DNA of 64,000 nt from Siphonodentalium dalli (lineage: Eukaryota; Mollusca; Scaphopoda; Gadilida; Siphonodentaliidae): NCBI GenBank assembly GCA_032622095.1, contig CP136062.1, forward strand, positions 13,421,710-13,485,709. The letters are read 5' to 3'. The notes beneath the pieces are model-generated. The model searched no databases. It was given only the letters and a program-made list of their open reading frames with translations, and had not been told where the DNA came from. Numbering within the stretch: the first letter of the stretch is position 1; each line of letters starts with the position of its first letter. Position numbers and translations under genes: made by a program. Shown in pieces: positions 1 through 64,000 of the stretch.

Positions 1-931
1 GCGTCGCACGGGCTCGCCAATACGACAGCGACGACCACCTGGTCAAACTACACTCACGTACCAAGTTTCGTCCCGATCGGTCGAGGTGTTGGTATCTGAT
101 GCAAAAGACGAAATTGTGAGTGTTGGTCAATAGTCCCCGCCGTGAACCTCATCGTCGCAAAGAGCGGACAGTCAATTAACCCCGTTGTGAACCTCAATCA
201 CCAACGCGACGTAAACATGTGTTGCGTTCTAAAAATAGGAAAGCACTTTCTCTCGGCATAATTCTGCAGATGCTAATAACGTTGCTCCCCGTAGGTAGCA
301 ATATCGTTGTTGTTGATATTTACGGCTTGGGGGCTATTTTCTTATTTAGCAAGTTTGAGCTCAATCGGTTCGAGTCTATAAAGGACACACTCATATATAT
401 GACACTTCCCGTGGGTAGCAAGTTTGCATGAGCTCAATCGGCATTCCCTGGAATTTCCCGTAGATTGGCAGATTCCAGTAGCTTTATAACGATATATCTG
501 GGGAGAAATCTGATGCTATATTCGTGATTATCTGGGATGATTTCGGTATATAACTATATACTGTAAAAACAAAGCGCGCCATCCGTGCTCGCAGGGTTGG
601 TCAGAAACAAATGTTTTTTAAATTTAATGTATGTTCCGTATATCTCTCTGCAGATGCAAATAACGTTGAATGGCAAACAGACGCTCTTTATAGAGATGCG
701 TCAAAAACAAACGCTCATTAAATAATCACTTGATTAACCCCCGCCGTGCCTTTGCGGTGATTTGAGATTGGAGAACGGGTGCTCTGAGCTTTTCTAAACC
801 GCGACCACGGTCGTGTCGGTGGTATTTGACACTTACATAGGAAGTTTGAGCTCAATCTTTACACGCGTTTTGGATTCTATGAAGTACACACACACATATA
901 TACGAAGTCTCAAAATATATAGTATAGAAGA
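1..931 (-). repeat. Helitron-like unit 1 (partial, enters from the left edge)
   Basis: It is cut by the window start. Its sequence is nearly the same as 6,076-6,988, so it is a second copy of the unit at 5,716-6,988. It holds blocks such as agtttgagctcaatcgg that recur in most units. Confidence 0.55.
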
Positions 932-2126
932 CTAGCAGGTTAGCCCGCCACTGGCGGCATTCGACCCATGGCTTTGTTCGAAAAAGCAATTGCAACAGGT
1001 TCCGAGACACTTGTGCTGCATTTGCAGCAAATTTCGGCAATAGTCAGAAACATGACAATTTTAATTTAATTTTTTGTTTTTCAATGAGTTAATTATTTTG
1101 TTTTTCAATGAGTTAATTGTGCTTTTTTAATTTTTGAATTGAATTTTTTGTTTTTAAATTTTACCCGATTTGTTTTGGTTTTTCAAGGAGTTAATTGTGC
1201 CTTTTTAATTTAGTTTTTCAATTTTACCCGATTTTGTTTTGTTTTTCAATGAACTCGTCCATGACACTTCCCGTATTTAGCAAGTTTGAGCTCAATCGGT
1301 TCGAGTCTATAAAGGACACACACACATATATATGACACTTCCCGTAGGTAGCAAGTTTGAGCTCAATCGGCATTGCCTGGAATTTCCCAGTAAATATTTA
1401 GCAAGTTTGAGCTCAATCGGTTCGAGTCTATAAAGGACACACTCATATATATTTGCCGACATTGCCGTGGGGATGCCCGTTCCTACACGCGTTTTCGATT
1501 CTATGAAGTACCCACATATATACACACATATTAATAGTAGATTGGCAGATTCCAGTAGCTTTATAACGGTATATCTGGGGAGAAATCTGATGCTATATTC
1601 GTGATTATCTGGGATGATTTCGGTATATACCAAAGGTATATACTGTAAAAACAAAGCGCGCCATCCGTGCTCGCAGGGAATAAATTTCGAGCGATAACGT
1701 TTGCGTTCCCGTATAACACTGCAGATGCCAATAACGTTGAATGGGAAACAGACGCTCTTTATAGAGATGCGTCAAAAACAAACGCTCATTAAATAATCAC
1801 TTGATTAACCCACGCCGAGATAAATTCATTTCGTCCCGCATCCGTATTTTACGCACGGGGTAGTCGTTTAGCTATGTCGAATGCAATACAGAGCGTTCGT
1901 CGTTAACAACTCCGTATATGGTCAATATAAAGATCGTTGATGCCTTAACCCCCGAAGTGGCGTTTGTGGTGATTTTGATGATTGAGAGGGGAGAATCAGT
2001 GCTCATAGCTTGTCCAAAATGCTACGTGGAATTTTACCCTTATATACCAAGTTTGATCTCGATCCAACCAGTACCCACACACACACAAACATATATATAT
2101 ATACGGAAGTCTCAAAATATATAGTA
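932..2126 (-). repeat. Helitron-like unit 2, type I end
   Basis: Bounded by CTAG at 932 and 2127. It contains a T-rich stretch (about 1,040-1,250) and a short internal duplication of the 'cccgtaggtagcaagtttg' and 'ggttcgagtctataaagg' blocks (1,265-1,450). There is no 122-bp repeat in it and no coding sequence. Confidence 0.55.
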
Positions 2127-2810
2127 CTAGCAGGTTAGCCCGCCACCGGCGGCTCGTCCGAAACATGACATTTATATATATATTTTTTTAATTTTTAGCT
2201 CCACGCGTTTTAAGAAAAATTTGTACCCGGTAGCTCCACCAGTTTCCGAGATCTGGTCTGCGCATGAAAATTTGTACCCGGCGCAAGATACATTCACATG
2301 CCAAATTTCAAGTCGATAGCTCCACCCGTTTCCGAGATATCGTATGCGCATGCGCTGCTAGGGCGTCGCACGGGCTCGGCGACCCGATAAAATTTGTACC
2401 CGGCGCAAGATACATTCACATAGCAAATTTCAAGTCGATAGCTCCACCCGTTTCCTAGATCTCATCTGCGCATGCGCTGCATGGGCGTCGCACGGGCTCG
2501 CCAATACGACAACGACCACCGCCTGGTCAAACTACACACACGTACCAAGTTTCGTCCCGATCGGTCGAGAATCGTAGATTTGTATGAAGTACAACACACA
2601 CACAAACATAAATATATAAGAGAGATATGTAAATTAGATAGATTGTATCAAAATATATAGGAGAGATATGTAAATGATCTACACACCATTACTGGTGTTT
2701 GTCAAAGTTTAGTGGGGTATATCAATACTCATTCACGATCATATCATTGAGGTCCGGAGGGTGTGGGCTATCTATCGAATACAAGGAGTTCTCAAAATAT
2801 ATAGAAGAGA
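2127..2810 (-). repeat. Helitron-like unit 3, type I end, with 122-bp repeats
   Basis: It holds partial and full copies of the 122-bp repeat (2,260-2,500). A tail with acacacacaaacataaatata and a 'gatctacacaccattac' block is shared with 11,780-11,990 and 13,080-13,300. Confidence 0.55.
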
Positions 2811-3485
2811 CTAGCCGATGAGCCCGACTTTGTCCGGGCTATTCAAAAACCAAGTTTCAAGTCGATAGCTCCACCCGTTTCCGAGATCTCGTCTGCGCAT
2901 GCGCGAAGCTGGCGTCGCACGGACATGGCGACCCGATAAAATTCGTATCCGGGGCAAGATACATTCACATACCAAATTTTAAGTCGATAGCTCCACCCGT
3001 TTCCGATATCTCGTCTGCCGGGGTTTCTGAGAAGCATTATGCCTATATCCACACTAACTACCCCCCTAAGCCCTGACCTAAGTGGCATACATACTATAAC
3101 AATGATGCTGAACACTTTGAGGCAATTATATTGCAGAAATGTTGTAAGAGTACTGTGGCATCCAATAAATCTCCCAGCATAGGAAACCACTCAAAATCCC
3201 GTATATCTCTCTGCAGATACTAATAACGTTGAATGGTAAACAAACGCTCTTTATAGAGATGTGTCAAAAAACAAACGATCATTAAATTATCACTTGATTA
3301 ACCACCTCAGTGCCGTTTTTTGCGACTGAGATTGGAGAACGGGTGCTCTGAGCTTCTCAAAAACGCTGCGACGACGATTCCCGCGGGATTTTACCTTCAG
3401 ATAGGAAGTTTGGTCAAGATCGGTCAACCCGTTTTCGATTCTATGAAGTACACATATACATACGGAAGTCTCAAAATATATAGTA
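2811..3485 (-). repeat. Helitron-like unit 4, type II end
   Basis: The type II hairpin AGCCCG/CGGGCT follows CTAG directly. A segment at about 3,015-3,200 (cactaactaccccc... to ...cccagcataggaaacc) is duplicated at 10,933-11,110 in unit 12, so these two units share ancestry. Confidence 0.55.
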
Positions 3486-4667
3486 CTAGCAGGGTAGCCC
3501 GCCACCGGCGGCTTGTCCGAAACATGACATTTTTTGTTTTTCAATGAGTTAATTGTGACATTTGTTTATATTTTTTTTTAATTTTTAGCTCCACGCGTTT
3601 CAATAAGAAAAAATTGTACCCGGTAGCTCCACCCGTTTCCGAGATCTGGTCTGCGCATGCGCGAAGCTGGCGTCGCACGGGCTCGGCGACCCGATCAAAT
3701 TTGTACCCGGCCCAAGATACATTCACATAGCAAATTTCAAGTCGATAGCTCCACCCGTTTCCGAGATCTCGTCTGCGCATGCGCTGCACGGGCGTCGCAT
3801 GGGCTCGGCGACCCGATAAAATTTGTACCCGGTGCAAGATACATTCACATAGCAAATTTCAGGTCGATAGCTCCACCCGTTTCCGAGATCTGCCTTTCTG
3901 CATAATATTTCGAGCGATAACATTGCATTGAAATGTCAGACTCCCATCGTGAACCTCAACACGAAGTAAACACGTGTTTCGAGCGATAACATTGCATTGA
4001 AATGACTCCCATCGTGAACCTCAAGACGACGTAAAACACGTGTTGCGTTCTAGGAAATGCACTCAATGCAGATGCTAATAACGTTGACTTCGTATATATA
4101 TATAATGACGTTATTAACCCCGGCCGTGCCGTTTGAGCTGATTTTTATGACTGGGAGTGGAGTACGGGTGCTCGGAGCTTCTGGAAAACGCGCTGACGAC
4201 ATCGTACGTGGTATTTTACCTTTAGATAGGAAGTTTGAGCTCAATCTGTCCAGCCGTTCCCGTCCTAATGTACTATTTCGAGCGATAACAATTGTCAGAC
4301 TCCCATCGTGAACCTCAACACGAAGTAAACACGTGTTTCGAGCGATAACATTGCATTGAAGTCAGACTCCCATCGTGGACCCCCAAGACGACGTAAACAC
4401 GTGTTTGTTCCGGTATAACTTTGGAGACTCTGACTTCATATATATATATAATGACGTTATTAACCCCGGCCGTGCCGTTTGAGCTGATTTCGATGACTGG
4501 GAGTGGATAAAGGGTGCTCAGAGCTTCTCGAAAACACGATTACGGCGGTGTCGGTGGGATTTTACACTTACATACGAAATTTGATCTCAATCTGTACACG
4601 CGTTTTGGATTCTATGAAGTACATACATACATATATATATACGAAGTCTCAAAATATATAGTATAGA
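3486..4667 (-). repeat. Helitron-like unit 5, type I end
   Basis: It begins with two 122-bp repeats. These are followed by iterated 'ttcgagcgataacattgca' and 'actcccatcgtgaacctca' blocks between 3,905 and 4,420, and a second copy of the 'atgacgttattaaccccgg' segment (4,104 and 4,451). Confidence 0.55.
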
Positions 4668-5715
4668 CTAGCAGGTTAGCCCGCCACTGGCGGCATTCGT
4701 CCCATGGCTTTGTTTCAGAAACATGACATTTTTGTAATTATTTTGTTTTTATTTATTTTTGTTTTTTATTTTTGAATATGAATTTAATGTTTTTTAAATT
4801 TAATATATTTTGTTTCTGAATTGTTTTTTTATTGTTAATTTTAAATTGTTTTAATTAAATTGTAAATTGTTTTAATTAATTTTTTTGTTTCTGGCGGAAA
4901 AATTTACCCGTAGAAATCCCCCCTTCCTAGGAACGACAGACAACGTATTCTTTGTTTCGTGAAATCTCTCTACGATAACATTGCATTGAATTTAAAACAA
5001 ACGCTTCCCGTCGAGAAATCTGTCTTCGGGTCGTTGTTGTTGGCATCACGGCTCCCCGAAAACTCTCACATTGCCGAAAACGTGTATTTAGTAATATCGT
5101 TGTTGTTGATATTTACGGCTTGTGGGCTATTTTCTTATTTAGCAAGTTTGAGCTCAATCGGTTAGAGTCTATAAAGGACACACTCATATATATAACACTT
5201 CCCGTAGGTAGCAAGTTTGAGCTCAATCGGCATTCCCTGGAATTTCCCGTAGATTGGCAGATTCCAGTAGCTTTATAACGGTATATCTGGGGAGAAATCT
5301 GATGATATATTCGTGATTATCTGGGATGATTTCGGTATATACCAAAGGTATATACTGTAAAAACAAAGCGCGCCATCCGTGCTCGCAGGGAATAAATTTC
5401 GAGCGATAACGTTTGCGTTCCCGTATAACTCTGCAGATGCGAATAACGTTGAATGGGAAACAGACGCTCTTTATAGAGATGCGTCAAAAACAAACGCTCA
5501 TTAAATAATCACTTGATTAACCCCCGCTGTGACTTTGCGGTGATTTGAGATTGGAGAACGGGTGCTCTGAGCTTCTCTAAACCGCGACCACGGTCGTGTC
5601 GGTGGGATTTGACACTTACATAGGAAGATTGAGCTCAATCTTTACACGCGTTTTGGATTCTATGAAGTACCCACACACACACATATATACGAAGTCTCAA
5701 AATATATAGTATAGA
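4668..5715 (-). repeat. Helitron-like unit 6, type I end, AT-rich core
   Basis: It starts with the GCCCGCC/GGCGGC hairpin. A very AT-rich stretch follows (about 4,720-4,900), then blocks shared with units 9 and 11. No 122-bp repeats are seen. Confidence 0.55.
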
Positions 5716-6988
5716 CTAGCAGGTTAGCCCGCCACCGGCGGCTTGTCCGAAACATGACATTTTTATATATATTTTTTTAATTTTTAGCTCCACGCGTTTC
5801 AATAAGTAAAATTTGTACCCGGTAGCTCCACCAGTTTCCGAGATCTGGTCTGCGCATCAAAATTTGTCCCCGGCGCAAGATGAATTCACATGCCAAATTT
5901 CAAGTCGATAGCTCCACCCGTTTCCGAGATCTCGTCTGCGCATGCGCTGCACGGGCGTCGAACGGGTTCGGCGACCCGATAAAATTGGTACCCGGCGCAA
6001 GATACATTCACATACCAAATTTCAAGTCGATAGCTCCACCCGTTTCCGATATCTCGTCTGCGCATGCGCTGCACGGGCGTCGCACGGGCTCGCCAATACG
6101 ACAGCGACGACCACCTGGTCAAACTACACTCACGTACCAAGTTTCGTCCCGATCGGTCGAGGTGTTGGTATCTGATGCAAAAGACGAAATTGTGAGTGTT
6201 GGTCAATAGTCCCCGCCGTGAACCTCATCGTCGCAAAGAGCGGACAGTCAATTAACCCCGTTGTGAACCTCAATCACCAACGCGACGTAAACATGTGTTG
6301 CGTTCTAAAAATAGGAAAGCACTTTCTCTCTGCATAATTCTGCAGATGCTAATAACGTTGCTCCCCGTAGGTAGCAATATCGTTGTTGTTGATATTTACG
6401 GCTTGGGGGCTATTTTCTTATTTAGCAAGTTTGAGCTCAATCGGTTCGAGTCTATAAAGGACACACTCATATATATGACACTTCCCGTGGGTAGCAAGTT
6501 TGAGCTCAATCGGCATTCCCTGGAATTTCCCGTAGATTGGCAGATTCCAGTAGCTTTATAACGGTATATCTGGGGAGAAATCTGATGCTATATTCGTGAT
6601 TATCTGGGATGATTTCGGTATATAACTATATACTGTAAAAACAAAGCGCGCCATCCGTGCTCGCAGGGTTGGTCAGAAACAAATGTTTTTTAAATTTAAT
6701 GTATGTTCCGTATATCTCTCTGCAGATGCAAATAACGTTGAATGGCAAACAGACGCTCTTTATAGAGATGCGTCAAAAACAAACGCTCATTAAATAATCA
6801 CTTGATTAACCCACGCCGTGCCTTTGCGGTGATTTGAGATTGAAGAACGGGTGCTCTGAGCTTCACTAAACCGCGACCACGGTCGTGTCGGTGGGATTTG
6901 ACACTTACATAGGAAGTTTGAGCTCAATCTTTACACGCGTTTTGGATTCTATGAAGTACATATATTCGAAGTCTCAAAATATATAGTA
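5716..6988 (-). repeat. Helitron-like unit 7, type I end
   Basis: It holds two to three 122-bp repeats (5,860-6,090). From 6,076 onward it matches window positions 1 onward almost exactly (offset 6,075), which shows amplification of whole units. Confidence 0.55.
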
Positions 6989-8765
6989 CTAGCCGATGAG
7001 CCCGACGTTGTCCAGGCTATTCAAAAACCGACGAAATTTGTATCCGGGGCAAGATACATTGACATAGCAAATTTCAAGTCGATAGCTCCACCCGTTTCCG
7101 AGATCTGGTCTGCGCATGCGCGAAGCTGGCGTCGCACGGGCTCGGCGACCCGATAAAATTCTTATCCGGGGCAAGATACATTCACATACCAAATTTCAAG
7201 TCGATAGCTCCACCCGTTTCCGAGATCTAGTCTGCGCATGCGCGAAGCTGACGTCGCACGGGCTCGGTGACCCGATAAAATTCTTATCCGGGGCAAGATA
7301 CATTCACATACAAAATTTCAAGTCGATAGCTCCACCCGTTTCCGAGATCTCGTCTGCGCATGCGCGAAGCTGACGTCGCACGGGCTCGGTGACCCGATAA
7401 CATTCGTATCCGGGGCAAGATACATTCACATACCAAATTTCAAGTCGATAGCTCCACCCGTTTCCGAGATCTCGTCTGCGCATGCGCGAAGCGGGCGCCG
7501 CACGGGCTCGCCAATACGACAACGTTCACCGCCTGGTCAAACTACACTCACGTACCAAGTTTCGTCCCGATCGGTCGAGAATCGTAGATTTGTATTAATG
7601 ACAGACAGACAGACAAACAAACAAACAGAGGTCTTCAAAATATATATGAGATAGATAGACTAGCAGGTTAGCCCGCCACTGGCGGCATTCGTCCCATGGC
7701 TTTGTTTCAGAAACATGACATTTTTGAATATGAATTTAATGTTTTTTAAATTTAATATATTTTGTTTCTGAATTGTTTTTTTATTGTTAATTTTTTTTAA
7801 TTTTAAATTGTTTTAATTAAATTGTAAATTGTTTTAATTAATTTTTTTGTTTCTGGCGGAAAAATTTACCTGTAGAAATCCCCCCTTCCTAGGAACGACA
7901 GACAACGCATTCTTTGTTTCGTGAAATCTCTCTACGATAACATTGCATTGAATTTAAAACAAACGCTTCCCGTCGGGAAATCTGTCTGCATAATATTTTG
8001 AGACTGCCGTACCCGTCGTAATGTCGTGAAATCTCTCTGCATAATAGATAACATTGCATTGAATCTGTTGTTGGCATTCAGGGCTTCGGGTCGTTGTTGT
8101 TGGCATCACGGCTCCCCGAAAACTCTCACATTGCCGAAAACGTGTATTTAGTAATATCGTTGTTGTTGATATTTACGGCTTGGGGGCGATTTTCTTATTT
8201 AGCAAGTTTGAGCTCAATCGGTTCGAGTCTATAAAGGACACACTCATATATATGACACTTCCCGTGGGTAGCAAGTTTGAGCTCAATCGGCATTCCCTGG
8301 AATTTCCCGTAGATTGGCAGATTCCAGTAGCTTTATAACGGTATATCTGGGGAGAAATCTGATGCTATATTCGTGATTATCTGGGATGATTTCGGTATAT
8401 AACTATATACTGTAAAAACAAAGCGCGCCATCCGTGCTCGCAGGGTTGGTCAGAAACAAATGTTTTTTAAATTTAATGTATGTTCCGTATATCTCTCTGC
8501 AGATGCAAATAACGTTGAATGGCAAACAGACGCTCTTTATAGAGATGCGTCAAAAACAAACGCTCATTAAATAATCACTTGATTAACCCACGCCGTGCCT
8601 TTGCGGTGATTTGAAATTGAAGAACGGGTGCTCTGAGCTTCACTAAACCGCGACCACGGTCGTGTCGGTGGGATTTGACACTTACATAGGAAGTTTGAGC
8701 TCAATCTTTACACGCGTTTTGGATTCTATGAAGTACATATATTCGAAGTCTCAAAATATATAGTA
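6989..8765 (-). repeat. Helitron-like units 8 and 9 (II+I dimer, first copy)
   Basis: Unit 8 (6,989-7,659, type II) holds four 122-bp repeats. Unit 9 (7,660-8,765, type I) has the AT-rich core. Together they form a 1,777-bp dimer that recurs directly downstream with very few differences, such as tctag for tctcg in the second 122-bp repeat (near 7,229). Confidence 0.6.
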
Positions 8766-10549
8766 CTAGCCGATGAGCCCGACGTTGTCCAGGCTATTCA
8801 AAAACCGACGAAATTTGTATCCGAGGCAAGATACATTGACATAGCAAATTTCAAGTCGATAGCTCCACCCGTTTCCGAGATCTGGTCTGCGCATGCGCGA
8901 AGCTGGCGTCGCACGGGCTCGGCGACCCGATAAAATTCTTATCCGGGGCAAGATACATTCACATACCAAATTTCAAGTCGATAGCTCCACCCGTTTCCGA
9001 GATCTCGTCTGCGCATGCGCGAAGCTGACGTCGCACGGGCTCGGTGACCCGATAAAATTCTTATCCGGGGCAAGATACATTCACATACAAAATTTCAAGT
9101 CGATAGCTCCACCCGTTTCCGAGATCTCGTCTGCGCATGCGCGAAGCTGACGTCGCACGGGCTCGGTGACCCGATAACATTCGTATCCGGGGCAAGATAC
9201 ATTCACATACCAAATTTCAAGTCGATAGCTCCACCCGTTTCCGAGATCTCGTCTGCGCATGCGCGAAGCGGGCGCCGCACGGGCTCGCCAATACGACAAC
9301 GTTCACCGCCTGGTCAAACTACACTCACGTACCAAGTTTCGTCCCGATCGGTCGAGAATCGTAGATTTGTATTAATGACAGACAGACAGACAAACAAACA
9401 AACAGAGGTCTTCAAAATATATATGAGATAGATAGACTAGCAGGTTAGCCCGCCACTGGCGGCATTCGTCCCATGGCTTTGTTTCAGAAACATGACATTT
9501 TTGAATATGAATTTAATGTTTTTTAAATTTAATATATTTTGTTTCTGAATTGTTTTTGTATTGTTAATTTTTTTTAATTTTAAATTGTTTTAATTAAATT
9601 GTAAATTGTTTTAATTAATTTTTTTGTTTCTGGCGGAAAAATTTACCTGTAGAAATCCCCCCTTCCTAGGAACGACAGACAACGCATTCTTTGTTTCGTG
9701 AAATCTCTCTACGATAACATTGCATTGAATTTAAAACAAACGCTTCCCGTCGGGAAATCTGTCTGCATAATATTTTGAGACTGCCGTACCCGTCGTAATG
9801 TCGTGAAATCTCTCTGCATAATAGATAACATTGCATTGAATCTGTTGTTGGCATTCAGGGCTTCGGGTCGTTGTTGTTGGCATCACGGCTCCCCGAAAAC
9901 TCTCACATTGCCGAAAACGTGTATTTAGTAATATCGTTGTTGTTGATATTTACGGCTTGGGGGCGATTTTCTTATTTAGCAAGTTTGAGCTCAATCGGTT
10001 CGAGTCTATAAAGGACACACTCATATATATGACACTTCCCGTGGGTAGCAAGTTTGAGCTCAATCGGCATTCCCTGGAATTTCCCGTAGATTGGCAGATT
10101 CCAGTAGCTTTATAACGGTATATCTGGGGAGAAATCTGATGCTACATTCGTGATTATCTGGGATGATTTCGGTATATAAGTATATACTGTAAAAACAAAG
10201 CGCGCCATCCGTGCTCGCAGGGTTGGTCAGAAACAAATGTTTTTTAAATTTAATGTATGTTCCGTATATCTCTCTGCAGATGCAAATAACGTTGAATGGC
10301 AAACCGACGCTCTTTATAGAGATGCGTCAAAAACAAACGCTCATTAAATAATCACTTGATTAACCCACGCCGGCCTTTGCGGTGATTTGAGATTGGAGAA
10401 CGGGTGCCCTGAGCTTCTCTAAACCGCGACCACGGTCGTGTCGGTGGGATTTGACACTTACATAGGAAGTTTGAGCTCAATCTGTACACGCGTTTTGGAT
10501 TCTATGAAGTACACACACATATACGAAGTCTCAAAATATATAGTATAGA
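8766..10549 (-). repeat. Helitron-like units 10 and 11 (II+I dimer, second copy)
   Basis: A near-identical tandem copy of 6,989-8,765, at offset 1,777. Unit 10 is 8,766-9,436 and unit 11 is 9,437-10,549. The boundaries of the duplication coincide with CTAG junctions. That favours read-through rolling-circle copying or unequal exchange between units. Confidence 0.6.
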
Positions 10550-11402
10550 CTAGCCGATGAGCCCGACGTTGTCCGGGCTATTCAAAAACAAAATTTCAAG
10601 TCGATAGCTCTACCCAGCCCGACGTTGTCCGGGCTATTCAGAAACCAAGTTTCAAGTCGATAGCTCCACCCGTTTCCGAGATCTCGTCTGCGCATGCGCG
10701 AAGCTGGCGTCGCACGGGTTCGGCGACCCGATAAAATTCGTATCCGGGGCAAGATACATTCACATACCAAATGTCAAGTCGATAGCTCCACCCGTTTCCG
10801 ATATCTCGTCTGCGCATGCGCGAAGCTGGCGTCGCACGGACTTGGCGACCCGATAAAATTCGTATCCGGGGCAAGATACATTCACATATCAAATTTTAAG
10901 TCGATAGCTCCACCCGTTTCCGAGATCTCGTCTGCCGGGGTTTCTGAGAAGCGTTATGCCTCTATCCACACTAACTACCCCCCTAAGCCCTGGCCCAAGT
11001 GGCATACATACTATAACAATGATGCTGAACACTTTGAGGCAATTATATTGCAGAAATGTTGTAAGAGTACTGTGGCATCCAATAAATCTCCCAGCATAGG
11101 AAACCACTCAAAATCCCGTATATCTCTCTGCAGATACTAATCACGTTGAATGGTAAACAAACGCTCTTTATAGCGATGTGTCAAAAAACAAACGCTCATT
11201 AAATTATCACTTGATTAACCACCTCAGTGCCGTTTTTTGTGACTGAGATTGGAGAACGGGTGCTCTGAGCTTCTCAAAAACGCTGCGACGACGATTCCCG
11301 TGGGATTTTACCTTCAGATAGGAAGTTTGGTCAAGATCGGTCAACCCGTTTTCGATTCTATGAAGTACACATATATATACGGAAGTCTCAAAATATATAG
11401 TA
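10550..11402 (-). repeat. Helitron-like unit 12, type II end
   Basis: It begins with a short internal duplication of its own 3' hairpin block (gcccgacgttgtccgggct at about 10,560 and 10,617). Its middle is the same segment as unit 4. Confidence 0.55.
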
Positions 11403-12007
11403 CTAGCATATTAGCCCGCCACCGGCGGCTTGTCCAAAACATGACATTTGTTTTATATATTTTTTTAATTTTTAGCTCCACGCGTTTCAATAAGAAAAAT
11501 TTGTACCCGGTAGCTCCACCCGTTTCCGAGATCTGGTCTGCGCATGCGCGAAGCTGGCGTCGCACGGGCTCGGCGACCCGATAAAATTTGTATCCGGCGC
11601 AAGATACATTCACATAGCAAATTTCAAGTCGATAGCTCCACCCGTTTCCGAGATCTCGTCTGCGCATGCGCTGCACGGGCGTCGCACGGGTTCGCCAATA
11701 AGACAACGACCACCGCCTGGTCAAACTACACACACTTACCAAGTTTCGTCCCGATCGGTCGAGAATCGTATATTTGCATGAAGTACAACACACACACAAA
11801 CATAAATATATAAGAGAGATATGTAAATTAGATAGATTGTATCAAAATATATAGGAGATATATGTAAATGATCTACACACCATTACCGGTGTTTGTCAAA
11901 GTTTAGTGGGGTATATCAATACTCATTCACGATCATATCATTGAGGTCCGGAGGGTGTGGGCTATCTCTCGAATACACGGAGTTCTCAAAATATATAGGA
12001 TAGAAGA
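11403..12007 (-). repeat. Helitron-like unit 13, type I variant
   Basis: The terminus reads catattagcccgcc instead of caggttagcccgcc, but the hairpin is kept. Two 122-bp repeats are followed by the same acacacacaaacataaat tail as units 3 and 14. Confidence 0.5.
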
Positions 12008-13304
12008 CTAGCAGGTTAGCCCGCCACCGGCGGCTTGTCCGAAACATGACATTTTTATATAAATTTGTTTAATTTTTAGCTCCACGCGTTTCAATAAGAA
12101 AAATTTGTACCCGGTAGCTCCACCAGTTTCCGAGATCTGATCTGCGCATGAAAATTTGTACCCGGCGCAAGATACATTCACATGCCAAATTTCAAGTCGA
12201 TAGCTCCACCCGTTTCCGAGATCTCGTCTGCGCATGCGCTGCACGGGGGTCGCACGGGCTCGGCGACCCGATAAAATTTGTACCCGGCGCAAGATACATT
12301 CACATAGCAAATTTCAAGTCGATAGCTCCACCCGTTTCCGAGATCTCGTCTGCGCATGCGCTGCACGGGCGTCGCACGGGCTCGGCGACCCGATAAAATT
12401 TGTACCCGGCGCAAGATACATTCACATAGCAAATTTCAAGTCGATAGCTCAACCCGTTTCCGAGATCTCGTCTGCGCATGCGCTGCACGGGCGTCGCACG
12501 GGCTCGGCGACCCGATAAAATTTGTACTCGGCGCAAGATACATTCACATAGCAAATTTCAAGTCGATAGCTCCACCCGTTTCCTAGTTCTGGTCTGCGCA
12601 TGCGCTGCACGGGCGTCGCACGGGCTCGGCGACCTGATAAAATTTGTACCCGGCGCAAGATACATTCACATAGCAAATTTCAAGTCGATAGCTCCACCCG
12701 TTTCCGAGATCTCGTCTGCGCATGCGCGAAGCTGGCGTCGCACGGGCTCGGTGACCCGATAAAATTTGTACCCGGCGCAAGATACATTCACATAGCAAAT
12801 TTCAAGTCGATAGCTCCACCCGTTTCCGAGATCTCGTCTGCGCATGCGCTGCACGGGCGTCGCACGGGCTCGGCGACCCGATAAAATTTGTACCCGGCGC
12901 AAGATAAATTCACATAGCAAATTTCAAGTCGATAGCTCCACCCGTTTCCGAGATCTCGTCTGCGCATGCGCTGCACGGGCGTCGCACGGGCTCGCCAATG
13001 CTACAACGACCACCGCCTGGTCAAACTACACACACGTACCAAGTTTCGTCCCGATCGGTCGAGAATCGTAGATTTGTATGAAGTACAACACACACACAAA
13101 CATAAATATATAAGAGAGATATGTAAATTAGATAGATTGTATCAAAATATATAGGAGAGATATGTAAATGATCTACACACCATTACTGGTGTTTGTCAAA
13201 GTTTAGTGGGGTATATCAATACTCATTCACGATCATATCATTGAGGTCCGGAGGGTGTGGGCTATCTCTCGAATACAAGGAGTTCTCAAAATATATAGAA
13301 GAGA
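12008..13304 (-). repeat. Helitron-like unit 14, type I, longest 122-bp array
   Basis: The internal satellite of this unit is annotated separately (12,178-13,000). The tail with 'gatctacacaccattac' and 'tcattgaggtccgg' matches units 3 and 13. Confidence 0.55.
12178..13000 (+). repeat. 122-bp tandem repeat, about seven copies
   Basis: The block caaatttcaagtcgatagct recurs at about 12,186, 12,308, 12,430, 12,552, 12,674, 12,796 and 12,918, a constant 122-bp step. Each monomer holds the 10-bp palindrome GCGCATGCGC inside ctgcgcatgcgc. The same monomer occurs as four copies at 7,068-7,500 and at 8,845-9,280, and as one to three copies in other units. The short open frames found here in several registers are repeat artefacts. 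Confidence 0.9.
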
Positions 13305-14021
13305 CTAGAAGGTGACCCGACTTCGTCCGGGCTATTCAAAAACCAAATTTCAAGTCGATTGCTCCACCCGTTTCCGAGATCTGGTCTGCGCATGCGCGAA
13401 GCTGGCGTCGCACGGGCTCGGCGACCCGATAAACTTCGTATCCGGGGCAAGATACATTCACATACCAAATTTCAAGTCGATACCTCCACCCGTTTCCGAG
13501 ATATATAGCCCAATGTCATTTGCGGATACCTCGGCCGGTGATGAGTTAACGCGACATCGGACTGTTAAGAGTTAACGCGATCACGTCAAGATATGTTGAT
13601 CGCGTAATATATTTACGCAATGATTTTCGATGAGCGAAGCATGGTCACGCGTTCTTCCCGATAATTAAGGTAGAAACTTTAAACGTACACAGGCGTGTGA
13701 TACATCATTGGAAAGATGAAATGCCACAGATTCTAACCGTGCAAATTATATGACTGGCAATTTATTATTCGCGCTATATCGAATCGATTTGTGAGCACCG
13801 AACTTAAATATATTAGCGCAAAACGGCGTAAAAACAGATTTGACCTCGGCACGTGAAAAGTTGACCTCGGATCTGAAAATCAATAGGCCTATGTTCGTCC
13901 CCGGGCGAAAATACACCCACATACCAAGTTTCATCGAAATCGGCTGGGTCATTTTCGAGTCCATCGATTACTGACACACACACACACACACACACACAGA
14001 TCTTTCAAAATATATAATAGA
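13305..14021 (-). repeat. Helitron-like unit 15, type III end
   Basis: The terminus is aaggtgacccgacttcgtccggg, with a CCCGAC/GTCCGGG hairpin. Most of the body differs from units 1-14. It shares 'gttgacctcgg', 'cataccaagtttcatcgaaatc' and cacacaca blocks with unit 16. Confidence 0.5.
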
Positions 14022-14933
14022 CTAGAAGGTGACCCGACTTCGTCCGGGCTTTGACCTTGAATTGTCTATTTTGAAGGCCAAGGTCAAGTGGGGTCACGAT
14101 TTGATCCGTCCAAAACACAGTGCCCGAACAAAAGTACCCGACAAAAGTACCCGTCGAAATCCATCCGGTTTACCCGATTTGACCTTGAATTGACCATTTT
14201 GAAGGTCAAGGTCAGGTGGGGTCAAACACCAACACCCAAAAAATGGTGGAAATCGGCCCAGCGGATACCGGGAAATCGGTCCAGCGGATACCGAGATACC
14301 CTATGCATCAAATTTCGTCCGTAAAAATCCGCCAGTTTAACCCGATTTGATTTCCACTGAAGTATATAAACGCGCCTCATATACGCACGCTCATTAATTA
14401 TCAAGTTTCAACGTAAAGATAAATTACCATCGGTGCCCGAGATATCGCCAAGACGTCTCTGAAACAGTCAAATGCATCGGCCCCTATAAGAGTTAACGTG
14501 ATCTAACTTTATGACCTCTAACGACGTCATAGAAGTTACGCATTGTTTTTACCCTGATAGAAGATCGTACCACTTCTTCTTAATAATTGAGGCAGATAAC
14601 TAAAACGGATACATACATATTATATATCGTTGGAAAGAGGAAACACGAAAGATTCTCATAGTGTCATTATTATGACTGGCATGTTATTATTCGCGCTGTT
14701 TCGAATCGATTTGTAAGCACCGAACTGAAATATATTAGCGCAAAACGGCGTAAAAACAGATTTGACCTCGGCACGTGAAAAGTTGACCTCGCACGGACAA
14801 ATTAATAGGCTTATGTTAGTCCTGACCCGAAAATACCCCCACATACCAAGTTTCATCGAAATCGGCTGGGCCATTTTCGAGTCCATCGATTACACACAAA
14901 CACACAAACAGATCTTCCAAAATATATAATAGA
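14022..14933 (-). repeat. Helitron-like unit 16, type III end
   Basis: It contains paired TGACCTTGA/TCAAGGTCA motifs (14,050-14,215). Its second half repeats unit 15: 14,640-14,910 corresponds to 13,720-13,975. Confidence 0.5.
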
Positions 14934-15673
14934 CTAGCAGGTTAGCCCGCCACTGGCGGCATTCGTCTCATGGCTTTGTTTCAGAAACATGACATTTTTT
15001 TTAATTTAACCAAATTTCAAGTCGATAGCTCCACCCGTTTCCGAGATCTGGTCTGCGCATGCGCGAAGCTTGCGTCGCACGGGCTCGGCGACCCGATAAA
15101 ATTCGTACCCGGGGCAAGATACATTCACATAGCAAATTTCAAGTCGATAGCTCCACTCGTTTGCGAGATAACGCATTCTTTGTTTTTCAATGAGTTAATT
15201 CATGGTACCCGTCCTGCCCGTCCTAAACTTCAGAGCGGACAGTCAATTAATCCCGTCGTGAATTCCCTCTGCATAATATTTCGAGCTCTTAGATCAATTC
15301 TGCCTTTTTAGTTGCATTTCGTCCGCATCCGTATTTCGGACGCATGGGGTCAGTCGTTTAGCCACGTCCATTGGAGTCCGCATCGGACGCATGGGGTATC
15401 GTTTAGCCACGTCCATTGCAATAAAGAGCGTTAATTGTTAAAACCTCCGTATAAGGTATAGATAAAGAGCGTTGTTGCCTTAACCCCCACCGTGCCTTTG
15501 CGGTGATTTGGGAGTGGATAAAGGGTGCTCAGAGCTTCTCGAAAACACGACTACGGCGGTGTCGTGGGATTTTACACTTACAAACGAAATTTGATCTCAA
15601 TCTGTACACGCGTTTTGGATTCTATGAAGTACACACACACACATATACGAAGTCTCAAAATATATAGTATAGA
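14934..15673 (-). repeat. Helitron-like unit 17, type I end
   Basis: It starts with a type I hairpin and holds one and a half 122-bp repeats (15,008-15,175). These are followed by 'cgcatggggt' and 'gtttagccacgtcca' blocks that occur twice (15,340-15,415). Confidence 0.5.
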
Positions 15674-16595
15674 CTAGCAGGTTAGCCCGCCACTGGCGCG
15701 GTTGGTCAGAAACATGACATTTAAAAAAACAAAAAAACAAATGTAATTGTTTTTTTTATTTTAAAATTGTTTTAATTAATTTTTTAATTGAATTTTTGTT
15801 TTTTAATGAGTTAATTCGGCCTTTTTCGGGCGGAAAAAACTGACCCGATGAAATCCCCCCTTCCCTTCCTAGGAACGACAGCCATAAGAATCACACTAAA
15901 CGCATTTTGCGTTTTTCATGAGTTAATTCATGGTACCCGTCCCTAAAAGACTGACCAGTTGAAAATTTTCCCTGTTCCTAGGGCATCACACAACACGCAT
16001 TTTTTGTTTTTCATGAGTTAATTCATGGTACCCGTCCCTAAAAGACTGACCCGATGAAAATTTCCCCTGAAACTAGGACATCACACAACACGCATTTTTT
16101 GTTTTTCATGAGTTAAGTCATGGTACCCGTCCCTAAAAGACTGACCCGATGAAAATTTCCCCTGTTCCTAGGACATACAGACAAATGAATGACACATTGT
16201 ACGATATAAAAAATGTAGAGTTACGCCTCTTAGATAAATTCTGCCTTTTTAATCGAGATAAATGCATTCCGCGTTTGCATCAGTAGTTTCGTACGCATGG
16301 GATAGCCGATTAGCAATGTCGAAGGCAATAAAGAGCGTTCGTCGTTAACAACTCCGAATATGGTCAAAATAAAGATCGTTGACCCCCGAGTGGCGTTTGC
16401 GGTGATTTTGATGATTGGGAGTGGAGAATCAGTGATCAGAGCTTGTCCAAATTGCGACGTCGACGATTCCCGTGGGTCTTTACACTTATATACGAAATTT
16501 GAGCTCGATCCGCGTAGCCGTTTTGGATTCTATGAAGTACCCACACACATACACACACATATATATACGGAAGTCTCAAAAAATATATATATAGA
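15674..16595 (-). repeat. Helitron-like unit 18, outermost, with intact 5' boundary
   Basis: On the minus strand the unit begins TCTATATATATATTTTTTGAG at 16,595 with host A before it. It ends with CTAG at 15,674, and the terminal hairpin is degraded (ccactggcgcggttgg). It contains three repeats of about 90 bp with 'catgagttaattcatggtac' (15,914, 16,008 and 16,096). Confidence 0.5.
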
Positions 16596-16781
16596 TAATG
16601 ATCCTAGCCGGAAATCATTTCACATTTTCGAAACAAAACCATTCAACTAGCTACGCCCGTGTGAAACCCCGAGTTTAAATTAAATATCAGTCAGAATATC
16701 CATTGATAGGTACATAGAAATATAACACGACGCCGACTGTATGATTGTGTTACTGTCTACAATGGCTCCAATGGTACTGAC
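16596..16781. other. Intergenic or intronic sequence between array and TSP1 exon
   Basis: Starts directly at the host side of the outermost Helitron-like 5' end. AT-rich sequence, with nothing else recognisable. Confidence 0.4.
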
Positions 16782-16955
16782 CTTGCTCCTTCGATACAAA
16801 TAGTCCGCATGACGAGTGTTGGGTGTCGTCCCCTTGACACCAGCTGCCCCCAAATTGTGGCCGGGGATCGCTGCAGCTCCTGCTTCTCACCTTCACCCCT
16901 TGACACCCATCAACTCGCATGCAAGATTCAATCCACTGCGTCCATTCTCCATCGA
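16782..16955 (-). CDS. TSP1 exon D (atypical, five cysteines)
   Basis: A 174-bp exon, 58 codons, phase 1 at both ends. The acceptor is ...ttatcattcag before TCGATGGA, and the donor is CAAG|GTCAGT. The peptide shows the TSP1 pattern: W-x2-W (EWTQW), paired early cysteines, a KVRSRSC core, and GGSWCQG. The usual C-terminal pair is reduced to one Cys (HSSCGLF), and the expected sixth Cys is absent. A TSP1 module normally forms three disulfides, so this one may fold differently or be completed by the next exon. It is the most 3' exon seen, only 187 bp from the Helitron-like array. Confidence 0.8.
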
Positions 16956-17019
16956 CTGAATGATAAACAATTATATTATCCATCCATTTACTAACGCTAT
17001 TTCTGATTGTGCGAATCAA

Positions 17020-18917
17020 TCGTGTCCAATATGACTTTTTATCGGGACTTCATGACTGTCACGAAGTAACCCTATTGCCAAATGGATCGGTGAAATTGTG
17101 ATGAGCGCGCAATACTCTGGTGGAGATAGCAGACGCTTCACTTTTGCATTGAGATTTGTTTTTCACTCCGTGTTTACTGTCCCAAATCATGCTGTATGTT
17201 GAGCAAATACAGGATTTTATAGAGAATCAAGTGCCGACAAATACCAAAAATAACCACAAAAGTTTTATCCCCAAAATTTTGATAAGCATACAGATTTATA
17301 AAAAAAAATGTCATTATGGAATGTTGTGTACATTATGTGTCTTTCTTGTACTCGACCAGGTTGTGGTGAAAAGTCATATTGGAGGACTTTTCACCACAAC
17401 CTGGACGAGTACAATATGACTTTTCACCACAACCTGGACGAGTACAAGAAAAACCAATACTGCACACAACATTGTATAATAACTTTGTATTGTTATCCAT
17501 CTCTTAACTAACACTAAAGTCGTCACATGTTAATCCTGGAAAATGTCCTGTTTACTTTTGCTCGTTCATTGTGGTGAAAAGTCATATTAGACCCGACACT
17601 GTGTGACCCGACCCGACACTGTGTGTTTAGACCCGACACCGTGTGTTTAGACCCGACACTGTGTGTTTAGACCCGACACTGTGTGTTTAGACCCGACACT
17701 GTGTGTTTAGACCCGACACTGTGTGTTTAGACCCGACACTGTGTGTTTAGACCCGACACTGTGTGTTTCGTCCAATATGACTTTTCACCACAATCTGGAC
17801 TCGTACAAGAAAAACACAAACTGTTTCTAACGTTTAATACTAACTGTATATTATTACAGGATCCTACCATTATTCCATTCAATAAACCCATTCTATGAAT
17901 TGTGATATTCAACGTTCGTTCCATAACAGGAAATAGTGCCGGGTGCCCTTTGGCTTCCAATATTTTTTCCAACAAACTTTAATGAATGAAGAGTTTGAAC
18001 AGTTATTTCATTAAAATTACGCCATGAAATACGTCAAAGAGTCTTTTATTGTTTGGGACTATTTATTGAATGATTGACAAAAGGTGAATTGTCCTGAATC
18101 AATTTTAATCAAAACAGTTGATTTAAGCAATAAACATATATATATAATGATACATAACATTAAAAGCACAACATTCCTTCGTCGAATTTAGTCCGAGAAT
18201 TGTTTTCCTTTGAGGACAATAAATGCGTGTGACCAAGACTCACAATATCTGGTCTCGGAATATAGTCCCCAAATTTCTCACTCCCGACACCAGAAACCGG
18301 AATATCCATTTTTGTGAGTACCAAATAATTCACATATTTTAGGATAGAGGATCCACTTGCAGTTACTGGTCACACACACACGTATATCCCCCATGTTATC
18401 ATACAGTAACGCCCAGATGCACAGAATAATACCGACACAATGCATGCACTTTTTTGTATATCTGCGTTGATTGAATAAATACCGTTTCTGATAAAGAGGT
18501 AGAATTTTAGCTAAACGGTCGTAATAGTTCCTGCTTCCAGTGTATCCAGTGTGAGCATTATCCACATATAAAGCTTTTAACAATATGTGTATTGCGTCAC
18601 ATTTAATCCAGCCATGCATTGCATACAGTTGTATTTGTCTGTAACATGTGAATCCCCGATCACTTCCGAAGCATTCATATGAGCGCCGTTACGGTGTCCG
18701 ATAGTACAGAAGATATAGTACATTATTATATGTGCTTTAAATGTGCTTAATTCAGTGAGCGTGAACAAATTGCCATTTGTTATCGAAATGACCATGTATC
18801 GATCGGAGCGGTATATGAACATGTCCTTCAACTCAGATCAAGGTTACAAACCGGTCCCGATGTTCGCCCATGTCGGGGTCCGAATGCGTGTTTGCCTTTT
18901 ACTTTTATACCACTTAC
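17020..18917. other. Intron between TSP1 exons D and C
   Basis: It holds the inverted-repeat and 20-bp minisatellite structure at 17,347-17,800 (annotated separately). The motif 'gtccaatatgactttt' occurs again alone at about 17,026. From 17,820 to 18,900 I see only AT-rich unique sequence with short unsupported open frames. Confidence 0.5.
17347..17800. repeat. Foldback repeats flanking a 20-bp minisatellite
   Basis: The block AGGTTGTGGTGAAAAGTC occurs as an inverted pair with a short loop (17,347-17,375 and 17,385-17,413) and again at 17,420-17,450. A further inverted pair (about 17,571-17,590 and 17,770-17,800) brackets roughly nine copies of a 20-bp unit, ttagacccgacactgtgtgt, at 17,590-17,768. 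The whole resembles a MITE with an internal minisatellite. Confidence 0.75.
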
Positions 18918-19085
18918 CGGGACAATGTGTTTGAACACACTCAGTCAGTTCTTCCTGGGGTCCCTGGCACTCGATGCCACCGTTTAGCGCTGATGGATTT
19001 GAACAATTGCGTTTACGCAGTGCTATACCATTTCCACACTCAACACTACATGGATTTGACACCCAACGAGACCATCCACCATTTA
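18918..19085 (-). CDS. TSP1 exon C
   Basis: A 168-bp exon of 56 codons, phase 1 at both ends. The acceptor is ...aatgttgcag|TAAATGG and the donor is CCCG|GTAAGTGG, a strong consensus. It encodes a full TSP1 repeat: GGWSRW (W-x2-W), NPCSVECGNG (Cys1 and Cys2), ALRKRNC (R-x-R-x-C core), GGIECQG, ECVQTHCPG (Cys5 and Cys6). All six cysteines are present. The extracellular role (matrix, glycan or receptor binding) is known for the fold; the ligand here is unknown. The upstream intron (19,086-38,451) is filled with satellite and mobile elements. Confidence 0.9.
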
Positions 19086-19598
19086 CTGCAACATTTGAGC
19101 ATAATAATTATGTCACATAATGATCTCGTACTATTAAATAGATATATGGAGGACTTCAGACAACAACGAGATACGATATTATGGTATGTCGACTCCTCGG
19201 GGTATATTTCAGTTCTCAATAGTGGGCGTATTGAGCTTCTAGTTCGTTGTCTCATTGCAGAACACTTGAGAAGTAATAGTTGTTGAAATTACATAAACTG
19301 TACTGCTATCATAATCGACACATGCAGTGCAATGGCACGATTTCACAGGGATCTAGATCATATAGTCGTTGTCTGTCCTTTCGCATTTTAACGAACGTGT
19401 ATGAGTTGTGACACTGGATACTGGAAAGCTTAATACCTATTGAACGATGTAAAAATCAAGGTGGACGAGCATACACGACTGTTGCCATGAATGTCAGACA
19501 AGCATACACCTGTTTAAATTAAGCCGATGCTTTTCTATGTGTACCGCAAAATGCATTGTTTCTAAAGAGGCAGATAACATTACACGGTGAGATGTACG
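19086..19598. other. Intron sequence without recognised features
   Basis: Unique sequence upstream of exon C. Short open frames on both strands show no domain and no splice support. Confidence 0.4.
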
Positions 19599-19944
19599 AA
19601 GCTTGTATATTATATAATTACCCGTTAACCCTGGTTAACCACAATATATACTCAAACGATTCACACGAAGCTTGTATATTATATAATTACCCGTTAACCC
19701 TGGTTAACCACAATATATACTCAAACGATTCACACGAAGCTTGTGTATTATATAATTACCCGTTAACCCTGGTTAAACACAATATATACTCAAACGATTC
19801 ACACGAAGCTTGTATATTATATAATTACCCGTTAACCCTGGATAACCCACAATATATACTCAAACGATTCACACGAAGCTTGTATATTATATAATTACCC
19901 GTTAACCCTGGTTAACCACAATATATACTCAAACGATTCACATG
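19599..19944 (+). repeat. 69-bp tandem repeat, five copies
   Basis: The unit starts gaagcttgtatattatataa and holds ttacccgttaaccctggtta. Five copies run head to tail with few substitutions. Because 69 is divisible by 3, a 112-residue frame stays open with a 23-residue period; it is an artefact. Confidence 0.9.
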
Positions 19945-19960
19945 AAAAGGGTGTTTAATT

Positions 19961-21976
19961 GGTACCATTGAGTGCGTATTCACGGATGACCATTATTATT
20001 AGTCTAGTTTATATTGTGCCATTGTGCGCGTATTCACGGATGACCATTATTATTAGTATGGTTTGTATTGTGCCATTGTGCGCGTATTCACGGATGACAA
20101 TTATTGTTAGTCTTGTTTGTATGGTGCCATTGTGCGCGTATTCACGGATCACGGATGACCATTATTATTAGTCTAGTTTATATTGTGCCATTGTGCGCGT
20201 ATTCACGGATGACCATTATTGTTAGTCTTGTTTGTATTGTGCCATTGTGCGCGTATTCACGGATGACCATTATTATTAGTCTTGTTTATATTGTGCCATT
20301 GAGCGCGCATTCACGGATGACCATTATTGTTAGTCTTGTTTATATTGTGCCATTGTGCGCGTATTCACTGATGACCATTATTATTAGTCTTGTTTATATT
20401 GTGCCATTAGCGCGCATTCACTGATGACTATTATTATTAGTCTTGTTTGTATTGTGCCATTGTGCGCGTATTCACTGATGACCATTATTATTAGTCTTGT
20501 TTATATTGTGCCATTAGCGCGCATTCACTGATGACTATTATTATTAGTTTTGTTTATATTGTGCCATTAGCGCGCATTCACGGATGACTATTACCATTAG
20601 TCTTGTTTGTATTGTGCCATTGTGCGCGTATTCACGGATCACGGATCACGGATGACCATTATTATTAGTATAGTTTGTATTGTGCCATTGTGCGCGTGCG
20701 TATACACGGATGGCCATTATTATTAGTATAGTTTGTATTGTGCCAGTGTGCGCGTATTCACGGATGACCATTATTATTAGTCTTGTTTGTATTGTGCCAG
20801 TGTGCGCGTATTCACGGATCACGGATGACCATTATTATTAGTATGGTTTGTATTGTGCCAGTGTGCGCGTATTCACGGATCACGGATGACCATTATTATA
20901 GTCTTGTTTGTATTGTGCCATTGTGCGCGTATTCACGGATCACTGATGACAATTATTATTAGTATGGTTTGTATTGTGCCATTGTGCGCGTATTCACGGG
21001 TCAAGGATTACCATTATTATTAGTCTTGTTTGTATTGTGCCATTGTGCGCGTATTCACGGATCACTGATGACAATTATTATTAGTCTTGTTTGTATTGTG
21101 CCATTGTGCGCGTATTCACGGATCACTGATGACAATTATTATTAGTCTTGTTTGTATTGTGCCAGTGTGCGCGTATTCACGGATCACGGATGACCATTAT
21201 TATTAGTACAGTTTGTATTGTGCCATTGTGCGCGTGCGTATTCACGGATGACGGATGACCATTATTATTAGTATAGTTTGTATTGTGCCAGTGTGCGCGT
21301 ATTCACGGATGACCATTATTATTAGTCTTGTTTGTATTGTGTCATTGTACGCGTATTCACGGATCACGGATGACCATTATTATTAGTCTTGTTTGTATTG
21401 TGTCATTGTGCGCGTATTCACGGATGACGGATGACCATTATTATAGTCGTGTTTGTATTGTGCCATTGTGCGCGTATTCACGGATCACGGATGACCATTA
21501 TTATTAGTATAGTTTGTATTGTGTCATTGTACGCGTATTCACGGATCACGGATGACCATTATTATTAGTCTTGTTTGTATTATGTCATTGTACGCGTATT
21601 CACGGATCACGGATGACCATTATTATTAGTCTTGTTTGTATTGTGTCATTGTGCGCGTATTCACGGATGACGGATGACCATTATTATTAGTCTTGTTTGT
21701 ATTGTGTCATTGTGCGCGTATTCACGGATCACGGATGACCATTATTATAGTCTTGTTTGTATTGTGCCATTGTACGCGTATTCACGGATTTACGGATGAC
21801 CATTACTATTAGCATTGTTTGTATTGTGCCAGTGTGCGCGTATTCACGGATGACCATTATTATTAGTCTTGTTTGTATTGTGCCAGTGTGCGCGTATTCA
21901 CGGATCACGGATGACCATTATTATTAGTCTTGTTTGTATTGTGCCATTGTGCGCGTATTCACGGATCACGGATGAC
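19961..21976 (+). repeat. 54/61-bp satellite, block 1
   Basis: The monomer core is gaccattattattagtcttg plus tttgtattgtgccattgtg and cgcgtattcacggat. The short form is 54 bp and the long form 61 bp. They differ by a 7-bp duplication (cacggat) that occurs once, twice or occasionally three times. Substitutions such as cttg/atgg/atag after 'tag' distinguish subtypes. There are about 35 copies here. The block stops exactly at the target duplication of the palindromic element. Long frames through it come from the 54-bp (18-codon) period. Confidence 0.95.
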
Positions 21977-21982
21977 CATTAT
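21977..21982. repeat. 6-bp target-site duplication (left)
   Basis: CATTAT lies directly before the left end of the palindromic element and is repeated directly after its right end (27,116-27,121). Uninterrupted satellite monomers have one CATTAT at this place (gaccattattattag), so this is a true duplication made on insertion. Confidence 0.85.
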
Positions 21983-22330
21983 TGATGATACCCCGCCCGT
22001 TTGGCTGCTAATTAGCATAATCCGAAGTACACGACCTATATGCAGTACTCCAGTCTAGACAGTTTGACCTATATTCTCCGCCCACGCGTCGGTCTATTTG
22101 TACCGGTTGGACATGTCCGGACATGACCCGCTGGTTATATCCAGATTTCTCCATATGAATGGTATATTATCTACATGTATATCACGTGATGATCTCGGTG
22201 GGGTAGCTTCAGTCTTGAATATTAAAGGGATACTAGTCTCTCACGGGGGATGATTATTAAAGTGACACTCACTATGGATGAATGTTAAAGTAACACATGG
22301 CGCACACTGTGGGATAATGTTAAAGTGACA
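21983..22330. promoter_or_regulatory. Left subterminal region: p53-type site, E-box, iterated repeats
   Basis: It holds the palindrome GCTAATTAGC (22,007-22,016). Two p53-type decamers lie head to tail without spacer: GGACATGTCC (22,109-22,118, full match to RRRCWWGYYY) and GGACATGACC (22,119-22,128, one mismatch). The E-box palindrome ATCACGTGAT is at 22,181-22,190. Four direct copies of 'attaaagtgacactc'-like sequence stand about 30 bp apart (22,219-22,335). The mirror copy is in the right arm (p53-type pair at 26,970-26,989). Subterminal iterons are typical transposase or integrase binding sites; use here is inferred. Confidence 0.5.
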
Positions 22331-22336
22331 CTCGCA

Positions 22337-22560
22337 TTGAAAACTTCCAAAAAGTTCAAAAAGGTCAAAAAGGTCAAAAAGTTCAAAAAGTTCAAAAAGT
22401 TCAAAAAGTTAAAAAACTTCAAAAACTTCAAAAATTTCAAAAAGTTCAAAAATTTCAAAAACTTACAAAATTTCGAAAAACTTCAAAAACTTCAAAAACT
22501 TCAAAAACTTCACAAATTTCACAAATTTCACAAATTTCAAAAAACTTCAAAAATTAAACA
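22337..22560 (+). repeat. ttcaaaaag microsatellite (left arm)
   Basis: A 9-bp unit ttcaaaaa(g/c) is repeated about 20 times with drift. The inverted partner is at about 26,560-26,760 with a different array length. Lys/Phe-rich frames through it are artefacts. Confidence 0.85.
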
Positions 22561-22675
22561 AAATTCAGGATTTAGTCATAAATGTGACCCGCTATATCAA
22601 ATCCAGTCGGAAGTCGGGATTTTTTTTATCCTGTGCCAATGCATTCTCTTATATATGCGAGTCGACCAGCCGCCC

Positions 22676-22676
<1 letters not shown>

Positions 22677-22707
<31 letters not shown>

Positions 22708-22755
22708 TGTAATGCGCATGTCAACGCCGCGCCGCCGGCGGCGGCGGCAACTACA
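22677..22755 (+). repeat. GGC/CGG repeat tract pair (left arm, outer)
   Basis: A run of about ten GGC units (22,677-22,707) is followed by aatgcgcatgtcaacgccgc and a second GC palindromic stretch (cgccgccggcggcggcgg). The same composite recurs at 23,440-23,506, so it is duplicated inside the arm. Both copies recur inverted in the right arm. Confidence 0.85.
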
Positions 22756-22803
22756 TAATCCTATGGCATGCAAAGAAATTGGCGGCGGCGGTTAAGGATT
22801 TAG

Positions 22804-22983
22804 TCAGTGATGATACTGTTGTTGTTGTTGTTGGTGTTGTTGGTGTTGTTGTTGTTGTTGTGGCTGATGATACTGTTGTTGTTGTTGTTGTTGTTCTGAA
22901 GGCGTGTGTTTAACTTTGATATGACGCTTCAAACTATCTTGCCAAGCATAGACACTTAAGCACTCTTCACATTGATACTTCAT
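22804..22983 (-). CDS. C2H2 zinc-finger / polyglutamine small protein (left arm, intact)
   Basis: A 59-codon ORF that starts with ATG at 22,983 and ends with TGA at 22,804. Residues 4-27 form one classical C2H2 finger with spacing C-x2-C-x12-H-x4-H (YQCEEC ... LKRHIKVKH). After TPSE comes a Gln-rich tail in three runs broken by His, Tyr and Pro, encoded by CAA repeats. A TATA-like TATATAAA lies about 50 bp upstream in both arms. Single fingers of this kind bind nucleic acid or protein; the role here is unknown. The right-arm copy has a stop inside the finger. I do not know an exact family match. Confidence 0.55.
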   Translation of the reverse strand: MKYQCEECLSVYAWQDSLKRHIKVKHTPSEQQQQQQQYHQPQQQQQHQQHQQQQQQYHH

Positions 22984-23064
22984 TTTCCTATATAATCAGT
23001 GAAATCGAGCGTTCTTCTATGCACCTATATTTATATAGAACAGAAACAAGGGAAACGTGGTGGA

Positions 23065-23265
23065 CTAGTTAACTAGTTCAGGCTGTCGTTCACAACGTCT
23101 CTTAGTGTTGTTTGTACTGGATACAAATTTATCACATTGGCTACAATACAACCTACCTCTCCAAATGTCAATGCAATTATGAGTGAATTCAATATGAGAG
23201 TATATATATAAGCATTTGTATCGACATGTCGTGAATCTATCGAAATATCTTACTTCTCTTTCCAA
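23065..23265 (-). CDS. Cys-rich, degenerate zinc-finger-like ORF (left arm)
   Basis: A 66-codon open frame with no ATG: it opens at a TTG. It may be an exon, or a decayed remnant. Visible motifs are CRYKC with downstream H-x5-H-like spacing, and YCSQC followed 12 residues later by RRC where a C2H2 finger would have His. The frame ends PELVN and a stop only about 80 bp before the finger/polyQ ORF on the same strand, so the two may once have been one multi-finger gene. The right-arm counterpart (25,834-26,034) is open too and differs by one residue (Ile for Arg near position 42). Confidence 0.3.
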   Translation of the reverse strand: MEREVRYFDRFTTCRYKCLYIYSHIEFTHNCIDIWRGRLYCSQCDKFVSSTNNTKRRCERQPELVN

Positions 23266-23439
23266 ATTGCGTAATAATTATGTTGAGGTTCAGTGGGTAC
23301 GTCCTATATATCCAGCTGAAGGCAGAATGGACAATTGCTTCCTCTGATGTGCAGTTAGTTTGAATCAGTAAACATATGCACATGATTGTGTCTGTGCAAC
23401 TTGAAACAATACAATTAAAATCTGGTCGTTTTCGGCGGC

Positions 23440-23467
23440 GGCCGTAATGCGCATGTCAACGCCGCGC

Positions 23468-23506
<39 letters not shown>
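23440..23506 (+). repeat. GGC/CGG repeat tract (left arm, inner)
   Basis: A second copy of the aatgcgcatgtcaacgccgc plus GGC-run composite, here with about 12 GGC units, followed by ggttaaggatttagtca as in the outer copy. Confidence 0.85.
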
Positions 23507-23507
<1 letters not shown>

Positions 23508-23656
23508 TAAGGATTTAGTCACAAATATGGCTTGTTTCCATTCATCGGAAAACTATGGGGGTAAGGTGGTGAGCGCCACCGAAAAAAGCAAGTGAGCGAG
23601 GGAAAAAAGAGAAAAATAACATGACAAGTGGTACATAGTACAATTTATTATATTAA

Positions 23657-23719
23657 CTATTCACTGTCACTTTCGTCCGAATTGTCATCACTTTCGTCAG
23701 ATGTGTCATTTGTTTCCAT
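23657..23719 (-). CDS. Acidic mini-ORF or C-terminal exon (left arm)
   Basis: A 20-codon ATG frame made almost only of Asp, Glu, Ser, Asn and Thr, ending DESDSE. The frame is open further upstream (PLLEKF before the Met), so it may be the end of a spliced exon. The right-arm copy (25,371-25,436) keeps frame with one extra GAC codon. It lies just downstream of the Bcl-2-like stop. Acidic Ser-rich tails are typical CK2 substrates; function is unknown. Confidence 0.3.
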   Translation of the reverse strand: METNDTSDESDDNSDESDSE

Positions 23720-23748
23720 GAACTTTTCTAGCAATGGTCTGTACTTTA

Positions 23749-23779
<31 letters not shown>

Positions 23780-23786
23780 ATTGATA

Positions 23787-24368
23787 TTAATATGTTTGCC
23801 AATAATTTACACATCCATGAATCGATCTGAAAACATTATGGTTCATTGTCAACATTTTTGACGAGTAGTTGTCAATATTTAGACATTCCTGGAAGAAATT
23901 ATCCCAACTGCCTTCCCGTTCGACCCATTGGTCAGTGTATAATGTCACGATAGTGTGTGCCCATTGCACAATTTCGCTGACCAATGAGAAGTCGTTGTCT
24001 TTGTATGCTTTTAAACACATTTTTCCTGTGAACAGGAATGCAGCCATTATTCTCTCCCATGTGTAGGGGCCATCTTCCCGAAATATATTGTCCAACAAGT
24101 CACTAAATATATAGGGAAAATGATCCCTATCGCAATTGTCCAATTTCCCTGTCAGCTCATTTAACAGCCACATGTTATAATTTTCCAGCTGTTGAAGTAT
24201 TCTTCTTGTGCAGTCACGTATTTCATCTAACTCTGATAAATAAAAGTTATTAGTGTCTGGGTAATGAAAGCCGTTTCTCAGAATGATATGCCTGACATAA
24301 CTTTTCATCAAATATTTCGTAACTGCGCCAACTTCCATACTGTTCAATTTCTTGAGCTGTGTATCCAT
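23787..24368 (-). CDS. Bcl-2-like protein (left arm, intact)
   Basis: An ORF of 193 codons from the Met at 24,368 (a Met five codons upstream precedes an Ile run of microsatellite origin). Bcl-2 proteins control mitochondrial apoptosis by binding BH3 peptides in a groove. BH1 is seen at residues about 98-118 (DGPYTWERIMAAFLFTGKMC): Trp, Arg and the aromatic-Ala-Phe-Phe core are kept, but the family's NWGR reads TWER. BH2 is at about 148-160 (WVEREGSWDNFFQ). A weak BH3-like segment is at about 49-63 (EIRDCTRRILQQLEN). There is no clear C-terminal membrane anchor. It is encoded in one exon inside a mobile element, like captured viral Bcl-2 homologues. Anti-apoptotic action is inferred. Confidence 0.7.
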   Translation of the reverse strand: MDTQLKKLNSMEVGAVTKYLMKSYVRHIILRNGFHYPDTNNFYLSELDEIRDCTRRILQQLENYNMWLLNELTGKLDNCDRDHFPYIFSDLLDNIFREDGPYTWERIMAAFLFTGKMCLKAYKDNDFSLVSEIVQWAHTIVTLYTDQWVEREGSWDNFFQECLNIDNYSSKMLTMNHNVFRSIHGCVNYWQTY

Positions 24369-24400
24369 TATTATTATTATCAACAGTCCCTTTATTATGT

Positions 24401-24666
24401 TGAGTCAGCTAACCAATCAAAATGCATGATATTAACGTGTTCCGACATGTTTCATTTCTAATTTTAGATGTTAAATGTGCCGACATTGTTCTTTGTTGTT
24501 GTAAAAAAATTGGCGCGGCGGCAGTGAGGGGGGTGATGGGGGCCGCACGCGCGCCAATTGTTTTACAACAACAAAGAACAATGTCGGCACATTTAACATC
24601 TAAAATTAGAAATGAAACATGTCGGAACACGTTAATATCATGCATTTTGATTGGTTAGCTGACTCA
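24401..24666. promoter_or_regulatory. Central divergent promoter candidate with CCAAT and AP-1 sites
   Basis: Both arms carry an inverted-CCAAT/AP-1 pair upstream of the Bcl-2-like gene: TGAGTCA (24,401-24,407) with AACCAAT (24,411-24,417) on the left, and ATTGGTT (24,650-24,656) with TGACTCA (24,660-24,666) on the right. The loop between the arms is G-rich (24,518-24,549). Genes in the two arms read away from here, so this would be a divergent promoter. Confidence 0.4.
24518..24549. other. Loop (centre) of the palindrome
   Basis: About 32 bp not inverted, containing gaggggggtgatggggg. It lies between attggcgcg and cgcgccaat, where the two arms meet. Confidence 0.8.
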
Positions 24667-24693
24667 ACATAATAAAGGGACTGTTGATATTTT

Positions 24694-25300
24694 ATGTCTG
24701 ACGTAGAAGGGAAAAAAATAATAATGGATACACAGCTCAAGAAATTGAACAGTATGGAAGTTGGCGCAGTTACGAAATATTTGATGAAAAGTTATGTCAG
24801 GCATATCATTCTGAGAAACGGCTTTCATTACCCAGACACTAATAACTTTTATTTATCAGAGTTAGATGAAATACGTGACTGCACAAGAAGAATACTTCAA
24901 CAGCTGGAAAATTATAACATGTGGCTGTTAAATGAGCTGACAGGGAAATTGGACAATTACGATAGGGATCATTTTCCCTATATATTTAGTGACTTGTTGG
25001 ACAATATATTTCGAGAAGATGGCCCCTACACATGGGGAGAGAATAATGGCTGCATTCCTGTTCACAGGAAAAATGTGTTTAAAAGCATACAAAGACAACG
25101 ACTTCTCATTGGTCAGCGAAATTGTGCAATGGGCACACACTATCGTGACATTATACACTGACCAATGGGTCGAACGGGAAGGCAGTTGGGATAATTTCTT
25201 CCAGGAATGTCTAAATATTGACAACTACTCGTAAAAAATGTTGACAATGAACCATAATGTTTTCAGATCGATTCATGGATGTGTAAATTATTGGCAAATA
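24694..25300 (+). pseudogene. Bcl-2-like gene copy, broken (right arm)
   Basis: The same gene as at 23,787-24,368, inverted. One extra G after 'acacatggg' at about 25,037 shifts the frame inside the BH1 region, and a C-to-A change makes a TAA at about 25,232. The second half, including the BH2 motif WVEREGSWDNFF, is readable in the shifted frame (24,989-25,234). The 5' end differs from the left copy: an Ile run is replaced by a segment that adds a different upstream Met and SDVEGKK. Unable to give full-length product as it stands. Confidence 0.7.
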
Positions 25301-25370
25301 TATTAATATCAATTGTGTGTATATATATATATATTATATATTAAAGTACAGACCATTGCTAGAAAAGTTC

Positions 25371-25436
25371 ATGGACGAAACAAATGACACATCTGACGAA
25401 AGTGATGACAATTCGGACGAAAGTGACAGTGAATAG
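25371..25436 (+). CDS. Acidic mini-ORF or C-terminal exon (right arm)
   Basis: The counterpart of 23,657-23,719, with 21 codons because of an in-frame GAC insertion after the Met. It ends DESDSE. The indel keeps the frame, which is compatible with past coding use but could be chance. Confidence 0.25.
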   Translation: MDETNDTSDESDDNSDESDSE

Positions 25437-25585
25437 TTAATATAATAAATTGTACTATGTACCACTTGTCATGTTATTTTTCTCTTTTTTCCCTCGCTCA
25501 CTTGCTTTTTTCGGTGGCGCTCACCACCTTACCCCCATAGTTTTCCGATGAATGGAAACAAGCCATATTTGTGACTAAATCCTTA

Positions 25586-25589
<4 letters not shown>

Positions 25590-25631
<42 letters not shown>

Positions 25632-25672
25632 GCGCGGCGTTGACATGCGCATTACGGCCGCCGCCGAAAACG
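25590..25672 (+). repeat. CCG repeat tract (right arm, inner)
   Basis: About 12 CCG units, then ggcggcgcggcgttgacatg and catgcgcattacggcc. Mirror of 23,440-23,506. Confidence 0.85.
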
Positions 25673-25833
25673 ACCAGATTTTAATTGTATTGTTTCAAGT
25701 TGCACAGACACAATCATGTGCATATGTTTACTGATTCAAACTAACTGCACATCAGAGGAAGCAATTGTCCATTCTGCCTTCAGCTGGATATATAGGACGT
25801 ACCCACTGAACCTCAACATAATTATTACGCAAT

Positions 25834-26034
25834 TTGGAAAGAGAAGTAAGATATTTCGATAGATTCACGACATGTCGATACAAATGCTTATATATATACT
25901 CTCATATTGAATTCACTCATAATTGCATTGACATTTGGATAGGTAGGTTGTATTGTAGCCAATGTGATAAATTTGTATCCAGTACAAACAACACTAAGAG
26001 ACGTTGTGAACGACAGCCTGAACTAGTTAACTAG
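25834..26034 (+). CDS. Cys-rich, degenerate zinc-finger-like ORF (right arm)
   Basis: Inverted copy of 23,065-23,265, open over the same length and ending PELVN. It opens at a TTG, so an ATG-initiated product is doubtful. Both arms have Arg-Cys where the second half of a C2H2 finger would place His, so the change precedes the separation of the arms. Confidence 0.25.
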   Translation: MEREVRYFDRFTTCRYKCLYIYSHIEFTHNCIDIWIGRLYCSQCDKFVSSTNNTKRRCERQPELVN

Positions 26035-26061
26035 TCCACCACGTTTCCCTTGTTTCTGTTC

Positions 26062-26069
26062 TATATAAA
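26062..26069 (+). promoter_or_regulatory. TATA-like box before the finger/polyQ ORF
   Basis: TATATAAA lies 47 bp before the ATG at 26,116. The same sequence is present in the left arm upstream of 22,983. A second TATA-like sequence, CATATATAAGAG, is at 26,460 with no ORF recognised after it. Confidence 0.3.
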
Positions 26070-26115
26070 TATAGGTGCATAGAAGAACGCTCGATTTCAC
26101 TGATTATATAGGAAA

Positions 26116-26190
26116 ATGAAGTATCAATGTGAAGAGTGCTTAAGTGTCTATGCTTGGCAAGATAGTTTGAAGCGTCATATCAAAGTTTAA
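26116..26190 (+). pseudogene. C2H2/polyQ ORF, truncated by a stop (right arm)
   Basis: Identical to the left-arm finger until its last zinc-ligand spacer, where AAA has become TAA (26,188-26,190). The frame stops before the second His. The downstream CAA repeats (26,200-26,300) would continue in frame and are longer than in the left arm. Confidence 0.55.
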
Positions 26191-26357
26191 CACACGCCTT
26201 CAGAACAACAACAACAACAACAACAACAACAGTATCATCAGCCACAACAACAACAACAACACCAACAACACCAACAACAACAACAACAACAGTATCATCA
26301 CTGACTAAATCCTTAACCGCCGCCGCCAATTTCTTTGCATGCCATAGGATTATGTAG

Positions 26358-26403
26358 TTGCCGCCGCCGCCGCCGGCGGCGCGGCGTTGACATGCGCATT
26401 ACA

Positions 26404-26441
<38 letters not shown>
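26358..26441 (+). repeat. CCG repeat tracts (right arm, outer)
   Basis: Inverted partner of 22,677-22,755: a GC palindrome, gacatgcgcattacagcc, then about 12 CCG units. Confidence 0.85.
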
Positions 26442-26559
26442 GGGCGGCTGGTCGACTCGCATATATAAGAGAATGCATTGGCACAGGATAAAAAAAATCC
26501 CGACTTCCGACTGGATTTGATATAGCGGGTCACATTTATGACTAAATCCTGAATTTTGT

Positions 26560-26760
26560 TTAATTTTTGAAGTTTTTTGAAATTTGTGAAATTTGTGAAA
26601 TTTGTGAAATTTGTTAAGTTTTTGAAATTTTTGAACTTTTTGAAATTTTTGAAATTTTTGAAATTTTTGAACTTTTTGAACTTTTTGAACTTTTTGAACT
26701 TTTTGAACTTTTTGAACTTTTTGAACTTTTTGACCTTTTTGAACTTTTTGGAAGTTTTCA
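26560..26760 (+). repeat. tttttgaac microsatellite (right arm)
   Basis: Reverse complement of the left-arm ttcaaaaag array, with a different copy number and different drift. Confidence 0.85.
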
Positions 26761-26779
26761 ATGCGAGTGTCACTTTAAC

Positions 26780-27115
26780 ATTATCCCACAGTGTGCGCCA
26801 TGTGTTACTTTAACATTCATCCATAGTGAGTGTCACTTTAATAATCATCCCCCGTGAGAGACTAGTATCCCTTTAATATTCAAGACTGAAGCTACCCCAC
26901 CGAGATCATCACGTGATATACATGTAGATAATATACCATTCATATGGAGAAATCTGGATATAACCAGCGGGTCATGTCCGGACATGTCCAACCGGTACAA
27001 ATAGACCGACGCGTGGGCGGAGAATATAGGTCAAACTGTCTAGACTGGAGTACTGCATATAGGTCGTGTACTTCGGATTATGCTAATTAGCAGCCAAACG
27101 GGCGGGGTATCATCA
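26780..27115. promoter_or_regulatory. Right subterminal region
   Basis: Mirror of 21,983-22,330, with the same iterons, the E-box ATCACGTGAT, and the p53-type pair at 26,970-26,989 (GGTCATGTCC then GGACATGTCC). It ends GGGGTATCATCA at 27,115. Confidence 0.5.
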
Positions 27116-27121
27116 CATTAT
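27116..27121. repeat. 6-bp target-site duplication (right)
   Basis: CATTAT, the second copy of the left-flank hexamer, after which the satellite monomer resumes in register (tattagtcttg). Confidence 0.85.
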
Positions 27122-27258
27122 TATTAGTCTTGTTCGTATTGTGTCATTGTACGCGTATTCACGGATCACGGATGACCATTATTATTAGTCTTGTTTGTAT
27201 TGTGCCATTGTACGCGTATTCACGGATCACGGATGACCATTATTATTAGTGTTGTTTT
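27116..27258 (+). repeat. 54/61-bp satellite, block 2 (short)
   Basis: About two and a half monomers follow the palindromic element, in register with block 1. The block ends where 'ttattagtgttg' passes into unrelated sequence. Confidence 0.9.
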
Positions 27259-29180
27259 ATGGTGCCCACATTCATAGTGAGCAATGTTTTATAGAGCCCA
27301 TATACAGAATGAGCAGGTGATGCCACAGTGTCCTGGGCCCACAAACAAGGTACCCCGCCTTGCTCACCGGAAGCTTATATTATGCTAATGATGAACAGAC
27401 ATTCTGCCGTAGGAGCAGTTTTAGCCAGTCAAAAATAAAAATAGTGTAAATAAAATTGTAGAGAATCCTGAATATCATGAATTGATTACACGATGGTATA
27501 CACTTACAAAGCCCAAAATTTACAACTATAAATTCAACAACAGTCGTAGTCAGGTTATATTGTTTATATAAACATCGGAGGTGCCCTTGTTGTTAGCGGG
27601 AGGTATCGGAATCCACCGAGATCGCATCGGGCGCATACATTGCTATATTTTACATATTTTCGCGTTATCATATGTGTATTTTACATATTAAATATAGTAT
27701 ACACAAATTATGGCATCCAGGTGAGACATACAAATCTCTCGCGGAAAACAGACGCAAACGGACGGACGGGCGGACTGACTAAACGGCAGACATTGAATGT
27801 CGGCCACAAAACGTTATCCTACATTATATATTAAATATATATATTAGCGTCTTTTATGCGTGCAAGGAGTTTGACTGTTGGAGTCCGCAATATTTATAAC
27901 AAATAACGCTTTTTAATTATATGCATATATGTGCGTGTTTACCTGCTTGTATTTTTGGGTCTAAAGTTCCCGTCTTTGTAAAACAAGTGCGTTTATCATG
28001 TACGCATATACAAACCATAACCATTCATACTTGGGTATGAATGTTTCACTTCATATACTCATTAAAAGATATCAACATTGACAATTAATTATCGAATAAT
28101 CCACACACTATCGTGGAAGGTTATTTCGTTTCTTTGACCAAGGGAGGTCCCGTTGTTTGATTACCTATAATTCCGTAAACAAATAAATAACTCATAGATG
28201 AACCACTCTTTATATATAATACAGTAGCTTAACAGTCTGGGAAACAAAGCTGATACATGTAGTAAGCATTTTTACACGACAAGACAACATGCGTTATCAT
28301 ATATGTGTATTTTCTATATTAAATATCGGTATACACATACTAATGACATCCAGGTGAGACATAAAAATATATCGCGGAAAACAGACACAAACGGACGGAC
28401 GGGCGGACTGACTAAATGGCAGACATTGAATGTCGGCCACAAAACGTTATCGAATTATCCACACATTATCGTGGAAGGTTATTTCGTGTCCTTGATCAAG
28501 GGAGGTCCCGTTGTCTGATTACCGGTACCCATAAATCCCGTATAAAAATAAATCATAGATAAACCACTCTTTATGTAATGCAGTAGCTTTGGCTATGCAT
28601 GTAGTAAGTATCTATATATCACACGACAACTTGTATATTTTATATTTGTCATGATATATAGGGCTGTTGTCAGTAAGTAATTAAATTACAAACCTATACA
28701 TATGATATGGTAAACGCTCTTTATATAGAGTATATAACAGTTATGTATATAGGGTACATCGGCTGGGATTGTGTTCAAAGTTCCCATGCATACAATTTGT
28801 TATCGTGATAGCAGACAAAAACGTGGGCCATCCCACATACAGGTATACAATCAACCATCCATAAGTTAAATGGTTTGTTGGTTAACGGGTCCTGTTTCTA
28901 AAGTGGTGTTGACATGTGGAGCTATGTAAACATGTCATATTTACTGTATTTGAGTGTTTATTTTTTGAGTGTTTATTTTTTGACTTATCGTACTAGCTTG
29001 ATAACACAGAAGGGATCAATTGTTTGGAAAATGTTTACTAAGTCCTTTTCCGAAATCATATTTTTGTATCGAAAGTTGGTCCTATAAAAAAAGGTGTTTG
29101 GCCACAGCAGCTCATCAGGTACACTTCTGGTCTTTAACAAATATAAAGCAATCTGTTATTTCATATGTGGTTTCGGGAGT
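27259..29180. repeat. Unclassified block inside the satellite, with internal duplication
   Basis: AT-rich sequence without coding support. Two segments each occur twice. One is gcggaaaacagacgcaaacg-type with 'gacggacgggcggactgac' (27,655-27,830 and 28,290-28,450). The other is 'ccacacactatcgtggaagg' with 'aagggaggtcccgttgt' (28,095-28,165 and 28,450-28,520). Two partial copies of one repeat in direct order explain this best. No terminal repeats or target duplication were found. Confidence 0.55.
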
Positions 29181-32047
29181 ATTGTGACATTGTGCGCGTA
29201 TTCACGGATCACGGATGACCATTATTATTAGTCTTGTTTGTATTGTGCCAGTGTGTGCGTATTCACGGATCACGGATGACCATTATTATTAGTCTTGTTT
29301 GTATTGTGCCATTGTGCGCGTATTCACGGATCACGGATGACCATTATTATTAGTCTTGTTTGTATTGTGCCAGTGTGCGCGTATTCACGGATCACGGATG
29401 ACCATTATTATTAGCATTGTTTGTATTGTGCCATTGTGCGCGTATTCACGGATCACGGATGACCATTATTATTAGTCTTGTTTGTATTGTGCCAGTGTGC
29501 GCGTATTCACGGATCACGGATGACCATTATTATTAGCATTGTTTGTATTGTGCCATTGAGCGCGTATTCACGGATCACGGATGACCATTATTATTAGTCT
29601 TGTTTGTATTGTGCCAGTGTGCGCGTATTCACGGATCACGGATGACCATTATTATTAGTATGGTTTGTATTGTGCCAGTGTGCGCGTATTCACGGATGAC
29701 CATTATTATTAGTCTTGTTTGTATTGTGTCATTGTGCGCGTATTCACGGATCACTGATGACCATTATTATTAGTCTTGTTTGTATTGTGCCATTGTGCGC
29801 GTATTCACGGATCACTGATGACCATTATTATTAGTCTTGTTTGTATTGTGCCATTGTACGCGTATTCACGGATCACGGATGACCATTATTATTAGTCTTG
29901 TTTGTATTGTGCCATTGTGCGCGTATTCACGGATCACTGATGACCATTATTATTAGTCTTGTTTGTATTGTGCCAGTGTGCGCGTATTCACGGATGACGG
30001 ATGACCATTATTATTAGTCTTGTTTGTATTGTGTCAGTGTGCGCGTATTCACGGATCACTGATGACCATTATTATTAGTCTTGTTTGCATTGTGCCAGTG
30101 TGCGCGTATTCACGGATGACCATTATTATTAGTCTTGTTTGTATTGTGTCATTGCGCGCGTATTCACGGATCACGGATGACCATTATTATAGTCTTGTTT
30201 GTATTGTGCCATTGTGCGCGTATTCACGGATCACGGATGACTATTATTATTAGTATAGTATGTATTGTGCCAGTGTGTGCGTATTCACGGATGACCATTA
30301 TTATTAGTCTTGTTTGTATTGTGCCATTGTGCGCGTATTCACGGATCACGGATGACCATTATTATTAGTATGGTTTGTATTGTGCCATTGTACGCGTATT
30401 CACGGATGACCATTATTATTAGTCTTGTTTGTATTGTGCCATTGTGCGCGTATTCACGGATCACGGATGACCATTATTATTAGTATGGTTTGTATTGTGC
30501 CATTGTACGCGTATTCACGGATGACCATTATTATTAGTCTTGTTTGTATTGTGCCATTGTGCGCGTATTCACGGATCACGGATGACCATTATTATTAGTC
30601 TTGTTTGTATTGTGCCATTGTACGCGTATTCACGGATCACGGATGACCATTATTATTAATATGGTTTATATTGTACCATTGTACGCGTATTCACGGATGA
30701 CCATTATTATTAGTATAGTTTGTATTGTGCCATTGTGCGCATATTCACGGATCACTAATGACCATTATTATTAGTCTTGTTTGTATTGTGCCATTGTACG
30801 CGTATTCACGGATGACCATTATTATTAGTATATTGTTTGTATTGTGCCATTGTGGGCGTATTCGCGGAAGACCATTATTATTAGTCTTGTTTGTATTGTG
30901 CCATTTTACGCGTATTCACGGATGACCATTATTATTAGTATTGTTTGTATTGTGCCATTGTGCGCGTATTCACGGATCACGGATGACCATTATTATTAGT
31001 ATAGTTTGTATTGTGCCATTGTTCGCGTATTCACGGATGACCATTATTATTAGTCTTATTTGTACTGTGCCATTGTACGCGTATTCACGGATGACCATTA
31101 TTATTAGTATATTGTTTGTATTGTGCCATTGTGGGCGTATTCACGGATGACCATTATTATTAGTCTTCTTTGTATTGTGCCATTGTACGCGTATTCACGG
31201 ATGACCATTATTATTAGTATTGTTTGTATTGTGCCATTGTGCGCGTATTCACGGATCACGGATGACCATTATTATTAGTATGGTTTATATTGTGCCATTG
31301 TTCGCGTATTCACGGATGACCATTATTATTAGTCTTATTTGTACTGTGCCATTGTACGCGTATTCACGGATGACCATTATTCTTAGTCTTGTTTGTATTG
31401 TGCCATTGTACGCGTATTCACGGATGACCATTATTATTAGTATGGTTTGTATTGTGTCAGTGTACGCGTATTCACGGATGACGGATGACCATTATTATTA
31501 GTATAGTTTGTATTGTGCCATTGTACGCGTATTCACGGATCACGGGTTACCATTATTATTAGTATGGTTAGTATTGTGTCAGTGTACGCGTATTCACGGA
31601 TCACGGGTGACCATTATTATTAGTCTTGTTTGTATTGTGTCATTGTACGCGTATTCACGGATGACCATTATTATTAGTCTTGTTTGTATTGTGCCTGTGT
31701 CCGCGTATTCACGTATCACGGATGACCATTATTATTAGTCTTGTTTGTATTGTGTCATTGTACGCGTATTCACGGATCACGGATGACCATTATTATTAGT
31801 CTTGTTTGTATTGTGTCATTGTACGCGTATTCACGGATCACGGATGACCATTATTATTAGTCTTGTTTGTATTGTGCCATTGTGCGCGTATTCACGGATC
31901 ACGGATGACCATTATTATTAGTCTTGTTTGTATTGTGTCATTGTGCGCGTATTCACGGATCACGGATGACCATTATTATTAGTCTTGTTTGTATTGTGCC
32001 ATTGTACACGTATTCACGGATGACCATTAGTATTAGTCTTGTTTGTA
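29181..32047 (+). repeat. 54/61-bp satellite, block 3
   Basis: About 50 monomers of the block-1 family. Several subtypes alternate (gtcttg, gtatgg and gtatag after 'attatta'; tgtgcgcg versus tgtacgcg). Local runs of one subtype suggest recent local amplification. It is cut at 32,047 by a retrotransposon. Confidence 0.95.
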
Positions 32048-34290
32048 CCCAAACCCATAAGCCCCCCTCATAAAAAAATCACGTACAGGAAATACAACAC
32101 TAACAATGTCAATATTTTCAAAAACTTGTTAAAATCATGTAAATTCGACTCAGTTCTCAGTTGTAACTCCCCTGATAAGGCATATGAAATATTTTTAGAC
32201 ATATATATGAACGCACATGATCTAGCCTTTCCTCTCATAACACGAAATGTACCCAAAAAATATATAAAACGCGAACCATGGATGACATCTGGACTCATTA
32301 AATCCTCTATTACTAAGCAAGAATTATACTCTAATAAACTGAAGGCACCTTCAGAAACAAATAAAATCGCCTATTTAAATTATCGTCAATTATACAATAA
32401 ACTAATAAGGAAATGCAAAAATAATTATTACTGCGATAGCCTAGAAAAAAATAAGAATGATATAAAAAACACATGGAAAATTCTTAAAACCGCAATCAAT
32501 AAAAATCATAAATCATGTAACTACCCTCAGACATTTAATGATAACGATACAGAGCTATCTGATCCGAACATAATAGCCGACAAATTCAATGACTACTTTT
32601 CAAAAATCGGTCGAAACACCAGCAACTCCATACACACTGAAAACGATGCAAATTTCACTGATTATCTTCGAGACAGGCAAATAAACGCACTCGAAATCGA
32701 ACCTACATCGATACAGGAAATAATATTGACATGCTATACTATGAAAGGGAAAATGAGCAAAGATTACAACGGCATATCGACCGCACTTATGAAAGAGAGT
32801 ATCTTCACAATAGCCACACCACTTAATCATATATTTAATCTATCGTTCGAACAGGGAATATTCCCAGCTAAAATGAAAGTTTCCAAAGTAGTCCCCATTC
32901 CTAAAATAAATAACTCAAAGGAAATAACAAACTACCGCCCAATCAGTATCCTGCCATCGTTCTCTAAACTACTTGAAAAAATAATGCAAAAACGACTAGT
33001 AGATTTTCTAAATGAACATGAAATCTTGTATAAACACCAATATGGATTTAGACCAAATCACTCAACTTTTCACCCGATTTTGCACCTTCTAGACCATCTC
33101 GTTAAAAATAATGATAAACCGACACGGGATTCCACCTTAGCTGTATTTATTGATTTATCTAAAGCATTCGATACGATCGACCACGACATACTGATATCGA
33201 AACTGGAACACTATGGCATCAGGGGTGTAGCAATGTCATGGTTCCATAGTTATTTGAATGAGCGGAGGCAATACGTTGAATATGGTGGGACTACTTCTAA
33301 CCTTATGAACACTTCCTGTGGGGTCCCCCAAGGCTCAATTCTTGGGCCGATTATTTTCTTAATATACGTGAATGATATGGTAAATTCTACAACAATAGAC
33401 ATTTTATCGTATGCCGATGACACAACACTGTTTACAAGCGGTAAAGATGGCGAACTAGTACAAAGTTACGTCAACAATGAATTAGCCAATGTATCAGACT
33501 GGTGCTGCTGTAATAAACTCTCAATTAATATTAATAAAAGCAACTACATGATTTTACACCCCCAAAACAATGACCAAAAGTGGAATACTTTGAAATTAAA
33601 GCTAAATAACACTCAATTGAACCGAATAGGGAATCTTGGACATGAATCATCGGCAAAATTTCTAGGTATTCATATTGATGAGAACTTGACATTCAAAAAG
33701 CACATATCCATAATCTGCTCCAAATTATCACATGCAATCTACTCATCAATAAGGTGAAACATTTTTTCCCAAGTAAAGCATTGAAAACATTGTACTATGC
33801 ACTGATTCAAAGCCACTTAGTTTATGGTATCCAAATATGGGGTCATGTTCCGGAAGTCAAGAAAATATTCCTATTACAAAAAAGAGCAATGCGTATAATA
33901 TGCAATAAGAAGTATAGGAGTCACACAGATCCACTCTTTAAAAGAGAGAATATCTTGAAAATATATGACTTACACACCCTCAATTCCTCCATTTTTATGC
34001 ATGACTGGTGTTATAACCGCCTGCCTGCGTCTTTTGGAATGATGTACAGTAAACGAGCAAAATCAACACCAAGACACCCGAATCCCGTTCTGTTAGAACT
34101 ACCTAGAACTGACTGGTCAGGTAAATTGCCACACCACGCCTACCCCACAACATGGAACAACATGGAAAAAGACTATACATCTTACCAAAGCAGGCACACA
34201 CTGAAGAAGCGCTTACAGATAGCAATGCTTAGAAATTACCAAGAAAATGTACGCTGTAAAAACAAAGGATGTCCCGACTGTGCTCTATAA
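32048..34290 (+). pseudogene. Reverse transcriptase ORF2 remnant, frameshifted
   Basis: One frame runs to a TGA at 33,755-33,757. The product continues in another frame (33,754-34,290), so one frameshift splits it. RT motifs in order (residues counted from 32,039) are NYRPISILPSFSK, HQYGFRPNHST, FIDLSKAFDTIDH with catalytic Asp at about 372, CGVPQGSILGP, and YADD at about 458-461, then FLGIHIDENLTF. The second part holds the usual C-terminal region (SHLVYGIQIWG) and ends in a Cys-rich knuckle-like CKNKGCPDC. This polymerase copies element RNA at a nicked target. The endonuclease part is missing and the frame is broken, so the copy is dead. The first few codons derive from satellite. Confidence 0.9.
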
Positions 34291-34793
34291 ATAATATGAA
34301 TATTCATTGTTATACTTGATGCAAAATCATAATTGTTCTCGACACTAACATACATATAAACATTACATATATGTAATACTGTTAATTTGAATATCCCAAC
34401 ACCTCACTCAACAAAAAAAAAAAAAAGACTTTCCAGCGATATATATATAGATAATTCCTATCTTACTTACTTAACTAAAGATGGCGGTATCTTACAATTC
34501 GTCTGGATTGTCCCACAACCACACCAATACTTGTCTGTGATATGCCCCAAAACTAGTTTCTAGTTAGTTTTATACACGATAATACATGTAGTCTATACGT
34601 ATGCGTGGATAAAAATACAAGCCATCTTTGCAAATACTTATAGTGATACTTGTTTTAGGGGGTAGCAGGAAGACAGCCCGATAGGGCTAGGCTAACCCCC
34701 AACAATATATACAGCATTTATATTATTATATGTTACTGTCATTGTATTATTCATGTGTATATTGTAAATAAATTATCCTATCCTATCCTATCC
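32048..34793 (+). mobile_element. 5'-truncated non-LTR retrotransposon (CR1/jockey-like)
   Basis: A 2.75-kb insertion starts inside the region before the reverse transcriptase (RT) domain and ends with a (TATCC) tail of about four units after 'gtaaataaat'. The upstream endonuclease domain is missing, which is typical of incomplete reverse transcription. The satellite reads ...gtttgta before it and ttgtgtc... after it; together they rebuild an uninterrupted monomer, so there is no target duplication and no deletion. The 3' UTR (34,291-34,793) has a small hairpin, agcccgatagggct (34,675-34,688). Confidence 0.85.
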
Positions 34794-37700
34794 TTGTGTC
34801 ATTGTACGCGTATTCACGGATCACGGATGACCATTATTATTAGTCTTGTTTGTATTGTGTCATTGTGCGCGTATTCACGGATCACGGATGACCATTATTA
34901 TTAGTCTTGTTTGTATTGTGTCATTGTGCGCGTATTCACGGATCACGGATGACCATTATTATTAGTCATGTTTGTATTGTGTCAGTGTGTGCGTATTCAC
35001 GGATCACGGATGACCATTATTATTACTCTTGTTTGTATTGTGCCAGTGTGCGCGTATTCACGGATCACGGATGACCATTATTATTAGTCTTGTTTGTATT
35101 GTGCCAGTGTGTGCGTATTCACGGATCACGGATGACCATTATTATTAGCATTGTTTGTATTGTGCCATTGTGCGCGTATTCACGGATCACGGATGACCAT
35201 TATTATCAGTATGGTTTGTATTGTGCCAGTGTGCGCGTATTCACGGATCACGGATGACCATTATTATTAGTATGGTTTGTATTGTGCCAGTGTGCGCGTA
35301 TTCACGGATCACGGATGACCATTATTATTAGTCTTGTTTATATTGTGTCATTGTGCGCGTATTCACGGATCACTGATGACCATTATTATTAGTATGGTTT
35401 GTATTGTGCCATTGTGCGCGTATTCACGGGTCACGGATGAACATTATTATTAGCATTGTTTGTATTGTGCCATTGTACGCGTATTCACGGATCACGGATG
35501 ACCATTATTATTAGTCTTGTTTGTATTGTGCCATTGTGCGCGTATTCACGGATCACTGATGACCATTATTATTAGTCTTGTTTGTATTGTGCCAGTGTGC
35601 GCGTATTCACGGATGACGGATGACCATTATGATTAGTCTTGTTTGTATTGTGTCAGTGTGCGCGTATTCACGGATCACTGATGACCATTATTATTAGTAT
35701 AGTTTGTATTGTGCCAGTGTGCCCGTATTCACGGATGACCATTATTATTTATCTTGTTTGTATTGTGTCATTGTGCGCGTATTCACGGATCACGGATGAC
35801 CATTATTATAGTCTTGTTTGTATTGTGCCATTGTGCGCGTATTCACGGATCACGGATGACCATTATTATTAGTCTTGTTTGTATTGTGCCATTGTACGCG
35901 TATTCACGGATGACCATTATTATTAGTCTTGTTTGTATTGTGCCATTGTGCGCGTATTCACGGATCACGGATGACCATTATTATTAGTATGGTTTGTATT
36001 GTGCCAGTGTGTGCGTATTCACGGATGGCCATTATTATTAGTCTTGTTTGTATTGTGCCATTGTGCGCGTATTCACGGATCACGGATGACCATTATTATT
36101 AGTATGGTTTGTATTGTGCCATTGTACGCGTATTCACGGATGACCATTATTATTAGTCTTGTTTGTATTGTGTCATTGTACGCGTATTCACGGATCACGG
36201 ATCACGGATGACCATTATTATTAGTATGGTTTATATTGTATCATTGTACGCGTATTCACGGATGACCATTATTATTAATATAGTTTGTATTGTGCCATTG
36301 TGCGCATATTCACGGATCACGGATGACCATTATTATTAGTCTTGTTTGTATTGTGCCATTGTACGCGTATTCACGGATGACCATTATTATTAGTATATTG
36401 TTTGTATTGTGCCATTGTGGGCGTATTCACTGATGACCATTATTATTAGTCTTGTTTGTATTGTGCCATTGTACGCGTATTCACGGATGACCATTATTAT
36501 TAGTATGGTTTGTATTGTGCCATTGTTCGCGTATTCACGGATGACCATTATTATTAGTATAGTTTGTATTGTGCCATTGTACGCGTATTCACGGATGACC
36601 ATTATTATTAGTCTTGTTTGTATTGTGCCATTGTACGCGTATTCACGGATCACGGATGACCATTATTATTAGTATAGTTTGTATTGTGCCATTGTACGCG
36701 TATTCACGGATGACCATTATTATTAGTCTTGTTTGTATTGTGTCATTGTGCGCGTATTCACGGATCACGGATGACCATTATTACTAGTCTTGTTTGTATT
36801 GTGCCATTGTGTGCGTATTCACGGATTCACGGATGACCATTATTATTAGTATGGTTTGTATTGTGCCATTGTACGCGTATTCACGGATGACCATTATTAT
36901 TCGTATTGTTGTATTGTGCCAGTGTGTGCGTATTCACGGATCACTGATGACCATTATTATTAGCATTGTTTTATTGTGCCATTGTGCGCGTATTCACGGA
37001 TTTACGGATGACCATTATTATTAGTATGGTTTGTATTGTGCCATTGTACGCGTATTCACGGATGACCATTATTATTAGCATTGTTTGTATTGTGCCATTG
37101 TGCGCGTATTTACGGATGACCATTATTATTAGCATTGTTTGTATTGTGCCATTGTGCGCGTATTCACGGATGACAATTATTATTAGTGTTGTTTGTATTG
37201 TGCCAGTGTGCGCGTATTCACGGATCACGGATGACCATTATTATTAGTCTTGTTTGTATTGTGCCATTGTGCGCGTATTCACGGATGACCATTATTATTA
37301 GTATTGTTTGTATTGTGCCATTGTGCGCGTATTCACGGATGACCATTATTATTATTATTGTTTGTATTGTACCATTGTGCGCGTATTCACGGATGACCAT
37401 TATTATTAGTATTATTTGCATTGTGCCATTGTGCGCGTGCGTATTCACGGATGGCCATTATTATTAGTATTGTTTGTATTGTGCCATTGTGCGCGTATTC
37501 ACGGATCACGGGTGACCATTATTATTAGTATTGTTTGTATTGTGCCATTGTGGGCGTATTCACGGATGACCATTATTATTAGTATTGTTTGTATTGTGCC
37601 ATTGTGCGCGTATTCACGGATGACCATTATTATTAGTATTGTTTGTATTGTGTAATTGTGCGCGTATTCACGGATGACCATTATTATTAGTATTGTTTGT

Positions 37701-37930
37701 ATTGTGCCATTGTGCGCGTGCGTATTCACGGATGGCCATTATTATTAGTATTGTTTGTATTGTGCCATTGTGCGCGTATTCACGGATCACGGATGACCAT
37801 TATTATTAGTCTTGTTTGTATTGTGCCATTGTGCGCGTATTCACGGATGACCATTATTATTAGTATGGTTTGTATTGTGCCAGTGTGCGCGTATGCACGG
37901 ATCACGGACGACGATTAGTATTAGTCTTGC
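34794..37930 (+). repeat. 54/61-bp satellite, block 4
   Basis: About 55 monomers. Toward the right end (37,020-37,900) a nearly pure 54-bp subtype with gtattg predominates, and a variant cgcgtgcgtattc (6-bp insertion) appears at 37,432 and 37,717, about 285 bp apart, hinting at a local higher-order unit. It ends with degenerate monomers at 37,900-37,930. Confidence 0.95.
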
Positions 37931-38199
37931 TATATATGGCGTGATTTTAGATCGGTCATCAATTTTTCTGACAGTGGGTGTTCCAATGAAATTGAGGTTA
38001 CCACTTTATATTGCCGAGTCGATGTTGATTATGAGTCATAGTTCATGACTTCAGTTTGGTCAATGTCGGAAATATGCGTTATTTTCAGTTTGCGTAATAT
38101 GTTTCGCATTTTTAATTATGCACATATCGTGCATGCAAATAAGACCATGAGTGTGTTATAAACCGACACGGACATTCGACACGCGGCACAGAGGATACA
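37931..38199. other. Intron sequence at the satellite edge
   Basis: Short unique stretch between satellite and the 63-bp repeat, with nothing recognised. Confidence 0.4.
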
Positions 38200-38395
38200 G
38201 CGGCAATGTTTTGTCATTACAATGGGACCAAATGAGTTGTGATGATGTATATCCCGGGATACACCGACAATATGTTTCATTACAAAGGGACCAATCGAGT
38301 TGTGGTGATGTATATCCCAGGATACACCGACAATGTGTTATCATTACAAAGGGACCAATCGAGTTGTGGTGATGTATATCCCGGGATACACATGT
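38200..38395 (+). repeat. 62-64-bp tandem repeat, three copies
   Basis: The unit contains gatgtatatcccgggataca and cattacaaagggaccaatcg. Three copies diverge slightly, and the first is the most changed. They lie 57 bp from TSP1 exon B. Confidence 0.85.
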
Positions 38396-38451
38396 GTTTT
38401 AAAATAAAGCTTCGTACCTATGGCCAATCTTTCAAACGCAAAATCACCCAC

Positions 38452-38622
38452 CTGGACAGTCAGGCTCAGAACATGCCACAGTTCTATTAGCCGAACCTCC
38501 ACATAAATGCCCGCCGCTTGCAGGTTCTGGGTTGTTACATTCCCGGGTCTGATTTTGATACCCAGCTCCACACGTGACACTGCAAGGAGTGGTCGTCCAA
38601 TTGGACCACACCCCGTCAATCA
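38452..38622 (-). CDS. TSP1 exon B
   Basis: A 171-bp exon of 57 codons, phase 1 at both ends. The acceptor is ...gtattttacag|TGATTGACG and the donor is CCAG|GTGGGTGA. It has a complete TSP1 module: GVWSNW, TPCSVTCGAG, NQTRECNN (with an N-glycosylation sequon NQT), GGHLCGG, VACSEPDCPG, six cysteines. It is close to the family consensus and most similar in layout to exon C. Confidence 0.92.
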
Positions 38623-38965
38623 CTGTAAAATACACAATCAAGAAAAATATAACAGTATATAGTCGGTCATCTACTGTATACATGAACATGATCTCAATAT
38701 TACGGATCTTAAAACTCGCTTCGATAAACAGACGTACCTTTCCAGATGTATTGTTCAGAGACTTGTAAAAAAAAACTGAGATGTTAAGGTTATATGCAGC
38801 AAATAGTTCTGTATATAATTTGATGTCATTTCAGAGAAGAATTTGGTTAATAGAACTTTAATGTGAGGGACAATATCTGAATTAGGTTATTAGATTATAT
38901 CGATTGTATTAATTTACTAACCACGAGGAACACAATGTGGTATTCACAAAGTCAGTATCAACTTT

Positions 38966-39380
38966 ATCTTAATATCTATTTCTTTGGCTTCGGGGGTAAA
39001 ATATATTTGATTTGATTCGATGAACTCAAAGCTCAGAGGGATCAGGTATCGATTTTGAAGTTTGTTAATTTCTCGAGATGTGGCCCAGAAAACACATGGT
39101 TAATTACACGTGATGAATATGGAGAACTCTAAAATCAAGTAGTTATTATTACCACTTGATTTTAGAGTTATCCATCTTCATCCGCAATTTGTCAGTTTGA
39201 CCACGTGTTTTCTGGGCCACATCTCGAGAAATTAACAAACTTCAAAAATCGATATCTGATCATTCTTAGCTTTGAACGGTGGGTTCATCGACTCGAATCA
39301 AATATCTTTTAGCCCCGAAGCAAAGTAAATGATAGTTTAGGAGCGTCTGATAGGATTGAGTACCTTTAAACACATACGCT
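38966..39380. mobile_element. MITE with arms of about 150 bp, copy 1
   Basis: Inverted arms include ctttggcttcgggggtaaaa, gtttgttaatttctcgagat and gtggcccagaaaacac on the left and their complements on the right, around an AT-rich centre with its own inverted pair (actctaaaatcaagt / acttgattttagagt). Related copies are at 43,715-43,935 (part), 46,545-46,845 and 47,965-48,112 (one arm). A 16-bp palindrome gccgatcacgatcggc follows both full copies (39,555 and 46,861). Confidence 0.7.
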
Positions 39381-40286
39381 TTTGACAAGAGTGTTAAACA
39401 CCAATTCGTAGTTATTAGTTGCTTTTCTTGGTTAATTACGATACATTCAAACCATGGTGTATATATGGGAACATAATCTCGGTTTTCTGACATGATATAG
39501 CCACCTCAAATGCCATGTATGTCTGATTGGTCAGTTAAAATTGGAAAACGAGAGGCCGATCACGATCGGCAGATGTTTAACCCATACCTTGGCGAGAGTA
39601 ATCAGCTATTTTCAGTCCGGACGCAAGAATCCATAAACCATAACTCCGTTTAAAAAATGGATCAAACCTAATTCGAACTCTATCTGTATTTTGGGCTGAG
39701 AAACTCACATACCAAATTTACATACATCTCAATAAAATGAGATATATCAGATGAAAGGTATTTCTACTAAGTATCAGGAATGTTGAGAAGGGTTCATTTT
39801 AACTATAAAAATACATACCGTACAAGTGAAGGGGATATAATAGGAGAATGATTACATGGAAAATATACAAAAGCATAAAATTGATCATCAGAGTTAACAA
39901 TTTTAACTCTATAAAATTAGGTGACTATACCAGGTATGTCACTTGAACACTGCATTGATAGGCTATACCAGAAAGCTATATGGGAGTTGATAAACCATGG
40001 ACGAACACTGTCCACACACTATGGAAATGCAATAAACAACAGATGGCTATTAAAGTAATTTTATATGTGCAGCAGTGAGTATCAGATATCATTATCGGAC
40101 TATGTAACTGTAATGGCTAACAATAACTCTAATTCCCATAATACAGGTTTTCTCTTGTCTCTCTCATAGCTAACTCATAAGGGTGGTAATTAATTGTAAG
40201 TTAGTATGGTTATATATGGTAAACATAAAAATCTCAAATCTGTTCAATTCTTAGTTAAAAAGGGTCACAACTCTGGTATTAAATAG

Positions 40287-40449
40287 ATAGAACCGCACGA
40301 GTGTCTGAATTTTGACGAACTATCGCACGAGATTTGTTGGCGGAGCGATACCTCGAGTGCGGGACGCAGTCCCGCACGAGAGGTATCGCGTTCCGCCAAC
40401 AAGTCGAGTGCGATAGTTCATCAAAACACAGACACTCATGCGGTTCTAT
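40287..40449. repeat. 163-bp near-perfect foldback
   Basis: Arms of about 77 bp beginning atagaaccgcacgagtgtc pair around gggacgcagtccc. Inner blocks cgaactatcgcacgag and ttgttggcggagcgatacc have clear complements on the right. Probably a MITE. The flanks to 40,830 hold a further 'tcgtgcgatcgtcc' block that may belong to it. Confidence 0.8.
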
Positions 40450-41462
40450 TTTTACTACATATCTTCGTATCATAGTAGGTTGACTCACACTCGTACATCT
40501 CCAGTACAGAAAATGTGAATTTAATTGAGTTTTAACGGCATTTTAGTGTTAACATGCACAACAATCAGACAGGGAGTCTATCCGAGAGTGATCCGCTCAA
40601 AGGTGTTAATTGGGTTTTCCCAGATTTTTCAAAAATATAACACAATCAGCGCGCTGCGATTTCGGCAAGTGGGTTGTCGCACTTGCGTTGAAAAAGTAAA
40701 AATAGAAACGGCGAGAAACAACACTGAATGAAATAGTTCCGTCGACAGATTGCACTAGTGCGATTCTGAGAATTATCACACGCCTGGAAACTCGTGCGAT
40801 CGTCCGAATTACGTCAATAGATATGTAATAACACCGGATCTAACCCATATTCAAACGCTATCTGTATTTTGAGTTGAGAAACTCACATACCAACTTTGGT
40901 TCCTATCAGATGAAAACTTGTTGATTTATCGGAGCATGGATGAATTATATGTCAAAGGGCCATAACTCCATTAACAATAATCTAATCAAACCCATATCAG
41001 AACTCGATATGTATTTTAGGTGGAGAAACTCACATATCAAATTTGGTTCTCATCAGATAATATTTTTTGAGTTATCGCAGCATACGTGAATTCCAAGTTG
41101 TAAAAGGGCCATAACTCCGTAAAACAAAACTCCGATCAAACCCATATTCGAATTCGATCTGTATTTCCGTCTGAGAAACTTATATACAAAATTTGGTTCC
41201 GATCAGATAGAAAATGTTCGAGTTATCGCACCATGCGTAAAGTGTCTACAGACAGACAGGGTAAACATAAAAAAGTGGTGAAGTATTAGACTATATATCA
41301 GACAGTCAATTGCGGTGTTGGTTATAAATAAGATGCAGATGAGCATGTTCGACACAAACTATTGAGGCAGTATTCAAGTGACTTAATCATGTATTCGATT
41401 GTATATAATTTGTATTATTGCAGGCTGTTTACCGTACATTTGAACACGATTCATAAACTTAC

Positions 41463-41630
41463 CCGGGCACACTTTTTCTTGGCATAGGTCTATTTCTCTG
41501 TTGGATCCTATACATGCATCCATGGTGGTCTGTGGATCTGTGGCAGAACAGTTTCTTGTTTTCACAAGTAGTCCGATGCCGCAGGTAACACTGCAGGGCC
41601 CCTCATGCCACTGCAGCCACGGGGCACCAA
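41463..41630 (-). CDS. TSP1 exon A
   Basis: A 168-bp exon of 56 codons, phase 1 at both ends. The acceptor is ...tatatatatag|TTGGTGCC and the donor is CCCGG|GTAAGTTT. The module reads APWLQW, GPCSVTCGIG, LVKTRNCS, DACIGSN, LCQEKVCPG, with six cysteines. It is shorter between Cys3 and Cys4 than exon B, and GG before Cys4 is replaced (MDAC). It is the first TSP1 exon after the signal-peptide exon among those seen. Confidence 0.9.
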
Positions 41631-44347
41631 CTATATATATAAAACGACATACGTGCATGTAGTATGCTTTCATTAATATTACCGATGGCACATTACGTGT
41701 AGAATATGCAGAGACTGAAATATAAACAAATGTTACCTGTCGTCGGTGGGTGTCTAAAATATTTACAGGAAAACACAAAACTATTATCTTTGAAAAGTTA
41801 GTATTGGAATCTGCCAAGTATTTTGCATGGTAATCCTTGCCGCCCATAAAACAGCGGCAAATTACCGAAACCCAGATCGTTGTCGTTATCTCTCAGAAGT
41901 CACAGTGAAATACGATGTCGTTATTTCATTCTAGATAGCGTTGTCTCACTGTATCTTATCGGCGGTTTACGAGAGCGAAACATTTGAAGACGAATTATAT
42001 AACCGTGCGTTATAGTAAATTGTCTGCAAACTTATCGGTTATAACCCATAAGCTTATTCGAAACAAGAGTCATTTCGTATAATCGTATCCGTCATTTCAC
42101 CGGAGAACCACCGATTGATTGATCATGCAAGTTCGTCAGTCATTCGTTGCTTTTGATTGGCTAGCCGCATATTATCAAGGATCATGCAACTGTGACCCGT
42201 CCCGTGGGATTTATATATATCGACTGTGATGACACGGAAATTTGTTAGTTTCGATTCCGTGTTTCATTTCTTTGCGCGAGTCTTGTTGCTGTGTCTAGGT
42301 AATTGTGCACTTATGAATATTAGGGAGCATGGTTCAAATTGCTGTATTATTAAGAGTAAAAATGCAGTGTAACGTAGCAACTTCGAGCTTTAAAAGGGAA
42401 CTGTTAATAAAACTTTTTGTTCAGTAAAATAAACTATACCAGTGTCATAACGTAGAATTAAGGTTACTAAAAACGAATCATATTTGAAAACACAACTTAT
42501 AGCGTAAAAATCGAGATTTTAATGCCTTTTTGACGTCGAAAATACTTAGGAAAAACTCAAAAGCCACTCGCCAGTTTTATGTGCACAAAGAAGCGTGACG
42601 TCAAAGTGGGAACGCAATTTTTTTTCGGATCGGGGAATAAGACGTAAACATGTCCACGTGTTTCTCATTTGTTTTGTTAATGGCGACTTGCGATACAAAT
42701 CTACTATTTTCAACAATTTGGACATTTAGAAAGTATTGATGACTGAACTGTGTAATCATATAATATCACGGAGTTGTGCTAGGACTATACGTTGGACGCT
42801 GTTTTGAGAATTTTCGATGAATATTTTGAATTGGATTTTCGATTCTGGAGGTTGACACTGACACTGACAGGTCACTTTTGAAAGTCAGATTTATGTTTTA
42901 GAAGAATGTTTATCAACCAAGAGTCAACACTATTTGACTGTAACGTGCATAGAACAGTTGTCTGCAGCTTTCAACACATTCTTGGTGGAAAAAGATTCTA
43001 AAACTACGATGCTATTTGGGAAGTAAATCACCTATTTTCAATGGTAATCCGACGTGGGGCGTTTTGAACAATGCCAGCAAGGGGCTGATGCTGAACTGTT
43101 CCAATTTGATGATTATTTATTATAATTAATAAAAAAATTTTTTTTAACCATTTCGCTTGTATATATTCTCCAAAATCAGTTGGACAAATGTAGGAGAACA
43201 ACCGATATACAATAATAGCCTGATCGACTTAAAATAGATTCATTGATCGGTGCCTGGAATTTACCAGATGCATGCTGACTGTGGAAGACCGATCGGTCTA
43301 TTTAAGCACTTCCGGGCTATTATAGATCACTCGGTGATTCACCCAGGTCCGTTGGATGGCTCAAACGATGTTTCCTACGAAATTCCTACCATGGCCGGTT
43401 GATATATACCCTTAATTTGAACCACACAGTTGATTGTTTCGTACCATATTTTTTGTCATTTCACATCATATACATTTGTATGTTTCGTTGGTTCCCACAA
43501 ATGATAATTGGTCATGCGTATGCAGCGTACCGTGGGAAAATTATTTTAATTTTGTTAACTTAATGAAAGCGAACATGTTTACGATTAACGTTACGTGATG
43601 ATGACAACCCGACAATTACATGTAAACATATTTCTTTCTTTTTTTTTCGAAAAAAAATTAACAAATTGAAATTGTGGCAACAAAGTTAAAGATACATAAT
43701 CCGAATTAACGCTTGCATATTACTATTTCCTTGGCTTCGGGAGTAAACGTATTTGATTCGAGTCGATGAACCCACCCGTCAAAGCTCAGAGTGATCAGAT
43801 ACCAATTTTTTTAATCTATTATTTTTCACCATCTATACTTTCAGTGGCCCACTCAAAAATCTATGAGAAGACGTTCTCGGACCAAATTGCGGATGAAGTT
43901 GGATAACTCTAAAAGCAAGTGGCTTTTTGTGTCAGCTATTTGACCAACCGGAAAAATTGTGTTGAACAAAATGTTGATAAATAACAGGTTTTGGGCAATT
44001 GTTAACTATTGTTGACTGGTTAGCATTACTATTTTTTTTCGGCCATTAATCGATTCTGATAACCGAAGCGGCATTTCAAAAAAATGTTTGTTGTTGGAAT
44101 CTGATAATATGGGAACCATTGAATCGGTTTGAGTACCTTTAATGTTATTTCAAAAAAATAATACGGTATACTCAATGGTACAACTTGTCGAAATGATACA
44201 TGTACTGGTATGAAATGTCCAGAACCCTGGTGTGAAACATCTCTCTGTCAAACTTCTATGGCACGAAATGTCCAGCAACCTATTGGCCGGTCAGTCCATT
44301 GCACATTATAATTTATTTCCAAATAATTGTACATGTGATATAGTCAT
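41631..44347. other. Large intron, first part
   Basis: Mostly unique AT-rich sequence. A stretch at 42,390-42,620 with gggaactgttaa and gtgacgtcaaagtggga matches an inverted, diverged copy near 49,770-49,975. A MITE fragment lies at 43,715-43,935. No coding sequence is supported. Confidence 0.45.
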
Positions 44348-44504
44348 AGGGGCTTGTTGTAAAGAAAACAAGTCAAATTGAGGGTGCCGCTTTATCAAAA
44401 ATGATAAATGCATCAATATTCTATTGATATACATGTAATGCTTTACATTTTACAAAAACTTGTTTTTGTATATATGTTTTTACTTGTTTTCTTAACAAGC
44501 CCCT
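44348..44504. repeat. 157-bp foldback element
   Basis: Left arm aggggcttgttgtaaagaaa and acaagt (44,348-44,373) pairs with right arm acttgttttcttaacaagcc (44,482-44,504). The centre is AT-rich. Likely a small MITE. Confidence 0.65.
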
Positions 44505-46544
44505 GTGGCCTCAGTTTCAGTATAGGAAGCCACGACGTAATTGCGAAAGAGCTCTGGATATCTTGTTCACTCATTGTGTGACCACTGAGATCAGAGACGT
44601 GGCTAGATAGTCTCCCCATTGGGGAGGGGGGTCCACCTTGATACCTGCATGTTACGACAGAACACATTGGAAGGAAGTTTCCTACTGATGGCTATATCGG
44701 TCCAAGATTTGTTAGAAAATTATTAATTAGATATGACATTTTTGCCCGGTACGGCTTGTTATCAAACTACATTTGTACATGTACTTACTGTAGGTGAATA
44801 TCACTTCAATTTGCCTTAAATCGAGTAATATAGTTTTAGGACATCACCTATCAGAGTAATATGATTTCATGACATCACGGATCTGAGTAATATGGCTTTA
44901 CAACATGGCATAATTCTATTTCACTGTTAAATAATGCATAGACAATGATTTTTTGTGATGTCACTCATTTGAAAGAGTTGTCAATATTACACTGTTATTA
45001 AGAGGCAAACTAATTAATGGTATGGATAGGGTATTACTTGGTTGGTTTGATATTATAGGCCTGATTTTAGCCCTCGGTAACCTCATTTCAGCCTTCGACC
45101 TTCGATGTCAGGCTGCATGATAGTGATATGAGGTTACCTCGGGCCGATATTGGGTCTAATATCGAACTAACCAATTAATATCCTCAAAATATTATGTAAC
45201 TAGCAGGGTCGTTACATGCAGTGTGGTATTGTTTTGGCCCTCCCACTTTTCGTCCCTTACACCAATACCGTCAAGTGCTGTATACATTTCTAATCTGCAC
45301 AATTATGTTGATTATTTTTCTCGTAAGAAATTACCCCTGTTAGACCCCTTTGGAGCCATCTACATGTAGAAGGTCCCTCATGAATTTATATAGAATACAC
45401 ATTCACAAATATACCGGTAGGTATAGATCAAGATTTTTTAAGAAGTTCCCGGACCCCTGTGGTTGTAAATAGAATGCACTCAGAGATTCTGACTTCAAAC
45501 TTGTGCCACCTTCTAATTTACATGTACCGGTATACCACCGGTAGTATTGCTTGATAAGTTGATATACATGTGTTGATTTGATTTGAGTTGAAAGATTAGA
45601 AAATCAGTGCCCCCCCCCCCTCAAAATTATCATTTAAGGAATAATCTTGGTTTTGAATGTAATTAGTGTTTTAAAGATGGTCTATCTCTCCCTAAACCAA
45701 GTTTTATATGCAGCAGTTTCCTGAAATATGTATGATATATTAAAAATAATAAACATGAATTGAAAACCCCTGTCCGGAAATGCTTCTATCTGACAATATT
45801 GATTTTATTTTATATTTTCTGGTATATTAGATACTAGTACATACACATGTACAACTCATTTGGGACATTTTACAGCTCGCGAAAATGTTTGGAGTGTAGC
45901 AAGTGGGAGAATTATATCTGAGATCGCCTGAAAGTTTTATGACATGACGGTTTGTTGTAAAAATATATAGTAACGAAAAATATGTCCCAATTAATAATCA
46001 CATTATATAAGAAATTGAATGCCCTCATAGTGGTGAACATCTACATGTATACCACATTTCATTGAGATCCAAGCATTTATTAGCACTACTGTTCAAGTTA
46101 TGCCCTGAACAGACATCAGACGGATGGACAGACAGGTGCAAAACAGTATACCCCCCCTTTTTTTTTAAAGGGGGTATGAAAATCGATAATTGATATAAGC
46201 ATTTCCTGACATGTGTCTTTGACTCGATTTTATTATTTTACACCCTAGGAATTATAGAAAACATATTTAGGAAGCTATAGATATAAATCCATCTTCAAAT
46301 GCTGATCTGACACAAACTGATATTAAATCAGTGTTTGTGATTCGGTATAAAACCTTTAGACTCTACTGTTCAGACTTTACTGTTTACAGCTACCGGGATA
46401 ATCTTGTGTGCCAAATACAACTGCAGGATGGAATAAAAGTGCAGGGTGAAAATGTCTGGAAAAAAAATAATCATGTTTAATAGAAGTGTGTGTTCACTGT
46501 GGGAACATATCAATTCTCACAGAAAAGTTGATATATTGTGGAAG
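44505..46544. other. Large intron, middle part
   Basis: A foldback at 45,036-45,180 is annotated separately. A (C)10 run is at about 45,608 and cccccccttttttttttaaa at 46,150. Three short 'gagtaatatgrytt' direct repeats lie at 44,824-44,896. No gene seen. Confidence 0.45.
45036..45180. repeat. Foldback element of about 145 bp
   Basis: Left-arm blocks ttggttggtttgatattata and ccctcggtaacctcat have complements atgaggttacctcggg and aatatcgaactaaccaa on the right. Small palindromic MITE. Confidence 0.65.
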
Positions 46545-46845
46545 ATCAGACGCTCCTAAATTACTATTTCTTTAGCTTCAAGGGTAAAAAATAATATTTG
46601 ATTCGAGTCGAGGAACCCACCCTTCAAAGCTCAGAGTGATCAGATATTGATTTTTGAAGTTTGTTACTTCTCGAGATGTGTACTAATAATTGGCACAGAA
46701 ACACGAGGTTTAAACGGACAAATTGCGGATGAAGATGGATAATTTTAAAATCAAGTGGTAATAATAACTTGATTTTAGAGTTATCCATCTTCATCCGCAA
46801 TTTTGACCGAGACCACTTTTTGACGACGTGTTTTTGGGCCACAAA
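46545..46845. mobile_element. MITE copy 2
   Basis: Carries the same left arm as copy 1 (agacgctcctaaattac, tttgattcgagtcgagg) and the same AT-rich centre. Its right arm is cut short after cgtgtttttgggccac. Confidence 0.6.
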
Positions 46846-49558
46846 CAATAGAAACGAGAGGCCGATCACGATCGGCAGATGTTAACCCATCCCTTAGCGA
46901 TAAAAATTTACTACGATCGGAATCATAAATGAGAGTTTTGGTGTTGAATTATAGAGTATACTGTTAAGTACTATTATAGACAAATGTACATAACACAAAT
47001 TATTGGAATTTATGGGTCACTGGCATGTATATAAGAGAATGCACTGGTACATGATCTGTAATGCTAAACCACCACAGCCTTGGGTTAAATGTGAAAGATG
47101 TGACCTGGACATGGAATACTTGGGTTAAGAGAGTCCAATTTAAGTTTACAATAATAACGTGTCAAATTCTACCAACAATATAGCATACAGGTAAGCCACC
47201 TCAGTGCTGACCCATTAATATCAATTATATAGCAGAGCTTTCAACAAATCACAGGAATTGTTTATGTTGAACACTGACCTCTCTATTAAACCAATAACAA
47301 TTATACTAACTTCAGACCATCTGAAGATATAACTCGGCAGCACAGATGTCCATGTCTACTGTTAATATCATGTGATTTGTATTGATGAATCTTTATTTTA
47401 AATTAGATACCATAGCCTTCTTTATCAGATTATTTGATTTAAACAAATTTGGTGTGGTGATTCGGGGTACCCTTGGAAGAGTTAAAATGGTGTTAGTTTT
47501 TCAAATTGTTTTAACTTAAAAAAAAAATTGTTTTTAATTATTTAAAAAAATTAAAGGGAACCTTTTTATCAACTTGCATCATAATCATCAATATCTAAAT
47601 GAAAATTAAAGGGACACATATCTAAATGAAGACAAATGAAAGAGTCAATGACATGTTTTTTACATATTATTATATAAGTTAAAAAAATATATAAAAAAAA
47701 TTTGATAAACAATTTTCAATTTTTGTTATCGAAAAAGGGTCATAACTCCTTTAAAATAAATCAAATCAAACCCATATTCGAACTCGATCTTTATATTGAG
47801 CTGTGAAACTCACATACCAAATTTGGTTCCGATCAGATAGAAAATGATTGAGTTATCGCATTACTCGTAAAGTGTATACGGACAGACAGACAGACAGACG
47901 GACGAACGACGAGTGGTCAATCTGGACAACGACACTATGTTTACCATAGTATGGTATGGGTAAACATAATAATAAACTTCAAAAATTGATATCTGATCAC
48001 TTGGAGTGTTGATGGGTAGGTTCCTCGACTCGAATCAAATGTTGTTTACCACAGAAGCCAAAGCAATAGTAATTTAGGAGCATCTGATCGGATTGAGTAC
48101 CTTTAAACAATTATTTTTGTATCTAGACTTGATTATAAAGCAAGTTTTCGCAATTGACATGATTAAAATAGATACATGCATGGGGAAATGTAACCATCGT
48201 TGTCTACATGCCCCGTGTCCGCAACATCTCAAATGAAAAATCCAGTCTCTTGTAGTACTTGTACTAGTATTTGTAATTAAACTATTTGTATAGCATTTGT
48301 TATTTAAATTTAGAACAGAGCCATAATTTTGTTTAGATGTGCAGATCTACATGTTTGGTATTATTAAGCATCGTGCAGGGTGGATTTTTCTCATAAAATT
48401 AATAAACATACAGGTACAATTATTTGGCACACAAGAGTAGGCACTTGGGTGGAGTCTGATGATGTTATATGCTGATAGTCTAAAGGGTCAGCGTCTGGTT
48501 GTTCCCCTTGCAGAGGAGATATAAATGGATACACGACATTTTGGATCGTCTTAAGTCGTTTCGTACCATATATTTTGTAGTTTCGCACCATATTTTTGGT
48601 AGTTTCGTACCTTATTGTTTGGTCGTTTCGCACCATGTTTGAAATCAATTCGTCTTTTCATACCAATGATACCATATCACTCTACATGTATGTCACACCA
48701 CAGGGAAACAAATTAATGATTTTCTCCAAAGTACGAAATACAAAAAAGTAACCAAACAATCCGGTATGAAACAACCAAAACATATGGTATGAAACGACCA
48801 TGGACATGGTATCGGATAGTGAAATAATGAACAAGTCACTATAGTTGTATATCATTTATCTGGTCACAATATATATAATGCAACTTGAAAGTTGATATGA
48901 CATCTGTTCTGTTCGACTTCAGGTGTACTCGATTTCTGCTCCGGCAATGTTCAGAATCCTATCCAACGAGTCACGACACTGGTATGAAGCGTCTAGAACT
49001 TAGATTCCATATTTAATATAATTATAAATCCTTCAGACATTCAGTGTCACCGATCACCAGAATCAACAACTGACTGTTCAAGGCAGTTCCACTCAATGTT
49101 TGTTTTTAAGAAGTCATCATAACGACTAAGTCTATAATGTACAGTGCTAGTACGCAGTAGATCGAACGATTCTCTGATGGCGCCGTTAGCACTTAATGTT
49201 ACACACCTGCTATAATTAAGTTCTCCGCCAGATTTTGACACACTCCCTGCCACACTGGGGTCTGGGGACAGTCACAGTAACAGTACTAACACTCACAGTG
49301 AATGAGTGGGTAGGCCTACTGATACTTGATAGTGATGCAGTCCTCAAATTTGGTTGCTTTATTTTCCTTGTCTTCTTCGAATTTATTTTTTAGAGCTAGA
49401 TGTAGATTATTCATTTGTAGAATAACAATCAATTGTCATGACAATCGTCGTCAACAATGAATGACATTGATAATTTGATCGATTCAATGATTGTTGACAC
49501 TGTGACTTGGTGAATTTAAATTTTAAGTCTGGCTGTCCTTGCGAGAATGCGACTATCT
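46846..49558. other. Large intron, later part
   Basis: Holds a degenerate copy of the 'cataactcc / accaaatttggttccgat / acagacagacag' repeat (47,735-47,960) directly followed by one arm of the MITE family (47,965-48,112). Four degenerate copies of a unit of about 20 bp, gtttcgtaccatatttt, occur at 48,555-48,640, with inverted copies at 48,760-48,815. A minus-strand frame at 49,047-49,253 has no recognised domain. Confidence 0.45.
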
Positions 49559-49732
49559 TCATAATTCTTCGTCGGCTGGTTCATGTAAATATGGGCCCAT
49601 ATTCAAACGCAAGCCATCAAAGGCATCTTCAGTATCTGCCATAGATGCAGGATCCTCCGCAACACGTAACTCGTCGTCATTTTCGTGATCAGAGTCACTC
49701 TCAGACGCGGAAATGCTGTGTGCAGAAGCCAT
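49559..49732 (-). CDS. Possible small acidic protein or first exon of a gene
   Basis: ATG at 49,732, 57 codons to TGA. The product is Ser/Asp/Glu-rich and ends NMGPYLHEPADEEL. Aromatic-x-x-EP-acidic endings of this sort remind me of N-terminal exons of P2X7-like zinc-finger proteins in molluscs, but that is a weak resemblance. Upstream on the same strand are a full CRE (TGACGTCA, 49,772-49,779) and an E-box palindrome GTCACGTGAC (49,791-49,800), which supports a promoter. It lies in an intron of the TSP1 gene on the same strand. Part of the upstream region is repeated near 42.5 kb, so it could also be a mobile-element remnant. Confidence 0.3.
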   Translation of the reverse strand: MASAHSISASESDSDHENDDELRVAEDPASMADTEDAFDGLRLNMGPYLHEPADEEL

Positions 49733-49771
49733 TTTTCGTAAACAGTTCGTCTGCCGGGGTAAGTCCCACTT

Positions 49772-49800
49772 TGACGTCACGGGTTTTGCGGTCACGTGAC
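49772..49800 (-). promoter_or_regulatory. CRE and E-box promoter candidate
   Basis: TGACGTCA and GTCACGTGAC lie 12 bp apart, 40-70 bp before the ATG at 49,732. Confidence 0.3.
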
Positions 49801-49859
49801 TCGAGCAAAAACAGCTAAGAAATAATAATCGATTTTTAAAAGTCGCAAAAAACACGCTT

Positions 49860-50390
49860 ATCGATAAAATGATATCTAATTTTTTATTGGATGTTATATT
49901 TTAACCTTATTTACACCAAATTAGCCATATAACATTGAAATGATAAACATTTAACAGTTCCCATTTAATAAGGCGCATACAATAAAATGAATACCTACAG
50001 TGTTTTTGTTTGAATACCTGAAACATCTCATTCGTGGTTGGGAAGAAATGTCGAATTCACACACTCGTGAAATATTTCTACATTCAAACTAAAACTGTAG
50101 GTATTCTCTTTATATCAAAGTTATTATAGAAGATAAATTTGCACGTTCATATCGATCCTAGTTGATAAGAATAAGATGTTTTATTTGGTGATTTTGAATG
50201 GCGAAGTGATATACCTGCAGCAGGGACTACAATGCTGCGTTACAGTCACACAAGTATTGACCATTCCGTGGCAAAAGATAGTTCCAAATTGACACGTTAA
50301 TAAACAAAACGTTAGTTATAGTTTTATCAATCTGTGGTATTATGTGACATCTTTGATACTATGTGACCAAATTTTTTTTATCATAAATTT
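49860..50390. other. Intron sequence without recognised gene
   Basis: AT-rich. It includes the gggaactgttaa block shared with 42.4 kb (reverse strand, about 49,953-49,966). An inverted echo of 'gaatacctacagtgttttt' occurs at 49,988 and 50,085. Confidence 0.35.
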
Positions 50391-50394
50391 CAGT

Positions 50395-51875
50395 TGCTAC
50401 CGGTGGGTCCACGGAGTGTTGACACAATCCTTCGCCAGGTAACATTACTAATATGCTGAGCTGCGACGCGGGGTCCACGGAGTGTTCACACGTTCCTTCG
50501 CCAGTTAACATTACTAATATACTGGGTTGCCACGCGGGTCCACGGAGTGTTGACTCACTTTTTCGCCAGTTAATATTACTAATATATTGAGTTGCCACGC
50601 GGAGTCCACGGAGTGTTCCCACGTTCTTTCATCAGATAACATTACTAATATACTGAGTTGCCACGCGGAGTCCACGCAGTGTTCCCACGTTCTTTCGCCA
50701 GATAACATTACTAATATACTGAGTTGCCACGCGGAGTCCACTGAGTGTTCCCACGTTCTTTCGCCAGATAACATTACTAATATACTGAGTTGCCACGCGG
50801 AGTCCACGGAGTGTTCCCACGTTCTTTCGCCAGATAACGTTACTAATATACTGAGTTGCCACGCGGAGTCCACGGAGTGTTCCCACGTTCTTTCTCCAGA
50901 TAACATTACTAATATACTGAGTTGCCACGCGGAGTCCACGGAGTGTTCCCACGTTCTTTCGCCAGATAACATTACTACTATACTGAGTTGCCACGCGAAG
51001 TCCACGGAGTGTTCCCACGTTCTTTCTCCAGATAACATTACTGATATACTGAGTTGCCAAGCGGAGTCCACGGAGTGTTCCCACGTTATTTCGCCAGATA
51101 ACATTATTAATATACTGAGTTGCCACGCGGAGTCCACGGAGTGTTCCCGCGTTCTTTCGCCAGATAACATTACTAATATACTGAGTTGCCACGCGGAGTC
51201 ACGGAGTGTTCCCACGTTCTTTCGCCAGATAACATTACTAATATATTGAGTTGCCACGCGGAGTCCACGGAGTGTTCCCACGTTCTTTCGCCAGATAACA
51301 TTACTAATATACTGAGTTGCAAAGCGGAGTCCACGGAGTGTTCCCACGTTATTTCGCCAGATAACATTATTAATATACTGAGTTGCCACGCGGAGTCCAC
51401 GGAGTGTTCCCGCGTTCTTTCGCCAGATAACATTACTAATATACTGAGTTGCCACGCGGAGTCCACGGAGTGTTCCCACGTTCTTTCGCCAGATAACATT
51501 ACTAATATACTGAGTTGCCACGCGGAGTTCACGGAGTGTTCCCACGTTCTTTCGCCAGATAACATTACTAATATACTGAGTTGCAAAGCGGAGTCCACGG
51601 AGTGTTCCCACGTTATTTCGCCAGATAACATTATTAATATACTGAGTTGCCACGCGGAGTCCACGGAGTGTTCCCGCGTTCTTTCGCCAGATAACAGTAC
51701 TAATATACTGAGTTGCCACGCGGAGTCCACGGAGTGTTCCCACGTTCTTTCGCCAGATAACATTACTAATATACTGAGTTGCCACGCGGAGTCCACTGAG
51801 TGTTCCCACGTTCTTTCGCCAGATAACATTACTAATATACTGAGATGCAACGCGGAGTCCACGGAGTGTATCATT
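50395..51875 (+). repeat. 66-bp minisatellite, about 22 copies, with higher-order structure
   Basis: The unit holds gttgccacgcggagtccacg, gagtgttcccacgttctttc and gccagataacattactaata, then tactga. Variant monomers (aagcggag ... ttatttcgcc ... attattaa, followed by one with cccgcgttc) recur at about 51,051, 51,318 and 51,582, a step of four monomers (about 264 bp). Because 66 is 22 codons, frames of 186-431 residues stay open on both strands; they show no known domain. Confidence 0.95.
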
Positions 51876-53000
51876 CTTATTGGTAGGATGATCCTGGTAT
51901 AAACAACATAGGTGATGAGAACAATGTTTGTTGTGGTGGTTGTGAACGACATCTTCGAAGTCGTGATATGCGACTTTAAGTTTTGACGATTCCCATGGGT
52001 TCGACTATTATCTTAATATTTACCTCCCATAAATATGACTTCTGTATACCTGTATTTGTGTTGTCTGCTTATTGATTCCATAATACCATCGCAGATTAAT
52101 AATATAGCATTCCAATTGTATACTTTTATAACCATATATAAGAATCTATTTTATATATATATATAAATGCGTTTGCTCTTATATGTAATATAGCATATAT
52201 GCAACGCTGTAAAACCAATTAAACTGATTCTACAGACGTATTGTCTCTTCGCATCCGTAGTGGGAGTAGCTCATTCAGTGAATACGTGTAGGCAATTCCA
52301 CCACGTTTGTTGTGGCATACACCCATCACTTATCGAACTTGCTATACGGCAACTGTCACCAGTTTGGTAAACAAACTGAAGATCATTGTGAGTGGTGTGC
52401 TTAACATGCTAGATCGTGCGAATCGAACATCTAAATGAACCGGATTAGTCAATTGTTGCTGAGTTCAATGATCCTAAGTTATTTCTTTCTTATTTTGCGA
52501 AACGAAATGGAAATGTTTCGCACAGATCGTGGATAGCATGCAAGCATGACTACGGTTATTGTAATACGTCACCATGTTATGTGCACATTTATTTGTAACT
52601 ATGGTAATCAGCCAATGTGTGATACTTGTCGGCATGTTTCATATTATGCAGGGTGTATGCTTCAGAAAACGTGTTGATATACACCGAAGAAATTAAAGTT
52701 ACATGTATATCCGTTATGGTGGTTAGAGCTTCATTAAAAATGTGCGCACAAGTTTGAAACGCACATGTGTGTTAGTGTACTACATGCAACTATAATCCTA
52801 ACTGATATTAATGATTTTGCGAAACATCTATAGTACGCACGCCATTCACGATAGTCTTCCTTTATATTCAGCTAATCGATGGTGGTAATCGGCAAGTTTC
52901 ATAGGCGATGGTTGTGTGATGCAACATACCTTTTGTTCACTCTGTGTTTGAATATTTTAAAGAAGTTTTCTGTATAACCGAATTAATTGAAGCCATATCC
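51876..53000. other. Unique sequence between the two minisatellites
   Basis: AT-rich with a (TA) run at 52,150. No exon of the TSP1 gene or other gene recognised. Confidence 0.4.
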
Positions 53001-53009
53001 GTTATGTTG

Positions 53010-53762
53010 GTTAGTACTTTATGATTACAGTTTGAAGCTATATATGTTACGCTGGTAAGTACGTCATGGTTACAGTTAGAAGTTATATATGTTACGCTGG
53101 TAAGTCCGTCGTGGTTACAGTTAGAAGTTATATATGTTACGCTGGTAAGTACGTCGTGGTTACAGTTAGAAGCTATATAGATTACGCTGGTAAGTACGTC
53201 ATGAATACAGTTAGAAATTATATATGTTACGCTGGTAAGTACGTCATGGTTACTGTTAGAAGCTATATATGTTACGCTGGTAAGTACGTCATGGTTACAG
53301 TTAGAAGCTATATATGTTACGCTGGTAAGTACGTCATGGATACATTTAGAAGCTATATATGTTACGCTGGTAAGTACGTCATGGTTACAGTTAGAAGCTA
53401 TATATGTTACGCTGGTAAGTACGTCATGGTTACAGTTAGAAGCTATATATGTTACGCTGGTAAGTACGTCATGGTTACAGTTAGAAGCTATATATGTTAC
53501 GCTGGTAAGTACGTCATGGTTACAGTTATAAGTTATATATGTTACTCTAGTAAGTACGGCATGGTTACAGTTAGAAGCTATATGTGTTACGCTGGTAAGT
53601 ACCTCATGGTTACAGTTAGAAGCTATATATGTTACGCTGGTAAGTACGTCATGGTTACAGTTAGAAGCTATATATGTTACGCTGGTAAGTACGTCGTGGT
53701 TACAGTTAAAAGTTATATCCGTCACGCTGGTAAGTACGTCATGGCTACAGTTAGAAGTTTGT
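53010..53762 (+). repeat. 45-bp minisatellite, about 16 copies
   Basis: Unit gttacagttagaagctatat followed by atgttacgctggtaagtacg and tcatg. The period of 15 codons leaves 232- and 279-residue frames open on opposite strands. The first and last copies are the most diverged, as expected for unequal exchange. Confidence 0.95.
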
Positions 53763-53935
53763 GATTCAACACACATTTAATTAAGAAACTACACAGACAA
53801 ACTATTCGGTTTTTGGTGCTTTTGATCAAACCAAATCTGTAACCTGGGGTATGTAATTATTGCTTCAAAACCCATATTGGATTCCATGAAGTATGCAAGA
53901 GTTATCTTTACTGTTGCTCGTTGCATGCGGTGTCG

Positions 53936-53957
53936 GCCGCCATTTTCGACTCGGAAG
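53936..53957 (+). promoter_or_regulatory. YY1/ETS-type core promoter candidate
   Basis: GCCGCCATTTT (53,936-53,946, YY1-like) and CGGAAGT (53,952-53,958, ETS-like) lie 34-55 bp before the ATG at 53,991. This pairing is typical of TATA-less initiation regions. Confidence 0.35.
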
Positions 53958-53990
53958 TTTCTAAAACTACAACATTATAGTCCAGAAATC

Positions 53991-55559
53991 ATGGCAAACA
54001 ACTTCGACTCGGTTCAATGGGTGATCACATATATATTCCAAGGTGACTATCTGGAAGTTGTGAATTTGATTGAGATTTTCACAGGTATTTATTTATAAAC
54101 TAATTATAGAATGCTTTCAACATTACACGAAATCTTCACACATGCGTCTTCAATCTGCCTTCACTGGAAGTTCAGTCTCACTCAGACACTCAGTCTTTCA
54201 CTGCATGTCAGGAACCCGGGGGCCATCATGACAGAGACGTGACAGAACATTTCAAGCCCAACAAAATAAAATTAAACCTTCTTCATGAATCATGGATAGG
54301 ACATGAAATTTTCATTAAAAAAGTCTTTAAAACATTTATTTGATAAAAAGCTGTCATGCTGTTTTAAAATTATCATGATTCATGGCAATTTATTAGGTCT
54401 AGGTGTATGGGAGCCATGCATTTTCACATTTATCCGTTATTTGCGCTTAACCATAAGCACAAACTACTTACGCTTAAATGAAAATTATTTACTCTTAAGT
54501 GTCAATTATTTACGCTTAAGCACAAATTATTTACGCCTAAATATAATTAACAATTAAGCACAAATAGATCATATTTATGCTTAAGCGCAAATAAGGAATA
54601 AATGTTAAAAGTATGGGAGGCAGTTTTTCACATTTATTAGCTAATTATGCGTAAGCGCAAATAATTATGCTTAAGTGTAAATAATTTACACATAAGCATA
54701 GTTCACTTCTGCTTAAGCATAAATCATTTACGCGTAAGCATGATCATTTGAATTACGCTTCAATTATGCCGAAGTGTAATTCATTGATGCATAAGCGAGC
54801 GATTCATTTACGCTTAAGCTTAATTCAATTATTTACCTATCTTACCTCAGGTATAATGGTATAATCTTATGCAGTTTACTGGCTTTAATAATGTGGGTGC
54901 AACATTTCAACTTGAGGGCATTTCCTTGATAATGTATATGAATTATGCTTAAGTGTAAATGAAGTCATAATTCTCTGACACTTTACCATTATGTAATGTC
55001 TACATTACGCTTACGCGTGAGTTAAAAGCGCAATCCACTTACGCTTAAGTGCAATTAGCTAATAAATACGAAAAAGACCTCTCGTATAAACAGGCATCCA
55101 AGTCTAGCTATTGGTTGAAAGATAATTATAGAACAGCTTAGAGTGACTCCCCTTATCCTAGATGCATGCAGGCAGTGAACGACTGATCAGACTTTTTTCA
55201 GACCGATCAGTCTATTTTAGACCGATAAGCCTAATATTGGTCTATCTTATAATATAATGGATCTATTCCAGGCTAATGCAGGTCAATATGTGGACCGCAC
55301 AGACCTATTTATACATCGGAAACAAATGTCATTAAATTTAAGTCAGTTATCATTAATGCCCTGTTAACACTGATTGGAAATTATAAACTTGTTTTATTGT
55401 GACACAATAAGTAACTTATTTACAGCTGTATGGAATGTGAGAGAATGGAGACTGGTGAAGGACGATTGTAGCGGATCGTTAGGAAAGGATGATGTAATTA
55501 GACGGTGGGAGGTGCCAACGTCAATTGTGCTTATTGAAAACAGTGTTAAGGGAGAGTAA
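53991..55559 (+). CDS. Candidate two-exon small gene (75 residues)
   Basis: Exon 1 (53,991-54,084) starts MANNFDSVQWVITYIFQGDY and ends in TTCACAG|GTATTT. Exon 2 (55,426-55,559) follows an acceptor ...cttatttacag|CTG. Its frame fits exon 1 exactly (94 + 134 = 228 nt), and it runs to TAA at 55,557. A polyadenylation signal AATAAA is 30 bp beyond the stop, and a YY1/ETS cluster precedes the ATG. I recognise no domain: the first half is hydrophobic and aromatic, the second half charged with RRWEVP. It sits inside the first intron of the TSP1 gene on the opposite strand. The model rests on splice logic only and could be chance. Confidence 0.35.
54250..55070. repeat. Degenerate GCTTAAGC-type repeats
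   Basis: Many copies of a short, partly palindromic motif, tacgcttaagcacaaatta and variants, mostly in 54,430-54,830 with more at 54,940-55,050. Spacing is irregular (about 20 bp). The same motif reappears at 61,020-61,110. It lies inside the intron of the two-exon candidate. Confidence 0.7.
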
Positions 55560-55589
55560 ATACCAGGACCAAAAAAGCAACCAACAAAC

Positions 55590-55595
55590 AATAAA
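55590..55595 (+). terminator. Polyadenylation signal AATAAA
   Basis: It lies 30 bp after the stop of the two-exon candidate. The hexamer is common in AT-rich DNA, so position is the only support. Confidence 0.3.
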
Positions 55596-55910
55596 CATAT
55601 TTATGTCCTACTTATTAAGTTAATATCATTTGTCAAAACGTTTAGTTTATTAACAGGTTGGGCTATATTTAAACGAAATGTTCAACTATAGTCTTATGGG
55701 GTGTTAGGTTGGAAGTATTCATTAATTAAAATGTGGGTTCCAATTCCAGCTAATAACAATCGAACTCAGGGAGCTCGACTCAAGGCTGTTTGCAATTGGC
55801 AATTCCATATTGGAAACTCCCCAAACGCTCACCAACTAGCCACGTCCCTGTCAATTAAATGTCACAGTTATAGACATGCTGATCTCCCTGGCAAAATTTG
55901 ATCACTTAAG

Positions 55911-56876
55911 CCCCTGTCACACTCAGGACGGAGCTTGCATTGCGCTGCAAAAGTATCAAAGCGCCCACCTAAACGCACTAAGGTCTCCAAGAACCGATCG
56001 GTGACGCAGTGGACACTGGATACGACGGACGAGGGTCTGCGTTCTGGCCAAGGCGTAATAAGCTTACTGCAGTTGCAGAAAAATTCTTGCTGCGACCACG
56101 AGTAGCTTGTAACCGTCCTTGCTACGTCAACGGGGTGCTCACGTTTCTCGCTTTGCGCTTTCAGAGCGCCGCGCTTGTTTTGTGCATGCACAAAACAAGC
56201 GCGGAGTATCGGCGTTCTGACCAAGGCGTAATAAGCTTACTGAAGTTGCAGGGGAATTCTTGCTGCGACCACGAGTAGCTTGTATTCGTCATTGTTACGT
56301 CAACGGGGCGCTCATGTCGTTTGCTTAGCGCTTTCGTGGCGACGGTACTGTGCCTGGTCAGAACGCCGAACCTCTGCGCTTGTTTTTGTGCGATCACGGG
56401 GACCCTCTCCCGACCTAGCCACTGCGTCACCAATCGGTTCTTGGATACCTTAGTGCGCTTTTCTTGGCGCTTTGATAATTGTTCAGCGCAATGCAAGCGC
56501 CGGCCTGATCGTAGTGGAGTGTGACAGTGGTTTTATCGGACAGCTAATCTATTGCGGAGTGTTGGGTATATTCCCCACAACCTAAAAACTGACTATGACC
56601 GGATAACGCAGGAGATGCTATTTATACTCTACGCGCCCGCACATAGAACCTTTTGCAAACTTATTGAGAACGTACTAGCAACACAATAACAGCGACTTGA
56701 GCGCACCAAGGACTAGAGAAAACACAGCGACAAAGTACATGTATGAACGCAATGGAAGCACACTTTGTGTTAACAGTTTGACAATTTTGGACAGTTTTCC
56801 GAGCTCCTCATGCGTGTTACTCATATTTTGGTACCTGTTCAGCGCAATACAATCGCCGGCCTGAGTGTGACAGGGG
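55911..56876. mobile_element. DNA transposon or MITE with CCCCTGTCACACTCAGG ends
   Basis: The first 17 bp, CCCCTGTCACACTCAGG, are the exact reverse complement of 56,860-56,876. A second, inner right end (gagtgtgacagtgg at 56,517-56,530) pairs with the left end over about 110 bp, so a 620-bp element may be nested in or fused with a 966-bp one. Inside are a palindrome (cttgttttgtgcatgcacaa at about 56,172) and a direct duplication of about 100 bp (56,046-56,143 and 56,219-56,316). No transposase. No clear target duplication. It ends only 43 bp from the TSP1 signal-exon donor. Confidence 0.7.
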
Positions 56877-56919
56877 TTTTACTGGAAGCATATAACTCCA
56901 TACATGTACGTTAACTTAC

Positions 56920-57058
56920 ATCCAGATCTGATGTTAATATCTGTTCGTTTGTGTCCGGTGTCGTTATCTGTTCCACTGTGTGTATTATGATTATTTGACA
57001 CTCCACCTTCCCCGGTCGTTATGACCACCAAACACATGATTAGAACAACTGTGAACAT
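56920..57058 (-). CDS. Signal-peptide exon (probable first coding exon of the TSP1 gene)
   Basis: ATG at 57,058. The product starts MFTVVLIMCLVVITTG, a hydrophobic signal peptide with no early charge, then a short Asn/Thr/Asp-rich linker with NNHN and DND runs, ending DINIRSG. The donor is GGAT|GTAAGT, which leaves phase 1, the same phase as all four TSP1 exons downstream on this strand. An acceptor-like ttccattccag|G lies just before the ATG, so a 5' UTR exon may exist upstream. Membership in the TSP1 gene rests on strand, phase and order. The nearest possible promoter seen is at about 59.2 kb. Confidence 0.55.
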
Positions 57059-57099
57059 AATGGACCTGGAATGGAATATGTTGATGTATAGTAGAGTCA

Positions 57100-58690
57100 A
57101 AATAACTTGTGAAGTTGTCAGGCTGATACATGCATCTGCAAGGAAGGATTATTAAGTTTAGGACGTTCTCGTTTGTGACGATTTACCCACTAATAGTACG
57201 GTTAGCTGAAACAAACTTCCTTGGGGGGTCTTTGTTCAGCGGCGGCCATTTTTTATTTTAAAAAAATGAAATGAATTTTTTTCTTTAATTTCAATTTTGA
57301 ATAAAAATTTGAAGAAACGAGTTATAGTTAATTTTGGAAGCCTTTATTCAGCGTCGGTGGGCCAGCCGGAATTTGTGGCAATTTAATGTTGAACCACCCC
57401 CATATCAGCCATATGTTATCGCCATAGATTTATTGAAGACAAACAACCCCATAAAGCAGGTCACCCAAAAGAACGGGTGTTTTTTTCCGAATGCTTCAAG
57501 AAAATCGTCCACATTTCAGAAAACTGAATAATGAATGATACCCACCAGTGAAACTTTGCCAGAAAAAAATACGATGCTGGTAAAGCCAGTCCTGTGGCTA
57601 ATTCCTAACGTATTTGTCAACACTTTTGGTATTAACAATTACTACATCATACCATAAAAATTATATCTACTTGGAAGGAAGCAAGTGCTGGTTGCTCTGG
57701 ATTTGCCTGCCATTTGGAGACGAAAACTGTTGTGTTTCCCGAAGACGACGACCGATGATAGTACAAATATGCACCTCTGCCATATGAAAATGGCAAGCCA
57801 GACAACAGTGACCCCCTTTTGTAAATATATGTATATATGTTAATTAGTTAATGCTCTGTATTCGTCACTTAATTGTGACATTGAGTTAAATAAACAATCA
57901 ACCTCTAATCACACTGGAGATCCGTGAACTCGATTACCGGTTACGCAAACTAAGTACAACGGTAATTTTTTTAATTTTCACGTCGAAGCTACTACACACA
58001 ACCGATGAGTATTAAACAAAACAATGATATTATCCATATCAGATTAATTAAAAAACGTGTGAGAATGAACCATCTATCGGAAGAATTTATCCATTGCCGA
58101 AACAATGTCTTAATCGTGTCACAAAAGAGATTTATATACCTTATTTCTTGAATAATTTTCAAGTTCACGATTTCAATCGTTAGGTGAGACCCTGTCGGCT
58201 GTTCGCTGAATGTATGTTATGTGTCTCCAAATAGGCTAGCATCTCAGCATATTTATATGTTGAACCCAGTTGTTATAACAAGGTGAAAGGCATGTATACA
58301 GTATGCATTTTGAAATCCAGTATCATTTATGCAAGAACTCGTACAACGGTTTCGAACACCACGCACTTAGGTTAAGCAAACATGTTTAATAACACGCACA
58401 CCGGTTTTCAATATTAGAAAAAAATATTAAACCTCCATAAAATGGTCATAGAATATATACCTAAGGGGTTTCAGTGTTATGAGCACACAAGGCGCATTGG
58501 TTTAAACAATAGAGTCAGCACTGTGCCTTTCATATAACTGCATAAAAAGACGTCCATTAATTTTAGTGGACAATTTTACTAAACAGTCAGTAAATTGGTG
58601 TGTGAATGCATTGCGCAATGCCCAGAAATGCACAAATTTATGTGACGAGATCAAGACTCCCATATAAAAGAGCACAATTGTAATACCATG
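57100..58690. other. Upstream region with no confirmed gene
   Basis: A YY1-like gcggcggccatttt lies at 57,238. Plus-strand frames (57,334-57,531 and one ending about 57,750) show no domain. An AATAAA at 57,890-57,895 could end a plus-strand transcript. The rest is AT-rich and featureless. Confidence 0.35.
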
Positions 58691-58694
58691 ACTT

Positions 58695-59060
58695 GTTACT
58701 ACAATGGTACTACCGTGGTACTATCATGGTACTACCGTGGTACTACCATGGTAGTGTCGCACTAACATGGTACGATAAGTGACATTTACCATGTTACTAC
58801 CATGATACATTGGAACTCTACTAGGGTAGGGGCCTACTTTACCATAATACTATAATGGCAGTTTGATACGACCATGTCAGTATAGTACTACCACGGTATA
58901 CTACCATGGTACAACCAATTTAAATTGATATATGCCATGTACTATACCATGAAACTGTACTAAAGTACTCTACCATGATTTTGGTTACAGTTGGTACTAC
59001 CATGTGTAGTATGGTATACTACCCCGCATGGTATTACCACGGTAAAGTGATAACTACCAT
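58695..59060. repeat. CCATGG-rich degenerate repeat cluster
   Basis: Over 20 variants of 'tactaccatggta' on both strands (the core is self-complementary), such as ccatggtactaccgtggtac. Spacing is about 10-20 bp at first and looser to the right. Confidence 0.75.
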
Positions 59061-59198
59061 TGTACTACCATGGAATGTACATACTATAGGGCAAACTACA
59101 GTGCTACAGTTGATGCCGTTGTAAAGTGTCTTTTGTTATATTAGGCTAGATTATTCTACAATATAATTAGACCAGGGAATATATACAACGGGAAGGTT

Positions 59199-59252
59199 CA
59201 CTTCCTATTGGCTAAACGTAATGCATGACGTCGCCAGCATCCGCCATTCTGG
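59199..59252. promoter_or_regulatory. Promoter-like cluster: ETS, CCAAT, CRE, YY1
   Basis: CACTTCCT (59,199-59,206), inverted CCAAT (59,207-59,211), TGACGTC (59,226-59,232) and CCGCCATTCTGG (59,241-59,252) lie within 54 bp. This is the densest promoter-like group in the window. It could start the TSP1 gene (minus) with a 5' UTR intron, or an unknown plus-strand gene. Confidence 0.35.
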
Positions 59253-59259
59253 TTACTGC

Positions 59260-61438
59260 AGCGCTATTCGCCTTGTGTGTAAACAAAATCTAAATAGTAG
59301 GCCTATATATGAATAAACAATCAGACAAAAAGCAACAGTTGTGACTATATATCATACTTTAACCCACCTACGTGAACAATATTTATTTTGAAGCAAATGA
59401 GTATTTATTTCAACCAAATTACGCTGTCTTTCTTGCAAATTTAAATTTTCGTTTGAAATATTGAAACATATACTTAAAATAAAATTCATTTGGAAACATT
59501 AAAGAATACGTCCATGCTTGTGGGCTCTGGCGGCTATGAAGAGTCAAAAGTGTCAAAGTGAAAGTGTGGGTGGACCCCTGTGACATTTTACACAATTCTG
59601 AGGCTTCTCAAGTCAATAACATAAATGCTAGTTCAAGTAGTTGCTATGTAGTAATGTACATTAATTAGGCTGCACTAGCTACACCCTTAGTCATTGCTAC
59701 ATTAATAATTTAATATTTGGAATCAAATACTTAGTCATTTCAAGCATTACCCATTAAAACAAGAATTATGATAATATCAAATATTTAATTGTATAATATA
59801 GATTTATAAATAGGCTACATGTGATTTTTTTTGTGTTATGAAGAAAGATTAATTAATTAGTGAGTGTTCAAACATTTACAGGCTATATACATGTATTTTA
59901 CTCATGTTGAGCCTTGCATAGTCCTTGCGTTCATGGTATATAAGAACTCAGAGAATGAGAATTTGAGAAATTTAGGCTAAATATGCTTCTTTTTTATTTT
60001 AATATAACAAAGATTGAAATTTTCACAAACATCAAGGCAATAAATTTTTTTAACTACATCAAAATTTCCCAAATAAACAGAGGGGGGGGGGGTGAAAAAC
60101 AAATTCCGGCACGTATGCCGGGGTGGGTGGGTGGTCAAAGCCACCAACAAGCATTTTTTTAAAGTGTTTTGGCAATGAGTTGGGCTTCAAAACCACTTTG
60201 AATGAGATAAATAATGTAATTCTAACTGGTAAACTGACTACAGGCAGTTATCATGTTGTATTTTGTTGCAAATGTTTAAACCCAAGATGGCCGCTGGCAG
60301 CCATGTTTTTTTGGCCGAATGACCTCAAAATGACTCATTCCTATTTACATGTCCATGTTAACATCCATGATAAATAGTATGCACAGAAATTCATATACAG
60401 CTGTTTACAGGGAATTTCCCCCCGCAAATCTCTGTTTTAGTGTTAAAAGGGGGGTGGGTGTCAAAAAATGGTCGGAAAAAACTGCCGAAAACGGAAAAAA
60501 ATTGGCGGTGGGGGTGGGTGGGTACAAAAAATGATCGAAAGGGAAAAAATACCATACGTGTCTGAAATTTTTTTCCGACCCCCCCCCCCCCTGAAATAAA
60601 CTCATATTAATAATGATGTATATGACCCAGGGATGCTATAATTTATAAATTCTTGAATAAATACTGGGTATTGTAAGTTATGTTTGCCAATATATGTTAC
60701 ATACCAGTAGGCATGTAGTGTAGCCATGAATATAAGAACATAATGTCATCGGTTATTTTTGCCAAACATAGAGGATGATTGTATCTCCATGTCACCTCAT
60801 AATAATTGACACCATAAAATGTAAATTAATCATGATTGCGTGACACATATCTATCACAGTGTAAGTACCGGTACCACACCATTTGCTGAAAATGACACAA
60901 TATTATATATAATAGTGGTGTATTTGCTAATTACAGAACTTTAAAATTATTGTTTCCCCATACCATAGACTATATTTAAGAGTAGGCGGGTATATGGGAG
61001 GCCCTATTCACATTTATTATTTATTTGATCATTTGCGCTTAACTGCAAATATTTGTCTATCAATCTATTTGCGCTTAAGCACAAATAATTTGCTCTTAAG
61101 CGCAAACACATAACATTTCCTTACATCCCTCTGATGTGAATGATTGAGTCCAAAACATATTATATCATCATGGGCCCATAGCATTAGTAGTAGCCCCATA
61201 CAGACTGGGAAGTTGAGTGGGAAAAATCCATATGCATATCAGCATCTCTGTCCCTGGTGTCCCAAGAATTGCACAGATATATACCATTTCCATAAATAAG
61301 GAATTAGGGGTTACTGGGGGTTTGATTCCCTCATATGGTGTACTTATTGACTTGAAATAGGGGGGAAAAAACCTATTTTCATAATATCAGCTTACCTGTC
61401 CTCAAGAATTTGTGTCTCCTTCCCAGCTATATAGTATA
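59260..61438. other. Intergenic sequence with G-rich and GCTTAAG repeats
   Basis: G runs at 60,082-60,133 (ggggtgggtgggtgg) and 60,505-60,521, and a C run at 60,579, could form quadruplexes. GCTTAAG-type repeats are at 61,020-61,110. Unsupported open frames only. Confidence 0.4.
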
Positions 61439-64000
61439 CTAGCAGGGTTACCCGTCGTTGCCCAGGTTAATGCAATGAGAAACCCTCTGTATGCTGTGGA
61501 TATTTGTTGGGGATAGAGAATGCTCTTGCTTAAAAGTGTTATACGTTTTCTCATAAAATGTATATTCAAATAGCATCATAAAACATGATTATTACAGTCA
61601 TGGGATATAAGTAGTGGCTCACCTTGTCAATTGTCATTCTGTTTGTCGCGATTAATCCGTTCCAACAATATTGAAGTATGTATTTATTTACAACTGCGTA
61701 TACATTAGACGTTATAATATGATACATGAACATCATAAACACATTAGTTCGATAAAAGATGATAATTGGGTTTTAAATATTGAGATGTATCAATCAATTT
61801 AGTGGGTTGGACTAAGTTCTCGAGGACACCTGGCTATCTCCATGAAGATACAGATGTTTCAAAGAAATTTCCAGGTGCTTCTCTGTTCATGGTGCTATAT
61901 ATTGGCTAAATATTCTCAGTTTAGACAAAATGTTGATGCGCATAATTATTAGCTACATGTGCCAGGCACAGAGCCAGATTTTGAGTTGTTTATATCAGTC
62001 GAGGAGTCTGTTATAAAACTCATTACAGATGTGCAGTATTGGGAGGATCCTGAGTAGTCTTATGCTACTAACTGCATTTTCTTGTATATCAGAAGAAACT
62101 ATATTTGACTGCACACTGTGGCCACTATTTTTTAACAGGCCTTCCATATCTCTTGACAAATTGTACCTTTTTTGTGGAAACTGTATTCAATGGAACAGAC
62201 TGCATTTTGTTATAATATATATGCAATCCTCTGACGATTCGGGGTCTCTCAGTTTGCACGAATATATGTATCTCTTCAATAGAATGATAAATATACGTTT
62301 AATGCTTCTTCTATGTATCTCTTTTTGCTAGCTCATTTTGTGAATGCCCTGCCTGCTATTCCCATATAAATATGACAGTTAAGAAGATATAATTGTTCAT
62401 ATGACTTAAGTGGGTCACCATATGTCGGGATTGTGAAATGTGAACTTTCAAAACTACTTAATGGTATGAAGATGGCCTGGGTGACTGTATATAACTTATA
62501 TGTGTATAAAGGCGAATAGCAATCTTATCAATGATAGTGCATATCCGCTCGCCATCCGCGACGCAAACGACACCAAATGTGATTTAATTCATGGTATTTC
62601 ATTAGAGAAAAACGTGTATGAATTCGGTGGAAATTGGTGCCAAATAAATTTGTACCAGCGTTTGCCTCTTTTGACATATTTAAACCACTCCCATTAGACT
62701 CATGGAGGCATGATATACTGGCGATGATTATATATATGTTTGGTGGAAATCAGCAACTAAACAAATTCTGAGAATATATATGACCCATATCTCTCACCCA
62801 ACCGACAGCAATTTGACGTCTTTAAATCACACGATGATATTCCTCGTATCATAGAGAAGAATAATATATATCAATTTGGTGGAAATCTGGTCTAAAATAG
62901 TTTATTAAATCAATTGTTGATGCAACGTTGACTCGAACAACGCCATATTGCGAAGGTGATTATGTATTCGTTTGGTGGAAATCGGCGACAAAACTATATC
63001 ACGATATATTTTTAATTTTGCCGACCTCCCCCTGTTCTTCCCCTGACACCAACAGCGTCATTTTAGAAAATGTTTACCCGCACCATTATCTTCCTTGTAA
63101 ACAGTTACCCCTCTTAGAACGCCTTGGTGCCATCTCGATTGTACCGCGTAAAGTTATATATAGAACGCACACAGACAGACAGACAGACAAACAGACAGGA
63201 CGATTTGATTTTTTGTATCATTTGAGAAGAACGTGTCTGAATCTGATGGTAATTAGTACTAAAAATATTTTGTATCAATCTTGGTGACACTCCCGTCCCT
63301 ATGTCAGTCCCAAGTGGCACACACTAAGACTCATTAGAGATTAGCGATGCATATATATGAAATTGGTGGAAATTGGCGAGTATACAAATTCGTATCAAAT
63401 TTAAGGTCCCCATATCTCTCACCCATATGGTGTATCTAAACGACACGATAAGATTCCTCGTAACACAGAGAAGAATATGTATCATTCTGGTGGAAATCGG
63501 CACTAAACATATAGCTATAATTTGGTGTGTCCCTCTCATCTCTTTACACAACTGACTCGAATGGCCCAACTTAAACTTAAACCACACGATTATACTCCTG
63601 ATATCATGGAGATGATTGTTTATAAGTTTGGTGATAATCGGCGACTAAACAATTTTTTTTATCAAATTTGGTGCCAATCCACGCCCCCATCTCTCAAACA
63701 AACAGCACCACTATGGCATCTTTAAATCACACGATTAGATTCCTCGTATCTTGGATAAGAACGTGTATCAATTTGGTGGAAACTGGTGCAAAAAAATTGT
63801 GCATCAATTTTGGTGCCCCTGTCCCTTTCAGTGCAACCCTGACTCGAATGAGGCCACATTTGACAGATATAAGCAACACCATTAGACTCCTCATACCGGT
63901 GCGCAGTTACAGCTAAAATGCCGCAAAAAAAGTTGCTCTGAAAAAAATGAATAATTTGATAGTATTAAACTAAGATCGCGGTAAACAAAGGAAATCTTCG
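61439..64000 (-). mobile_element. Second Helitron-like element (3' end seen, 5' end beyond the window)
   Basis: CTAGCAGGGTTACCCGTCGTTGCCC at 61,439 is a diverged form of the array termini (CTAG, short spacer, GC hairpin on the minus strand). From about 62,500 to the window end lie degenerate tandem units of about 140 bp with tttggtggaaatcggc and cgattagactcctcgta-like blocks (62,630, 62,742, 62,880, 62,974, 63,366, 63,489, 63,632 and 63,776). An acagacagacagacag block is at 63,171. No coding sequence. Confidence 0.4.

What the first reader, a model, noticed from the sequence alone, without database searches (positions are those of the whole stretch)
21977..27121. A 5.1-kb full-length palindrome with a perfect 6-bp target duplication
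The sequence directly shows two arms of about 2.5 kb, exact reverse-complement ends (TGATGATACCCC / GGGGTATCATCA), and CATTAT on both sides where an intact satellite monomer has only one. The whole thing is a mobile unit, not a local inversion. Six-bp duplications plus long TIRs are known for Polinton/Maverick/adintovirus and IS3EU groups, yet none of their core genes is here. An element consisting only of two inverted accessory-gene cassettes would be unusual: a terminal-repeat dimer, a new non-autonomous class, or a genome end-to-end dimer of a linear-DNA parasite.
Basis: partly seen in the sequence, partly recalled or inferred. Interest (0 to 1): 0.9.

Follow-up and report, generated by a model that had tools for sequence, protein, structure and literature searches.

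The report
Palindromic virus-like insertion with Bcl-2 genes
A 5.1-kb stretch of what appears to be animal DNA is a near-perfect mirror image that seems to have inserted into a satellite repeat as one piece; each half carries a gene related to the cell-death regulator Bcl-2, and it may be the folded-back, defective end of a larger integrating DNA virus, though that parent has not been seen.

Summary
A 5133-bp palindrome (21983-27115) interrupts a 61-bp satellite, with TGATGATACCCC/GGGGTATCATCA ends and CATTAT on both sides. The flanks, joined less one CATTAT, match intact satellite without gaps. The outer 390 bp of the arms are exactly inverted; outside low-complexity tracts the arms differ by 8 substitutions and 5 indels in about 2.1 kb; a 19-nt loop lies at the centre. 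The mirror stops exactly at the ends and the arms differ, so a fold-back artefact is unlikely. Each arm carries a Bcl-2 family gene (left ORF: Pfam E 2.7e-14) and a short C2H2/polyQ ORF (weak match), both pointing outward; the left copies are open, the right ones broken. No core viral or transposase gene was found.
Best reading: one end of a Maverick/Polinton/adintovirus-like linear virus, duplicated head-to-head by snap-back and inserted by a helper integrase. The 6-bp duplication and doubled end triplet (TGA)2//(TCA)2 resemble published Maverick ends in kind. IS3EU, Ginger1/2 and Dada do not fit. The parent is not demonstrated: the host-genome search did not complete, no relative was found elsewhere, and Bcl-2-like domains also occur in an LTR retrotransposon. 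One copy; held at about one half.

The parts
21983..27115 (.). whole palindromic element, 5133 bp, (TGA)2//(TCA)2 ends
21977..21982 (+). left CATTAT target duplication
27116..27121 (+). right CATTAT target duplication
21983..22372 (+). left outer terminal repeat, exactly inverted to 26726-27115; its inner third holds three imperfect TTAAAGTGACACTC-type motifs (two with exact GTGACACTC)
   Evidence: 390 bp exact; motif positions
26726..27115 (-). right outer terminal repeat
21983..24522 (+). left arm
24523..24541 (+). 19-nt central loop AGTGAGGGGGGTGATGGGG, closed by GCGGC/GCCGC, then a 3-nt bulge
   Evidence: DNA-parameter fold
24542..27115 (+). right arm
23787..24368 (-). left Bcl-2 family ORF, 193 aa, open; no hydrophobic C-terminal anchor in this ORF
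   Evidence: PF00452 E 2.7e-14; Bcl-xL chains E 3.2e-09; hydropathy
24724..25234 (+). right Bcl-2 copy, split into two frames by a one-base length difference around the BH1 motif (motif name recalled)
   Evidence: the second piece matches PF00452 at 4e-08, the first piece has no Bcl-2 match
25231..25351 (+). candidate 121-nt GT-AG intron of the right Bcl-2 copy
   Evidence: not confirmed by RNA
25352..25436 (+). candidate last exon: acidic tail PLLEKFMDETNDTSDESDDNSDESDSE and stop, with AATAAA at 25444; the left arm has the same tail less one residue
22804..22983 (-). left C2H2 zinc-finger plus polyQ ORF, 59 aa
   Evidence: zf-H2C2_5 E 0.00067, 19.6 bits against a curated cut-off of 27
26116..26190 (+). 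right zinc-finger copy, cut short by a stop after 24 codons
   Evidence: read
20088..21976 (.). 61-bp satellite array on the left of the insertion
27122..27266 (.). 61-bp satellite on the right of the insertion

Best explanation
A defective, self-complementary genome of a Maverick/Polinton/adintovirus-like linear DNA virus, fixed in an animal chromosome. One genome end (terminal repeat plus accessory genes for a Bcl-2-type protein and a small zinc-finger protein) was copied; the strand folded back near a short GCGGC/GCCGC inverted match and was copied again, giving a head-to-head dimer with a viral end at both sides. A retrovirus-like integrase supplied in trans then joined both TG..CA ends to a satellite monomer with a 6-bp stagger. 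Shown: the mirror structure, the ends, the duplication, the empty site, the Bcl-2 homology, the loop. Inferred: the parent virus, protein-primed copying, the snap-back step, the helper integrase, and an anti-death function.
For: Both outer ends are symmetrical and flanked by CATTAT, and the mirror stops exactly there, so the palindrome itself looks like the insertion substrate. [quoted passage not shown] Here the motif is (TGA)2//(TCA)2, the exact outer repeat is 390 bp, and the genes recognised in the arm are of accessory type. [quoted passage not shown] Bcl-2 assignment. The hairpin centre with a 19-nt loop is the shape of symmetric snap-back genomes described for AAV, including 3' forms with the promoter head-to-head at the centre (PMC8235507, passages).
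Against: No core gene of such a virus was found in the element, and no full-length relative could be sought in the host (genome search did not complete). The triplet is not one reported in those passages; a doubled first triplet occurs by chance about once in 64 (my estimate). The Bcl-2 gene has a candidate intron, while intact vertebrate Mavericks were reported intronless. Bcl-2 is not peculiar to viruses: a BCL2-like motif is reported in planarian Burro LTR retrotransposons (PMC6431247, passages), and LTR elements are given 3-6 bp duplications. The adintovirus paper read has no word beginning 'bcl', and the review of viral Bcl-2 has none beginning 'adinto' or 'maverick'. Searches with the Bcl-2 ORF confirmed no relative in viral contigs (0 of 4 pattern matches; 0 of 8 with its middle piece) or genome contigs (0 of 45). 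Paper searches showed no precedent: adintovirus with Bcl-2, 0 papers; five phrases for a non-autonomous or derived Polinton/Maverick, 0 papers; Polinton with snapback or dimer words, 5 papers listed, none combining them.
Confidence: 0.5

Rival explanations
1. Internal-deletion derivative: the parent is a Maverick-like or other element whose terminal repeats are themselves about 2.5 kb and gene-bearing; deletion of the core left the two repeats almost touching.
For: Two nearly identical gene-bearing arms and a tiny spacer are what such a deletion would leave.
Against: Reported vertebrate Maverick terminal repeats reach 1447 bp, mean 402. A deletion that removes all unique core and leaves a 19-nt loop closed by matching bases needs luck (inference).
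Confidence: 0.15
2. A non-autonomous fold-back DNA transposon moved by a DDE transposase making 6-bp duplications (GingerRoot-like or undescribed) that picked up host Bcl-2 and zinc-finger sequences.
For: GingerRoot makes 6-bp duplications and occasionally ends TG..CA (PMC10045372, passages). The candidate Bcl-2 intron suits a captured host gene.
Against: GingerRoot ends are mostly TA..TA. Two separate cargo genes and no transposase match above a Pfam cut-off among the 14 ORFs of the element that were scanned are not what a simple deletion derivative of a transposon would show.
Confidence: 0.15
3. A self-standing satellite element: a hairpin genome that carries only survival-type genes and spreads by borrowing a helper virus's polymerase and integrase.
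For: Ends, terminal repeats and promoter-like motifs are present, and no replication gene was recognised.
Against: One copy only; the right-arm gene copies are broken; no relatives found.
Confidence: 0.13
4. A palindromic copy of one end of an LTR retroelement that carries a Bcl-2 domain, in the manner of planarian Burro elements.
For: TG..CA ends and 3-6 bp duplications are usual for LTR elements, and Burro elements have a BCL2-like motif.
Against: No gag, protease, reverse transcriptase or integrase match in the 14 element ORFs scanned; a candidate intron is kept, which an RNA template would tend to lose (inference).
Confidence: 0.04
5. Assembly or sequencing fold-back artefact.
For: Palindromes are a known form of long-read and amplification artefact (recalled).
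Against: A fold-back would mirror the flanking satellite too and be identical; here the mirror stops at the ends (0 bp beyond), the arms differ by 18 substitutions and 12 indels, and the flanks rejoin into a clean satellite.
Confidence: 0.03

Closest known systems
Maverick/Polinton elements and adintoviruses
   Same: 6-bp target duplication, terminal inverted repeats, short repeated end motif (a doubled triplet), accessory regions next to the core; [quoted passage not shown]
   Different: 5.1 kb instead of 12.7-24.6 kb (intact vertebrate Mavericks); no PolB, integrase, ATPase, protease or capsid gene found; end triplet TGA instead of AGT; whole unit palindromic; candidate intron.
AAV snap-back subgenomes (symmetric, 3'-type)
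   Same: Self-complementary copy of one genome end with, in the dimer, the promoter head-to-head at the centre (passages).
   Different: A parvovirus with a different replication mode; here there is a chromosomal insertion with a target duplication.
Adenovirus symmetric left-end recombinants (SYREC-type DNA of Ad12, recalled from memory, not tested)
   Same: Left end duplicated in inverted orientation, carrying the early region that encodes a viral Bcl-2 homologue (recalled; E1B19K is named as a viral Bcl-2 in PMC11209288, passages).
   Different: No paper on it was found: 7 listed, none by title, and the one hit for the word 'syrec' is a peptide string. No integrase and no target duplication there (recalled).
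GingerRoot / IS3EU transposons
   Same: 6-bp target duplications; GingerRoot occasionally TG..CA (passages).
   Different: IS3EU always TA..TA; no transposase gene found here.
Burro giant LTR retrotransposons of planarians
   Same: A mobile element that carries a BCL2-like motif (PMC6431247, passages).
   Different: There the motif is part of a huge polyprotein of an LTR element; here a separate small gene in a palindrome without reverse transcriptase.

Membership tests
Maverick/Polinton/adintovirus | 6-bp target site duplication | tested here: met
   CATTAT on both sides, empty-site comparison; 7 bp not excluded
Maverick/Polinton/adintovirus | repeated short end motif of the reported types | tested here: inconclusive
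   (TGA)2//(TCA)2 is a doubled triplet, but the reported motifs are AGT, AG and AC types
Maverick/Polinton/adintovirus | core genes: PolB, rve integrase, ATPase, protease, capsid proteins | tested here: not met
   5 stop-to-stop ORFs of at least 120 aa lie in the element: two hold the Bcl-2 copies, three are largely low complexity; 14 element ORFs or pieces were scanned against Pfam and only Bcl-2 passed a cut-off. Shorter ORFs were scanned only in part
Maverick/Polinton/adintovirus | size 12.7-24.6 kb (intact vertebrate elements) | tested here: not met
   5133 bp; range
Maverick/Polinton/adintovirus | intronless genes (intact vertebrate elements) | tested here: inconclusive
   candidate GT-AG intron in the right Bcl-2 copy, no RNA evidence; rule
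Snap-back defective genome | one sequence present twice in inverted order around a small loop | tested here: met
Snap-back defective genome | a parental full-length genome with the same end | not tested
   own-genome search unanswered (11 requests, last)
IS3EU | TA..TA termini | tested here: not met
   TG..CA; family rule
GingerRoot | 6-bp duplication, TA..TA or occasionally TG..CA ends, IS3EU/Ginger-related transposase | tested here: inconclusive
   ends and duplication compatible; no transposase match in the ORFs scanned
Ginger1/Ginger2 | TGTNR ends, 4-bp (TDD-4/5: 5-bp) duplications | tested here: not met
   TGATG, 6 bp; rule
Dada | insertion in small RNA genes; no terminal inverted repeats (stated for the U6 and U1 groups) | tested here: not met
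   long terminal repeats, satellite target; rule
Bcl-2 family protein | PF00452 above the curated cut-off | tested here: met
   54 bits against a cut-off of 31.4; Bcl-xL sequence matches
Bcl-2 family protein | binds BH3 ligands and inhibits cell death | not testable with these tools
   needs a bench assay; the single-sequence model is poor (pLDDT 48.7), though its top fold matches are Bcl-xL (best E 2.6e-3, none at E <= 0.001)

The most novel reading that the evidence does not exclude
This is one member of a class of satellite elements for which I saw no description: integrated hairpin genomes that carry only host-survival-type genes (Bcl-2 and zinc finger) between two viral ends and spread by borrowing a Maverick-like helper's polymerase and integrase. 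In effect, a virus's defective interfering genome turned into a heritable mobile element.
Probability: 0.15. Interest if true: 0.88.

Novelty: new variant of a known kind. Interest (0 to 1): 0.6.

Why it matters
Whether animal Mavericks/adintoviruses replicate as free linear viral DNA is still largely inferred from their genes (PMC8097293 states that Maverick particles have not been observed; abstract as shown). A chromosomally fixed snap-back genome would be a physical trace of that replication: on this reading it forms from a linear molecule copied outside the chromosome and is then inserted by the virus's integrase. It would also show that accessory genes of the anti-death type can travel without the virus, and it gives a simple search handle (the terminal 40 bp) for the parent.

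Tried and rejected
Rejected: local inversion or chance palindrome (exact ends, target duplication, clean empty site). Assembly fold-back (arms differ, mirror stops at the ends). IS3EU, Ginger1/2, Dada (end, target and duplication rules). KolobokP, read because it is called composite-like: it has long direct, not inverted, repeats, and Kolobok makes TTAA duplications.

Led nowhere: the Bcl-2 ORF and its middle piece against viral contigs and the ORF against genome contigs, no relative confirmed; terminal 22-mer in viral contigs, 0; terminal 16-mer, 2 stretches, L001 and L002, both inside contigs, with no similarity to the element beyond matches of 20 bases or fewer and no Bcl-2 match better than E 1.5, taken as chance; satellite 38-mer in viral contigs and genome contigs, 0 and 0. 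Single-sequence AlphaFold of the Bcl-2 ORF, mean pLDDT 48.7; Foldseek's top hits are Bcl-xL but none at E <= 0.001, so the assignment rests on sequence. Pfam scan of 10 further element ORFs gave only matches below cut-off, the lowest E 0.0063 (DUF5677), with NOP5NT, Adeno_PIX, Toxin_9, v110 and others from 0.033 up; I take them as chance and low complexity. The host species was not identified; 'animal' rests on two thrombospondin domains and a reverse transcriptase and is an inference. Paper lists were capped: 25 of 93 rows seen and 15 of 130; none of the rows shown puts a Bcl-2 gene in a Polinton, but the rest was not seen and 'Maverick' with 'Bcl-2' was not searched as a pair.
Full report
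The observation. The window contains a 5133-bp palindrome at 21983-27115, flanked by CATTAT at 21977-21982 and 27116-27121. Its ends are TGATGATACCCC and GGGGTATCATCA. The outer 390 bp of the two arms are exact inverted copies, and the mirror does not extend a single base beyond the ends. Aligned arm to arm (21983-24521 against 24546-27115) there are 18 substitutions and 12 indels; 10 and 7 of these lie in low-complexity tracts, and 8 substitutions and 5 indels in the remaining ~2137 bp (a full alignment is). The centre folds into an almost unbroken hairpin with a 19-nt loop at 24523-24541 and a 3-nt bulge. The flanks are a 61-bp satellite. Joined less one CATTAT they match satellite elsewhere in the window across the junction in 133 of 144 (overlapping) hits, the best over 259 columns without a gap at 97.3%. 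No other copy of the element is in the window; BLAST against the rest gives 7 short weak matches (best 42 columns at 83%, E 5e-4).

Cautions. In a tandem repeat an apparent 6-bp overlap arises about once in 61 from unrelated breakpoints (my estimate), and a 7-bp CATTATT duplication is possible if the terminal T belongs to the target. The coincidence of the duplication with mirror-symmetric TG..CA ends is what makes integration the natural reading. A fold-back artefact of sequencing would have mirrored the satellite and would not give arms that differ.

Genes. The left arm has an open 193-aa ORF (24368 to 23787, minus strand) that matches Pfam Bcl-2 at 2.7e-14, above the curated cut-off, and Bcl-xL chains in the PDB at 3.2e-09. 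The right copy is split into two frames around the BH1 motif (motif name recalled); its second piece alone matches Bcl-2 at 4e-08, its first piece has no Bcl-2 match. The right arm has a GT-AG intron candidate (25231-25351, 121 nt) leading into an acidic tail, a stop and AATAAA at 25444; the left arm has the same tail less one residue and a donor GTCAAA that is weaker by the usual consensus (recalled). The 193-aa ORF has no hydrophobic C-terminal anchor. Further out each arm has a short ORF with one C2H2 finger and a glutamine tract: 59 aa on the left, stopped after 24 codons on the right; the zinc-finger match is weak (E 0.00067, under the cut-off). Both genes point outward from the centre. 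Near the centre the right arm shows CCAAT-like, AP-1-like and TATA-like motifs at 24650, 24660 and 24670 (read by eye, motif names recalled). Five stop-to-stop ORFs of at least 120 aa lie in the element: two hold the Bcl-2 copies and three are largely low-complexity. Of 14 element ORFs or pieces scanned, only the two Bcl-2 pieces passed a Pfam cut-off.

What it is. Because both outer ends are joined to the target in the same way, the palindrome probably existed before insertion. [quoted passage not shown] The arm here resembles one end of such a virus in kind: doubled triplet (TGA)2, a terminal repeat, then accessory-type genes. PMC8235507 (passages) describes symmetric snap-back AAV genomes, including 3' forms with the promoter head-to-head at the centre, a similar layout. 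I therefore favour a snap-back defective genome of a Maverick/adintovirus-like virus, inserted by helper integrase, at about 0.5.

What argues against. The parent is unseen: the own-genome search did not complete in 11 requests. The TGA motif is not among those in the passages read, and a doubled first triplet has a chance of about 1 in 64. The candidate intron departs from intronless vertebrate Mavericks. Bcl-2-like motifs are also known from planarian Burro LTR retrotransposons (PMC6431247, passages), so the cargo does not by itself point to a virus. No relative was confirmed in viral contigs or genome contigs, collections not made for animal genomes. In print, as far as searched: adintovirus with Bcl-2, 0 papers; five phrases for non-autonomous or derived Polintons/Mavericks, 0 papers; Polinton with snap-back or dimer words, 5 papers, none combining them; the rows shown (25 of 93; 15 of 130) named no Bcl-2 gene in a Polinton, the rest was not seen. 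A DOI that I recalled for the paper that named adintoviruses is not held.

Rivals. IS3EU (TA..TA ends), Ginger1/2 and Dada fail on defining features. It is not filed as a member of Maverick/Polinton, because the core genes and size were tested and not met; the claim is that it derives from, and moved like, such an element.

Novelty and value. As a structure it is a new variant of a known kind. If the parent virus is found, it is a chromosomal trace of extrachromosomal linear replication by an animal Maverick-like virus. If instead many such palindromes exist without a parent, it is a new class of satellite element. The test is a single genome search with the terminal sequence.

Noticed in passing
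32024-34790: A retroelement, LINE-like by its tail (inference), with reverse transcriptase (PF00078, E 4e-38) lies between two arrays of the same 61-bp satellite (29179-32021 and 34794-37929) and ends in TCCTA repeats; the satellite may collect insertions.
   Followed up: partly
6372-9134 and 8149-10935: Direct duplication, 97.3% identical over 2789 columns, in a region of 122-bp tandem units.
   Followed up: no
38444-38830 and 41383-41892, minus strand: Two thrombospondin type 1 domain pieces (PF00090, E 3e-09 and 1.7e-06), probably exons of an animal gene.
   Followed up: no
22568, 22796, 23511 (and mirrored 25572, 26302, 26539): GGATTTAGTCA occurs three times per arm, two of them beside GGC-rich tracts, and nowhere else in the window on either strand; possible binding site for the element's own zinc-finger protein (speculation).
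   Followed up: partly
50407-51869 and 52989-53757: 66-bp and 45-bp tandem arrays with long open frames, as expected of units that are multiples of three.
   Followed up: no
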